A stretch of DNA of 64,000 nt from Chamaelirium japonicum (lineage: Eukaryota > Streptophyta > Magnoliopsida > Liliales > Melanthiaceae): contig CANTAL010000128.1 in assembly GCA_947650365.1 (NCBI GenBank), positions 775,001 to 839,000 of the forward strand. Reading direction: 5' to 3'. The position numbers and the translations under genes were made by a program. Positions 1 to 64,000 of this stretch are shown here, one piece after another. The notes under the pieces are model-generated. The model was given only the letters and a program-made list of their open reading frames with translations. It was not told where the DNA came from and searched no databases. Position 1 is the stretch's first letter, and every line of letters begins with the position of its first letter.

Positions 1-975
<975 letters not shown>

Positions 976-984
976 CCCCCGTTA

Positions 985-1298
985 TCATGGGGTCTAGCTA
1001 TTTACGGCACATCTAGGGGCAACACATTTACAAGAAGAAAAATATATCCTTCCCTTCACCATGAACGAGGGCTACCGCCTCCGACATACTGTGCAGGACG
1101 TCATCCACCTCCGTTGATCGCATCAACTATCATCGGTCCCATGGAAACCACCGTTGCTTCCTCTTTTCTTCTTTTCCCTCTTCATCCTTCCTCCTTCCTT
1201 CTCCTTCTTCTTCTTCCTCCTCCCCCTTCCTTCTACTACACATGCCAATTGTGGACTGAGTGCCTAAATCGTGCACTAAACCATGCAGCAGAAAGGGG

Positions 1299-1336
<38 letters not shown>

Positions 1337-1745
1337 AGGAGGAGGAGGAAGAAGAATGGGGGGTGGGGGGGAAGAGGAAGAAGAGGGGAGGACACGTCTG
1401 TGGATTAGATGGGACCAACGACGAAGGATGGGGCAAGTGGCAGACAGATGGTGATTTGCACAAGTTAGGCCGGTAGCCCAGCAAAGACCTTCATGGGAGG
1501 TGACGATGAGCCACGACAACGAGCAATGACTTGCACCACATACTACTGGGGGCAATACAATTGCAGGTGCTACCCTTTGCTGTCAAAAAAAAAAAAAGAT
1601 GATGCCCATCGTAATCTGCAGCTACCCCTGATAAATGCAAATTGATGCCCCTAGTAATCACTGTGTTGTTAATTGTCGAACCCAATATCATGGGTCATGC
1701 GTCCAACTATTTACAATACAAAGTTTACTAGGAGTAACACATTTA
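985..1745. repeat. Dispersed repeat, copy 1 (G36 tract inside)
   Basis: This stretch shares blocks in the same order with 3255-3990: 'atgaacgagggc / atggatgagggc', 'cgcatc', polypyrimidine (ttcctcctcctt), 'gagtgcctaaa', a purine-rich GGA tract, 'gatgggaccaacga', 'ttgcacca', and 'gcccctagtaatc'. A pure run of 36 G occupies 1300-1335 next to GGA/GAA repeats. No coding evidence is seen: the open frames are Gly/Glu or Pro/Ser low complexity. Confidence 0.5.
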
Positions 1746-2254
1746 CACAAAAAAAAAAAAAGGGAACTTAGCTATAAGTCCCTTTAAGAAAAATTGTTTT
1801 GAGGTAAAGGACATGCAAGATATCAACTTTACACCAAATATCTCCCTGAAATACACTATTACATAAAGTCCCCCCAACGACCTATTTGACATTTTCAAAG
1901 CATACAAATGATAAAAACTATCCCTAATCCTAATTGCTACAGTATTTTATATATTTTTGCTACAAAGATTCATTGGTGCAGTTTTTATAAAGCAAGATTT
2001 ATAATTAAAAAAAATAGATTTTTGCTGCAGTAATTCACTGTAGTAAAGAGTAACAATCTGCAGCGCAAAGAGTAACAATATTATTACTCTTTGCGCTGCA
2101 GATTGTTGCTCTTTGCTACAATTATTTCACTGTAGCAATTTTTTTTACAACGAGATTTCTCAAAAAATTTGCTACAGTGATTCCATTGTAGCAAAGAGTA
2201 ACAATCTTTGCATATTGTTATTCTTTGTAAATTACTACATTGATTTGTGTCAAA
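1746..2254. repeat. AT-rich repeat with GTAACA/CTGCAGC inverted motifs
   Basis: The stretch is built from short motifs (tgctacagtga, agagtaacaat, ctgcagcgcaaagagtaac) in both orientations, with a local palindrome around 2055-2105. The same motif set occurs at 7150-7450, 31240-31330 and 32990-33140, so this is one dispersed non-coding repeat family. It contains no gene. Confidence 0.5.
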
Positions 2255-3145
2255 CTAGTGTATGCCCGTGCCTGTCGACACAGCAGCGGGCTGCCTTTGG
2301 CGGCAACACAACTGTCGGCAAAAAAGTGGACCGCCTTTGGCGGCATAACAACCCCCAGGCATCACCACCCCCACCCACAATGTCGTATTCGATGACAACG
2401 CACATGATCACCTTCGGCAACAAAAAACTTTCGGCGGCAACACCGGCCCGCCCCCATGAACCGATAACCGCTAAGACTCGATAAGACCCTTTTTAAATAT
2501 TTATTTTTTATTTTTTTTTTCGTTGTAACTCACCATCATGGGTGTCCTGATCATAGCCATCCGTTTGAACCCATCGCAGACTGTAATCAGATGCTGGGTA
2601 GACCCAACCCATTGATTTTTGAACGGGTCTTAAATAGATCGGAGACAAAAATCGGACCCGACCCGTTTACTAAACGGGTTAGTTGTGTCGACCCGTTTAC
2701 GACCCGAACCCATTTGACCCAGACCCGCTAATTTCGTGTCGGGTTGGGAACTTGGGAAAATGAGATCATGAGGGAAAGAGAGATTGAGAGGTGGGAGGGA
2801 ATTTTTTTTTAAAACAAAATTGGGATCACTGCGATGACATCTTTCCTCTGATAATGTTTTTTTTTTTTTTGCTCTGAATGAGGTTTTTCCTTTTGAAATC
2901 AGGATTATATGGTGAAACTTTTGGAATCAAGAGCTTTCCTTTGATGACACTTTCCTTTTGAAATTGCGATAAAAAAGGGAAACGTTTTGCTGTGATGACA
3001 ACTTTCCTTTGATGATGTGAGGGGGAAGGGGGATGCTTGAATATTTTGATCTAGTCAGTTTTTTTTGTCTAGTCAGCTTGTCCTAGTCATCTTTTGGTTT
3101 CTTTTTGTCTAGTCAGTGCAAAACCGATGTGCCATGTTATATAGA
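2255..3145 (-). mobile_element. Non-autonomous Helitron, 891 bp
   Basis: Read on the minus strand, the element starts TCTATATAACATGGC (3145 downward) preceded by A. It ends with the hairpin region GGCACGGGCATACA then CTAG (2255-2258) followed by T. TC...CTAG inserted between A and T, with no target duplication, is the canonical Helitron arrangement. No Rep/helicase is encoded. The 'gtctagtcagc' motif repeats near the 5' end. At least three further copies of the same family lie in this window (35606, 36145, 42044). Confidence 0.75.
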
Positions 3146-3254
3146 TATCTTACTTCTATATGCCTTCCTTATACAGCTACATGTAGGGGTAAAACGGGTA
3201 CTTAAAATAAATTAGTTACAGAGGGACTTTTCAGTAAACCAAAATGTTGTCTGT

Positions 3255-3990
3255 CCTTTAGCTAGCAGAGCATCTGCTGTAAGGACCTAACACACATTAA
3301 CCAAAAACAAAAACTTTGTCCTACCCCTGCGCCATGGATGAGGGCCTCCCTTTGGCCATGACATGCAGAACACCGCCCATCTCCCTGATTGCATCTGCTA
3401 TCGCAAGCGCAATGGAATCCATTGTCACTGCCACCGCCACCTTCCACCTTCCTCCTCATCCTTCCTCCTCCTCCTTCCTTCCTTCTTTCTCATTCTTCCT
3501 CCTCCTTCCTCCTACTGCACTCGGCAATTTCATGCTGAGTGCCTAAACTATGCACTCGCCCATGTGATATCGGGTGCAACCGAATGGATTGTAGCTGCAC
3601 TCGGCATCACATGGGAGAGTGAATAGTTTAGGTACTTAGCTTGCAATCGTCAAGTGCAACATGAGGAAGAAGGAGAAGGAAGGAGGAGGAAGAAGAGGGA
3701 GGAGGAGGAGGAGGCGGTGGCGGCGACGATATGTAGGGGTCAGATCAGTGGTGATGGGCTAAATGGGACCAACGAAGAAGGATGGGTAGTGGCGGATTGG
3801 CGATGATTTATAGGGGTCAGATCAGTGGTCCGGCAATTAGCCACGGCGGCGAGCAGAGCTTTGCACCAGATGTTGTCGGGGGTAGCACAATTGCAGGTCC
3901 TGCCTTGGTAATCTGTAGTTGCCCCTAGTAATCTATTTGCTGTAAATAGCTAGATCACAATATCATACACAAACCTAGTCCGATTTTATT
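3255..3990. repeat. Dispersed repeat, copy 2
   Basis: Homologous in block order to 985-1745 but without the long G tract. It contains polypyrimidine (3440-3520) and polypurine (3660-3720) stretches and an internal partial inverted copy, with 'gcctaaactatgcactcgcc' near 3541 and its inverse near 3625. No coding potential is evident. Confidence 0.45.
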
Positions 3991-4486
3991 TTTTGGGTAA
4001 ATTATACATATACTAACTTAGTTTGATTGATTATCACTTTCACCCTTCATGTTTAAAACCCTACAAATGCACCCCTTGTAATTTCTATTTCCTTGCACGA
4101 ACAACCCTTTAGGGACGGGGTGAAAATAATATGTTTTTCAAACTATAGGCGGGTATGATTTCAAACATGAGAGGATGAAAGTGATATTTGGTCAAACTAC
4201 AGGGGGTCTATGTGTAATTTACCCTTTAGGTTTTAGCATTGCCCCCATTTTGATAATGCACCCCCCACATAAAGGTTTGTCTCCCACATAAAGGCCAGTT
4301 TTTCTCTGACAATTCTTTATTTGCAACACCCTTTTAGAAAAAACATGTGTAAACACATTAGAGTTGCTTGGTTAATGGTGTGTGATGTGTCCACACGGAT
4401 ACACACTAGGCTAAATTTGTGCATCTATACCACTCTTATAAAATGGAAGCCTTTATTACCACATGGTAGCCTCCCTATCCCCCCTC

Positions 4487-4522
<36 letters not shown>

Positions 4523-4819
4523 CCCACCCTTTATTTTTTATAATAAATAAAGGGGGAGTTGGAGAAAAACCCGTATTTAGAAGATGCTTTGAACTCAAGT
4601 CCCGACAATAGTTTCGTTTGAGCTCCAATCCCTTTGCACACATCTTATTTGAATTGAGACCCACACTGTTATTTAGTCAAACAGAAGGCTACAACTGGCC
4701 AAAAAATAAAATCTACAGCTGGCCAAGAAATTCCTGCAAAAATTATCAAATATACGGATCATGTCACTACATTGACAAAAAAGGGTAAAGCACTTATCTT
4801 TCTTACCATGTTTAAAACA
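3991..4819. other. Intergenic, no gene seen
   Basis: AT-rich sequence without a credible frame. It contains a C/TC polypyrimidine tract at about 4478-4524 and, at 4430-4457, a 'tctatacca...aaaatggaagcc' motif resembling the terminal motif of the Helitron-like units at the start of the window. Confidence 0.6.
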
Positions 4820-6960
4820 CCACAACCTCTCCAATTAATGACGAAATTTGATGATTCTAGTTGCGTTTAAATCCTCATTGAATCCTCTATGACTTCATCA
4901 GAGCCGATCAAAAATTAAAATTATGGACAACCCCTCTTTTACATATGGAAAAAGTTATTCAATCATTATTTTGTAGATAATTTTTGTATAGATCTCAAGT
5001 CACAACCATCAATTGCACCAAGCCCCGACTGGTGTATTGCACTCGGTCCTAATGGGATGGTTGTGATCTGAGTGTGGACAACAATGTATCTATAATATTG
5101 TGGCTGAATAGTATTAGGCGTGTAAATCGAGCCTAGCCGGGCAAGGTTGATGATTAGGGTTGCACCAAAAACTGGTGGAACCGGAGAACCGAACCGAACT
5201 AGTCCGAACCATACGGTTTGGTTCGGTTTCTAGCAGGATCAGTTCGGTTCTGGTTCCCAAAGCGCAAAACCATAGGTGATCGGTTCGGTTTTTCGGTTCT
5301 AGGTGCTGGTTATCCGAACCGAACCGGTTCATGTATAAGCATCATTCAAGGGTATCATGTATCTGGCTTTATGATTACTTATTGTTTCCTTGGTTTTGAA
5401 ATTTTTTTTTTTAAATATCTATATGCTCCAATGATGGACCTATTATATCTTTTAGAGGTGCACAAAAAACTAGTGGAACTGGAGAACCGAACTAGTTTTA
5501 TATGGTTCGGTCCCGTCCGGTTCCATGCTCCCACGGTCCGATTCTGGTTCCAAATATTTGTGTTAGGATCAGTTCGGTTCCTGGTTCATCCCGGAACCTG
5601 TCCAAACCGAATCGTGTGCACCCCTATCGATGATGGAATGGCTCAATCAAGTCTGATCAGGCCATGGGTCAAGGGTGGCGGTCCAAGCCTGACCCAGATA
5701 GGCTTTTCGGGCTGGATTTTGGCAAAAAAATATTTTTTAAGTAATTTTTCATTCAATCATGCCTAAACTATATGAAGACAAAATTTAGAAGCAATCTGCA
5801 CTTAAAAAATATAATTATTACTATTTTAACTAAATTGATACTCGAACTATGCTCAATTGATACTTTAAACTATATAAAGATAAGTAATGCTTGTTATTTT
5901 GAGTGATTTTCACTCAATCATGTCTGGTTTGTTATTTCTTATATTTTTTGTGACAATTCAGAAGTAATCTGTACTAAAATAACTTAATTGTTACTATTGA
6001 AATCTAATTGATACTTCAACTGTGTTCAAATGATACTCTAAACTATATGAAAATAAATAATGTTTTGTCGTGCAATTTGTTTTTTAGAACGCATGGAGAA
6101 TGGTAATAGGCAACATATACATTCACACAAATACAAATATGCTATGAAAAAGAGAATCCCTAATAAATTATAATTGATACTTTAGTTTTTTGAATTGATA
6201 CTCTAGAATTTTGTGAAGCATAAAATATTCCATATTTCAAGATTTGTTTTTGAATTTTGAGCGATTTTCACTCACTAATGTCTGATTTGTTATTTATTAC
6301 CATTTTAATTTTTTTTGTGACAATTCAAAAGCAACCTAAAATTTTAAATTAATACTCTACTTTTTTGAATTAATACTCTTATATTTTGGTAAACATAAAA
6401 CGATCTATAGTGCAAAATTTTTAAATAACATCCATATTATCACATTAAACAAAAAAATCAGGATGAACAAATTCAAGCAATGAAAAAAAAATCTGTACAT
6501 GAAAGGAAAGATGATTAGTTTTTTGTAACAAACAATCAATCTAAAAAATGACTTGTAGAACTTAAAATAAAAAACAATGCACCCATAAATAGAGTTAAAG
6601 AGGAGGAAAACATATCTGGAATAAATGACCAGTCACAAAAAAATCAAAAAAATACTTGACTCTTCCTGGTTTACACCCTTAATACTATTTAGCCAGAATT
6701 TCTACATACATTGTTGTCCACACTTAGATCACAACTGTCTTGTTGGGGCCGAGTTTGATTCATTAGTCGAAGCTTGGTGCAATAGATGGCTGTAACTTGA
6801 GTCGATACAAAAATTCCGACTGAATAGCTTTTTTCACGTCAAACAAAAGGATTGTTGAGTATTTTAATTCTGATTGACTCTGACGAAGTCATAGAGTATT
6901 CGAGTTACACGTGAAAAAAGAAAATTCTGTGCACTGCACATGATCGATTCTAGTTTATAT
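4820..6960. mobile_element. Fold-back element with ~300-bp inverted repeats
   Basis: The left arm (about 4820-5117) is the reverse complement of the right arm (about 6685-6960). Shared blocks in matching order include 'ctatgacttcrtcagagyc', 'tattgcaccaagc', 'gtgtggacaacaatgtat' and 'taaatagtatta'. The 1.5-kb centre is AT-rich with no gene and contains a separate hAT-like insertion. Long inverted arms around non-coding DNA suggest a fold-back/MITE-type element. Partial copies of the arm ('cagccrt..ggttgggg..gattca') recur near 17170, 34090, 38970 and 42180. Confidence 0.6.
5155..5626. mobile_element. Non-autonomous hAT element, 472 bp
   Basis: The ends are TAGGGTTGCACCAAA and, inverted, TAGGGGTGCACACGA. 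The flanking 8-mers are ttgatgat (5147-5154) and tcgatgat (5627-5634), a 7/8 match expected of a hAT target duplication. The interior repeats 'gaaccgaac / ggttcggtt' motifs in both directions, typical of subterminal transposase-binding arrays. A second internal 'gaggtgcacaaaaaactagtgg' near 5455 suggests a nested or duplicated end. The terminal motif resembles that of the autonomous-looking hAT at 52233-59989. Confidence 0.7.
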
Positions 6961-6964
6961 ATAA

Positions 6965-7530
6965 GTCTGCCCAAATAAAGTTGGGGGACTTAGTGTTTGG
7001 TCCCTGATAAGAAATCAGTTTAGTGACGAGGACAAACAACATGATGGATTTGCACCAGGTCCCTACCGAAAAAGATGCATTTATAGTAAGTCCCTCCTTT
7101 AACTTTTCTTTCCTTTAAATGACAAATTTGCTCATAATATTAAAATTACAAATGTTACTCTTCACTGCAGCAAAGTGTAACACTCTACACTGTAGCAATA
7201 TATTTTTTTTAGAAAAATCTCGTTCAAAAATTATATAGGTTTTGCTATAGTGAAATCATTGTAGCAAATGTTACTCATTATTACCAAAATGTTACTCTTT
7301 GCAAAGAGTAACATTTCGGTTATAAACAGTAACATTTCGTACAACGAAATCATTGTAGCAATTTTATTTTATTTTTAAGAAAAATTGTTTTAAAAAATTA
7401 CTATAGTGAAATCACAGTAGCAAATATTATTTTTTATTATTGAAATGTTACTCCTAACATGATTTTCTTGTATAGGTGCATATAGGGATAGAATGAACAT
7501 TTTTCCAAACGGAAGGGCTTATAGCTAAAG
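6965..7530. repeat. Dispersed 'gggactta' repeat
   Basis: It starts 'gggggacttagtg' and ends near 'gggcttatagctaaagca'. Its interior (tttgcaccaggtccct, ttaacttttctttcctttaaat, ttactcttcactgcagcaaa) matches 32815-33160 in the peroxidase intron. Non-coding. Confidence 0.5.
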
Positions 7531-8100
7531 CATCTCTTTGCCATCCTTATCACTAAAGAAGAACTATTTTAAAGACCTACCAATATGCCCGAAATTTTTA
7601 CCTAAATTTTTACCTAAATACATGGAACTTCTTTTTTTTTTTTTTGGGGGGGGGGGGGGGGGGGGAGAATTTTATTCATACCAAAAATCTATAATTAGCC
7701 CCCGTCTCATCTTCGTTTCTCAATAACCTAGTCAACAAAATTGAAATACCGACTATATCCCTTTCTTTTGTACCCTAAATCCCAACTAAACGTAAAAACC
7801 CTTTGATTGCTCGTCATCCTCATCGGCAGCGGGGTTGTGGCGTCATCGGCAACAGCAGCAGCGGGATTGTGGCATCATCGTCATCGACAACGGTACAGTT
7901 GCAAGATTCTTGTAAGCCGATAGGGCTGCGCTGAGGGTAGGAGTAAATAAAAGCGAAGAGAGATCTTAGTGGTCCGACCTGTGCCTTTAAATACCAACCA
8001 ACTGTATGGGGATTATTTAAGAGAGGGGAGTGTTCAAGAGTGTATATAATTGTGGTTTATTTAAGAGGTAGGTGTTTAATTGGGGTATAATCAAGATGAG
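7531..8100. other. ISCA2 upstream region, no gene
   Basis: This lies upstream of the ISCA2 start codon. It contains a T(15)G(20) homopolymer junction at about 7628-7667 and GTC/ATC-rich trinucleotide sequence at 7810-7890. No conserved frame is seen. Confidence 0.5.
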
Positions 8101-8387
8101 TGAAGGTCGGGTGTAAGAGGGAAGGGTATTTTTGGAACATGAATGGGGTACGATAAAAGAAAACAGTCCGGCGTCTCCCACTGGCCTCCTCCGGACCTCC
8201 ATCCGAGCGATCTCGACCTTCCAATTCCCTTCGCTTTCCTTTGCATCCTCTCCTCCTCATTCTCCGCCATTCCCCGCGGCCAGCTGCAGCCCGCCGTTGA
8301 GTTTTTCCGATCCACAGTGAGAAATCCGAAGGGCCAGACAGGAGGGAGGAATAGAGAAGAGGGAGAGGGTAGAGGAGGAGCTGAGCG
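8101..8387 (+). promoter_or_regulatory. Likely ISCA2 promoter-proximal/5' UTR region
   Basis: This region changes from AT-rich to C/T- and then purine-rich sequence just before the ATG, as is common in plant 5' leaders. No unambiguous TATA box or start site can be assigned; 'gtgtatataatt' at about 8040 is a candidate TATA element. Inference from position only. Confidence 0.3.
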
Positions 8388-8528
8388 ATGTTAAGATCTC
8401 CGCTCGGCCGTGCAACGCTGTTGGTTTTCGGCCGGGTACAACGGAACCAGAAGCCATGGAGCTCCGCCGTCGAGGAGTCTTCCGCTCAGCGGCATAGCGT
8501 CGTGCACATGGCGGATAACTTCGTTAGA
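8388..8528 (+). CDS. ISCA2: ISCA2 exon 1 (presequence)
   Basis: This exon encodes 47 residues from [18 protein letters not shown] to VHMADNFVR. The donor is AGA|gtaccc (phase 0). The ATG is chosen because the following residues align with the plant ISCA2 leader (LxxR...FGRIRQNQ-like) and end in the 'VHxTxNxxRR' helix that exon 2 completes as RLKEL. Confidence 0.88.
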
Positions 8529-11500
8529 GTACCCTTCTCACCCAACTCACTCCACGATTTCTATTTGTCATATATTTCATTCAGTCGAAGCTTATTTGTT
8601 TTCCGATTGGGGTTTGTTTGCTCTTCCGTAATTGTTCTCTTTCCAATTTTCATAGAATTTCACATCGATTCTTCCACTGAGGGCAGTATTCAAAGCAATA
8701 TCCTAATTATAATCATCATTGACTGTCGAAAGATTTCCTTTTTAGATATTAGTGTGTATAAGCCTATTTATAGTTGATTTTTATTTGATTGTTCGTTTAA
8801 GAGATTATTCGGGAGGTAAGGATCTCTGATCTTAAGCATGTCAGAGCGTAAATTACTTTCACAATTGTGTTGTTTGACTAGTAGAACATCAGAATTTTAC
8901 AAGTATCAACTAAATAGACACCCTGCCCACCCCTTCCACACACCCCAACCCCCTAAACCCAATCCTTCCGTTCGACAGAGGACTCCAACATTAATGTTAT
9001 CATATGCGGCCACACATGCAACTAGCAATAACTTGGTCGTCGTGTATGCGGGGGACACATATGAGACCCGTCGTTTGTGTGGATGCACAATATAATACAT
9101 GACCGCTAGGCACGATGTTTGTTTTTTTATTTTCTCCTATCCATTAATACGTTATACGTACCCCTTATCTCCCCTCCTTTCATTCCACATCCCTTCTAAT
9201 TCCTTTCTAGCTCTCTCCAAGTTCTCTCCTTCCTCTTGATCTTTCACCAAGATCCCAATCTCTCCTTTCCAAGCTCACAAGCTCTCTACAAATTTTCTCC
9301 AAACTCTCTAGCTCTCTCCTCTAAGTTCTCAACTCTCCTTTCTTAGCTCTCAAGATTGAGGATCGTGGTACGCATGTTAATGTGAGATTGATCAGCGGAG
9401 TCAGATTATTGTTGGGAAAAAGTTCTTTTAACCATATTAAGCACCACTTGTGTGCAATGAAGAGTGGCTGAGTGACAACATGTCATGCGTTGAATTTCCA
9501 ACTAATATTATAGAGCACATATTCATGTGAAGAGGAGAGTCTGGTAAATGAAGTCGAGGAGTTTTACCATCCGAATCTTCTCTGAAGAGGAATTTTGTTT
9601 TGACATCTTGTGAACCAGGTGTTGTTAGCTCAAGCCAACACAACGACTACTTTAGTTGCAGATGCCACCCTTCTGTTTGATAGCATGCAAATAATGGAAG
9701 TTGGGGAGAAAGGAATGTGTGAAAAATGGAACATATCCACTGCATACATCGTTACTAGATATGATGCCGACTCTTAACTAGACTGAAGAAAAAATTGGAA
9801 CACTCATTCCAAAAAAAAATGAATTACATGCATAGTCCTCATATCTGGGCGGTTTTCCAATCTATGATTTTGTTTGGGTAAGAGTTGGTATCATAACTAG
9901 GAACACTGCATGCAATGGGTATGTTCCAATTTCCACATGTCCCTTTCTGACATGCTTATATTACATGCATGCTATGCTTGGGCCGGTGTCTGTAGCTCAA
10001 GTAGTTGGCATGGTTGTTTTGAGTTGGCAGTGCATGAGTTCACTAGATGCCGAAACAAAACTCCTCTTCAAAGAAAGATCCAGATGCTACAACCATAGTC
10101 ACAAAGTTCGGGTTCGGCAATAAGTCGGCGAGGGAAAAACTCGGAAAAGTTCGGCGAAAATCGGAAAGTTCGGGAAAAAAACGGGTAAAAGTCGGGGAAA
10201 AAAACGGGTTCGGGTTTTAATTGGCGAGGGTATAATTTGAAAAAAATCGGAAAGTTCGGGGCCTTCAAAATTCCAGTTTTTAGCCTACATTTAAGCACCG
10301 AAGACATTTTTACATGACTTATATAAAGATGATAGATCAACAACAACAAATCAACAAAGTTTTGGCCCACTGTTCTAAAAGGCGGTCCGGGCGGCCGCCT
10401 AGGCGGCCGCCTAGGCGTTTTAGGGGGTTGGCCGCTCCGCTTCAGCAAAAAGCGGCACTGCAGGCGGGTTGAACAAAGGCGGGCGCCTAGGCGGGATCCG
10501 ACCCGCCTAGGCGCCCGCCTAGGCGGGTAAAAGGCGGGCGACTAGGCGGTCTCACTGTATGCAATTGCTTGAGGAAATTTTTTTTTCTGTAATGAATTTT
10601 CTGTTTCTTCACCATATGCAATTGCTTGAGGAATTTTTTTCTTCAATGTATTGTGATGAAATGTTTAAGAAGCTCTTACGATTTTTTACTATATTGGTTC
10701 TTGTATGGTATGAGTTTGGATAGAATTTGGATAACAATATATGATTGGTTGGAATTTGGGTACATCACAATAAAGTTGGAGTACAACTGTATTATCTGGT
10801 ATACTCAAGTTAGAGGGACAATCGGGTATAGGTATTGAGGTAACCATACCGAAATACCCCTACCCACCCAATCCCCTCCTCCCTTTTCATAAAACTTTTA
10901 TATTCAGATCGGTAGTTTTGATGTTTGCATATGTAAAACTTTCTAATATTGTTTTTTTATATAGAATTATGAATTTATATATATACATACATATAGAATA
11001 TATATAATATATTTTATATAGGTGGGCGCCCGCCTTTTTCTCCGGGCGCCCGCCTAGTCGTCCGCCTTCCGCCTTCCGCCTTCCGCCTTGAAACCACTTG
11101 ACCGCCTGGCTTCCGCCTTCCGTTTTTTAAAACATTGTTTGGCCTACATTTAACTATTTAAGCAACTAAGACATTTCGAACGTGATTTAAAGATGATAAG
11201 AAAGCAAGAAAAGTTAACAAAGCAAGTAAGCAAGTAAGCAACAAAGCAACAACAAAATGATAAAGTAACATACTAAGTTACTAACATCATGTTAAGTTGA
11301 TAACACCATCCCAAAATAAAATATTACAAAACTTAAGATGTTCATTGTTCAATTGTCACTCATCAAAATATAATAGAAAATAAAAATTAAGCATCGATCA
11401 TGTCATCGAGAGCATCCAATGCCAAACTTGTATCATCCTCCCTTACTTCATTCTCTTCAACCTCCAAGAATTCCATGTCATCCGACTCATCATCGGAAGA

Positions 11501-14500
11501 AAGTTGGACATCTTGGAGATCGGCTTCCCTCTCCACATCCTCGAAAGGCAATATGTTCTCCACATTGATCGGCTGAGAATCATTGGCTTCTTTATCTTTG
11601 GTTGTCTTCATGAAATGTAAGTTCATTCGAACGAAAACCAAATCATGTAGCTTCTTGGGTTCCAACCGGTTCCTCTTCTTTGTGTGTGCGGCATCAAAAG
11701 CACTCCAATTCCTTTCGCATGCCGAAGCACTACATGGTTGACTATGCAATTTGATTGCCAACCGTTGAAGAGTTGGAACCTCATCTCCCCACATGTGCCA
11801 CCAAACTCCTATATAGCACAATGCATACAAATACAAAATCCCAATTATCAAATCATAAAAACAACCAAGCAACAAACTAATCAAACTTTAAAAAACTATA
11901 GTAAAAAAAAGAATACGCACTTGGATGCTCTATGCTCAAGGATTCGATTGCCAAATGTGCAAATATCTTTGGATCTTTTTGGTGGTATAATTTGATCTCG
12001 GCAAGAAAAGTTTTTCTCGCATCGGGTCCCGGCATCATCTTTTGCAAAACCTTCTCAAATCCGCTTTTTTACTTCTCTATCCATTTTCACCAATTTGGAA
12101 ACAAACAAGCTAGGATTGAGAAAACCGGCAACGGCATGTAGAGGGCTATGTAATGTCTTGTTCCACCTCCTATCAATGATTTTCCAATAAGGCATATACT
12201 TCTCATCATCCCCTTTGTAAACTTCCTTGATTGCTTCTTTTGCACGATCCATGCTTTCGTATAAATAACCCATTGTGGAACCATCACCATCAACCATCCT
12301 CAACACCCTCACTAAAGGTTCAACACTATATATTATCTCCTTTCCAATTAACCAAAATTCACTACCTTGGATTGTCATTTGCATATCTATACCTTCTTCA
12401 ATCTTGCTTTGGGGAAGAGACCTCCACTCATTCGAAGCGACCATGAATCGAAGTGCTCGTTCGTCTTTGATGATTGATTGCAAACATAAGAATTCGGTTG
12501 CAAATCTAGTTGCACCCGGCCTTTTCAGCTCTCTACCATGAGTATGCAACCTCATCAAATCCAAAACATGTTGATACTTGTAACAAAACTTTACAATCTT
12601 TCTTGCAAATGCTAGAATAGGTTTCACATGAGGCAATTCATCTATCTCCTCCAAAATAAGATCTAAACAGTGTGCCGCACATGAAGTCTTGAAGATATGT
12701 GGATATCTTTCTTCGATGATAGCTCCCGCTACACCATAATTGGATGCATTATCCGACACCACTTGCACAACATTGTTTGGACCTACCCTTCATTCCCGGA
12801 ACATATGAAATCTGCAATGAAGTTTCCATCCTTCTTCCTTCCAACCGTGCATACCGATTTCAGAAAAACGGTTCCCTTAGGGCAAGTAACCAATAGGTTC
12901 AAATGTGGTCTCTTCCTTGTGTCAGTCCACCCATCTGACATTAAGGTGCATCCTGAATGCGCCCATGATTCTTTCATCGTTTTGATATATTCTTCCACTT
13001 CACCTTTCCAATATCCCAATATCTTCGTTCTAGCCATCTCACTGCTAGGGGGAAAATATCCAGGACCAACAATTGCAACGGCAGCTAATGCTTCTTTGAA
13101 CTCTTCAGATCTTAGTAGATTGAAGGAAAGGTTATTTGCTACCATAGCCTTCACTATAAGATTGTCGGCAACCTGTTTCTCTTTTTTTTAATCAACTTAT
13201 TGATTTTAGTTGATGCACTCCAGACACTCCTTCTCTTGAAGGACTACAAAAAGTAGTCATTGATCATGAACTACCAACTGATGATGGTGTTGATGACGAT
13301 GGCCTCGAAAAATCTGATACCTTAGGCTTCTTCCTTGAGTCAATCTCAATTATAGATTTCTTTGTTGTTTCACAAACACCATCAGGTACAGATGGACATG
13401 CACGGACATCCCTCCCTGATATCTTTGATAGATGGATTTTCATCCTTGTTATAGAACCAATAAACATCTCTTTGCAGAATAGACACCGAATCTTTCCCCC
13501 CTCTTCTTGTAAATATTCCCAAAAGGGATCTCTTCCTCTAGGCATTCTGCGAAAATCTACAATTTAAATAGCATTATCCATAAATAAAAACAAGATGATG
13601 CAACAAACAAAATCATTTGCCACTTTGCTTGCAACTAGATAACATCATAGCACACGCTGCAGTATTCAGCGATGTAAACATACAGTCGAACAAAACTTGC
13701 AAAATGTAAAATATACAGTCAAACAAAACATTCATCGATGTAAACATACAGTCAAACAAAACTTGCAACACTTACAAAACTTTGCTTGCAACTAGATAAC
13801 ATCATAGCACACGCTGCAGTATTCAGCGATGTAAACATACAGTCTATAGTGAAGACTGAAGAGTATAACAACGATGGAGAAAACAACACAAACCGACAAT
13901 TGATGTATTTCACAAACAACACAAAATTTGAGGTATATTCAAAGCCTTGATCCATACCTGAAAGGCATAAATTGGGGCTAAAAAGTGGTGGCTGCAATTC
14001 AATAAAAGTCCTGGTGTTGCTATGTCGGGCTTGCCTACACACAGTCTACACAGAGAAGTAGCAATGAGCCGAGGGAAGAGGCTTCGACCTGCTGTGGGTA
14101 TGCAGACACACATATACAAGGAAGAAGAAGATCTCAAAGGAAGAAGATGAGGGAAAGCGGAAGAAGATGAGAACAAAAAGGAAAGGAGTGAGGGTATCCT
14201 CTTACCTTGAGCTCCGGCGGAGGAGAGTGCTGCCGTCGGCCAAAATCCAGAGCCTCTGCGGAGGAGAGGGTCACTGGAGGAGGCGGAGTGGACGAGAGAG
14301 GCGGATCGAAGGAATGGTGGTGTCGCCAGTCCCCGCCCTTGCAAACCCTAGTCCCAGCGGAGGAAATGATCTCTGGTGGTGCCGCCGGCCGCCGCTCATG
14401 CAAACCCCAACGGAGGAGAGGATCTCTGGTGGTGTCGCGGCTGTCGCCGGCCGCCGCTCATGCGAACCTTAGCCTCGTCGCATCGAAAGAGAGGAACAAC

Positions 14501-17500
14501 CGAGCGGCCCGAGCGGAAATAAATCCCGAGCGCCCGACCCCTGTGCTTTATTAGCAGTAGTGGACCGGTGGTATGATAACTCGCGGAACAACATAACGGG
14601 TTATTACTGTGTTACCAATTCGGTCCGTTTTAATACTGATTTTTTGAAAAAAAGGGCAAAAAATCGCCGATTTTTGTGACACATTTAATTCGGGGGTAAA
14701 ATCGGCTATAAATCGGCAGGGGGGTAGAGCGCAATTTAAACGCGTTTTTTTCAATTATTCGGCGATTTTTGTGACTATGGCTACAACTCCCCGACTTCCT
14801 ATAGTAGCTTCTTTCTTCTCGAGGAAACCATTATATACGTACTCCCTAATGTCAACTGGAACTTCGACTTATGGGCAATCAATCATCATGGCATCTAAGT
14901 ACTACTTAAACCGATTATGACTACGTACCAGTGTACCACAATACGTACATGATTTACATCTAACTATGCTTATTTATAGTTGATTTTTATTTGGTTGTAC
15001 GGTTTAAGAGATTATTCAGGAGGTAAGGATCTATGATCTTAAGCATGTCGGAGCATAACTTTCTCTCAATTATGTGGTTTGACGAATAGAACATCATGGC
15101 TTTCTTTACTAGTTGGAATGATTGATACTTTGCTCTTTAATTTCTGATTAAACTAGTTCCTTTTTACACATTTTTCATTAAAGGAAACCTAAAAAAACAC
15201 CATGGGCCGGCCTTACTTTCCCCTTTTGAACCCTATATGCAACGTCAGAACCCCATGGGTTCCTTGCTTGACTTCGATTGGTGGTGGTCCCATTCGTATT
15301 AGGGCTTTTCTATGATGCATAGTAAGGCTCTTTATATTATACTCTGTCCATCATCCGTATCAACTAATATAAGTCTAATCCTTGTCATCCATTAGAATTT
15401 TACATGTATCAACTAAATAGACCCCCCCCTTCACCCCTTCCACACACCCTAACCCCATAAACCCAGTCCTCCCCTTCGACTCAGAGGACACCAACATTAA
15501 TGTTATCATATGCGGCCACACATGCAACTAGCAACAACTTGGTCGTCGTGTATGCGAGAGATGCATAGGAGACTCGTGGTTTGTGTGGATGCACAATATA
15601 ATACACGACCGCTAGTGGCTGAATGTTTGTTTTTTATTTTTTCCTATCCATTAATACCTTATGTGCCCCTTATCTCCCCTCCTTTCATTCCACAAACCCT
15701 TCTAATTCCTTTCTCCAAGTTTTCTCCAACCGCTTGATCTTTCTCCAAGCTCCCAAAATCTCGCATCCAAGTTTTTTCCAAGCTCGCAAGCTCTCCACAA
15801 ACTCTCTAAACTCTCAAGCTTTCTCGTCTAAGTTCTCAACTCTCCTTTCCAACCTCTCAAAATTTGAGTTGGAACTATGCACACATATAAAAGTTCAATG
15901 AAAATGAGGGCCATGGTATGAGTGAAGTAGGAGAGCAAATTGAGGACCATGGTACTATCGTTAATGCAAGAAAGATCAACAGTCTGATTATTTTTGAGAA
16001 AGAGTCCTTTTAACCATCTTAAGCACCACTTGTGTACAATGGAGAGCGACCAAGCTATGCAAACGACTTCTGCGCTAGCACCAGTTTGCTTGCAATTGAT
16101 CGTTATTTTGGATTGTGCACGGAAATCAATGCACTCAATCGATAATTTTCTTCTATGGATATGATGTACTCTTTATTAGCTTTCATTTTATTCTAGTTTT
16201 ACATCGATTGGACGGCTGGATCAAAAGTTATGGACTTTCTTTTATTTATGCTAGCCTAGGTGCATGGGTTGTGTGCACTAGGGGTGAAACTCAGGCGGGT
16301 TGGGTTGGTGCTCAACCCTAGCCCAACCCAAAGGTGGTATATCTCAACCATAACCCTAACCCAACCTTGGGTTGAGAATTCTCCTATAGTCCTATGGAGG
16401 GTTTATTTAACCAATGCATCGATGTTTCCTTCCTATGCGAATTTTTTTCATTTGAATTCAATTCACACATTGATGAAAGCACAAAGGCTATACATTAGGT
16501 ATTTTTGCAAAGCAAGGGTTCCCAATGTCTATTCTTATAGATACTGTTCTTTACGCTGTTACAATTACCGATATTGACTATAGGTGGGCTCTGCAGAGAT
16601 TGAAAGAGTTGCATGCGAAGGAATCATCTAACAAGGGGAAGATGATTCGGTTAAGTGTTGAAGCTGGTGGATGTTCTGGGTTCCAATATGTCTTTTCATT
16701 GGATGACAAGATTGATGCAGATGACAGGTATTCTCTACCCTTTACGAAGAATATCAATTGCTTAAAGGTAGCCTGTTGGTTAATTTTTTGTGGCATGTCT
16801 TCATCTTATGTATGTTCATGGAATGATTGTAGAGTTTTTGAGAAAGAGGGCGTTAAATTGGTGGTTGACAACATCTCGTATGACTTTGTGAATGGTGCCA
16901 CTGTTGATTATGTTGAAGAGATGATACGTTCTGCTTTTGTGGTTAGATACTCACTTTTTTATTTAACACTTTATTTCTTGTTCTGCTTTCGTGGTTAGAT
17001 ACTCTGGTTGTTAGTTATATATTTCATTTCTTCAAATATTAGTTGCTTCTATTTCTATATCATTGGAATCTTTTATGAAGAAAAAGAGGCTAATTCTTGT
17101 GCGTTTTAAGAACAATGCTATTAAGCCAAATAGTAATACTTACTTTTTTGTATGAACTGACATGACAACCTATCCCTTTACCTGCCGGTTGGGGCTGAGT
17201 GAGATTCACCGGTCAGGGATTAGTGCAAGGAACGGCTGTGAGTACAACTATTGGTTGAATGACAATTTCCTTTTTTAATGCTAGCTGAGGGTCCAGTCGA
17301 TGACAATTTTCGTTTTTGGGTACTTTTTATATTGGTTATATTTTTGTTGCTGATCCCCTATCTCCGTGATAATTGTATAGTATACCTTTTGTTTTGGGTT
17401 AGGTTTGGAACTCAACCAGAAAAATGAATGCGTACTTGCGGAGAATATAACTTGTACCAGACTGATAAGGTCCTTGATGCATCTATGCATCTAATCATAA

Positions 17501-20500
17501 TTGTAATTTCATGTCATTATTCTATGCATATTCTTCTTTGCACCTCTTTCTATAGATGCTACCGTATGCCCCCAATCTCTATGCAAATTTCACTGTCGTT
17601 GACTGTTCTCGCATGAATTATGATATCTTGTTTTCTCCTAAGCCATTTTGTATCACCAACGAAAGATTGGGATCAAAATAGCGATTGCATAATGTGACGA
17701 CCAAGATCCAATAGCCAATAGCCAAGAGCCAAGACTCCTGAGGCTGGAATGCCAAGATGGATGAGGTAAGGTGAGGTGTACAAGGCCACGAGTTAGCCAT
17801 ACATCGCCTGGAGAGAAGAAGATCCTGAGCTACTTATATAATTTTCCCTCTCAAACATAGAAGACACGTTTTAAAACCGTGCCCCGCTACGGATTTCGTA
17901 AGAACTTCGTAGTTAAGCGTGCTCGGACGAGAGTAGTACTAGGATGGGTGACCTCTCTGGGAAGTTCTCGTGCGGGCACGGGTAAAGCGGACAATATCTT
18001 GTGAGTTTGGGGCGGATGCTACAAAATGCTATCAGAGATGATTCTCTTTGCAATGAGAGGGTCTAACCCTACACGAGGACGTGTAGCCCTAAGGAGGGTG
18101 GATTGTGACGACTAAGATCCAATAGTCAAGAGCCAAGACTCCTGAGGCTGGGATGCCAAGATGGATGAGGTAAGGTGTACAAGGCCACAAGTTAGCCCTA
18201 CATCGCCTGGAGAGAAGAAGATCATGAGCTACTTATATAATTTCCCCTCAAACATAGAAGACGCGTTTTAAAACCGTGCGCTGCTACGGATTTCATAAGA
18301 ACTCTGTAGTTAAGCGTGCTCGAGAGAGAGTAGTACTAGGATGGGTGACCTCCTTGGGAAGTTCTCATGCGGGCACGGACAAAGCGGACAGTATCTTGTG
18401 TGTTTGGGATGGATGTTACACTTAATGTCGTCCTATAACACTAAATTTGGTGCTTATTTTGCTTAAGCAATATTATCATATTAGACCGCGTATGTGACCC
18501 AGGGAGGTTTTGGACACATATGCGACCACATAATCCATTGTACAACCCAAAAGGCCGTACAATGATTGTGCATTGGATGATAGCATGTGTGACCGTATAG
18601 TTTCCAACGGCTATGCTTTTGACTGTTGGATTAATAAAAGATTTCCCCCCAAATCCCCTCCTATCGGTACCCCTTCTTTTACTATATAGACCCGCTAGCG
18701 ACATAAGTACCTATTTCATCCCTTACCACTTCTAACTCTCCCCAACCTCTCTACTTTGAGCTCTCTCCAACTCCAAGGTTCTTATTTGTCCAAAGTCCAA
18801 AGCTTTCTTGCAAGCTCTCACCCCTCAAGTTTTCGTTAAGTTCTTAAATCTCCTAATATGATGTGGTACATGTGGATAAATGTTGTGGTACCACATTAAA
18901 ATTTATAAAGATATTTATCTGTGCTCTGTTACCACACATGTAATAGCACAAGCACCAGGGTGGGGGTGGGTGAATAAATATACTCAAGTTGCTCGGAAGC
19001 ACAGTACCAAAGTCACAACCAACCCATTCTACAAGAAATCAAACAGTTGTTGCATATATTTTCAAAGGAAATCGTATTAGGTCAATCAACCACAATTTCA
19101 TACTTCAAAAAATACTCCAATTGGGTTGTTCCAATACTCCAATCCAATTGATAATCAATAAGGGGGATTTTTTGAGTGATTCGACTACGCCTACTCTACG
19201 GGGCCATCCCTAGATGTAAAGTGCACTGTGAGAGTTTAGCACAATACAAGAACGCTCGGCAAACCAAGACTCACCACCGTGACACCACACTGTTGTACAC
19301 CCACTTTGTTGCCTCACTAACGCATCTCCATGGGTTGCACTGCCTTCCTTCGTCCTTGCACAATCATAGCCCCCCAAGATCTGGTCTCCTTTGCAAGGGA
19401 TCCAAAGCGTACATGGTTAGACACCGCAAGATCTGACAACCCTATTCACAACCAACATATTCCACAAATTAAATAATTGACACCAAGATTATCAAAGCAA
19501 ATCGTATTAAGGGATCAAATCCCAAGTTCACCTATGAAGATATACTCCAATTGGATTGATTGCTTTATTATTCCAATTGGATTGATTGCTTTATTACTCC
19601 AATCTAATCACTGATAATTAACATGGGAGATTTTTCCATTGCTCATCTACGCTTACTCGAGGGGCCATGTCCAAAGTGTAAAGTGCATTATGAGATTTTA
19701 TGGTGGGGGCATCGACCTGGTTTGACCGAATCCGAAGTGAATCTACACACTTAGGAGGATGACTGCCCATGCACTTGGACTTTGGTATGGAGATACTTTC
19801 TAATGTGCTAGACTATACGTATTTGGGCCTCTTATTTATCATTGGTAATTCTATCCTTTTTTTTTACATTTTGAACTTAGTAATGGGCGTAAAATTTCCA
19901 TGCATGCAAACTTGTTATATGAGGACCTTTTAGTTGTCTTTTGAGTCTTCTAGTGATTAAGATTTTGAAAACTCTTTATATTATCTCTTATAGCCGTCGT
20001 TGAGCATAATGCTGATAGTGAATGAAAAAATAGTATTTTGCCTAGGGTTTCTCATTGAAGAACCGTAGGGGGGAGGACATCGGGTCTATGCTGAATCTTC
20101 GTTGTGTGCTTGTGATCTTTGCTTTTCTCGCAATCTTCTTCTCCAACAAGTGCATCATCGATGTTATCGTTATCCTCATCGTCACCACATCATCGCCCCT
20201 TCCTCAATGTGCCCACGGACTGACCCCAACCTGCATCATCCGCAGCCGCGCATCTAGACCCCACCACCCATGACTACGCCCCCAGACCCAGCCACCCACG
20301 GCTGCGCCCCGTTTGCACTACCTAGTCCCTTGCCGTCCAGCTCCTGTGGCGTTAGGTCCCAGTGCTGTCGGTCCCTGCATCACCTGGCTGCCCTGATCCC
20401 AGCGACCTCGTCATTTGCATTCGTTGGCCTTGATCGCCTTGTCTCCAATTCACTAGATCTGTTCGTGGGTTCGTCTGCATGCCTGAATCGTTCATCTTTG

Positions 20501-23500
20501 CATTTGATCATTTCCATATTATCGGGTTTGATCGTTCCAATCCATACCTCGTTGAAGCTTGGTTACCTTTTCATTGGTTACATACAATTGTGAATTAGAT
20601 CTACAATTTCTTCATTATTATTCACTGTTGGTTTGGAATAGTGACCATATTGTACATGAATCCAAGATGGATCCTTTGTTTGTTTTGAGCCTTAATGTTG
20701 GGTTTGAACCCTTCATGGGTCCCTCGACTCTAGTGTTAAATCTTAGACTGTCCTAGCTCCGGGAGTTTTTCAATTTCCAAGCGGTCGCCGTCAACAGTTT
20801 TCTGACTATCGATACTAATTGCATGCACCTTTATGCCTGTTTTGAATAATCATTTTCATCGGACTTGCAGTAGTAGTTGATATGAACCTGATAATCCATA
20901 TATCTCAAATTATTAATTGAAGTTTGATCGCTTGTTTCCTGAAACACATGCTAGTTTAGGTTTTCATGAGTGTATTGCATCACTTTAGCTGAATACATGT
21001 TTCTCGGCAAAACTTACCAACCGATGCACTGACTCATCCCCGAGACATTACCCTATTGTGCGGCTGGCAGGCTGCTGCATTGCCTCACTAGCAAGCCTCC
21101 ACGAGTTGTGTTGCCTTCCTTCGTCCTCGTACAACCATGACCTCGCAACATCCAGCCTCCCCTGCAAGGGCTCTGAAGAGTACATGGCATGGCCCCGCAT
21201 GATATGTACTCCCTCACGAAGAATTGGCATGCATTTTTTTGGTGAACTTCTAAAGTGTTGGCAATCATGCCCACTTGATAGACACACGATCCAACCTCCA
21301 TTAAACCAATACACGGTCCGAGGATCTTTGTATCCTGACGACTAGAAGTATGTGCTTGTAGATGTGAAGGTAGTACAGTGTAAAAGGCTACCTAGGTCTC
21401 TATGCAATTCTCACTACGCTTTTGGAAAACCTAGATATAGCTCATCGAATGAATGGAATCAAAACCAGAAAGAAAACACACATACACACACACACACACA
21501 CATAGAGAGTTCTAAAAAAACTGCATAATAGCACCAAACCCTAATTCGTCTCTATGGCTGCCAGACTTCGACTAATTCGGGTCTAGTCTAGTCTTATATA
21601 TGTGACCAAGAAACCTAGAGAGTGAGTCCAAAAAACGGAATTAAAAATAGAATTAGAATAATAAAGACTTTACTGAAAGCATTGTAACAAATATGTTCAA
21701 GTTAAACCAAGTGTATATCCGATCGATGGGCAATCTTGAACGATCACTCGTTCAGTGCCTTAAAGCCAAAAGTTCAATCATTTGAAGAAAAAAAAGGCTT
21801 CGGTATCAAAGTCCATTTTCAAGATTATTTTTTAAAGTGATTTCTAATGATTTTTCAAATCCTCAAGTGCAAAACATGAAAAAACTTCGAATGATCTTGA
21901 TCTAAAATTTTCAAATTACTTAATCAATTGGATGAGCAAAATTTATCAATGCAAGTGGAAATACTTTACATGCTTTATGTAATGCATCCAAGGGTGACCT
22001 AAATTCTCTAAGTCACTTTACCATGTCCTAAATGAAGATTGTGGTGTGATGAATCCAAAGCAACTTTCTTTAGAATCTTTCACCAGGCTTGCATTCTTGA
22101 AGCAACTAGTTGGCAAATTGATCTTCACCAATGAGCTTTGTATTGAACTCAACCATAACTTGACTCAGACCCACTTATAACTCAATATGTGGTTTCTATA
22201 AGATTGGGAAACAAATGAAAACCTTACATCATCCTCCCATATTCACTCAAACTCCCAAGAATCCAAGAGAGGAGGCGCCAAGGACGTCAATGTCATTCGT
22301 CCATCACCGGCATTCACCTTCATCAGGACCACCACACCTGTTTTCATATCTCTTAGTTCTCTCTTATTTCTTACACTCTTTTAGTATCTTTCATATTATT
22401 TGTGCTAAAGAATCGTTACTAGATCTAGTTCACACTCTCCATCTTATGTTTTCTGTGGTTTCTTCTTTGATTAAACCCGAGGGTCTAAGGATCCCATATC
22501 AAAGTATGGGTACTCTAATACTCCTAAGGATAAAAATCTTATAGTGTGCGAGCTGTGTTGCTTTACGAGTAATGGTGGTATTTCTCGACACAAGTAGCAC
22601 TTGACCCATACTTCACGTCTAATGTGAAAACATGCCTACTGTTGCTATCAAAATCTGAAGGGACACCATATAGTACGTGAAGAAGACATCTCGGAGGAAG
22701 CTAGACAAAAGCATACTGGTTGACCAATACGTGGAGGGGGTTGGGATGTATTGAACACTTTTGTAGATCACATGCAGAGGATGTGGTTAACCCATGGTTT
22801 GAGGGTTCATTTGAACCCGAACTGGTTCGGATTTTGGCCAGCCCGACCCCCCCCCCCCCCGAACACCTTTTATGCCCCAAATCAGGTTTGATTTATATTT
22901 GGTTCACATCATTATTTTATTATTTTGAATGCTACATACATGTAGTTATTAGATATTCCGTGATTCATATATCACAAAACTTGGATCTTAAATAATCAAA
23001 TTGGGACCAAATAAGGCGAATCAAACCCTAATTTATGAATTTTCTTGAATTTTTAACATTTTGTTTGAAACAGCCAAACTGTTTGAACCCAAACCCTAAC
23101 ACGGCTCTTTTTGCTTAGTGGGAACCCAAACCCGAACCCGAATTCTCAAATCTTGGGTTAACCAGAAGGCAAATAATAAAAGCCCAAATCAAGCCCATAA
23201 TAGAAAATAGGTATTAGAAGGAAGATATGAAAGACACAATCCAATATATAGCCAAATGGGCATGCTAAACCATCATTTCTATAATGCTTTCAAACTTCAA
23301 GTTTCAAATATATAGTTGCAGCTATTGGAGAATTTGGTCTGGACCTAAAACAACCTTGAGCGAGAGTAAAATATAGTGCATTAGCCTAGCACCTGTATTA
23401 ACAAATTTCTTCTGACCAAGGCACTGCACTATTCGAAAACACTAAACAAATGATGGTTGTTATGAAGCAATCCTAGAAGTTGTTGAATAATTATGCATTG

Positions 23501-25677
23501 TCCTTGATTTACAGATAGCCAATATCTTTTGCACCTCTCTCAGACCACTAGATGTCATATTTCTCTATTGAAGCAAATGTAAGAGCGAGTCTATATGCAG
23601 CCCATGTTTTATCTTTGGCAGCTCCAGTCTAAACGCAACACACCTTTTTTCCATAGGCTGCTCTGGTCTATAAGTCACCCCCTTTTTTCCCTCCGTCGTG
23701 CTCGTGCCGCCCACCCCGCCTGCCACTGCCCATCTAACTCGTTGTCACCGTTTCCCACTTCTTCCTCCTCCCCTTCTTCTTCTTCCTCCTCTTGAAAATC
23801 ATGACATTTGGCCATACTAGACCGAATGCACCTTCTAATGATTTGTTCACCCTAATGGAATACACATAAGGTGCATTCGGCCATTTAGCCTGGTATCGCC
23901 TAGTGTTGCGATTTTACAGGAGGGAAAGAGGAGTAAGAAGAAGAGGAGGAAGAAGAAAGGGAGGAAAAAGAGGATGATAATGGAGGGAGGAGGAGGAAAT
24001 AGGAGTAGGAAGGAGGGGAGGAAGAAGAGGAGGAAGGAGAAGGACGTGATAGTGGTGGGTTGCCAGCAGCGGAGGCAATCGACAGTCTGCACACGGCCGG
24101 TGATGGTGCAACTGGCGTGGGCTGCCATCAGCAAAAGAACAGGGATGAAATGGGGGCATATCGGGTATTTTTCAAATTGAAGTTAGGGCTGCCTTAGGTA
24201 TTTAGTGGGCTGTAAGTAGAACCACCCCAAATTTTATTGCTTTAGAACTACAATGGCACGATCTTTTTTCATCTCACTTTTTTGGGCCTAGTTGTAAAAG
24301 CATGACTTTTTTTTTTTCTGTCGCTGACGACTCCGACTTGGTGGTCATTTCCATTTCCAATCTCTGTTGTAGATCAACGCATGCCTGGATTTTCAGTAAT
24401 TAAAGCCCGATCTTGACCATTCTTCTCTCCCCTTTGCTATCTTGTATACCAACGTTGCTTCTCTTGAATAGTTGTAGTTCATGCTCTCCCAAGAAAACTG
24501 ACAGACCTGTCCTCTTAGTGTTAACTTATCAGACACTGCACTACATTGAATGTACTCTATTCCTTGAGTACATTGAATTGTAATACCCTTTAACCATTTC
24601 TAAACTTGCTGCTTGTATATTTTATCTCTTTTTTTTTTATAATTTTTTTTTTGGTGGTACACGGTTTCATTTGTTTGTTGTCGTTATGTTCAGTTCCTAC
24701 GTGAGCTGATCAGTGTAGTCAAGGCATCGCCTAGGCGTTTTGGACCTCCGACTGCCTAGGCAGTGGCTAGGCGGGCGATGGAGTCTGGGCGGCCGCCTAG
24801 GCGCCTACTTTAATAATTGAGTTTTTTTTAAAAAAATTAGTCGGGTTCAGATTGAGTTTTCTTGGCTCTCGTTTGCTTTTATCGGGTCCATGTTGTTTTA
24901 TAGATGACCAACACCATGCCATCATTAATGGAAAAAAAACGATTTTGTCCATGTTCTCAGGGTTTGAAGAGGAAAAGGCAGCATATAAGGATGGTTTATA
25001 TAAGAGTGACAATGATGTAGATTGTTAGGTGATTTAGATGAGTAATTTTAATGCTTTTTTTTTTTTTGGATATGTGGATGTAAAATGTTCCAAAAAATAA
25101 TAGATTACCTAATATGGTTATGTTTATGTTTATGTTTATGATATTTGCTTGAATTTATGGGTATGATAGGGTTATGTTTCTCTTGCTGATGGATATTTGT
25201 TGCAATATACAATCATTGTGGTTGACGTGTGATTCCTATTTGCTGTAATAATAATGGTTTTGTTGGTTACTATACGCTTTGTATCATACCCATTATCAAA
25301 TACTATTATTTCGACCATATCTATTTGTAGAAATTAAATTTTACTATGCATAAAAGCACAAATTACTTATGTATATATATTACTTATATTTATTTAATAT
25401 ATTTAATTTTTATTGCCTAGGCTTCACCTAGGTAGGCAAAATTGCCTAGGCATCGCCTTGACGCCTTGACTACACTGGAGCTGATTTATTATAACTGATA
25501 ACCACATATCATTTCTATTGTCAATGCAAAACTTTGAGTTGTAGAACTTTCTCCATCCTTGTTCTTGTTCTATTGTAAAGTAGTAGCTGATGAGATAATA
25601 TATTTGATCTGCAGGTAACAAATAATCCAAATGCTGTGGGAGGTTGCAGCTGTAAAAGCTCTTTCACAGTCAAATAG
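8388..25677 (+). CDS. ISCA2: Mitochondrial iron-sulfur assembly protein IscA-like 2, four exons
   Basis: Exons 8388-8528, 16597-16727, 16833-16941 and 25615-25677 join in frame to a 147-residue protein. All introns are GT-AG. The first ~35 residues are Arg/Ser/Ala-rich with few acidic residues, as expected of a mitochondrial presequence. The body is an A-type Fe-S carrier (HesB/IscA fold). [10 protein letters not shown] carries the first conserved Cys, followed by [29 protein letters not shown], and GGCSCKSSF supplies the C-terminal CxC pair. Such proteins act with ISCA1/IBA57 in late mitochondrial [4Fe-4S] maturation (family knowledge). The length matches plant ISCA2. The gene is unusual in its 8.07-kb intron 1 and 8.67-kb intron 3, both full of transposons. 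All exons keep conserved residues and frame, so it looks functional. Confidence 0.9.
8755..9470. repeat. Intron 1 duplicated segment, copy A
   Basis: It matches 14965-16053 in the same orientation. Shared stretches include 'tatttatagttgattttta', 'aggaggtaaggatct', 'gatcttaagcatgtc', 'atgttatcatatgcggccac', 'tgtggatgcacaatataata' and 'aagcaccacttgtgt'. The two copies flank the 4.7-kb hAT. The polypyrimidine 9160-9350 (ctctccaag repeats) is part of the unit. Not coding. Confidence 0.75.
9471..10093. other. ISCA2 intron 1 sequence, no gene
   Basis: Unique-looking AT-rich intronic DNA ending in the hAT target site gctacaac (10086-10093). No coding evidence is seen. Confidence 0.6.
10368..11137. 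mobile_element. Nested MITE with GCCTAGGCG repeats, 770 bp
   Basis: The ends are CACTGTTCTAAAA and, inverted, CAATGTTTTAAAA. They are flanked by the direct repeat tttggcc (10361-10367 and 11138-11144). Both subterminal regions consist of reiterated ggcggccgcctaggcg and ccgccttccgcc motifs. The centre is AT-rich and non-coding. It is inserted inside the hAT at 10094-14779. The GCCTAGGCG core is shared with the MITE at 24711-25477. Confidence 0.72.
11387..13545 (-). pseudogene. hAT transposase (BED-DUF659-dimerisation), frameshifted
   Basis: It is read on the minus strand from 13545. The exon at 13545-13264 starts [20 protein letters not shown] and has a BED-type finger with C-x2-C (CLFC) and a downstream His (HLSK). 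Segment 13154-12783 has the DUF659 core ([20 protein letters not shown]). Segment 12768-12055 continues [20 protein letters not shown] and [11 protein letters not shown]. Exon 11809-11387 has the C-terminal hAT dimerisation region ([20 protein letters not shown]) and an acidic tail. An intron with acceptor ctatatag|GAG precedes the last exon. Between 12783 and 12768 the frame changes by one base, and an A8 tract at about 13190 introduces a stop. Unless these are assembly errors, the transposase is dead. It cuts and pastes hAT ends in the nucleus (family knowledge). Confidence 0.8.
14965..16053. repeat. Intron 1 duplicated segment, copy B
   Basis: Second copy of 8755-9470, with an extra ~270 bp at about 15115-15390 that copy A lacks. 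Apart from that the blocks are collinear. Non-coding intronic DNA. Confidence 0.72.
16054..16596. other. ISCA2 intron 1, 3' part
   Basis: No gene is seen. At about 16268 'ctaggggtgaaact' followed by 'gggttgggttgg / caacccaaccc' motifs resembles one end of a hAT-like element, but I found no partner end. Confidence 0.4.
16597..16727 (+). CDS. ISCA2: ISCA2 exon 2
   Basis: The acceptor is ctgcag|AGATTG and the donor GACAG|gtattc (phase 2). It encodes [20 protein letters not shown], then [23 protein letters not shown], which carries the first metal-binding Cys of the IscA family. The upstream in-frame Met at 16525 is intronic and is not the start. Confidence 0.92.
16833..16941 (+). CDS. ISCA2: ISCA2 exon 3
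   Basis: The acceptor is ttgtag|AGTTTTTG, completing an Arg codon split after AG. It continues [18 protein letters not shown], then [18 protein letters not shown], with donor GTG|gttaga in phase 0. A 24-bp copy of the exon end plus donor is repeated 52 bp downstream. Confidence 0.92.
16942..17692. other. ISCA2 intron 3, 5' part
   Basis: This contains a 24-bp repeat of the exon 3/donor junction at 16981-17004 and, at 17160-17260, a copy of the dispersed 'ccggttggggctgagtg' repeat that also forms the arms of the 4.8-6.96-kb fold-back element. No gene. Confidence 0.55.
17872..17982 (+). ncRNA. 5S rRNA-like sequence in Cassandra 5' LTR
   Basis: It matches plant 5S rRNA through the internal Pol III control region: agttaagcgtgctcgg (A-box), agtagtactagg (intermediate element), and gatgggtgacctc...gggaag (C-box). 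The 5' part is more diverged. It is a retrotransposon component, not a true 5S gene unit. Confidence 0.85.
18264..18378 (+). ncRNA. 5S rRNA-like sequence in Cassandra 3' LTR
   Basis: Second 5S-like copy, with the same box order (agttaagcgtgctcg, agtagtactagg, gatgggtgacctcc). It differs from the first copy at scattered positions, for example cgagagagag where the first has cggacgagag. Confidence 0.83.
18421..19099. other. ISCA2 intron 3, no gene
   Basis: Non-coding sequence. The stretch 18720-18860 has ctctccaa/agctct-rich motifs similar in style to the polypyrimidine part of the intron 1 duplication, but the match is weak. Confidence 0.4.
19100..21345. repeat. Intronic repeat blocks (three related copies)
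   Basis: Segments at about 19130-19240 and 19560-19700 share 'ccaatyggattg', 'gggccat' and 'taaagtgcaytrtgaga'. Segments 19300-19440 and 21060-21215 share 'ttgcctcac', 'gccttccttcgtcct', 'gcaaggg' and 'gtacatgg'. They look like decayed dispersed repeat copies. The frame at 20055-20593 has no recognisable protein. Confidence 0.4.
21346..22719. other. ISCA2 intron 3, no gene
   Basis: AT-rich sequence with a (CA)n run at about 21477-21502. I find no conserved coding frame or element termini. Confidence 0.5.
22790..23185. repeat. hAT-like AACCCGAAC-rich repeat (uncertain)
   Basis: Both ends of this stretch are rich in 'gaacccgaac / cccaaacccgaac' motifs (22810-22850 and 23085-23160) around an AT-rich middle with a C14 run near 22848. 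That resembles subterminal arrays of small hAT elements, but clear TIRs and a TSD were not found. Confidence 0.35.
23186..24710. other. ISCA2 intron 3 with polypyrimidine/polypurine repeat
   Basis: Segment 23590-24180 has a TTCCTCC tract (23755-23793) and a GGAAGAAG tract (23920-24045), in the same style as the repeats at 985-1745 and 3255-3990. Long Ser/Pro/Phe frames here are low-complexity artefacts. No gene. Confidence 0.45.
24711..25477. mobile_element. hAT-like MITE, 767 bp, perfect 8-bp TSD
   Basis: The terminal inverted repeats are CAGTGTAGTCAAGGC at 24711 and its complement ending at 25477. The flanks are identical: gagctgat at 24703-24710 and 25478-25485. Subterminal repeats contain gcctaggcg/cgcctaggc, as in the MITE at 10368-11137. 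The AT-rich centre has tgtttatgtttatg repeats and no coding region. It lies 138 bp upstream of ISCA2 exon 4. Confidence 0.88.
25615..25677 (+). CDS. ISCA2: ISCA2 exon 4 (CxC motif)
   Basis: The acceptor is gatctgcag|GTAACA (phase 0). It encodes [20 protein letters not shown] then TAG. The GGCSCKSSF motif is the diagnostic C-terminal cysteine pair of A-type carriers. It is too short for simple ORF detection and lies 8.67 kb beyond exon 3. Confidence 0.92.
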   Translation, partial: VTNNPNAVGGCSCKSSFTVK

Positions 25678-27715
25678 ATGATATTGTAAGCCCCTTTTAC
25701 CTACTGATGCTTGCTCTTTGTACTTTAGTTTGTGATAATGTTCTTTAGATCAGTAGCCTGCTATTTTATGAATTTATGCATTACTTGTGCATTTTTTATG
25801 GGCAAAATATATCTCCAAATTGTTGCTAGACAATGAAACAATTGGATTGTTTGTAAAGTTTACTAACTCTTATTAAACAAATATAGCAGGAAAGTTGCTA
25901 TTTGTATTTTTAGGAATTTAAACTTCTCTGTTTTTTTATATTCTGTACTGAGAAGAGGGCGAGGGGCCAAAAATCAGATGAACTTAAAAATATAGGGCTA
26001 TATGAATCCCATTTTACTTGGAGATGAAGAATTAAGCTACATGACCAAATTTATGGGGGAATATGGCGTTCCATTTATATGAAGGCTCTCCGCATTAAAG
26101 AATAGAGAAAAGTGATGCTCATGACTATCTTTTGGCATGGGAAAAGAGCCCTTGATGCAGAATTTGAAGGGGTTTTGTTGTTCATTAAAGAGAGAGGATG
26201 AGAAAGAAGGAAAGGAAAAGGAAAAAAGTTGAAAATAAGAAGGAGAATAAATTGATGGATTTGGAATTCTTTCCCCCGAAGAGAAGGGCTAAGATAGATG
26301 TGCTAATGATAGAGCCTTTAGAAGGATCCTTGGTGGAATTTTTTTACGCTAGATGAAGTTATGAATTTTTTTTTTTCCGCCTAGTTTCTTCTTTCCTGCC
26401 CTCACCTTTGATGGGTTGGCATTCCTTTTTTCCCCTTACACTTTTTTTTGTCTTCTTTCCTTCATCCGAACTTTAACCCTTTAGAAAATTTATGTGGACC
26501 AACTGGGTACCAATGTGAGTCCATAAAAATGTTCCTGCGGCTTGGAGATTCTAGAATAATTCAACATGTGTAGTGTACTGATGAAGATCATTGACTAACT
26601 CAGAAATTCAATCGTATCGAGAAGAAGCTGTCAGATGGTGACATCAGGAATGATCACATTGAGAAGATGGACACATGGTTCCAAGAGATTTCGATGCATC
26701 TTCGACAAATCAGTCTGAGGGGTGTTAGAATTATGTGGTACACGGCCTCATGATTCTATTCATGTTTTCTTCTTCTGATTGCTTCAACTTTTTTAGTTAA
26801 GCAGCAGCTTCAGCTTTGGAGGTTTTGGAAGTTACCTTCATACATATACATGCTCTTCTGCTATCGTATATGATCTCGCTGGTGCTTGATTGGTGGTTTG
26901 TCATCCTCATCGAAAACTCAAGGTAGATCCACCTTGAGTTTGAGGGGTGTGTTATAAAAGTGTAGTGGTGGCTGTATTTCTGCATACAACCCTAGATTAG
27001 TGTTTATGGTGTTACTTTTGTAATGTAAAATTTTTGCTTCGTACTTCAATGAGAACTGGATTCAGATTCCAACATTTCTCAAGTTATTAAGAAGTTTATT
27101 TTCCATATAAACAACAAAGAGGGAGACAACAGTAAATAAAAGGGTAAATTATCAGACAATGGACTCCACCATGAGGCCACGAAGATGGTGAAGCAGCTCC
27201 AAATCAGCAATAGTAGACGGACGATAAGTCGTTGGAAGAAGAAATGTCAAAGAATGTAGTTCAACCAAGAGAGTTTCCAAGGATGGTGCCTCTGAAGTGC
27301 AATATCATGAGAAGATGAGAACGTAACCACACTGCTATCATGGGTAAAGGAATGAATCATTGCATGCTATAAAGCCACAAACTGTCAAAAGCTCTCCAAG
27401 TAGCCATTGAAGATACACCGACGAAAGTCTAGAGCCCTTATGTGAATGTGCAACTTGGATTCATTTCCTAGTTTTAGATGGTATTTTACGACCGACTTTC
27501 AGCACAACATCAACCCACCTTTCTCATCCGGTCTTGGGAGCGGCAATAACAGCTTGAAATGATGGCATTGTAGGAGAATGAAGAAAATCACCCTTATGCA
27601 ATGTATCTGCAGCTCAAAGGGTCAGAGAAGTTTCTGATGGCGCAAATTAATGCATAGGACCTTTGACAAAAAAGACAAGAAATTAGAGATATAGGAGCAA
27701 GCAAATTAAAAACCT
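25678..27715. other. ISCA2 downstream region; possible LTR remnant
   Basis: The ISCA2 3' UTR and polyadenylation site should lie in the first few hundred bases but cannot be placed. At 26925-26946 'ccttgagtttgagggg' followed by TGTGTTATAAAAG, ending ttccaaca at 27077, resembles a polypurine tract plus a short Ty1-copia-type LTR. The frame at 26601-26720 (EKKLSDGDIRNDHIEKMDTW) looks protein-like but is unassigned. No intact gene. Confidence 0.4.
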
Positions 27716-28069
27716 TCTACAATGATCACCATACAAGTCACCTACATTTGTTTGAGAGGCCATGAAAGATGCCTAAAGGATGCATAGGCTTTGCCGACAA
27801 TGAACTGCATGCAAAGGGAGGCATAAGCACTTGTTGGTGAAGTGAATTTTGAAGTAAGAAAGCAAAATAGAGAATACGTACAAGTAACCGAATCCGCTAA
27901 GGCCATGTTTCACTAGGGTGTAAGATAAACTGATAAAAAAATCCTTATCTCGTGGCTCGAGATGACAAATCTGGTTGGAGGCTCTAACCCATGTATATGG
28001 GATATAATAATATACCAAGAAAGGGGTGCTATATTATATCCCAAGATACGGACACAATATTTGTTTACT

Positions 28070-28480
28070 CCATCTCGTGTATGCGACATCCATCACCCTC
28101 GCTACCATTGTCACTACCACCACCGCCGCCGCCGCCATCAACACCACACCACCAGCACCGCTAAAACTGCCACAACCACCATTACCACCACGCCTCTCAC
28201 ACCCGCTACCACTATTACATCACCACGCCACCACTACCACCTCCACCGCTGTCGCCAGACCCCCACTACCACCACAACCGCACCACTGCCGCCGCCACCA
28301 TTGCCACCATCACCCCCACTACCACCAACTTCGCCGCGATCGCCAGCTCCTCCACCACTATCACTACCACCAATGTTGCTGCGCCCACCAGCTCCACCAC
28401 AGCCACTTCCACCACCTCCACCATCACCACTGCCACATCGCCACTGCCACAACCATTACCACCTCCACCATCAGGATATT
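28070..28480. repeat. CCA/CAC trinucleotide-rich minisatellite
   Basis: About 400 bp of imperfect accacc/ccaccg/gccacc repeats. It gives Thr/His/Pro-rich frames on one strand and Gly-rich frames on the other. No start context, domain or homology suggests a gene. Confidence 0.8.
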
Positions 28481-29975
28481 TTGGAAGGAACTAGAAAAAG
28501 TTTTTTATCCGACATGCTAATATATTACATGCTAAATGCTGGATAAGGATTGCATTATCATCTCCGACAAAATTATATCCCAATTTGTACCAAACATAGA
28601 ATAGGGATAAGAATGGATAAACCATAGTTATATAGTATATAGGTGTCCAGTGGGAAAGGTTATCCTGCATATTCCTATCCTATCTCTGACATAATATGCA
28701 AGCCCTAAAAGCATATCCTAGCCGCCTGATTTGAGAGAGAGAGAGAGAGGTTCAGAGTCCTCTCTCCTTCTGAGCATAGAGGGAGGGTGTGACTGCAAAG
28801 GAAAGTGACAGGCAGTCATTGCACTATAGAGGAGGCTGTCAACAACGATTTGGTAGAGGAGAACCAGTGACATCTTTGAGAATTCGCATGTGGAGAAGGA
28901 TGTAAATGGTGACGACTTTTGGATTCAAGTCCATGACCAAGGAGGAAAAGGAATCCACCCAATGGGTTTAATGGCAGCGACAAAAAAGGTGAAGACGGGA
29001 CCACTGCAAGGTAATCTCTGCAACAAAACAAGGCCAATGATGAGCAGTTGAACTGTAACAAGCTAATGACGAGCAGTTGAACCATAGAATAGGACTATTG
29101 TCGACCACACAGAATTGATCATAGAGCCTAGTCCTAAAATGCCTTGAGTTGCACGCAAACAAATGTGTGAGGTTATACATGAGGAACACAACCAAAAAGA
29201 CCCTGATGAAGGTGGCTGGAGTTTCGCATCAGTGTCGAAGGATGACCAATAGAGAGATGGCTCTGATACCACGATTACTTAAGGAGATGCTGGAAAATGT
29301 GGGCTCGTTTCTTATTAAGGCATGGAGTCAATATGTAGAATAACATGACAAGTTTTAGAACTCGATATCTAACCTATACTGGCCGGCCCAAAACCAGTTC
29401 AACTGGGCAGAGTTGACTCGGTATTGCCTGAGCTTTGAACCATGAGATAACTCACATCGTAATAAGGCTTACACTACACATCTAATGGGTCTTGATTTAT
29501 GCCCTAGCATTGTATTTGTATAAAGACATTGCATTACAAACCAAAATACATTACTATTGTACTATCATGTCTGTTAAGACTTCCGAGAATGGATGCATCA
29601 TGCATCAACCAAGAGACCAATGTCTGCTAAAGCAATTTTTTTTATTTTTTAACCACTGATGAATTCTCAGTTCATTTTCGACCAATCCAATAGTGTCGTT
29701 TGGAAAGACGAGCTATTCACCCGCCTGTTTAATCTAGATTCATCGTCTCAAAATCATGTTCACAGTCCGACTGGCCGTCAATATCCACTTCTCTTAGTAT
29801 ACTAGCTTAGTCGTAATCCACTGATTCAGGAATCGATCCCTTTATTACCGACTTTCTCTTCAGACCTTTAGCCAAACTCACCAAAGCCGACCAGAAACCT
29901 GTAACCAACCGATCTCAGAACGGGCAGGAATCATACTTTCATGGATGAAAGACGTTATTACCTCTGCGATTTAAG
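28481..29975. other. Intergenic, no gene seen
   Basis: It contains a short GA run at 28733-28749. At 29259-29271 there is 'ggctctgatacca', the reverse complement of the tRNA-iMet primer-binding motif TGGTATCAGAGCC, so a decayed minus-strand copia-type element may be present. I could not find its LTRs. Confidence 0.4.
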
Positions 29976-30197
29976 TTGAGCATGCACATCAAATATTTCT
30001 TTGGTTCTCGTCTATTAAAGATGATGCTTTACTGCACCCAGCATTGTTCTATAGACAAACTAACAGAGAATCATACTGCAGTTCGGAGTGCGGGTAAAGT
30101 GCTTTCACTATCTTTGGACGCTTTGTTCGGTCTCCAGTTGTGGAAGAGTAAGAAGCAGTTGAAAGACAGCGATCTGTCCGATAAAATATTGAAATGA
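29976..30197 (+). pseudogene. Unidentified protein-like fragment
   Basis: A 73-residue frame whose second half (VRSAGKVLSLSLDALFGLQL, then WKSKKQLKDSDLSDKILK) has balanced, protein-like composition. It is preceded by a plausible acceptor (actgcag at about 30081), so it could be the last exon or a captured piece of a gene. I do not recognise the family, and no neighbouring exon was found. Confidence 0.25.
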
Positions 30198-31440
30198 TAC
30201 CAGTTTGTTGTACCTGGTCTTGTGATATTGATGTAAGAGGTTATCTTCAATTTTTTTGCGTTAACGATAAGTGATAATATATTAACGGAAGTGATTGTTT
30301 TGATTTTTTGTGCTAATACATTAATGGGAGTGTTTGTTATCCAAAGAAGGTGGGAGGTGGGCGGCAGAGGGGGCTGAGGATGTCATCGGAAAAAGGGTGC
30401 AGCGGAGGAGGCTAGGGGCAGCGTCCGAAGCGGAGGGCGATGGGGGCTGGCATCAATGGTGACGGGTTGGAGGTTGGGGATGTGGGTAAGTAGGGACTAT
30501 TTTTTTTCTTCAAGTTTCTTGGGTGCCACCATCAATTTCATGGGTGCAAATAGAGCATCCCTAGCCTAACTAATGATGCCATAATTAATCCTATGAACAT
30601 GATATCAACGGTCAGGATCTACACCTTCAAACAAGGCGCACCGGCCTTGAGGGAAAGTTTGGTCCACGGTGTTCATATCGGGAGTCGATCAGGGAACCTC
30701 TCTGACATGGGAGAGAGGAAATACCACCGTCGGTGTGGCAAATTTGAAGGTATAATGAAATATAGAAATCTAGACCCTCAATGTAGAAAATAAACAGAAG
30801 ATTGGATAACTTGGTTGACATGTGATGTGATACTCACATAACCAAGTTATCATAAATTCTTCTCAAATCCAAATTGATACAAGAAACCTAAATGAACCAC
30901 CAATTGTGATCCTGGGACGTCTCACTGTAGTGTTTCACCGGGCCATCGGCCGTGCTTTTGCATAAGGTCCCTCCCAAAAAGAAAACAGACAACAAGATGC
31001 TTTTGCATAAGGTAAAAGAAAACAGACAACAAGATGCTTTTGGATAGGTCCCTCTCAAAAAAATGCAATGACAAGCAAGTCACTTCATTAGCCTTTTCAC
31101 ACCTTTAAATAACAAAACTGCCCTTCTATTATCCAACTAACCAGCCAATTCTAAACCTAACCATAACCCTAATTATTGAATCCTAACCCTAATTTTATAT
31201 CCCTAACAGTGAATCCCAATCCTAAACCTAACCGAAATCACTGTAGTAGACCAAAATCACCATAGCACTCCGAAAAACTATAGCACTCCGAAGTTGCTAC
31301 AATGATTTGTGTCAACATCCGGATTCTATATAATTTTCTAACGGAGAGTGAAATTAAAGTTGTTTCGAAGGGAGTATTCACCGAAACATCATATATATAT
31401 CCTTTAGCTCAAACAGATCGCTTTTTTCTCAGGGACCTAA
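30198..31440. other. Intergenic repeats, no gene
   Basis: It includes degenerate taaccctaa-like motifs (31150-31225) and a copy of the 'ggtccctcccaaaaa' dispersed repeat (30960-31070), with an internal ~45-bp duplication of 'gaaaacagacaacaagatgc'. No coding region. Confidence 0.5.
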
Positions 31441-31452
31441 ATGTAGCCTAGC

Positions 31453-31646
31453 TTGACTTTGCCCACCAAATTTTGCCTTGAATTAGACTTTACCCGCCAT
31501 ATTTTCATTAATTAGACTTTACCCACCAAAACTAACTGTTCCGCCAGCTCACCCCCCCAAAACAATCAGTTTTGGGGATAAAGTCTAATTAATGAAAATA
31601 TGGGGGGTAAAGTCTAATTTAAGGCAAAGATTGGGGGGCAAAGTCA
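31453..31646. repeat. Hairpin MITE with ~80-bp arms
   Basis: The left arm (about 31453-31535: ttgactttgcccaccaaatt... to ...tttacccaccaaaact) is nearly perfectly complementary to the right arm (about 31567-31646), around a loop of about 30 bp. Each arm also holds two copies of 'aattagacttta'. The hairpin lies about 190 bp beyond the peroxidase stop codon, on its 3' side. It would fold as a long stem in either transcript. Confidence 0.8.
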
Positions 31647-31835
31647 AAATAACCCTTAATTTGTCAATATTTAAAATAGAGGGGTCCACTCCTCCGCAAC
31701 CAATAAATAATTGCCACGTAACAGGGGTAGCATTCAAGTATTAATTCCAAGCCCAAATTGTTTGTTACACGAAAAGCTAATAAACAAGCAAGAGAAGCGT
31801 GAAACGCTATAACCTCACATTCAAGAAACCCTAAC

Positions 31836-34799
<2,964 letters not shown>

Positions 34800-35605
34800 G
34801 GAGGAGGATGAGGAAGAGGAAGAGGAAGGAAGGAATGAGGTGATTGTATAGAAATGTTGGGGATTAGCCAATTTATGCGTTGAGGGGCTACCGGCTTCCA
34901 ATTCTTTAAAGAACCTAATCACTGATTGGATCAAGAAGAAAGGGTGATGAGTGTATAAAACTTGCCGATAATGGGCTTTGGTCCGGGTGACGTCACAGAC
35001 CCGTTGGGCCTGACTTGACTTACTTGAACCCTAAATGGTCCAACCCACGTATGAAAGAGGCTACCAATCAGGTTAGGCCACGTGTAGGGCAAGAGAATGG
35101 CTCTCCTCTTGCCAGCCTGGAGCTTTGGAGATTTTCTTTTCCCCTCAGAGTGGTCGTCAACCCGAGCAGCATTTTGAAATGCTGGATACTGGCGTTAGGT
35201 GCTACCAGACTGTGCACTTTGCCTGTGCGGGATTCATCGGTCGGGGATGGATACAATGGACGGCTGGGATCGGGCCACGCCTGAGTGGCGGAAGAAGCAT
35301 GGAAGATAGTATGGCTGAATGGCATTTACTTCTCGGTGTGGTTAGCTATTTTTCTGTCATTAGTTAGTCTTTCTCTTGCATAAGAATCATCCACCTTCTT
35401 GTAGGTCTGGCACTTAGAAACATCTACCTTCCATATAATATACATTTAAGTCATCTGGGATTCATGGAAGGCAACAATCCTTCACTTAGGTAGCCACAAG
35501 TTATCTACAAAGCTTTCTTAATCCCATGAAAATAAAACATCTCCGCCCGCTTTGTTGTGACTGGTCTTTCTCTCTCCTTAGTTGCGAGTCCAGCCTGTAG
35601 GGTTA
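34800..35605. other. Peroxidase upstream region
   Basis: The sequence just upstream of the peroxidase start (minus strand) contains 'gcataaattgg' at about 34872, a possible TATA-like element. A dispersed-repeat copy lies at 35190-35290 ('gattcatcggtcggggatgg'). No other gene. Confidence 0.4.
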
Positions 35606-36144
35606 CTAGTGCATGCCTGTGGCTATCGACACTTCAGCGGACTGCCTTCGACGGCAACACACATGTTGGCACTGTAACAGGCCGCCTTCGGCAATAAAAT
35701 ACTTTCAACGACAACACCGACATTCATAGGGACACCCATTTCCTCACCCGTGTCGATTGGCACGAAGCGGGCGCCTTCGGCGCGACCAACTCCCCCTCTC
35801 CCTATAATCAATCAATCACAGTTGTCTCTGTTCGAACGGATTCCTCGATATCGACCCGATGGTTTGGGACGGTCGAAATTTCAGCAGGCGGGTTAATAGC
35901 CGTTGATGCGAACAATGATCACGAGATGAACGGTCAGGTTTAGTACAATTTCAATGGGCCGGGATTTTAGGGGTTTAGTGCAGTTTAAATGGATTGGGAT
36001 TTGAAACCATGGAGAGATTGTGCATTGATTTTTGAACGAATGGTTAGATCTATTCAGTTCATTTTTGTCCAGTCAGCTTGTCCTAGTCAGTTTTTTTGTT
36101 CCGTTTTATCTAGTTAGCACAAAACCGACGTCGCTTGTTATATA
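35606..36144 (-). mobile_element. Helitron family copy, ~540 bp
   Basis: CTAG at 35606-35609 with the adjoining hairpin region (gcatgcctgtggctatcg...) matches the 3' end of the Helitron at 2255. The other end, tagcacaaaaccgacgtcgc followed by ttgttatata (36141-36144), matches its 5' end but lacks the final GA (TC on the minus strand). It directly abuts the next copy. Confidence 0.65.
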
Positions 36145-36900
36145 CTAGTGCATGCCCGTGCCTGTCGGCACTGCAGCGGGCCACCTTCGGTGGCAACACA
36201 CCTATCAGCAATGCAACGGGCCACCTTAGGCGGCAAAACACCCCCTGGGCATCACCACCCCCACCCCCACCGTTGTATGCGACGACAACACACTTGACAG
36301 CCTTCGGTAGGTCCGTGCAAATTGGCACGAAGCGGAAGCCTTCGGTGCGACAACACACTTGGCCGTCGGCACTGTAGCGGGCCGTCTTCGGCGGCAAGAC
36401 ACCCATCGATTGGCACAAAACGGGCAACTACCGCCCCACCAACCCAACCCCCGAATCCAAATCTTCGACACCATTTATCTGTACCCCCAAGTCACGGCCA
36501 TCTGTTGCACCCATACCCGACCCATGCATCGCACTCGGTCCGAACCGGCAGGTAAAGAAACAGATGTGATGGGTTCAATAGACACATGTGATCAGGACAC
36601 CCATGATGATGAGTTGCAACGAAAGATAAAATTAAAAAAATTAAAAAAAATAAATATTTAAACGGATCTTACTGGGTCTTAGCGGGTCTACCCGTTTTTA
36701 AACGGGTTGGGTACGGGTTTAGGTTCTAGACACGATTAGTTAAACAGTTCGGGTCTGGGTTTAGGGGTTTGGTTTTGGACACGGGTTTAGGTTCTAGACA
36801 CGATTAGTTAAACAGTTCGGGTCTGGGTTTAGGGGTTTGGTTTTGGACACGAAACCGGACACAACACGACCCGCCCCGACCCATTGCTAGCCCTACCGTT
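36145..36900 (-). mobile_element. Helitron 3' end and body, head-to-tail with previous copy
   Basis: It begins CTAG (36145-36148) followed by gtgcatgcccgtgcctgtcg, as at 2255 and 42044. It includes a perfect 68-bp tandem duplication, 36713-36780 and 36781-36848. The matching 5' terminus is not adjacent; the next one of the family is at 41408-41409, so the element may extend to there. Confidence 0.55.
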
Positions 36901-36906
36901 CCCCCT

Positions 36907-37262
36907 ATCTTTTATGATCAAACCAAAACGCGCGTGTAAGCCAACTACGACAACCAATTTAGCTAAGACAGAGCCCTTGGACCTTTTATATCTACCATGA
37001 CCAGGAGTACTATCTGATATGTTGGTTTGCATAATAGATTCTTCTGGGGAATCAATATGCTCTATTGCATTTCCTTTCGTTGCCAGCCTGAAGCCAAAGG
37101 TTAAAAGGTCTGGCAGTAATATCTCCAAATCTGATGCTTGAATAGCCTCCTTGACATTTAATTCCTTTTATAAGGACTGGTAGGTTTCTAGCTCCTTCTG
37201 GCTTCTCTCATTTTCCACTAAACAGTTCACATCCAAAAGATCCTTGAGTGACTTGGATTGTT
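36907..37262 (-). pseudogene. Unidentified host-like gene fragment
   Basis: On the minus strand a continuous frame reads QSKSLKDLLDVNCLVENERS QKELETYQSL, then an in-frame TAA at about 37171, then KELNVKEAIQASDLEILLPD LLTFGFRLATKGNAIEHIDS PEESIMQTNISDSTPGHGRY KRSKGSVLAKL. The composition (coiled-coil-like first half) suggests a real protein, but I do not recognise it. The stop and isolation point to a captured or decayed piece. Its strand is the same as the surrounding Helitron. Confidence 0.4.
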
Positions 37263-38291
37263 AGTATTTCTACGATTGATTGGAAATAAATATAACTAAC
37301 AAAATTAAAATTTAAAACCACATAACACAAATCACATAGAAAATCACATACATCATCAAAACCCTAGTCATAGAACCTCAAAAACATCACACCACTTTGA
37401 TTTTCTATTATATAGAAGAGGCCACCTCATTGCGTGTGTTTTTTTTTATACAGGTTACTTTGAAGACAGGATGTCAGCATCCATCATGGATCCACATGTC
37501 GTGACCTCGATGATAGCTGAAACCACCATTCTTTTGAAGCCCTAACTGATAGGAAAATGGAAGGGGTTAGATCATGAAAAATAAAAAATCATAGTTTGAT
37601 ATTAGTTTGAAATTTCATGTTGCTGGGATTTGAACTCTGTTACCTGTTTGCCTTCTCATTCATGTGTCCTAGTTTTTGTGAAAGCTTAGGGTGGTCATTG
37701 TTTGTACACCAAAGCTTCATTTCTCATGCTGCATTGTGAGTCCTCTGACATCCATGAGTTGGAGGGAAAACAAATGAAAAAAAAAAGAGTGGTGAGAGAG
37801 AGAGAGAAATAGAGGAATAAGAAGGAAAAAAAAACATAGAACTTCACCTAAATGAAAAATGGTTTCACAATAAAAAATTTGATGCAGAATGACAAAAAAG
37901 AATTAAGACAAAACTTCAACAGTGGTATGAAACCACTGGTTCGGGTTCGATTTACGATTCAAATGGAAAATTTTGATTTCGGATTTACTTGTAACCATAA
38001 AAGTTAGAAGAAACCATCCTTGAAATAAAAAAGTTGTGGGGTTTTTGACTCCATACCTGAAGTTTTTGAGTTTGGTAATAAAGCCCCAATTTTTCCTAAT
38101 TTATTGGCATCTACCGCTAGAGATCCATCCATGAAATCAAATGATCATAATCTCCCCATGCAATTGCAGTCGCTGGCCAGATTCCATGTCGGCCGGTGGG
38201 TATTGCCTGTGCCGGACTACTCTCGTTTATGTCTCCCTAAAGTCACCACCTGTAAATCCCCCATCATCGATTGATGTCATCCTCAAAAGTA

Positions 38292-38336
<45 letters not shown>

Positions 38337-38886
38337 TGGCAGTCACAATGAAAAATCAGGTCTCTAATACCGAGTTAGGTTTTTTTTTTGGGAATTAAGT
38401 CAAAGGGTTTCAGTTGTTTAAAGTATACAACTTCCCATTTTTCCTCTACAACCCATGATATATTAAAGAAATAGAAATCAAGTTTTAGATAGCAGAATTT
38501 TTTAAAAAAAGGGATATGACCATAACAAAGTTGATTTTGCAAAATTGATCAGCAAAGTTAAACACATAACCATAAAAAAACCTTTTAATTGGTCACATAG
38601 AAGAAGGAAAAAAATGTAGTTTGCAAAGGCTAACCACAGAAGTGGTGTCGGCGGTGGGCAAGAGTGACTCAGTGATATTAGGCGACCACGGTAGCAATAC
38701 TTGCATAAGCAAAGAAAATGAGACTGTTTTAACAATTTTGCATGGAACACTCTATCTCTAATCAACAAAATAAAAAGAAGCTTTTTTTGGTGTGTGTTTG
38801 ATAGGGGGGGTCGGGGGGGGGGGTTTATACTACATATAAATAGCTGAATGGCAACGGATCAAATAGCAAGTACGCCACCTTGATCG

Positions 38887-38932
<46 letters not shown>

Positions 38933-40130
38933 TATTTGCAAACTTTACTCTTTCAACCTAACATGGCACCCGATCACAGCCATCCGATGCACCCAACCCC
39001 AACCGATGAATCGCAAACAACCTGCTAGCCAAGGGCCGATATGATCGAGTGCCATGCCAGGATTGTAAAATAAAGACATTATAAATTGTCTGATCTAATT
39101 GAGAAGCCTTGTTATAAAAAAAATAGAAACATGGATTGAAAACATAAAGTAACATTAATAAAGAGTGCAAAAACCACAAATAAAATATCTTATGAGAGAA
39201 CTTAAGTAATGAAGAAATCATCATGACTTAAAAAAAGGTTTACAAACATCACAACTAAGAAAAAAAAATCCTAACATCGAATGCGACAGTCACTCGCACT
39301 ATGTTACTGCTTCGAGGGCCTGAATAATTGTTCTTTGTCATGACCTTTGGATAATGAAACATTTAACTCTGGGATGGAATAGTCTTCACTATCTTAGCAA
39401 AAGAAAAAAAGATCCAAGGATCTGGTATGACATCCTCACAAAATATTATTAATTTTCAAAAATATCCAAGGATCATGGTACCTCCACGATGGCCTCTTCC
39501 AGGTCCAGAGTGAAATGAGAGATTCACTGCATGAAGAATATTTCAACTCACAACTGCATCTAGAACAACAAAAAATAGTAGATAGTTTCCAGATGCTGAC
39601 CACATTGGTATCAGCGGCAAGCAAGAGCAATGTAATGACATTCAGTGGCAACATCTGCATTAGCAGGGAATGAAGATGAGAGATTTCGAATCCATCGGTG
39701 AATTTTGATTCAACATATTAACCACAGAACAGAAGAAAAGTTAAACCTTTTGATTGGGGAACAAAGTTAATCACAGAAAGAAAAAAAAATGGTAGATAGT
39801 TTTCAAATGTTGAGGGAGGGTCCGGGAAAAAAAAAACTCTTTTGATTAAAGTAAAAAATAGCACATACTTGACTGAGCGATCCGCACCCTTAGCTAGCGA
39901 AGGTCGGCGGTGGTTGCGCGAAGAGTCGACCTCTTCGGTGTGGGGGTGCTCCTGTCTTGCTGCGAAAGAAAGAGAAAGAGGAAAGTCAGAGGAGGAAGAA
40001 GGAAATGGAAAGGAAGAAGAAGAAGAAGAAAAGGGATATTTGAATTGATTCTCATCCAACACTGATCGATCCGCTCAAATACTGAAATAAAAACAAAAAA
40101 TTGAATTGAGAGAGAGAGAGAGGTGGTTAC
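37263..40130. other. Intergenic/possible Helitron interior, no gene
   Basis: AT-rich sequence with a GA run at 38294-38332 and a TC run at 38888-38928. Segments 38640-38720 and 39595-39665 are diverged copies of each other ('ggyggcaagcaagag...gcaacatctgcattagca' type). No conserved coding region. Confidence 0.5.
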
Positions 40131-40280
40131 CTGATCGAAGGGTGAGAGGTGGTCTTCGTCTCTTCCTTCCCCATCCCCTGCTTCAAATCGGGAAAAAAAA
40201 CCCTCAACCTGCCGAGACGACGCACAGCCGGCGGGATTTGGGGAAGGGGGCATTGGGTGGCCGGCAGGATTAGGGGTATT

Positions 40281-40322
<42 letters not shown>

Positions 40323-40668
40323 TGAGGGGATCGCAGGGGATGGGAAATTTTGGGGATCACAGGGATGGGTGAGAGGGGCGGGCGCGGGATTTGGGGCGCG
40401 GGATCGCAGGGTGGACGGCGCGATTTGCTGGAAGAGAGAGAGAGAGAGAGGAAGAGGGAAATGAGAGAGGGCGGGTAGGATTTTAGGGATAAAGGGATCG
40501 CAGGGGAGGGGGGATTTGGGGATCGCAGGGAGGTGTGAGACAAAGGGGGGACGACGGGATTGCAGGGGAGGGGAGATTTGGGGGGATCGCAGTGCGGGAT
40601 TTGGGGGGATCACAGGGTGGCCAGCGAGATTGGGGGGATGAGAGAGAGAGAGGATGGGAATAAGGGTG

Positions 40669-40721
<53 letters not shown>

Positions 40722-41043
40722 TGACAGTCTAGTCACCAATTTTTTTGTCTAGTCAGCTTTTGGATGAGAGAGAGAGAGAGAGGGAGAGAGAGAGAGAAAT
40801 CAGGGGTTCGGGGGGCAGAAGAGGGGTGGTGGGGTGCGATTAGACGGGGAGAGAGAGGGAGAACGAGAGAGAGAGAGAGAAAAACCCCTGATTCGGGGGG
40901 ATAAGAGATCGCAGAGGAGGTTTGGGGGGGGGGGGCGGTTAGCGACGGGGAAAGAGAGAGAGAGAGGAGAGAAAGAGAGAGAGAGAGAGAGAGAGGAGTC
41001 GGGGGAATCAGATCCCAGGGGAAAAGGGGGGCGGTTAGCGACG

Positions 41044-41105
<62 letters not shown>

Positions 41106-41409
41106 AGGGGATGGGGTATCAGATCGCGGGGGGTGTAACTGAGTGGGGTTGGTTAGATCGCGATAGACGGAGGGAGAGAGAGAGAGAAAGAGAGAGAGAG
41201 AAGGGTTTTGTATTCGTTGGATTTGAGGGAAGGGGTTTGTATCCGTTTGATTTGAGGGGATGTGGGGATATATTTGATACGTACAATCAGATCGGATGGA
41301 CAACTCGTCTCCGAATACGTACAATCAGATCGGATGGACAACTTGTCTCCGAAAGTTGTCTCCGAAAGTTGTCTAGTCAGCACAAAACAGCCGTAACATG
41401 TTATATAGA
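40131..41409 (-). repeat. GA-rich region ending in a Helitron 5' terminus
   Basis: Repeated blocks of (GA)n, 'gggggatcgcaggg' and 'ggttagcgacgggg' fill 40270-41200; the longest pure (AG)n is about 41047-41104. At the right end 'gtctagtcagcacaaaac' followed by 'acatgttatataga' (to 41409) is the Helitron 5' end seen at 3145 and 61092. Long Ser/Leu/Pro or Arg/Glu frames are repeat artefacts. Segments 41281-41318 and 41319-41354 repeat 'cgtacaatcagatcggatgg'. Confidence 0.7.
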
Positions 41410-42043
41410 TATAGATTAAAAAATCGGGGTATTTCTCTCGCTTTTGTGGTGAATTTTGATCCTTGGTCTATCTTTGTGTCGACGCACTAGCTGGTGATTT
41501 ACTGGCCACTTGGTTCATTTAAAAAAAAATTCTTTCTAATTTGATGATGTTAGGGCTTTAATAAAAGAGGATCCAAGGGGTTACAATGATGAAGATTCGA
41601 TATTATTTGGAATATACTTGCTGTTTACAGCTATGGTTGGATCCTAATGGTTAACCCCATTGTTTCCTTCCCGGACGGTCTAGGATCGAATCACGGGATT
41701 GCCTTATGCCTTGTGGCGTATAAATATAGTGGTGCATCTATGGGCAGAAACAATGCTTGGTTAAGCTTTTGCGAGTACATTCGTTTAAGCTTTTGTGAGC
41801 ACTATAGCGGGCAAGCTTCCGCCGACGTCCGATAGCCGCTTTTGTATCTAGTTCCCTTGCTGTGTCTTTTTTCAGCAGCACATGACCTTGATTTTTAAGA
41901 GAAACCAACTTCCCATGGTCGCAATTATGTGTGCCTCACCATCACCGACCTTAAACTAGAGAAATATAGAATTTATGTCACCAGTGACATATAAGCCTGA
42001 GCTATATCATCAGTGACATATAGAAGTTATGTCATATATGATA
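41410..42043. other. Intergenic, no gene
   Basis: AT-rich sequence. At 41970-42040 'agtgacatatagaagttatgtcat' units form a short tandem repeat that continues on the far side of the nested elements (61100-61330), confirming that those positions were once adjacent. Confidence 0.55.
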
Positions 42044-42427
42044 CTAGTGAATGCCCGTGCCTGTCGGAACTGCAGCGGGCCGCCTTCGGCGGCAACACAG
42101 CCCTTGGGCATCGCCACCCCCCCAACCCCCGAACCCAATTCCTCTGCCCCATTTATCTGCCTCGTCGTCTGCCCCAAGTCACAGCCGTCCGATGCACTGT
42201 ACTTGACCGGTGCATCGCACTCAGTCCCAACTGGCAAGCAAAGAAACGGTTCTAATTGGACCAGCGACATAAGCACCAACATGTATCTGATCACTGTCGT
42301 CCCTTTGCCTACAGGTTTGGGTGAGTGCGATGCACCGATCGGCGATCGGGTATGGGTGCAAAGGAGGGCTGTGAGTTGGGGGCAGACGATGGGGTAGAGA
42401 AATAGGGCAGAAGATTTGGGTTCCTTC

Positions 42428-44359
42428 TGTTGGAATTGGATCCGCTTATCAGAGTCGCAGCGGAAGCAAAAGATAGATCCTGGGATCATACGGTGTATGT
42501 TTCATTACAATTAATTCTACAAAACAATCTACATGCAAATCTATGATCTTAGCATATGTACGGACACCCTAGAGGCATACTACGATCTACGGAAGACATG
42601 CATGCATCTAGTTAGGTGTTTAGAATCATCATACCTTATGGATCTATGATCCGAAGAGGACGGAACGATGAAGAACCACACTTGAATCGCAAGGGAAGCT
42701 GTCGGATACCTTTGCGAATTGAGGAATCCTCGAAGTCTCGTCTCTGAGTGCAAGGACTACGAGCCAACGGAGGAATTCGTTACGAAGACGACGACGTGCC
42801 GGTAGGTCTCCTCCTTCTCTTTCTCTCTTCTTCCTTCTCCTTCCTTCCTCCTTCTTCTTCCTCTTTCTTCCTTGGCCGAAACCTCAGAGAGGGAGAGAGG
42901 GGAGGGAGTTCGGGTATTAAGAGAGGGGGAGAGCTAGGGCCGGCCCCTCTCTCTCTTTACCTCTTATAGGGCCGGTCTCCTAGTGCTCCAAGTAAGCTAG
43001 GGCCGGCCCCTAATAGATAGGGATGAGAGGGGGCGGTTTTTAGGGTTTCCAAGTGTCTATCATGAAGCCTGGACGAAAACGCCCTTCACGAAAAGTGAAA
43101 GACTGAAAGAGAAACTGAGTGAGGTGCGCTACTCGGAATCGAGTTCCGTCAGCTCCTATGAGCTCCTGAAATTATTCCGCTCATTCTAAGATCCATATTC
43201 AATGTGTTCTGAGCCATATTTCAGTATTTACCAAAATACCCCTACGGCTCCTAACACATGTGAATTAGGTTCATAGGCTCCGGACTTGCACTCCATCGCG
43301 CTACTTCGCATCCAACGTATCCAACCAGGTCGGGGACCAATTTCTATACACAACGACAGGGTGGAACCTTCAGGGTTCAGGATCTCTAGCTCCAACCGGA
43401 TCCCTTATTAACTGTTCCGGTGACACACCGAAAGTTCCGTTAATCAGCCCTTATCCGATTAACCCGCGCAGCCACCCAGAGTGCGACGCGAGTTAAACTC
43501 TAGTGATCCTAAACTTATGTTACTCCATCATAACCCTGTTCTCTACTATACTCCGATAATCCTTAGTCTCTCCTATTACTGGTACCATGATACGACTCGG
43601 GCGGTGGGGAGCACCGTCAGATCCTGATCGATCATCTGACTAGGAATTGATGACTTGTCATCTATAACACCACACACCTTCCGGTGCTATGCCTAGCATC
43701 CGGAACATCGTTAGTCATACTGACAACCACCAGGCCTGGGTTAACTGTGTGGACAGATTGACTCATCAAAACGCACCCATCCAACACTAGACGTCGGATA
43801 ACCTGTAGGGATTACATGTCACTCAAGCGCCAGCGGGGTAACCCAATGTACCGTGGTATTGGACTATGGAAGGTCCGCACACGTTGGCACATCAAAGCAC
43901 CACACAACTGGTTGGCCCAGTGTACATGGTCCCTTAGGGTTAAGGACATATTATCTATAGTAGTAAGACGGTTTATGCACCAGTGTATGAATCACTGAAC
44001 TGTGTACCGTCTTGGTTCCTGTTCAACACGATCATCGTGCTTGGTCAGGTGAATGGGAATCCTACGTTCCCGTGGTGGAGACTTCAACACATCCTCTACC
44101 TGCCAACAGCTTGTTCTCGGTGAAGCGACCGGCATCACCTAAGCTGTGAACTAGTTCTAGGGCTACACACAACTGGTCCACTGGGTCTCCCAAGCATGGA
44201 TCCACCATACGCCTCAGTAGCCTACTGTGTTCCCTAGGGTCCTTTATTATATATGTATTAACATATACAATAGTAGTATTCTAATTAAAGCAATAACCAA
44301 ATGCATCTTTATTAATGTTAATACAGAAAATCCACGCTCAGGACACATGAGCTACAACA
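42428..44359 (-). repeat. Copia 3' LTR
   Basis: Minus strand TGTTGTAGCTC...CCAATTCCAACA, so TG...CA ends. It contains a polypyrimidine block (42810-42870) and a 'gggccggcccctctctc' segment. It is collinear with 50281-52232. Confidence 0.93.
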
Positions 44360-44372
44360 ATCTCCCACTTGG
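44360..44372 (-). other. Copia polypurine tract
   Basis: Minus strand CCAAGTGGGAGAT lies directly before the 3' LTR TGTTG. This is the classic copia plus-strand primer, and it overlaps the end of pol (stop codon at 44374-44376). Confidence 0.88.
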
Positions 44373-44373
44373 C

Positions 44374-47300
44374 CTAGCGGAGAATAACAGTCTTAACTCC
44401 TATGACATCCACGTGCTTCTCAAAAGCCTTGGTCGGTAACGCCTTTGTAAAAGGGTCCGCCATGTTATCTGCAGACGCCACTTGCGTCACTGCAACCTCC
44501 CCTCGCTTTTGCAAGTCCCGGATAATATAGTATTTCCGCTCGATATGCTTACTCTTCTAGTGATATCTTGGCTCCTTGGATTGTGCTACCGCTCCACTAT
44601 TGTCACAGTAAAGGACAATAGGATCTTGAGCTTCCGGTACGCATCCTAAGTCCGTGAGGAACTTCTTGAGCCACACCGCCGCCTTAGCTGCTTCGCACGC
44701 CGCAACGTACTTAGCCTCTGTCATCGAATCCACGATGCATCCCTGCTTCACGCTCCTCCAACTGACAGCTCCTCCTCCTAATGAAAATACAAACCCTAAC
44801 GTCGATCTCCTAGATTCCGAATCTGACGCAAAGTCAGAATCCGTATATCCAATCGGCATAAGTTCCTATGAAGAGTAAACTAACTTATAATCTCTCGTCC
44901 TACGGAGATACTTAAGTATACTTTTCACAGTAGTCCAGTGCCCTGGACCCGGATTTGACTGATACCTGCCCATCATGCCTACTGCATAGCATATATATGG
45001 TCTCGTGCACTGCATATCATACATCAGACTCCCTACAGCCGAAGCATAAGGTATATTCTGCATCTCTACCCTCTCCTCAGGAGTCTTAGGACCCTGATCC
45101 TTGGACAACTTTATTCCATGTCTGAATGGAACCAGTCCATTTTTGGAGTTGTGCATACTGAATCTGACCAAGATAGTATCTATGTAGGCTGACTGTGACA
45201 ATGAGAGAGTCTTGTTCTGGCGATCTCGAGTTACCTTGATCCCCAGAACATAACTCGTTTCACCTAGGTCTTTCATGTCAAATTGAGAAGATAACTACAC
45301 CTTCACTGTAGACAACGTTCCAACATCGTTTTCAATGAGCATGATATCGTCTATGTAAAGCACTAGAAAAACTACTGCAGTCTTATCGCTCCTTTTATAA
45401 ACACATGGTTCATCCACGTTCTGCTCAAATCCATAAGACTGGATAGCCTGATCAAAACGCATGTTCCAACTTCTGGATGCTTGCTTCAGTCCATAAATGG
45501 ACCTTTGCAACTTGCACACCAGACTTTCCTGACCTTTTACGACAAAGCCTGGAGGTTGAGACATATAGATGTCTTCTTCCAAATCCCCGTTGAGGAATGC
45601 GGTCTTGACGTCCATTTGCCAGATCTCCCAATCATAATGGGCTGCAATGGACAAGAGAATCCGGATAGACTTAAGCATAGCCACTGGCGAAAAGGTTTCG
45701 TCATAGTCGATCCCTTCTCTCTGGGTATAACCCTTAGCGACTAGTCTAGCTTTGTAAGTCTCAACGGTACCATCCGGACCTCTTTTTCTTTTGTACACCC
45801 ACTTATATCCAACAGGTTTAATATTGTGAGGTGGTGTTACAAGTGTCCAGACCGAGTTTTGGGACATCGATGTCAGTTCTGCCTCCATGGCTTTCTGCCA
45901 TGCTGTATGGTAAGAGGATACCATCGCTTCGTCATAGTTCAAAGGATCATCCTCCTGAAATTCTGGATCTACCATGAAGACTTCTCCAATGTATCTATCA
46001 GGAGCACTTGTGGTCCTCCCACTGCGACGAGCCTGTGGTGGTTTCATAGGAGTCGATTCTACAGTATCGTTTATCTTAGTGGTATCGACTCCCACTACGT
46101 TTTCTGTCTGCGTACTCTCATTAGTACCAAGCAATTCTTCAAGAACTACTTTATTGGTGGGCTTATGGTCTATTAAATAATCCTGCTCCATGAATACGGC
46201 ATTCATCGAGACGACAATCTTTCTATCCTCAGGATCATAATATAAACCACCCTTTGTCCCTTTTGGATACCCAACGAACAGACATACCTTAGTTTTTGAC
46301 TCCATCTTATCTCGCTTGTCTTTCCGCATATGTGCTGGACAACCCCAAATCCGAAAGTGTTGTAGGCTTGGCTTTCGCTTCAACCACAGCTCCCAAGGAG
46401 TTAAGGGTACTGACTTTGATGGAACAAAGTTCAAAGTATATGCTGCCGTCTCTAGGGATATCCCCAAAAACTAGGTGGCAATGTGGTATAACTCATCATA
46501 GTCCGAACCATGTTTAACAAAGTTCAGTTTCTCCTCTCAGATATACCGTTTTGTTGTGGTGTCCCTAGTGCAGTCAACTGGGATACGATCCCATGCTCAC
46601 GCAGGTACCCAATAAATTCATCCGATAGGTATTCGCCTCTTCGATCCAATCGAAGAGACTTGATACTTTTACCCGTTTACTTTTTTGCTTCAGTTCTGAA
46701 CTCCTTGAACTTATCAAAGGATTCAGACTTCCACCGCATTAGGTATATGTATCCAAACCTCGAGTGATCATCCGTGAAGGTGATAAAATACTCGAAGCCT
46801 CCTATGGCACGGACACTTATGGGCCCACATACATCAGTGTGTACCAACTCTAATACCCCTTGAGATCTGCTACCTTTGGCTCGGAAAGATCTTTTAGTCA
46901 TCTTGCCTTCCAGGCAAGACTGACACGTCGGTAGGCTTTCTAAAATATCTGGACTTAAAAGTCCTACCTTAACCAACCTGTGAATCCTGTTTGAGGCTTT
47001 GTGTCTAAGCTTAGATGCCAAAGGAGTATTAGATTATCTGAGGGATTTTTTCTTTTAGATGAATTAACCACATATGCTTCAGTTATGTTATCCTGCTTAT
47101 GATTGAAGTTAATTACATAGAGACCATTCTGTGTTTTTCCCTTATAAACTAAGGAACCATTTAATTTAATTGACACACCAGAAGCATCAAATAAAACTAA
47201 AAAACCTTTATTATTCTATAAGGAAACAGAAATTAAGTTTCGTCTCAAGGACGGTACATAAAGTATGTCTCTAAGTAATAAACTTCTTTCATCAAGAAAC

Positions 47301-48340
47301 TGCAAGACGACATCTTCAACTGCTTTAGCCTCTGCCACGACCTCAGTTCCCATGCTTAGGATCATCTTCCCATCACCCAGTTTTCTTATCTCCTTGAACC
47401 CCTGCAAAGTATTGCAAGCATGGTTAGTGGAACCAGAATCCACAATCCATGAAACTGGAGAACAACTGGATGCTACAAGGGATTCCACTATGTGGATTTG
47501 AGATATACCTATCTCAGCCTTCTTAGGAGCCGCACGGCAGTCGCCCTTCCAGTGCCCCTTCTTGCCGCATCGGAAATATTTTTCTTTGGGCTTCGTCGGA
47601 CCATTCTGCTTAGGAACCTGCAACTGCACCTGCCCCATCTTCACGGGCTTCTTAGACTTTCTTTTCTGAAACTTATCTTTGGCTTTCAGAGAAGAATTCC
47701 ACTCTACATTCAGGGATTGAGCTCCTACCTTCATCCCGTCCTCTGCCGCCTAGAGCACCACTAGGAGCTCTGCGTTAGACATCTCCAACTAGTTAAGGTT
47801 AAAGTTGGTAATGAAGCCCTCAAACGCTCCTGACAGAGACGCGAGGAAAATGTCGGTCTGGATCTCTGCATCCAAGATGACATCGAAGGAACCAAGCTCA
47901 TTCACATAGCCAAATAATTTGAGCATATGATCCTGAACTAAAGTCCCCTCTGTCATCTTCGTGGACACCAATTTCTTGATGGTCAGGTAACGAGTTACCC
48001 GACTACGACCCTCGAATATTTTCTTTAGATAGAGCATCATGTTTGAAGCGAAGGCCACGTCTTCGACTTGCTTCTGAAGGATGGTCTGCAAGGATGCCAC
48101 TATGTAGCACTTGCACATCTCATCAGCATCTAGTCAGTCTTTTCATTCCTTCAACTAAGCCTCAGTTGCACTTGGTCCCGACATGGCCGGTTGAGGGGTA
48201 CTTAGGGCAATTGTGTGTTTGCCAACCCTTAGGACGAGCATCAGGTTACGCTTCCAGCCCTCGTAGTTTGGTCCCGTAAGTTTATTATCATTAAGGATGG
48301 AGGCAAGGGGGTCGAGCTTGGTCATGATTTCTGTAAACAA
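44374..48340 (-). pseudogene. Copia gag-pol, multiply disrupted
   Basis: Minus strand. Gag starts MFTEIMTKLDPLASILNDNK at 48340. The zinc knuckle at about 47560 reads YFRCGKKGHWKGDC, with the first Cys replaced by Tyr. The protease has DSGSTNH (about 47450). Integrase 47110-46500 has TCQSCLEGK, HTDVCGPIS, TDDHSR and NGISERRN. RT 46080-45295 has [24 protein letters not shown] and YIDDI. RNase H 44859-44374 has YTDSDFASD and SMTEAKYVA, ending VKTVILR. The gene is dead: in-frame stops occur after RT-linker VYSS (44867), after PRYH (44560), after TEAKK (46676) and within RRN*TLL (about 46525), and there are frame changes near 46465 and 45290. Transposition of this copy would need helper proteins. 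Confidence 0.92.
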
Positions 48341-50262
48341 TGGTTCAAAGCAAAATTAGGGTTTACTACAATCTATTTCATGGAATTTAGAAATAGATAA
48401 TGTTTACTCCAGCCGCTATGTCTTCACTACCTCAAGTGGAGACATACAGGAATCTAAATTCCCTGGGCTTGAGCATTGAGACTATCGACCTTGAATTGGA
48501 GACAGCATCTCGGTGAGAGCATGCAACCGCTTTTGCCAACGGGGTTTTTACGACCCAGTCTTCATCAGAATTACCCATGGTAAACTGAAAGACCTCCCAG
48601 TATCCTTTTGGCCAGCTTTATGTGATCCGTGTGTGCAGCAATGGCGGCATCACACAAGCTTTTGGATGCTTCCTATAAATCTAGGTGGTGTCGGTAGGGG
48701 GGTTCATCGGCTCTCGCAGTGCAGGAAAAAACCGTCACCCATTGCTACCGGTATCTTCCATGTCCCGTAGGAAACCACTAGGCGAACCAGCATGGAAGGA
48801 AACACAGCTCTCACCCGGTGGAAATATCGAACTGCGTACCTCCCACCCAGACCCTTAGCCAGTTGATTATGGAGGCCAGGGGCTCCCCTTTGGAGGGAAC
48901 CTTTTACACATCCCTTCTTTATGAGGTTTATGCATATCTAGAAAGGTCACGGCCTCCTAGACTTAGACCCTGGTCTACCGTGCTCCCACTAGGATTACAA
49001 ACCTTCCCGCAAAGCATTAGTATCCTCGGAAAATATCATAGTCCCTATCTTGAATACTCAGCTTTCGCCTTTCTTACAAGGATCACATTACATAGATTCC
49101 AAGGATCCCGATACTTCACTAGTTTGCCCATAATCCTAAGATCTGGAGCCTAGCCTAAGGTCAACGTGGAAAGGACTCCCACTAGAATGAAGCCTCGTTC
49201 ACAATTTGATGCCTGATGTCATAGTAGACCTCATCTCATTACAGGTTTTGATGCTGGCCAAATAGGGACATCCGACAACCTCCGTCGGACCTCAACTTAA
49301 TGGTGGCATAACCAAATCGTGATGAGTTCTTACTACCATCAAATGTCATCTAGAAATGGGTATCACACAGTGAAATCCTAACCTAACTTGGTCGCTAGGA
49401 CCATGTGGGGAAAATGCATCCCACTAGGGTTATCATACTTCTTATTGAGTCATTAGTTATCTCCAAACAAATCTAACACTGCGTCTATCTCGGTGCACAG
49501 TACTTGGCTACCTGAACTACCACGAGGGCGGTTACCACCTTTTCTTTTAGCTAGCCACCGGATTCGCACGTGTTAGAACCATATAAAGATACCAATGAAT
49601 CCATAAGCTTGGTACTAACCCTAAGCCTGATCTAGAGACTAACTCACAAGCAAGATAGATAATCACATTATCATCGGGGTTCTCTAAACACTAAGAAAAG
49701 AGAATCAACAAAAATAACATCCAAACTGAATCAAGTCCAGGGTCCGACCCCTGAACCTGAATAGCACAGCCAAGATATCCTGCTCTTCCGTTCTGCACGA
49801 TCTCTGACGACGATCCCCATCATCGCCAACGTGCATGCTTTCACCGGGTCTTTGCACGCCATGGTACCGCTTGCCCGAACTGTGGATGTAGCATCATCTT
49901 CTTCTTCCTGTGATCGAAAAACTAACACGCTCTGAGCAAGTGCTCGTTCGTGTACAATTTCGCTAGAAAGAAAAGGAAAAAATCATAGAAACATGGCCAG
50001 GGATCTGAGGGTGGTCAACCTCCACCCTCGCCCATCTAGAGCCTTAAAAACCACAGGCATAATAATAATCAATGCAAAATTAAATCCGGGGTCCGACCCC
50101 CGGAAGCATGCAATCACAGATTACTATTTAGCGCGGCACCTGCAAAAAGACGATACATAGCACAATCCATATGTATGATCTACGTCGAACCCCGACGAAA
50201 ACATATGCTATCATATATTCGTATGATATTTTCACGAATTCATGCATGAAACACACACCAAA
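48341..50262 (-). other. Copia leader between PBS and gag
   Basis: About 1.9 kb between the primer site and the gag ATG, unusually long. No conserved frame on either strand. It contains several 'ccactagg' motifs (for example 49180, 49427). Confidence 0.7.
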
Positions 50263-50280
50263 GCATCCTCTGATACCAAT
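50263..50280 (-). other. Copia primer-binding site (tRNA-iMet type)
   Basis: Minus strand ATTGGTATCAGAGGATGC begins immediately after the 5' LTR end ...CTAACA. The first 12 bases, from TGG, match the complement of the initiator tRNA-Met 3' end. Confidence 0.9.
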
Positions 50281-52232
50281 TGTTAGAATTGGATCCGCTT
50301 ATCAGAGTCGCAGCGGAAGCAAAAGATAGATCCTGGGATCATACGGTGTATGTTTCATTACAATTAATTCTACAAAACAATCTACATGCAAATCTATGAT
50401 CTTAGCATATGTGCGGACACCCTAGAGGCATACTACGATCTACGGAAGACATGCATGCATCTAGTTAGGTGTTTAGAATCATCATACCTTATGGATCTAT
50501 GATCCGGAGAGGACGGAACGATGAAGAACTGCACTTGAATCGCAAGGGAAGCTGTCGGATAGCACATTGTCCTTTGCGAATTGAGGAATCCTCGAAGTCC
50601 CGTCTCTGAGTGCAAGGACTACGAGCCGACGGAAATATTCGTTGCGAAGACGACGATGTACCGGTAGATCTCCTCCTTCTCTTTCTCTCTTCTTTATTCT
50701 CCTTCCTTCCTCCTTCTTCTTCCTTCTTCTTCCTCTTTCTTCCTTGGCCGAAACCTCAGAGAGGGAGAGAGGGGAGGGAGTTCGGGTATTAGGAGAGGGG
50801 GAGAGCTAGGGCCTACCCTCCCTCTCTTTACCTCTTATAGGTCCGGTCTCCTAGTGCTCCAAGCAAGCTAGGGTCAGCCCCTAGTAGATAGTGATGAAAG
50901 GGGGCGGTTTTTAGGGTTTCCAAGTGTCTATCGTGAAGCCTGGACGAAAACGCCCTTCACGAAAAGTGAAAAACTGAAAGAGAGACTGAGTGACGTGCGC
51001 TACTCGGAATCGAGTTTCGTCAGCGCCTATGAGCTCTTGGAATTATTCCGCTCATTCTAAGATCCATATTCAATATGTTCTGAGCCATATTTCAGTATTT
51101 ACCAAAATACCCCTACGGCTGACACATATGAATTAGGTTCTTAGGCTCCGGGCTTGCGCTCCATCGCGCTACTTCGCATCCAACGTATCCAACCAGGTCA
51201 GGGAACAATTCCTATACACAACGACAGGGTGGAACCTTCAGGGTTTGGGATCTCTAGCTCCAACCGGATCCCTTATTAACTGTTCCGGTGACACACCGAA
51301 AGTTCCGTTAATCAGCCCTTATCCGATTAACCCGCGCAGCCACCCAGAGTGCGACGCGAGTTAAACTCTAGTGATCCTAAACTTATGTTACTCCATCATA
51401 ACCCTGTTCTCTACTATACTCCGATAATCCTTAGTCTCTCCTATTACTGGTACCATGATACGACTCGGGCGGTGGGGAGCACCGTCAGATCCTGATCGAT
51501 CATCTGACTAGGAATTGATGACTTGTCATCTATAACACCACACACCTTCCGGTGCTATGCCTAGCATCCGGAATATCGTCAGTCATACTGACAACCACCA
51601 GGCCTGGGTTAACTGTGTGGATAGATTGACTCATCAAAACGCACCCATCCAAAATTGGACGTCGGATAACCTGTAAGGATTACATGTCACTCAAGCGCCA
51701 GTCGGGTAACCCAACGTACCGTGGTATTGGACTATGGAAGGTCCGCACACGTTAGCACATCAAAGCACCACACAACTGGTTGGCCCAGTGTACATGGTCC
51801 CTCAGGGTTAAGGACATATTATCTATAGTTGTAAGACGATTTATGCACCAGTGTCTGAATCACTGAACTGTGCACCATTTTGGTTTCTGTTCAACACGAT
51901 CATTGTGCTTGGTCAGGTGAATGGGAATCCCACATTCCCGTGGTGGAGACTTCAATACATCCTCTACCTACCAACAGCTTGTTCTCGGTGAAGCGACCGG
52001 CATCACCTAAGTTGTGAACTAGTTCTAGGTCTACACACAACTGGTCCACTGGGTCTCCCAAGCATAGATCCACCATGCGCCTCAGTGGCCTACTGTGTTC
52101 CCTAGGGCCCTTTATTATATGTGTATTAACATATACCATAGTAGTATTCTAATTAAAGCAATAACCAAAGGCATCTTTATTAATGTTAATACAGAAAATC
52201 CACGCTCAGGACACACGAGCTACTACTACTAG
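50281..52232 (-). repeat. Copia 5' LTR (outer tip displaced by hAT)
   Basis: Collinear with 42428-44359. Differences in the first 300 bp are about six substitutions plus a ~10-bp insertion (gcacattgtc at 50561), so identity is near 97-98%. The outermost bases 'aaca' lie at 59998-60001, beyond the hAT insertion. Confidence 0.92.
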
Positions 52233-52429
52233 TAGGGTTGTGCAAAAACCGACCCGAACCGTCTAACCGAACCGAAACCGATCAAAATTTAACCGAAAAA
52301 ACCGACCCGAATATTAAACCGAACCGAAACGGAACCGAACCGACTAAACCGATTAATTCGGTTTCGGGTTCGGATCCCGGGTACGAAAAACCGAACCGAA
52401 ACCGAAAAACCCGACCCGACTCTGTATAG

Positions 52430-53825
52430 TGTATATTAGTAATATTACCGCGTGAGTGCGTGACTCGGTGACTGCGTGTAAAAGACCCGAGCGAGCGCCG
52501 CACCTCCTTCTCTGAGTCCTCGGCCCAAAACCCTAGCGGAGCTTCGGAGTCTCGCATCTCCGCCTCGGCGCGACGGCGCCTCCTCCTCGGCTCGAAGGTG
52601 ATTCGGAGTCTCGGACCCGCATCTCCTCCTCGACGCGACGGCGACGGCCTATTCTGTGGCTTATCGGCTGACGGCGACGCCCGACGCCCGACGGTGACGG
52701 CCCTAAATCCGAGCAGCTCCTCCTCCTCGCCGACAGCGAGTCAGCGACGGCCAACGCCCTAAGTCTCGGACCCGCATCTCCTCCTCCTCGCCAACAGCGA
52801 CGGCCCTAAATCTGAGCAGCATCTCCTCCTCGGCGGCGTCGGCACCTCCTCCAGCCTCTCTGTCCTCTAAGCCCTCTCTGACCTCTGGCTTGGCCCTCCC
52901 CTTACACTCTCACAGGCTCACAGCCTCAGCCCTCAGGCTCTGCCCTCTGCAGTTTGGACCTCTGCCTCTGGTGCGTTACTGCGTTCCCTTCCCTTCCCTC
53001 CCCGGCTGGCGAGTGGCGGCTGCATCCTGATTCCCCTCCTCAAGGCTCAGGTCAAGGGCGTCACCGGAAAGGCAGAAACAAGATCCTGTGCATCCTCAAG
53101 GCTTACGGTATTATCCATTCTCTCTCTCTCTCTCGAATGGCATTTTTGTGTTTCTGAATCTCTGAATCTCTGATGGTTTAACTTTGTACTTTTGTAGGGC
53201 TGAGGCTGAGGGCTGATCCTAGTGGAGAGCAGGATCCACCGCCTCTCTCGCTACTACTAGAGGACCAAGAAGCTCCCTCCCGTCTGGAAATAGTGAGCAA
53301 CCCTCTATTTTTCTGCTTCTTTGATTGCTGAATGAGTGAATGCATTATGTTTGGTTGATTATTATACTTTCTTTAAACTAATTAAATTCTGCCCTTCGAT
53401 CGCCTGCATGGTTGGCACGTCTGCTATTAGATTTACACATGATTAGTTTAGATTTATCCAATTTGAAGTTGAGAGTTTACTTATGAACGACATAACATTT
53501 TTTTTTTTTTTGAGGATCATCACCTCCCAATTGATAGCACACACATAATTTTTCAGATATTGATTTAGTATTAATCTATAAAGCAAGCTTCATCGATTAT
53601 TGGGTGATGCTTGTTGAGATTCTTGGGACTGTGATTTGTGAATGTGTAGCTAGTTAGAAATTTGCTACGCGACACCGAATTGAAAAATGAGATTTGCAAC
53701 TTGGAGTTGCATTTTATTATTTATTTAACTACTTGAAATCTTGATTGGATATTTTGCTTTCTTGCAACAAGTATGGTATCCAATTTCTGATTTTTACTAA
53801 TTTTGATTTTTATTTTAATTTGTAG
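52430..53825 (+). promoter_or_regulatory. hAT transposase leader/promoter region
   Basis: GC-rich sequence at 52470-52960 with repeated 'catctcctcctcg', 'gcgacggc' motifs, then AT-rich sequence ending in the acceptor before the transposase ATG. Probably a promoter plus 5' untranslated exon(s) and an intron. Exon limits cannot be fixed. Short open frames here are not recognisable. Confidence 0.45.
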
Positions 53826-56064
53826 ATGGAGCATGACATCAATACTCCTCAGGCTTTTACTCCTCCTAGTAGTCATGGTGAAAATATCACACCCGCAAAT
53901 ACTTACACAAGTGGCACTTCCTCCAATCCCACACCAATTGAACTTCGTGATGGTGAAGTTGTTGAATCATTGGAGAAGGGGGAGAAGGGAGCTAAGAGGA
54001 GAAAGGCTGAAATTTGGAACCACTTCATAGTGAATGATATCGGTGACGTTGCCTCTTGTAAGTATTGTAAATCTGAAATTAAGTGTCATTCCAAAAAAAA
54101 TGGAACTACTAGTTTACATAATCATTTTGGTTGCTGCAAGAAAAATCCAAATAAAGGAGATCCAAAGCAAAAAATATTATCTTTTGAAGGCAAGAAGGGT
54201 GATGGGTGTAATCTTGTAGCTATTGGGTTTAGCAAAGAGGCTTGTAGGGATGCCTTGGCTAAGATGGTGATTCTAGATGAGTTACCGTTTAGATTTGTTG
54301 AAGGAGAAGGGTTCCGTCAGTTTTGCAGTGTGGCTGTTCCTAGGTTAGAGCTTCCATCTCGTTTTACAATTTCAAGAAATGTGTGGAGTCTTGTTCAAGA
54401 TGAGAAAAAGAAGTTGAAAAGTGCACTAGTCAACCATTGTCAAAGGGTTTGCCTTACCACTGACACATGGACCTCTTTGCAAAACATCAATTACATGGCT
54501 CTCACAGCCCACTTTATTGACAATGAATGGAAGTTGCAAAAGAGGATCCTTAATTTTGCTCAAGTGGTTAATCATAAGGGGGAAACAATGGCTAAAGAAA
54601 TTGATCGTTGCTTGCGTGAGTGGGGTATTAAAAAAGTATTCACAATTACAGTTGATAATGCTAGCTCAAATGATGTAGGAGTTGGGTTAATGAGGAAGAA
54701 GCTTGTAAAAGAGGGTGGTTGTGTGTTGAGTGGGGAATTCCTACATATGAGGTGTTGTGCTCATATAATAAATCTAATAGTGAATGATGGGTTAAAAGAT
54801 CTCCATAATTCAATTCAAAGTATACGCAATGCTGTTAGATATGTAAGATCTTCTCCTAGTAGGTTGACAAGATTTAAAACTTGTGCAAAAGAGGAGCTTA
54901 TTGAATGTAAGGCAGGGCTAATCTTGGACGTGCCTACTAGATGGAATTCCACCTACTTGATGTTGGATTCTGCACTGAAGTATGAAGAAGCTTTTGAAAG
55001 AATGACAATTGAAGATCTTGACTATCAAGCTCACTTTGGAGAGGATGAGGGTGGGAAGAGAAGAATGGGGCCACCCAAGTTTCATGATTGGGAGAATGCT
55101 AAAGTGTTTGTACAATTTTTGAAGTCCTTCTATGATGTCACTGTTAAAGTTAGTGGGTCTAAGTATGTCACTTCAAATTCTTATTTTGCAGAACTTTGTA
55201 AAATGCAAGTCAAATTAACTCACTGGTCTCAACAGGAAGATTCTTTGTTGAAAAGAATGGCTTTGAGTATGAAAGCAAAATATGACAAGTATTGGGGCTC
55301 ACTTGATAAGATCAATAAGTTATTGTTTGTTGCAGTTGTGCTTGATCCTAGGTACAAACTTGAGTACATCACATGGAATTTTAAAAAGATATATGAAGAT
55401 CATATTGCAGATATGATGACAAAGGGGGTGAGGGACACTGCGATGCAATTATTTCTGTTTTATAGTATGAGTGACCCTAATCAAGAATCGAATGTTGGAG
55501 ATTCAAGAGATGAGATTATGAAAGAGAGTGAAAGTGCTTTTGATGATGCTTATGATTTTGAGTTTGAATGTTTAAAAGATGAGCAAGATGTATTGAAAAA
55601 CAAAAATGAGCTTGACAGATATTTGGTAGAGCCTAAAGAGAAAAGCGTACGTGACTTTGATGTCTTGGCTTGGTGGAAAGCAAATATCCCCAGATATCAG
55701 ATTTTGTCTCAGATAGCACGAGATGTATTAGCCGTTCCAATTTCTACTGTAGCTTCTGAATCGGCCTTTAGCACTGGAGGTCGTATTCTTGATCCCTTTC
55801 GCAGTTCATTGGGTCCTAAGATGGTGGAGGCATTGATATGTGGACAGAATTGGCTTCGATCTTCACATCTACCGCTTGATCTTCCACCACAAGTGGAGGA
55901 AGCTGTTGAAGACCCAGATTTAGGTAATTATAAATGAATATGTATTTTATTACTATGCAATGTGCATTATTGGATTTTGAGTTTGTATGTGAACACTAAA
56001 CGTTTCTGATATTATTTTTATATTCTTTCCTTCAGAAACTTCTATTTCAGAGAATGCAAACTAA
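53826..56064 (+). CDS. hAT (Ac-type, BED zinc-finger) transposase, open
   Basis: One long open exon (703 codons from 53826) without stop or frameshift. The BED finger at about residues 59-105 reads WNHFIVNDIG...CKYC...HNHFGC. The DDE-type catalytic region has TTDTWTS, ITVDNASSND, the RCCAH motif, and VPTRWNSTYLMLD. The C-terminal hAT dimerisation region is at about 596-680 (ELDRYLVEPKE...WWKANIPRYQILSQIARDVL...VASESAFSTGGRI...EALICGQNWL). ATG 53826 follows a good acceptor (atttgtag|ATG), so a 5' untranslated exon is likely upstream. A donor at GATTTAG|gtaatt (55924) and acceptor ccttcag|AAACT (56036) would replace the last four codons by ETSISENAN and end at 56064, giving 708 residues. It acts in the nucleus on hAT termini. 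Confidence 0.88.
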
Positions 56065-56919
56065 AGTGTTTTTTGGTACTTGGTATGGTCTTTACTCTTT
56101 AGTCTTATTAATTTTTCCTTGCTAATTGCATTAAGGGTATTTGCTTCTTGTGGTTAAGATAATGCTTACTGGTGTGTTTGCTCTCACTTTAGGAACTACA
56201 GGAATTAATGTTGGATTTAGCTTTATTGGACGTGACTTTTATAATGCACTTGCTAGTAAGTTCAATGCTTTATTCGAAAAATGATGTCCATCATCCAATA
56301 TTATTGTCTAACATATTCCGCTCTTGTTATATATATAAATGATAACAGTGGTTTATTGGAGTGAACCATAGGGACTGGAGTTGATTTAGATGGCTCGACT
56401 GGATGGTGGACATGGTAGACAGGAAGGCGGCAGTTTGGCCGTAAAATACTAAAATAATTTGCTCATCTTAGTTGTTTGTCTTGTTTTCTCGCTTATTGAT
56501 TGAAACTTGAAAGTGATGATATGTTTTTTGTTGTTTATGTTCTAAATTCTAGGAACCCTATAAAATTCTAATTTTTATCATATTCTGAAGTTTCAAATGT
56601 GCTTGTATTTGTGATTACAACTGCATGTAGTTGTAGTGGTGGAATCGGAACTATTGTAGTTTGGATGCATTTTTTTATTTGTGAGGTCAGATGCAATCTT
56701 TTATGTGCTCAGGACCTCAGGTGGAGGTGCTTTACTGCTTTGTGTTTATACTGTTTGATACTTTGATTTCCATTCACAGTTTTCCACTTCACAGTTCACA
56801 GGTATTCCCTAGTCCCTACTCATCTATATGTTGTTCTATAGATTGATAATTGGCTCCTCTCTACCCACTCACCAACAGAGAGGGCCTGTGTGACGGTTCC
56901 CGCTATTGTTTGCCCACAG

Positions 56920-56997
56920 ATTCGTATACACAGGCTCTATCAGATCATCAAGGACCGCGGCCCCTTCACCGTCTCCAACACCTGGAACCACGCCAAG
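56920..56997 (+). pseudogene. Captured exon, mS34-like (tentative)
   Basis: A 78-bp segment with clean splice borders, tgcccacag|ATTCGT and GCCAAG|gtaaac. It encodes IRIHRLYQIIKDRGPFTVSN TWNHAK in phase 0. The 'RLYxIIxxRGPxTVSNTWNH' pattern resembles a plant mitochondrial small-subunit mS34-type protein as I recall it, but identification is tentative. Its GC content is much higher than the surrounding hAT DNA, and no other exon of that gene is visible. Confidence 0.5.
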
Positions 56998-57059
56998 GTA
57001 AACTCGACCCCCAAACACAGCATTTACTTTCCTCTCGTCGGATGCCCTGTGGGTTTTAG

Positions 57060-58700
57060 GTTCAGATGGTGGGGGATGAAGATAGTATTTCTTTGGACAC
57101 ATAATTTGAAATCATTTTAAATTCTAGAGATAAAGATAGTATTTCTTGCTATCTTTGGGGCCTTTGGATGTAGTGTGTTGCTTGTACAAGTGATCAGTGA
57201 ATGACCAATTTGTTCCCTTTCAAGAACTTGAATTGATTCCTCAATCCTATTGCATAAACCCTTTAGAAAGGATGTCTTTGTTCCTTGTGGCCTTTATTTG
57301 TAGAGAGAGTTTAGAGTGCTTAACTAAAAATGCTTTTGGGGAAAGTTCAGAACTAGTGTCTCAACAAGTAGAACTTTTGGGCTTCATAAAAGCGCTTTTC
57401 AAACACACTTAAGCCTCCTCAACACGCTTTTGGGCTGCAAAAACTCAATCAAACGAGCCCGGAAAGAGTCGAAAGACTCCTTTCTTAGTAGAAGGATGTT
57501 GTTTAAGGGAACCTTTGTTTGTTTATGTAGCAATTCTTTTCCTTTTTCTAGTATTTTTATTTTGGAGTTGACTTTCTTGGAGCTGATAGGGAATGTGAGC
57601 GATGGGGGTAATACATTCTTGGAGCTCGAGCGTTAGGATTTGAGGGTGGTTACATGGTACATTTGAGAATTATTTATGCTAATCAACCTAATTACATGGA
57701 GTTGCAGCTTTTAATTTTCCATCGTGATAACCATCAAACCTTGTCCCATCTAAGCGTTTAAATTGAGTTTTTTGAATATATTGTTTTAGTTTTGAGTCTT
57801 ATTAGATGTTTTATTTCAGTTCTTACTTTTTATTTTAAACCATTGGGGATTACTATGTTAAGCAAAGCATGTCTTAGGAATTTAGATATGAAATAAGGTT
57901 TACTGTGGTACAAGGGTCAAGGTTCTTAATTTAGATTAGTTTTAACTGATAGAGCCCACATACAGAGTAGTTGACCAAGTATTCCATGGGGCCAATGAGA
58001 TATTTGATAGATTCAGAAGCGACAATATAGGAAAAGTGTCGTTCTTTGTTCATTTGGCTGGAAATAATTGTTTATATCTTCAAAAATTATTTCCTGCCAA
58101 AAATGTGCCAAAAACAAAATTAGTTGGAGATGCTTTCTATGTTTCTGTGCTGTGAGTGAAGAATTTTCTCAACCTATATTTGCAAGGGTTTGGGGCATTT
58201 TGTGTATCTCAATTTACGTGCATCTTGGTTTGATTACCGCTTGCTTATTCTATATTATCTTTTTTCTTATGATGAATTGTTGATGGCCACCATCCCAGAA
58301 GATAATGAAATTTCAGCTGATGGATATTAGTCCTTAGAATAGTTTGCCCCAAGATCACGTTGGAATTGAGCTATGTCTGCACTCTGCATTTTCTCATGCT
58401 AAGATGCATAGAAAATTTCACACGTTACACCACCATCTGAAACTGAAGAAGAAAAATAACCTCAGGATTTGTTTTGGACTTTGTTTACTTGCCTTACCGC
58501 CAATTGTTTTGGACCAAATACAGTGGATTAATAAAAGCAACCAAGAAATGGCGTTATGGCATGCTGATTGTCATTTTGTATGGCAAACAATTTCTAGATG
58601 TGCATGTTTTTTCATTACATTGTATACTGTCATGGATACTATATGCCACAAAGTTATTTTGTTTGTGTTCTTTGCTAGACAGGCATTGACTAGATTGGCT
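57060..58700. other. hAT interior, no recognised gene
   Basis: AT-rich, intron-like DNA between the captured exons. Several short open frames (57197-57412, 57430-57636, 58344-58706) show no recognisable motif. May be introns captured with the host exons. Confidence 0.45.
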
Positions 58701-58733
58701 TGTTAGCCTTGTTCTTTGTTTTCACTGCCCAAG

Positions 58734-58877
58734 CCTCATGCTGCCTCACATGGACCAAGGGATGAGACTCCTTTTTATTCAGGTGGAGCTGTCCCTGATT
58801 ATTTGGAACAAAAACGAATTCAGAAAATTTTGCTACTTGGACCTCAAGGATCTGGAACAAGCACCATGTTTAAGCAG
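58734..58877 (+). pseudogene. Captured P-loop exon of an extra-large G protein (XLG)
   Basis: It encodes PHAASHGPRDETPFYSGGAV, then PDYLEQKRIQKILLLGPQGS, then GTSTMFKQ. VPDYLEQ followed by KILLLGPQGSGTST is the start of the G-alpha-like domain of plant XLG proteins, including the nucleotide-binding P-loop (family knowledge). The donor CAG|gtaaga at 58877 is in phase 0, at the conserved FKQ boundary. The acceptor is probably actgcccaag at 58733. The rest of XLG (switch regions, NKxD) is absent, so it cannot be a working G protein. Confidence 0.7.
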
Positions 58878-59006
58878 GTAAGACCATATGTCTTCTTACA
58901 GAGTTCACTTTAGGTTTAGTAGATGAACAGAATCAAGAAGCAATTGTAAATTGGAAGTTGATGTTTCTCATTGTTTTTCATTGTTTATCTACTCTGCACT
59001 CTGCAG

Positions 59007-59345
59007 GCTAAGAAAGCTCTCCGGGCTCTCAAAGCACTACGACTGCTGGAAGCCTGGAACTTCCTGGACTATGACTGGTGCATCGCCGGCGACAGCAAGT
59101 ATCGTTTCTCCAGCACCGCGCAGAGCACCCCCCGCTACATGAATTCCGTTCCCAACCCACCCGCGACTCCGGCGAAGAGCGTCAGCGCATCCGAGGGGAT
59201 CTTCCGGAGGTTCCTGAACACACCCAACTACCCGGACTACATGGTGAGCACGCAGTCGTTTGTGGCGAAGGTGCGGTCTCAGAGCGCGCCGAGGCAGAGG
59301 CCGGAGCCATCTGGCTATTATATGTTTGGTGGTTGTAAAGGTTAG
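59007..59345 (+). pseudogene. Captured IQD (IQ67-domain) protein fragment
   Basis: The acceptor is tctgcag|GCTAAG, then AKKALRALKAL, the second half of the IQ67 calmodulin-binding domain, starting exactly at that family's conserved phase-0 intron. After RLLEAWNFLDYDW it jumps to the C-terminal part: FSSTAQSTPRYMNSVPNPPA, TPAKSVSASEGIFRRFLNTP, NYPDYM, and QSFVAKVRSQSAPRQRPEPS, which is the DUF4005-type tail. The middle of the protein is missing (internal deletion), and the end runs into GYYMFGGCKG then TAG. GC-rich relative to surrounding hAT DNA. It follows the XLG exon by 129 bp in compatible phase. Confidence 0.8.
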
Positions 59346-59509
59346 TAAGGTGGTGAAGCACCCAAATAATTTATCTGTAGCCTATTGTGCCATGCCATCA
59401 AACAGCTTGTGGCCTCCTTCAGGATCTTGTTCTGTGATTTTTTTTGCACAGTAATAGCTGTAGTAGTGGCAATGTTTATGATTAAGTTTCTATTGAAGCA
59501 GGGACTATA

Positions 59510-59700
59510 TTATCGTTATCAGGTTTAGTTTTGAATTCCTGATGCTTTGATCTGATGTCGGCTGCTGGCGAGTTTTTTGCCCAGTTTTGAATTCCTGATT
59601 AAGTTTTTTGCCCAGTTTTGAATTCCTGATGCTTTGCCCAGTTTTGAATTCCTGATTAAGTTTTTTGCCCAGTTTTTTAGTCACTTTAGTGAGGACTCAG
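59510..59700 (+). repeat. Short direct repeats near hAT right end
   Basis: The phrase 'cccagttttgaattcctgat' and 'taagttttttgcccagtttt' recur three to four times between 59528 and 59675. Likely local slippage or subterminal repetition. Confidence 0.6.
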
Positions 59701-60009
59701 AGGGGGGAAGGAAGGGATATAGGGGGTTGTAAAGGTCTATAGGATGGCAGGTGACAGGACCCAATGGAAACAACACGCAATCCAGCTAGCTCTCTATCGA
59801 ATGAATGGGCGTAGGAGAGGGGATTTAAACCGAAACCGAACCGAAACCGAACCGAAAACCGATCACACCGAACCGACAAAAACCGACTATTTCGGTTTCG
59901 GTTTCGGTTTTGTTTTTTTGAAAACCGAAAAAAAAAAAACCGACAAAACCGAAACCGAAACCGACCGACAAAACCGACGCTCACCCCTACGAGCTAGAAC
60001 ACCTTCCCT

Positions 60010-60057
60010 GTACTCTTGGAAAGAGAGAGAGTGAGGAGGGAGAGAGAAAGAGACCAT

Positions 60058-60094
<37 letters not shown>

Positions 60095-60741
60095 AGAGAG
60101 GAATCTATGGTGGCTGCCATTGTGTGGCTATGATGCAATTGTAGTGGTGCTAAACGGTTTGATTTGCCTGTGATACCAATGATCTGGCATCACGATTACA
60201 CTATAGATTTTCTCGAGTGTTGGAGAGAGAGAACCGGGGGGGAGAGACAGAGAGAAAACCGGGGGGGGGAGATATATAGAGAGAGAGATTGGGAGAGAGA
60301 GAGAACCGGGGAGAGAAAGAGAACCGAGGAGAGAAAGAGAATCAGGGGGAGAGAGAAAGAGAGAACTGGGGAGGGAGTGGGTGGGAGAGAGAGAAAACCA
60401 GAGTGGGAAAGAGAGAGATCGGAGAGAGAGAGAGAGCAACTGAGAGAGAGAGAGAACCGGGGGGAGAGTGAGATAGAGAGAGTCGGGGGAAGAGAAAGAG
60501 AGAGAGGGTGAAACATAAAAGAGAGAGAGATAAAAAGAGAGAGAGAGCCGGGGGAAGAGAGAGAAATAGATGGAGAGAGAGGTTGGGGGAAGAGAGAGAA
60601 TAAAACGAAAAAGAGAGAGAGAGACGGAAGAGAGAGAGACAGACAGAGAGAGAAAGTCAGGGGAAGAGAGAGAGTTCGGGGAAGAGAGAGAGACGAAAAG
60701 AGAGATCGAGGGAAGAGAAAGACGGAGAGAGAGAGAGAGAG

Positions 60742-60783
<42 letters not shown>

Positions 60784-61010
60784 GAAAAGGAGAGAGAGAA
60801 ACGGAGGAGAGATAGAGACGGTGAGAGAAAGAGAGAGAAAGAGAGAGAAAGAGAGAGAGACTGGGAGAAAGAGAGATAGGGGGGAAGAGAGAGATACGGA
60901 AAGAGAGAGAGAGATCGGGATACGGAGAGAGTGATAGAGATCGGGAGAGAGAGAGAGAGATTGGGGAAAGAGAGAGAGAGATCTGGGAAGAGAGAGAGAT
61001 TGATGGATAA
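60010..61010. repeat. GA-rich tract with (TG)17
   Basis: About 1 kb of imperfect gagagaga/aaccgggg/cgggga repeats within the right part of the split Helitron, with a (TG)n run at 60745-60778. Arg/Glu-rich frames are artefacts. Confidence 0.85.
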
Positions 61011-61092
61011 GATCAGTGTTTCTTTTTGTCTAGTCAGCTTTGGGTTCTTTTTGTCCTAGTCAGCACAAAACCGTTGTGCCATATTAAATAGA

Positions 61093-61342
61093 TAATATGA
61101 GTTATGTCATATATGACATAATAGAAGCTATGTCATCATTGACATATAGAAGTTATGCCATCGGTGACATATAAACTTGAGCTATAACATCAGTTGATGC
61201 GACTCGAGGCGATATCTTTGTTTGTTGCAGCAAGCTTCGACGGATTCACCTCTACAAATTCTTCCTCTAAGGCACTCGAAAGCATCTCAAAAGTATGATA
61301 AGATATTATAAACTATTATCACCAGTGACATATAGAAGTTAT
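61093..61342. repeat. 'gacatatagaagttatgtcat' short repeats
   Basis: The continuation of the repeat at 41970-42040 on the other side of the nested elements, with several imperfect copies. No gene; 'tttgttgcag' at 61223 resembles an acceptor, but no exon is recognised. Confidence 0.5.
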
Positions 61343-62107
61343 TGTAGAAGGGGTTTCCCGCCGCACCGATCAGATGATGGCACGTGTACGACAGAATCGC
61401 TAGGCTCGACCGGGCATGAAGATCTGGATGGCCGTATCAGTCGGATCGGGTCCGATTGACCCAACTCGGTCCGCGAGCTGCACCCTCTGCAGAAGACTCG
61501 TCCTTGGAAGAAGATCAAAGGAGCTCGATCTCTCAGGTAGAGACCAGGTCGGAGAAAGAGTCGGACATGCCATGAATCTGGCCCGACTATCTGAACCCTT
61601 AAGAGACCTGACCTAGTCGGCGGCGGAGCACCACCACTAGGTGAGGAAGATCAGGAGGCACCTGTAACGGTTGAAAAGCTCCTGTAACCGTTAGAAGATT
61701 CGACAGGCTGGAGGGCCTTGGCAGTATTTGGCCCGTTATGATTGTGGGTCACCCACGATCAGCGCCAGACTCGCGACTAACGGGAGCATAGATGGAAAGA
61801 GGTGAAGGGCATATAATTAGGAAAGATCCGCCTTAACCGCCTGAGATTCTTGGAGGATATTCCGTGAGTGTTTTTGCACACGTATGAGAAGACTTATAAA
61901 AGAACCCCACCCCTTCATGGGCAGGTAAGCAATCTCACGATCCCGAACCCTTAAACACACTTGCGTTCATTCCCTTCCTTGACTTGAGCGTCAGAGGGGC
62001 CTTGGCTCGGAGGTGAGCCTCGATCTTCTTGCAGGTACCGTGGGAAGGAGGTGGAAGCGTGCTGCTCCATCTGACGATCGGGTATGGCTGACAAGGAATC
62101 CCCCCCA
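61343..62107 (+). repeat. Ty3-gypsy 5' LTR (putative limits)
   Basis: It starts TGTAGAAGGGG and ends CCCCCCA, just before a tRNA-Asp-type primer site. It contains a TATA-like 'acttataaaagaacccc' at about 61890. The left limit is chosen by the TG...CA rule only; no second identical copy lies in the window. Confidence 0.65.
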
Positions 62108-62112
62108 TATTC

Positions 62113-62132
62113 TTGGGCGCCGTCTGTGGGAT
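62113..62132 (+). other. Gypsy primer-binding site
   Basis: ttgggcgccgtctgtgggat closely matches the TGGCGCCGTCTGTGGG primer site common in plant Ty3-gypsy elements, with one extra G. Confidence 0.75.
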
Positions 62133-62189
62133 CCACCCATTTGGCGGAGATCTGAGATCATTGCTCTGTGATCTAACAAGTCGGAAGCA

Positions 62190-63240
62190 ATGATGACGGC
62201 TCGCCAAAACAAGGAGAAAGCTCTGGTCCCGGCATCCTCCACCAGTGTGCCCTCAGGCGGTGAAGCACATCTGGATGTAAGATAACGAAGGTCTCATGAC
62301 TCCCTTCCTCCACGGCGTCTGCTGGAGGTCCTCTTGGCTAGCCAGGAGAAGATGTTCGAGAAGATGAATATCTTGGCGGAAGAAAACCGAGCTTATCAGC
62401 GGGAGTGCCAGCGGGCACACTACAAGGAGGCCCGAGGCCGGTCTGTGACCCTGTCCAAAAGTTGACCTCAAGAGAGATCGTCTTGACGCCATCATGCGTC
62501 AGAGAGGAGATGCCAAGAGCCTCCGCCAGGCCAAGCGCCCGACTCGATTAAGGACGTGTTGTAGGATCTAGCAGGGTGAACAAGTGCTGCCACTCACCAA
62601 GCGCCTGAACCTGAAGAAAGAATATTGGAACTTAGCGGCTCCCGTCTCAATGTATGGGACCGCCTTGGCCTTGAGCTCACCCCCGCATTTGGGCGGTGGC
62701 TCGCGCGGATCCCTAAAGGCCATACTGGCATGGCACCCTCCCGAGAATTATCATCGTCTAGCGGAAACCCTCAACATCCTGTGCGCCAAGGAAAAGGTAT
62801 CGCTCGGTGATCCCAGCATGTGTCCCCCGACCACCGATACCTACGACACTCCCGGAGGAGCAAACCGACCACCACCAGGAGGACCTGGTAAATCGGTTGT
62901 CCAGCGACTTGGGCACCGGGTCGATCTAATGGCGCAGAACACCATTAAGGGGGTGGTGGAGAGCCCCCTCACAGTGAGGGTGATGGCTACCTACTTCCCC
63001 CACGATTGACGATCGCCTTGGTTTGAGAGGTTCGATGGGTCAAGCGACCTGTGTACTGATCTCCTGGAGTACAAAAATCAGATGAACCCGCATGACTCGT
63101 TAGACGAGTTATGTAGAATGTTCTAGTGAAGTCTGAAAGGGCCCGCGTTGGAATAATACTCCTGGCTACCTATCGGCAGCATCGACAACTTCATCGATCT
63201 GGCTCACCAGTTCTTGGACCAGTACGGGTGCAATTGGATG
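62190..63240 (+). pseudogene. Ty3-gypsy gag, decayed
   Basis: The first ATG (62190: MMTARQNKEKALVPASSTSV) is closed by a stop within about 35 codons. Further on, 63030-63235 reads FDGSSDLCTDLLEYKNQMNP, then HDSLDELCRMF, a stop, SLKGPALE, a stop, then YSWLPIGSIDNFIDLAHQFL. This is the conserved retrotransposon gag core (YxGxxDPxDHLxxY...LKGxAxxWY...SIxxFxxLxxxF), with at least two nonsense codons. No pol follows in the window. Confidence 0.75.
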
Positions 63241-63264
63241 CAGCCAAAAGGGGATTTAGTAACG

Positions 63265-63540
63265 CAGTTGTCGACCAGTCAACTGTCGACCCATAAACTG
63301 TCGACCAATCAAGTGTCCACTCATCGAACTGTCGACCAATCAACTTTCGACCCGTCGACCTGTTAATTGTCGACCCGTCAATTGCCGACCCATCAAATGT
63401 CGACCCATCAATTATCGACCAGCCAACTGTCGACCCGTCAAACTGTCGACCTGTCAACTGTCGACCAGTCAACTATCGACCCATCAACTGTCGACCCGTC
63501 GAACTGTCTATCAGCCAATTGTTGACCCGTCGAACTGCCG
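63265..63540. repeat. GTCGACC minisatellite
   Basis: About 16 imperfect copies of a ~17-bp unit (gtcgacccrtcaactgt), rich in SalI-like gtcgac sites. It lies directly behind the gag remnant. On the minus strand it reads as repeated DGSTVDWS-type residues. Confidence 0.9.
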
Positions 63541-63549
63541 GACTTAGTT

Positions 63550-64000
63550 GGTTGGAGCTGCGGACCGACTAAGTTGTAGATAAACTAGAGGGGAACTCCG
63601 ATTCTTCTGCCCCAAGGCAGCTCCGATATTCACACGAAAAGTTGGCACGAAGATCATGCACCAAGATTGTGTGGTGGTCATTCCGAAGAATCTTGGCCGG
63701 GCAACAATCACGGGAGGAAAGCCCATGCCCTGAGATTACCGGTCGACTAGTAAGAAGAGAAGCACCCGCAGTCATAACTACTAAGTGCCTACCAGACGAC
63801 ACATCGCCCAGTCACGAGGCGGTTACGTAAATCACGGAAGCACGTCATCAATCCCATCCTGCTCATAATGCCCTAGTTGTCACCTTGATGCACTATAAAA
63901 AGAGGGCCACCCCCTCAGAGCGAAGGATCCGAATTCTGGAAGAAAAAGTATTGCTCATTGCTTTCCGGAGTTTTCAGAGCTAGACAAACACACACACACA
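63550..64000 (+). repeat. Second LTR-like segment running off the window
   Basis: It contains 'gcactataaaaagagggcca' at 63890, a TATA-like promoter in a context similar to the first gypsy LTR's TATA region, followed by 'cggagttttcagagctagac'. Possibly the U3/R part of another gypsy LTR. The right boundary is outside the window. Confidence 0.4.

Follow-up and report, generated by a model that had tools for sequence, protein, structure and literature searches.

Coding DNA lies between hAT ends, as in the element described here, in the Pack-hATs among the Pack-TYPE elements (PMC8903248). According to the passages of that paper used here, Pack-TYPE elements are defined as non-autonomous and the pipeline files any transposase match as autonomous first, so that transposase-bearing elements are put aside and a hAT of the present kind is not counted as Pack-TYPE. 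Gene pickup by cut-and-paste elements is known mainly from non-autonomous elements. The maize elements Ds2 and Ds-l4 have hAT ends and captured genes at the DNA level together with introns (gene pieces are reported in two Ds2 and nine Ds-l4 elements), for which the authors suggest repair errors after excision; unlike the element studied here, Ds and Ds-like elements have no open transposase, Ds being moved by Ac and the tested Ds-l being unresponsive to Ac (PMC3260210). In a hAT of the fungus Pseudocercospora fijiensis, a housekeeping gene, histone H3, was amplified, but this copy is intron-free and comes from a transcript or retrocopy (PMC6710886). In grapevine, the transposase-bearing family Pifvine-3 carries host pieces in its long 5' region, but belongs to the PIF superfamily and not to hAT (PMC2528002). 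The grapevine hAT Hatvine-6 has a shared transposase and inverted repeats, whereas the rest is variable in sequence and length and often matches host introns and exons; 35 copies at >90% for the transposase are described, 17 with potentially functional frames (PMC2528002). The earlier note had regarded a hAT with both its own transposase and captured genes as little known; the combination is well resolved at the present locus, but Hatvine-6 precedes it. Compared by description, Hatvine-6 makes a 9-bp duplication rather than one of 8 bp, and the passages on it contain neither a donor-by-donor map nor a capture upstream of the transposase as a leader (PMC2528002).

The element was found in a window of 64,000 nucleotides from Chamaelirium japonicum (the whole stretch analysed). 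It comprises 7,757 bp (Table 1) and sits in a copia element on the minus strand, within the right LTR at its outer edge, where the sister LTR and the 5-bp copia duplication CCTTC (42423-42427 and 60002-60006) fix both of its ends. Its right end, GCTCACCCCTA, finishes at 59989, and directly after it the LTR picks up again as CGAGCTAG followed by AACA; the two ends are therefore those of a single insertion. The termini follow the pattern TAGGG..CCCTA. The short inverted repeats and the 8-bp duplication are those of the hAT superfamily, the duplication being exact in relatives and recognisable though inexact here, as the left copy is expanded by 9 bases; the termini and duplication proposed in the earlier note can thus be retained. 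Short subterminal repeats are present at both ends as well, and these two are the sole ACCGA clusters of at least four in the window. A second family copy within the window was considered and rejected: besides intra-element repeats, only 27 bp of LTR flank matched.

Table 1. The hAT element, its captured pieces and its insertion site (positions in the window)
Feature	Position	Strand	Evidence, donor or remark
copia 3' LTR; the hAT lies in its sister	42428..44359	-	site without the element
copia 5' LTR, split by the hAT	50281..60001	-	parts 50281-52232 and 59990-60001
left target-site copy CGAG(CTA)4G	52216..52232	+	9 bases longer
complete hAT element	52233..59989	+	termini, copia-LTR context; relatives have similar termini and 8-bp duplications
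left terminal inverted repeat TAGGGTTGTGC	52233..52243	+	relatives mostly TAGGGCTGTGC
left subterminal ACCGA repeats (14)	52248..52405	+	
site II and telo-box motif GGCCCA-AAACCCTA	52522..52535	+	candidate family core promoter
captured RPS13/uS15 exon part, residues 61-79	53045..53107	+	frame broken
RPS13 intron position kept (GT...AG)	53108..53197	+	
captured RPS13 exon remnant, residues 114-140	53198..53292	+	internal deletion, one in-frame stop
putative second leader intron	53293..53825	+	RPS13 donor GTGAG; acceptor immediately before transposase ATG
hAT transposase, 703 aa	53826..55937	+	open frame
captured mL80 exon/intron piece	56933..57079	+	donor C8:57018139-57018285(-)
C4 capture, four pieces	57085..58319	+	97.7-99.2%; donor C4:39368830-39371230(+)
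second piece of mL80 locus	58316..58470	+	C8
captured XLG piece (exon 58683-58877 and introns)	58470..58969	+	donor C6:40133224-40133984(+)
captured IQD piece (DUF4005)	58966..59308	+	~0.5 kb missing inside; donor C10, two candidates
captured block C6b	59309..59572	+	donor C6:15515687-15515945(-)
right subterminal ACCGA repeats (16)	59829..59977	+	same orientation as left
right terminal inverted repeat TAGGGGTGAGC	59979..59989	-	read on -; 9/11 identical to left
right target-site copy CGAGCTAG	59990..59997	+	part of copia LTR

The transposase frame is uninterrupted, as had been proposed. The protein has the dimerisation domain (Pfam matches PF14372, 6e-30, and PF05699, 3e-29), the RNase-H fold and the D/D/E residues of the hAT superfamily; D213, D277 and E645 are invariant in 13 sequences. 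We take these three residues to be catalytic, as in Hermes. Residues resembling a BED finger are present (C78/C81/H100/C104); a BED domain is not listed by Pfam for this transposase, though it is for relatives. Among 21 sequences (the window and 20 fetched loci), the 703-aa frame occurs in three, the window, L009 and L010, which form a single clade. Synonymous changes are in excess between the window and L009 (10/18 changes, P 0.001), between the window and L010 (11/21, P 0.001, non-independent of the former) and between L009 and L010 (6/14, P 0.046), a dN/dS comparison based on few changes. At the level of sequence, the uninterrupted frame shared by the three members of this clade, with the substitution pattern, makes it very probable that the element is a hAT of autonomous type, from a family in which the frame is kept open in at least one clade. 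It holds host coding DNA between inverted repeats and works like a Pack element, yet with its open transposase it is not one by the published definition.

Downstream of the transposase, the captured pieces lie on one strand and include introns together with exons, so that capture took place at the DNA level, as the earlier note had it, and the recommended search of the same genome for parental genes gave donors for them. The XLG exon (E 9e-16; donor on C6) and the IQD piece (DUF4005; donor C10:3900572-3901421(-) or its relative C10:3588467-3589321(+)) bear out the earlier identifications, a PDB search with the IQD piece leading nowhere. The supposed mS34 exon has to be renamed: the window piece alone gave E 0.98 and, when trimmed, no match, nor did a database search, but the donor exon on C8 is mL80 (At1g73940, E 8.5e-13). 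Donor-derived sequence begins only at 56933, so that the exon start placed before it in the earlier note is not that of the donor. At least three host genes had been counted; the captured blocks are more than three, and one capture (RPS13) lies upstream of the transposase. Pfam found nothing on the C4 and C8 donors and, on the minus-strand frames, only PilI (0.097). The XLG and IQD exons read through in the donors where the element copies are broken; the 3' pieces are probably passengers that do not make protein. The blocks at 57085-58319 and 59309-59572 had been overlooked before.

Many relatives of the element are present in the same 1.52-Gb genome (40 of 897 candidates were scored and 20 loci fetched). 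Exact 8-bp duplications flank both ends in 11/20 of the latter, L020 among them, in a CT repeat; one has a 7/8 duplication, one no match, and for seven both ends were not recovered. Copies with the same termini and passengers, for which the earlier note had suggested a search, do exist: L009 and L010 are 97% copies with the same passengers and with the target duplications TCTGGCAT and ATTAGGAC, respectively. Thus, the passengers moved with the element. Others carry different genes. None of the other 18 fetched loci showed the whole mL80-XLG-IQD block; of these, L011, L013, L020 and L023 were examined more closely. L011 has mL80 but neither XLG nor IQD within its fetched 10 kb, L023 has mL80 and IQD but not XLG, and L020 has IQD but neither mL80 nor XLG. 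Among the passengers searched, that of L013 carries Syf1/CRNKL1 (6.6e-9) and L014 a cytidine-deaminase domain (4e-11), its passenger being 98.8% like that of L015; Pfam gave nothing convincing on the L018, L020 and L021 passengers or on the L016 and L020 leaders. The shared transposase and ends with a variable genic interior resemble Hatvine-6, and such relatives offer a view of how elements collect and shuffle genes. The earlier note had allowed for a misdelimited element should copies end before 56.1 kb; L012, a copy of 3.9 kb, does stop after ~56.2 kb, but we read it as a deletion derivative because the right subterminal repeats are lost.

Taken together, these data make it highly probable that a multi-copy, autonomous-type hAT family repeatedly takes up host DNA. 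A break or gap within the element, most likely one left by excision, would be repaired by copying from ectopic templates, and template switches would yield the patchwork. The junctions are mixed and do not prove template switching: base by base, one of ten has an overlap of 8, one an overlap of 1 and one is abutting, whereas seven have 1-26 bases fitting neither donor without a gap, some of which appear in BLAST as imperfect overlaps of 16, 11, 4 and 1 bp. Among the 40 of 60 candidates that were scored, the C4 piece (98-99%) was matched by nothing but this copy and the donor locus, and capture therefore looks ongoing. As near-identical transposase-bearing copies differ by captures with known donors (the C4 block in the window copy versus L009 and L010), the mechanism is testable.

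Multiple gene pieces with introns on the same strand are typical of Helitrons, and a Helitron or other gene-bearing transposon inserted in an ordinary hAT would account for them. However, neither strand of region 55938-59833 has a Helitron-type 3' terminus (a hairpin followed by CTRR and T), the region contains no internal perfect 9-bp inverted-repeat pair with a 5- or 8-10-bp duplication, and the mL80, XLG and IQD pieces have differing neighbours in L011, L023 and L020, from which it follows that they were added stepwise; we reject nesting as extremely improbable. It is just as hard to credit that the ends of two hATs jumped together with the intervening host DNA. The two termini do differ at 2/11 positions, but so imperfect are also the ends of those relatives in which both were recovered. 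Furthermore, the interior holds neither a further terminus, allowing one mismatch, nor an additional ACCGA cluster, and the donors are spread over four large contigs (C4, C6, C8, C10), so the interior was never a single stretch of host DNA; this reading was rejected, too. The restriction of the C4 block to the window copy could point to ordinary rearrangement at this locus without mobilisation, but L009 and L010 show the mL80-XLG-IQD-C6b order elsewhere, at two sites that differ in their flanks and each have an exact duplication, making rearrangement very unlikely. In all, the mosaic is present at three loci whose target duplications are separate.

Upstream of the transposase, pieces of RPS13/uS15, for which there is likewise a donor elsewhere in the same genome, had escaped the earlier note. 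This exon-intron piece may supply the transposase mRNA with its 5' leader exons: the exon ends at 53107 and 53292 would be joined to 53826 by means of RPS13's own splice donor, as the RPS13 gene itself has the identical GTGAG, and RPS13-like intron sequence is found at 53350-53488 within the second leader intron. In the predicted 770-nt spliced leader, ATG is the sole absent triplet of 64 (expected 4.4, P 0.012), and the 675 nt that start at the telo box lack it as well (expected 3.2, P 0.033); the two leader introns contain 12 ATG. This is not a strict rule, as L010 (open frame) has one ATG in its leader and L013 (broken frame) two in the leader exons. The RPS13 piece could quite possibly be a passive relic instead, with the transposase promoter and leader elsewhere, since L016, L018, L019 and L020 have the transposase region with another leader and the telo-box motif occurs upstream in most copies. 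Against this, GT/AG is kept at four sites, RPS13's own splice donor included, in 8/8 aligned RPS13-bearing sequences (weak evidence, because the eight leaders are related), the leader lacks ATG, and the piece is retained in L012, L017 and L021, which are only 89-91% like the window (transposase-spanning match). Among the papers listed in an open-licence library, we recognised none on captured ribosomal-protein exons that form the leader of a hAT transposase.

Should the RPS13 leader be in use, host exons taken up by a transposon can join its own gene. We tentatively suggest, as one joint reading, that an autonomous hAT lineage continually renews both sides of a conserved transposase with host-gene sequence: RPS13 exons were recruited as leader together with their splice donor, a second clade has a leader of another kind, and turnover of the 3' cassette outpaces divergence of the transposase. 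By swapping leader and 3' cassette, the family might escape silencing that depends on homology, or adjust how strongly the transposase is expressed.

The site II/telo-box combination (chance 0.00025 in a Markov model) resembled a captured ribosomal-protein promoter. Its arrival with RPS13 was rejected, as neither fetched RPS13 locus matches 52433-53044. A telo box (loosened to AA[AC]CCCTA, first 700 bases) is found in 17/20 copies with RPS13 present or absent, including L022, which has no matched left end there, while the open-frame L009 has none. The RPS13 locus on C6 does have a telo box, 91 bases before the ATG, but the 304 upstream bases covered contain no site II.

A genome search with positions 52200-56000 against the assembly (1.52 Gb in 3253 contigs, the window being G000:C140:775001-839000) gave 83 matching stretches, with the best 40 of 897 candidates scored, and 20 loci (L009-L028) were fetched from it. 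Target duplications were exact over 8 bp at 11/20 loci, 7 of 8 bp at 1/20 and absent at 1/20; both ends were not recovered at 7/20. The earlier note had named further copies with the same passengers (host pieces 3' of the transposase) as a check, and two such copies exist: L009 and L010 (99.4% alike) are 97% relatives of the window's hAT, have its passengers and possess their own duplications. The tree groups them with the window, which is 98.7% identical to L009, gaps aside, over 52233-57031.

The transposase (703 aa, stop-free) contains RNase-H-like and dimerisation domains but no BED domain by Pfam, and it shares 55% identity over 96% with its top-scoring database protein. Residues C78, C81, H100 and C104 (finger pattern) as well as D213, D277 and E645 are invariant in 13 aligned sequences. 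Open 703-aa frames are also present in L009 and L010; the longest transposase-like frame in the other 18 fetched loci is shorter or absent. Sequence comparison suggests a selection signal that is modest, yet consistent for the window against both L009 and L010.

Features of the window and their sources (C2-C10, other contigs of the same genome)
Feature	Position	Details
hAT element	52233-59989	5' end TAGGGTTGTGC, 3' end GCTCACCCCTA
Candidate core promoter	52522-52535 (+)	site II and telo-box motif
RPS13/uS15 pieces	53045-53107 and 53198-53292	single frame E 1.6e-9; across frame change E 4e-19
mL80 pieces	56933-57079 and 58316-58470	single C8 locus, 95-96%
C4-derived block	57085-58319	four pieces, 97.7-99.2%
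XLG piece	58470-58969	XLG gene on C6, 92.8 and 95.6%
IQD piece	58966-59308	IQD gene on C10, 97%; lacks about 0.5 kb internally
C6b block	59309-59572	C6 at 15.5 Mb, 94%
Small non-autonomous hAT-like element	5155-5626	about 472 bp, TAGGGTTGCAC...GTGCACCCCTA, CCGGTT-rich interior; flanks TTGATGAT / TCGATGAT, 7/8 alike
Decayed hAT, different kind	11387-12789 (-)	DUF659 and hAT dimerisation domains
Peroxidase gene pieces	31839-35030 (-)	PF00141 4.8e-39 for 31839-32447; upstream piece by eye
Ty1/copia element	42428-60001 (-)	RVT_2 in one open stretch; adjoins GA-rich repeats; duplication CCTTC; hAT in its 5' LTR

The donors of the 3' captures were found by genome search and base-level mapping, and the parental genes sought in the same genome were thereby located for the mL80, XLG and IQD pieces (C8, C6 and C10, respectively). 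The C8 donor exon is mL80 (E 8.5e-13 versus At1g73940), and the C4 block was matched only by its donor and the window's copy (best 40 of 60 candidates scored). Eight database proteins match the captured XLG exon, the best being monocot (Typha first, 75%) and one named match a dicot; the donor reads through, and a 9-base insertion with a stop is present in the window and L009, the copies read there. For IQD, the donor frame and the window's exon are open, L009 and L010 have stops in the exon, and a second C10 locus is equally close.

Passenger order in L009 and L010 is that of the window without the C4 block, other stretches of the C8 locus being retained. Pieces of mL80 occur without XLG in L011 and L023, and in L020 and L023 C6b comes after IQD-locus stretches other than those of the window. 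These differing combinations show that blocks were added stepwise and that their trimming differed. The stretches of the C10 IQD locus differ among L020, L023 and the window (31-587 versus 130-202 plus 727-979), reflecting either one capture trimmed differently or two captures. The captured pieces retain introns, as the earlier note had claimed in proposing capture at the DNA level, and a processed-transcript origin is therefore disfavoured. Copying from several templates during repair would suit this mosaic, whose pieces derive from four large contigs and skip internal stretches; the capture junctions are compatible with such copying, though not decisive.

Other copies carry other cargo: L013 a Syf1/CRNKL1 piece (6.6e-9), preceded by what we take to be a BTB-like stretch, and L014 a cytidine-deaminase piece (4e-11), near-identical to the passenger in L015. 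No target duplication matches at L014, although the one around L015, a copy almost identical inside, is exact. Marginal matches were to a FAD-binding domain in L022 (0.007) and to RING in the L014 leader (0.009; leader, the stretch 5' of the transposase ATG). No convincing match emerged for the passengers of L018, L020 and L021.

The RPS13 pieces in the leader are matched by an RPS13 locus on C6, whose exons were traced by eye as far as residue 140, and by a defective copy on C2, which also matches the following intron (53350-53488, 88%); GGAAATA|GTGAG after the exon is present in both loci. L017 and L021 still have the exon that lacks its middle in the window (48/61 and 49/61 residues identical to a plant uS15, respectively; one stop in L021), and the deletion is common to the window and L009-L013. 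The splice dinucleotides at four leader sites are kept in 8/8 aligned RPS13-bearing sequences; in L014, which has only the tail in common with these leaders, the second donor is gone. The final acceptor lies immediately before the transposase ATG. The joined 770-nt leader contains no ATG (expected 4.4, P 0.012), and the introns contain 12; before the first donor, L009 has none, L010 one and L013 two (positions mapped by hand). L016, L018, L019 and L020 have a different leader. Judged from these sequences, the upstream capture looks built into the transposase gene. A loosened telo-box motif occurs in 17/20 copies, with or without RPS13, and the core promoter stretch matches neither RPS13 locus (C6, C2), so that we read the candidate promoter as the family's own.

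Related systems are published: maize Ds is a carrier of gene pieces (PMC3260210), Pack-hATs are non-autonomous by definition (PMC8903248), and grapevine Hatvine-6 already pairs a transposase with variable genic interiors (PMC2528002), as does the present family. The earlier view that a hAT with transposase and multiple captures is little familiar is thus tempered by Hatvine-6; what stands out is the donor-mapped, apparently still running capture series in transposase-bearing copies, together with the upstream capture.

The hAT is inserted in the copia element's right LTR, near that LTR's outer boundary, and is younger than this host. The LTR pair is 94.7% identical over 1950 bp (K2P 0.044 over 1925 sites), corresponding to an insertion age of about 1.7-3.4 million years at assumed substitution rates of 1.3e-8 to 6.5e-9. 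The uninterrupted edge is visible in the sister LTR; 3' of the hAT the LTR resumes with CGAGCTAGAACA, followed by CCTTC, which is also present left of the other LTR. The hAT's left 8-bp target copy has three extra CTA units.

At C10:35.68 Mb, L011 (G000:C10:35674796-35684795) contains two family copies side by side. Its right end was not found in the fetched 10 kb; because IQD and right-end matches (84-99%) lie farther along on the same strand (C10:35663638-35664890), the copy could extend over ~20 kb and include an insertion. Left flanks are nearly identical in L025, L026 and L027 (TCCACTG.TC.GGC) and the interiors of L026 and L027 are 97% alike; a single insertion was thus probably duplicated as part of a larger repeat.
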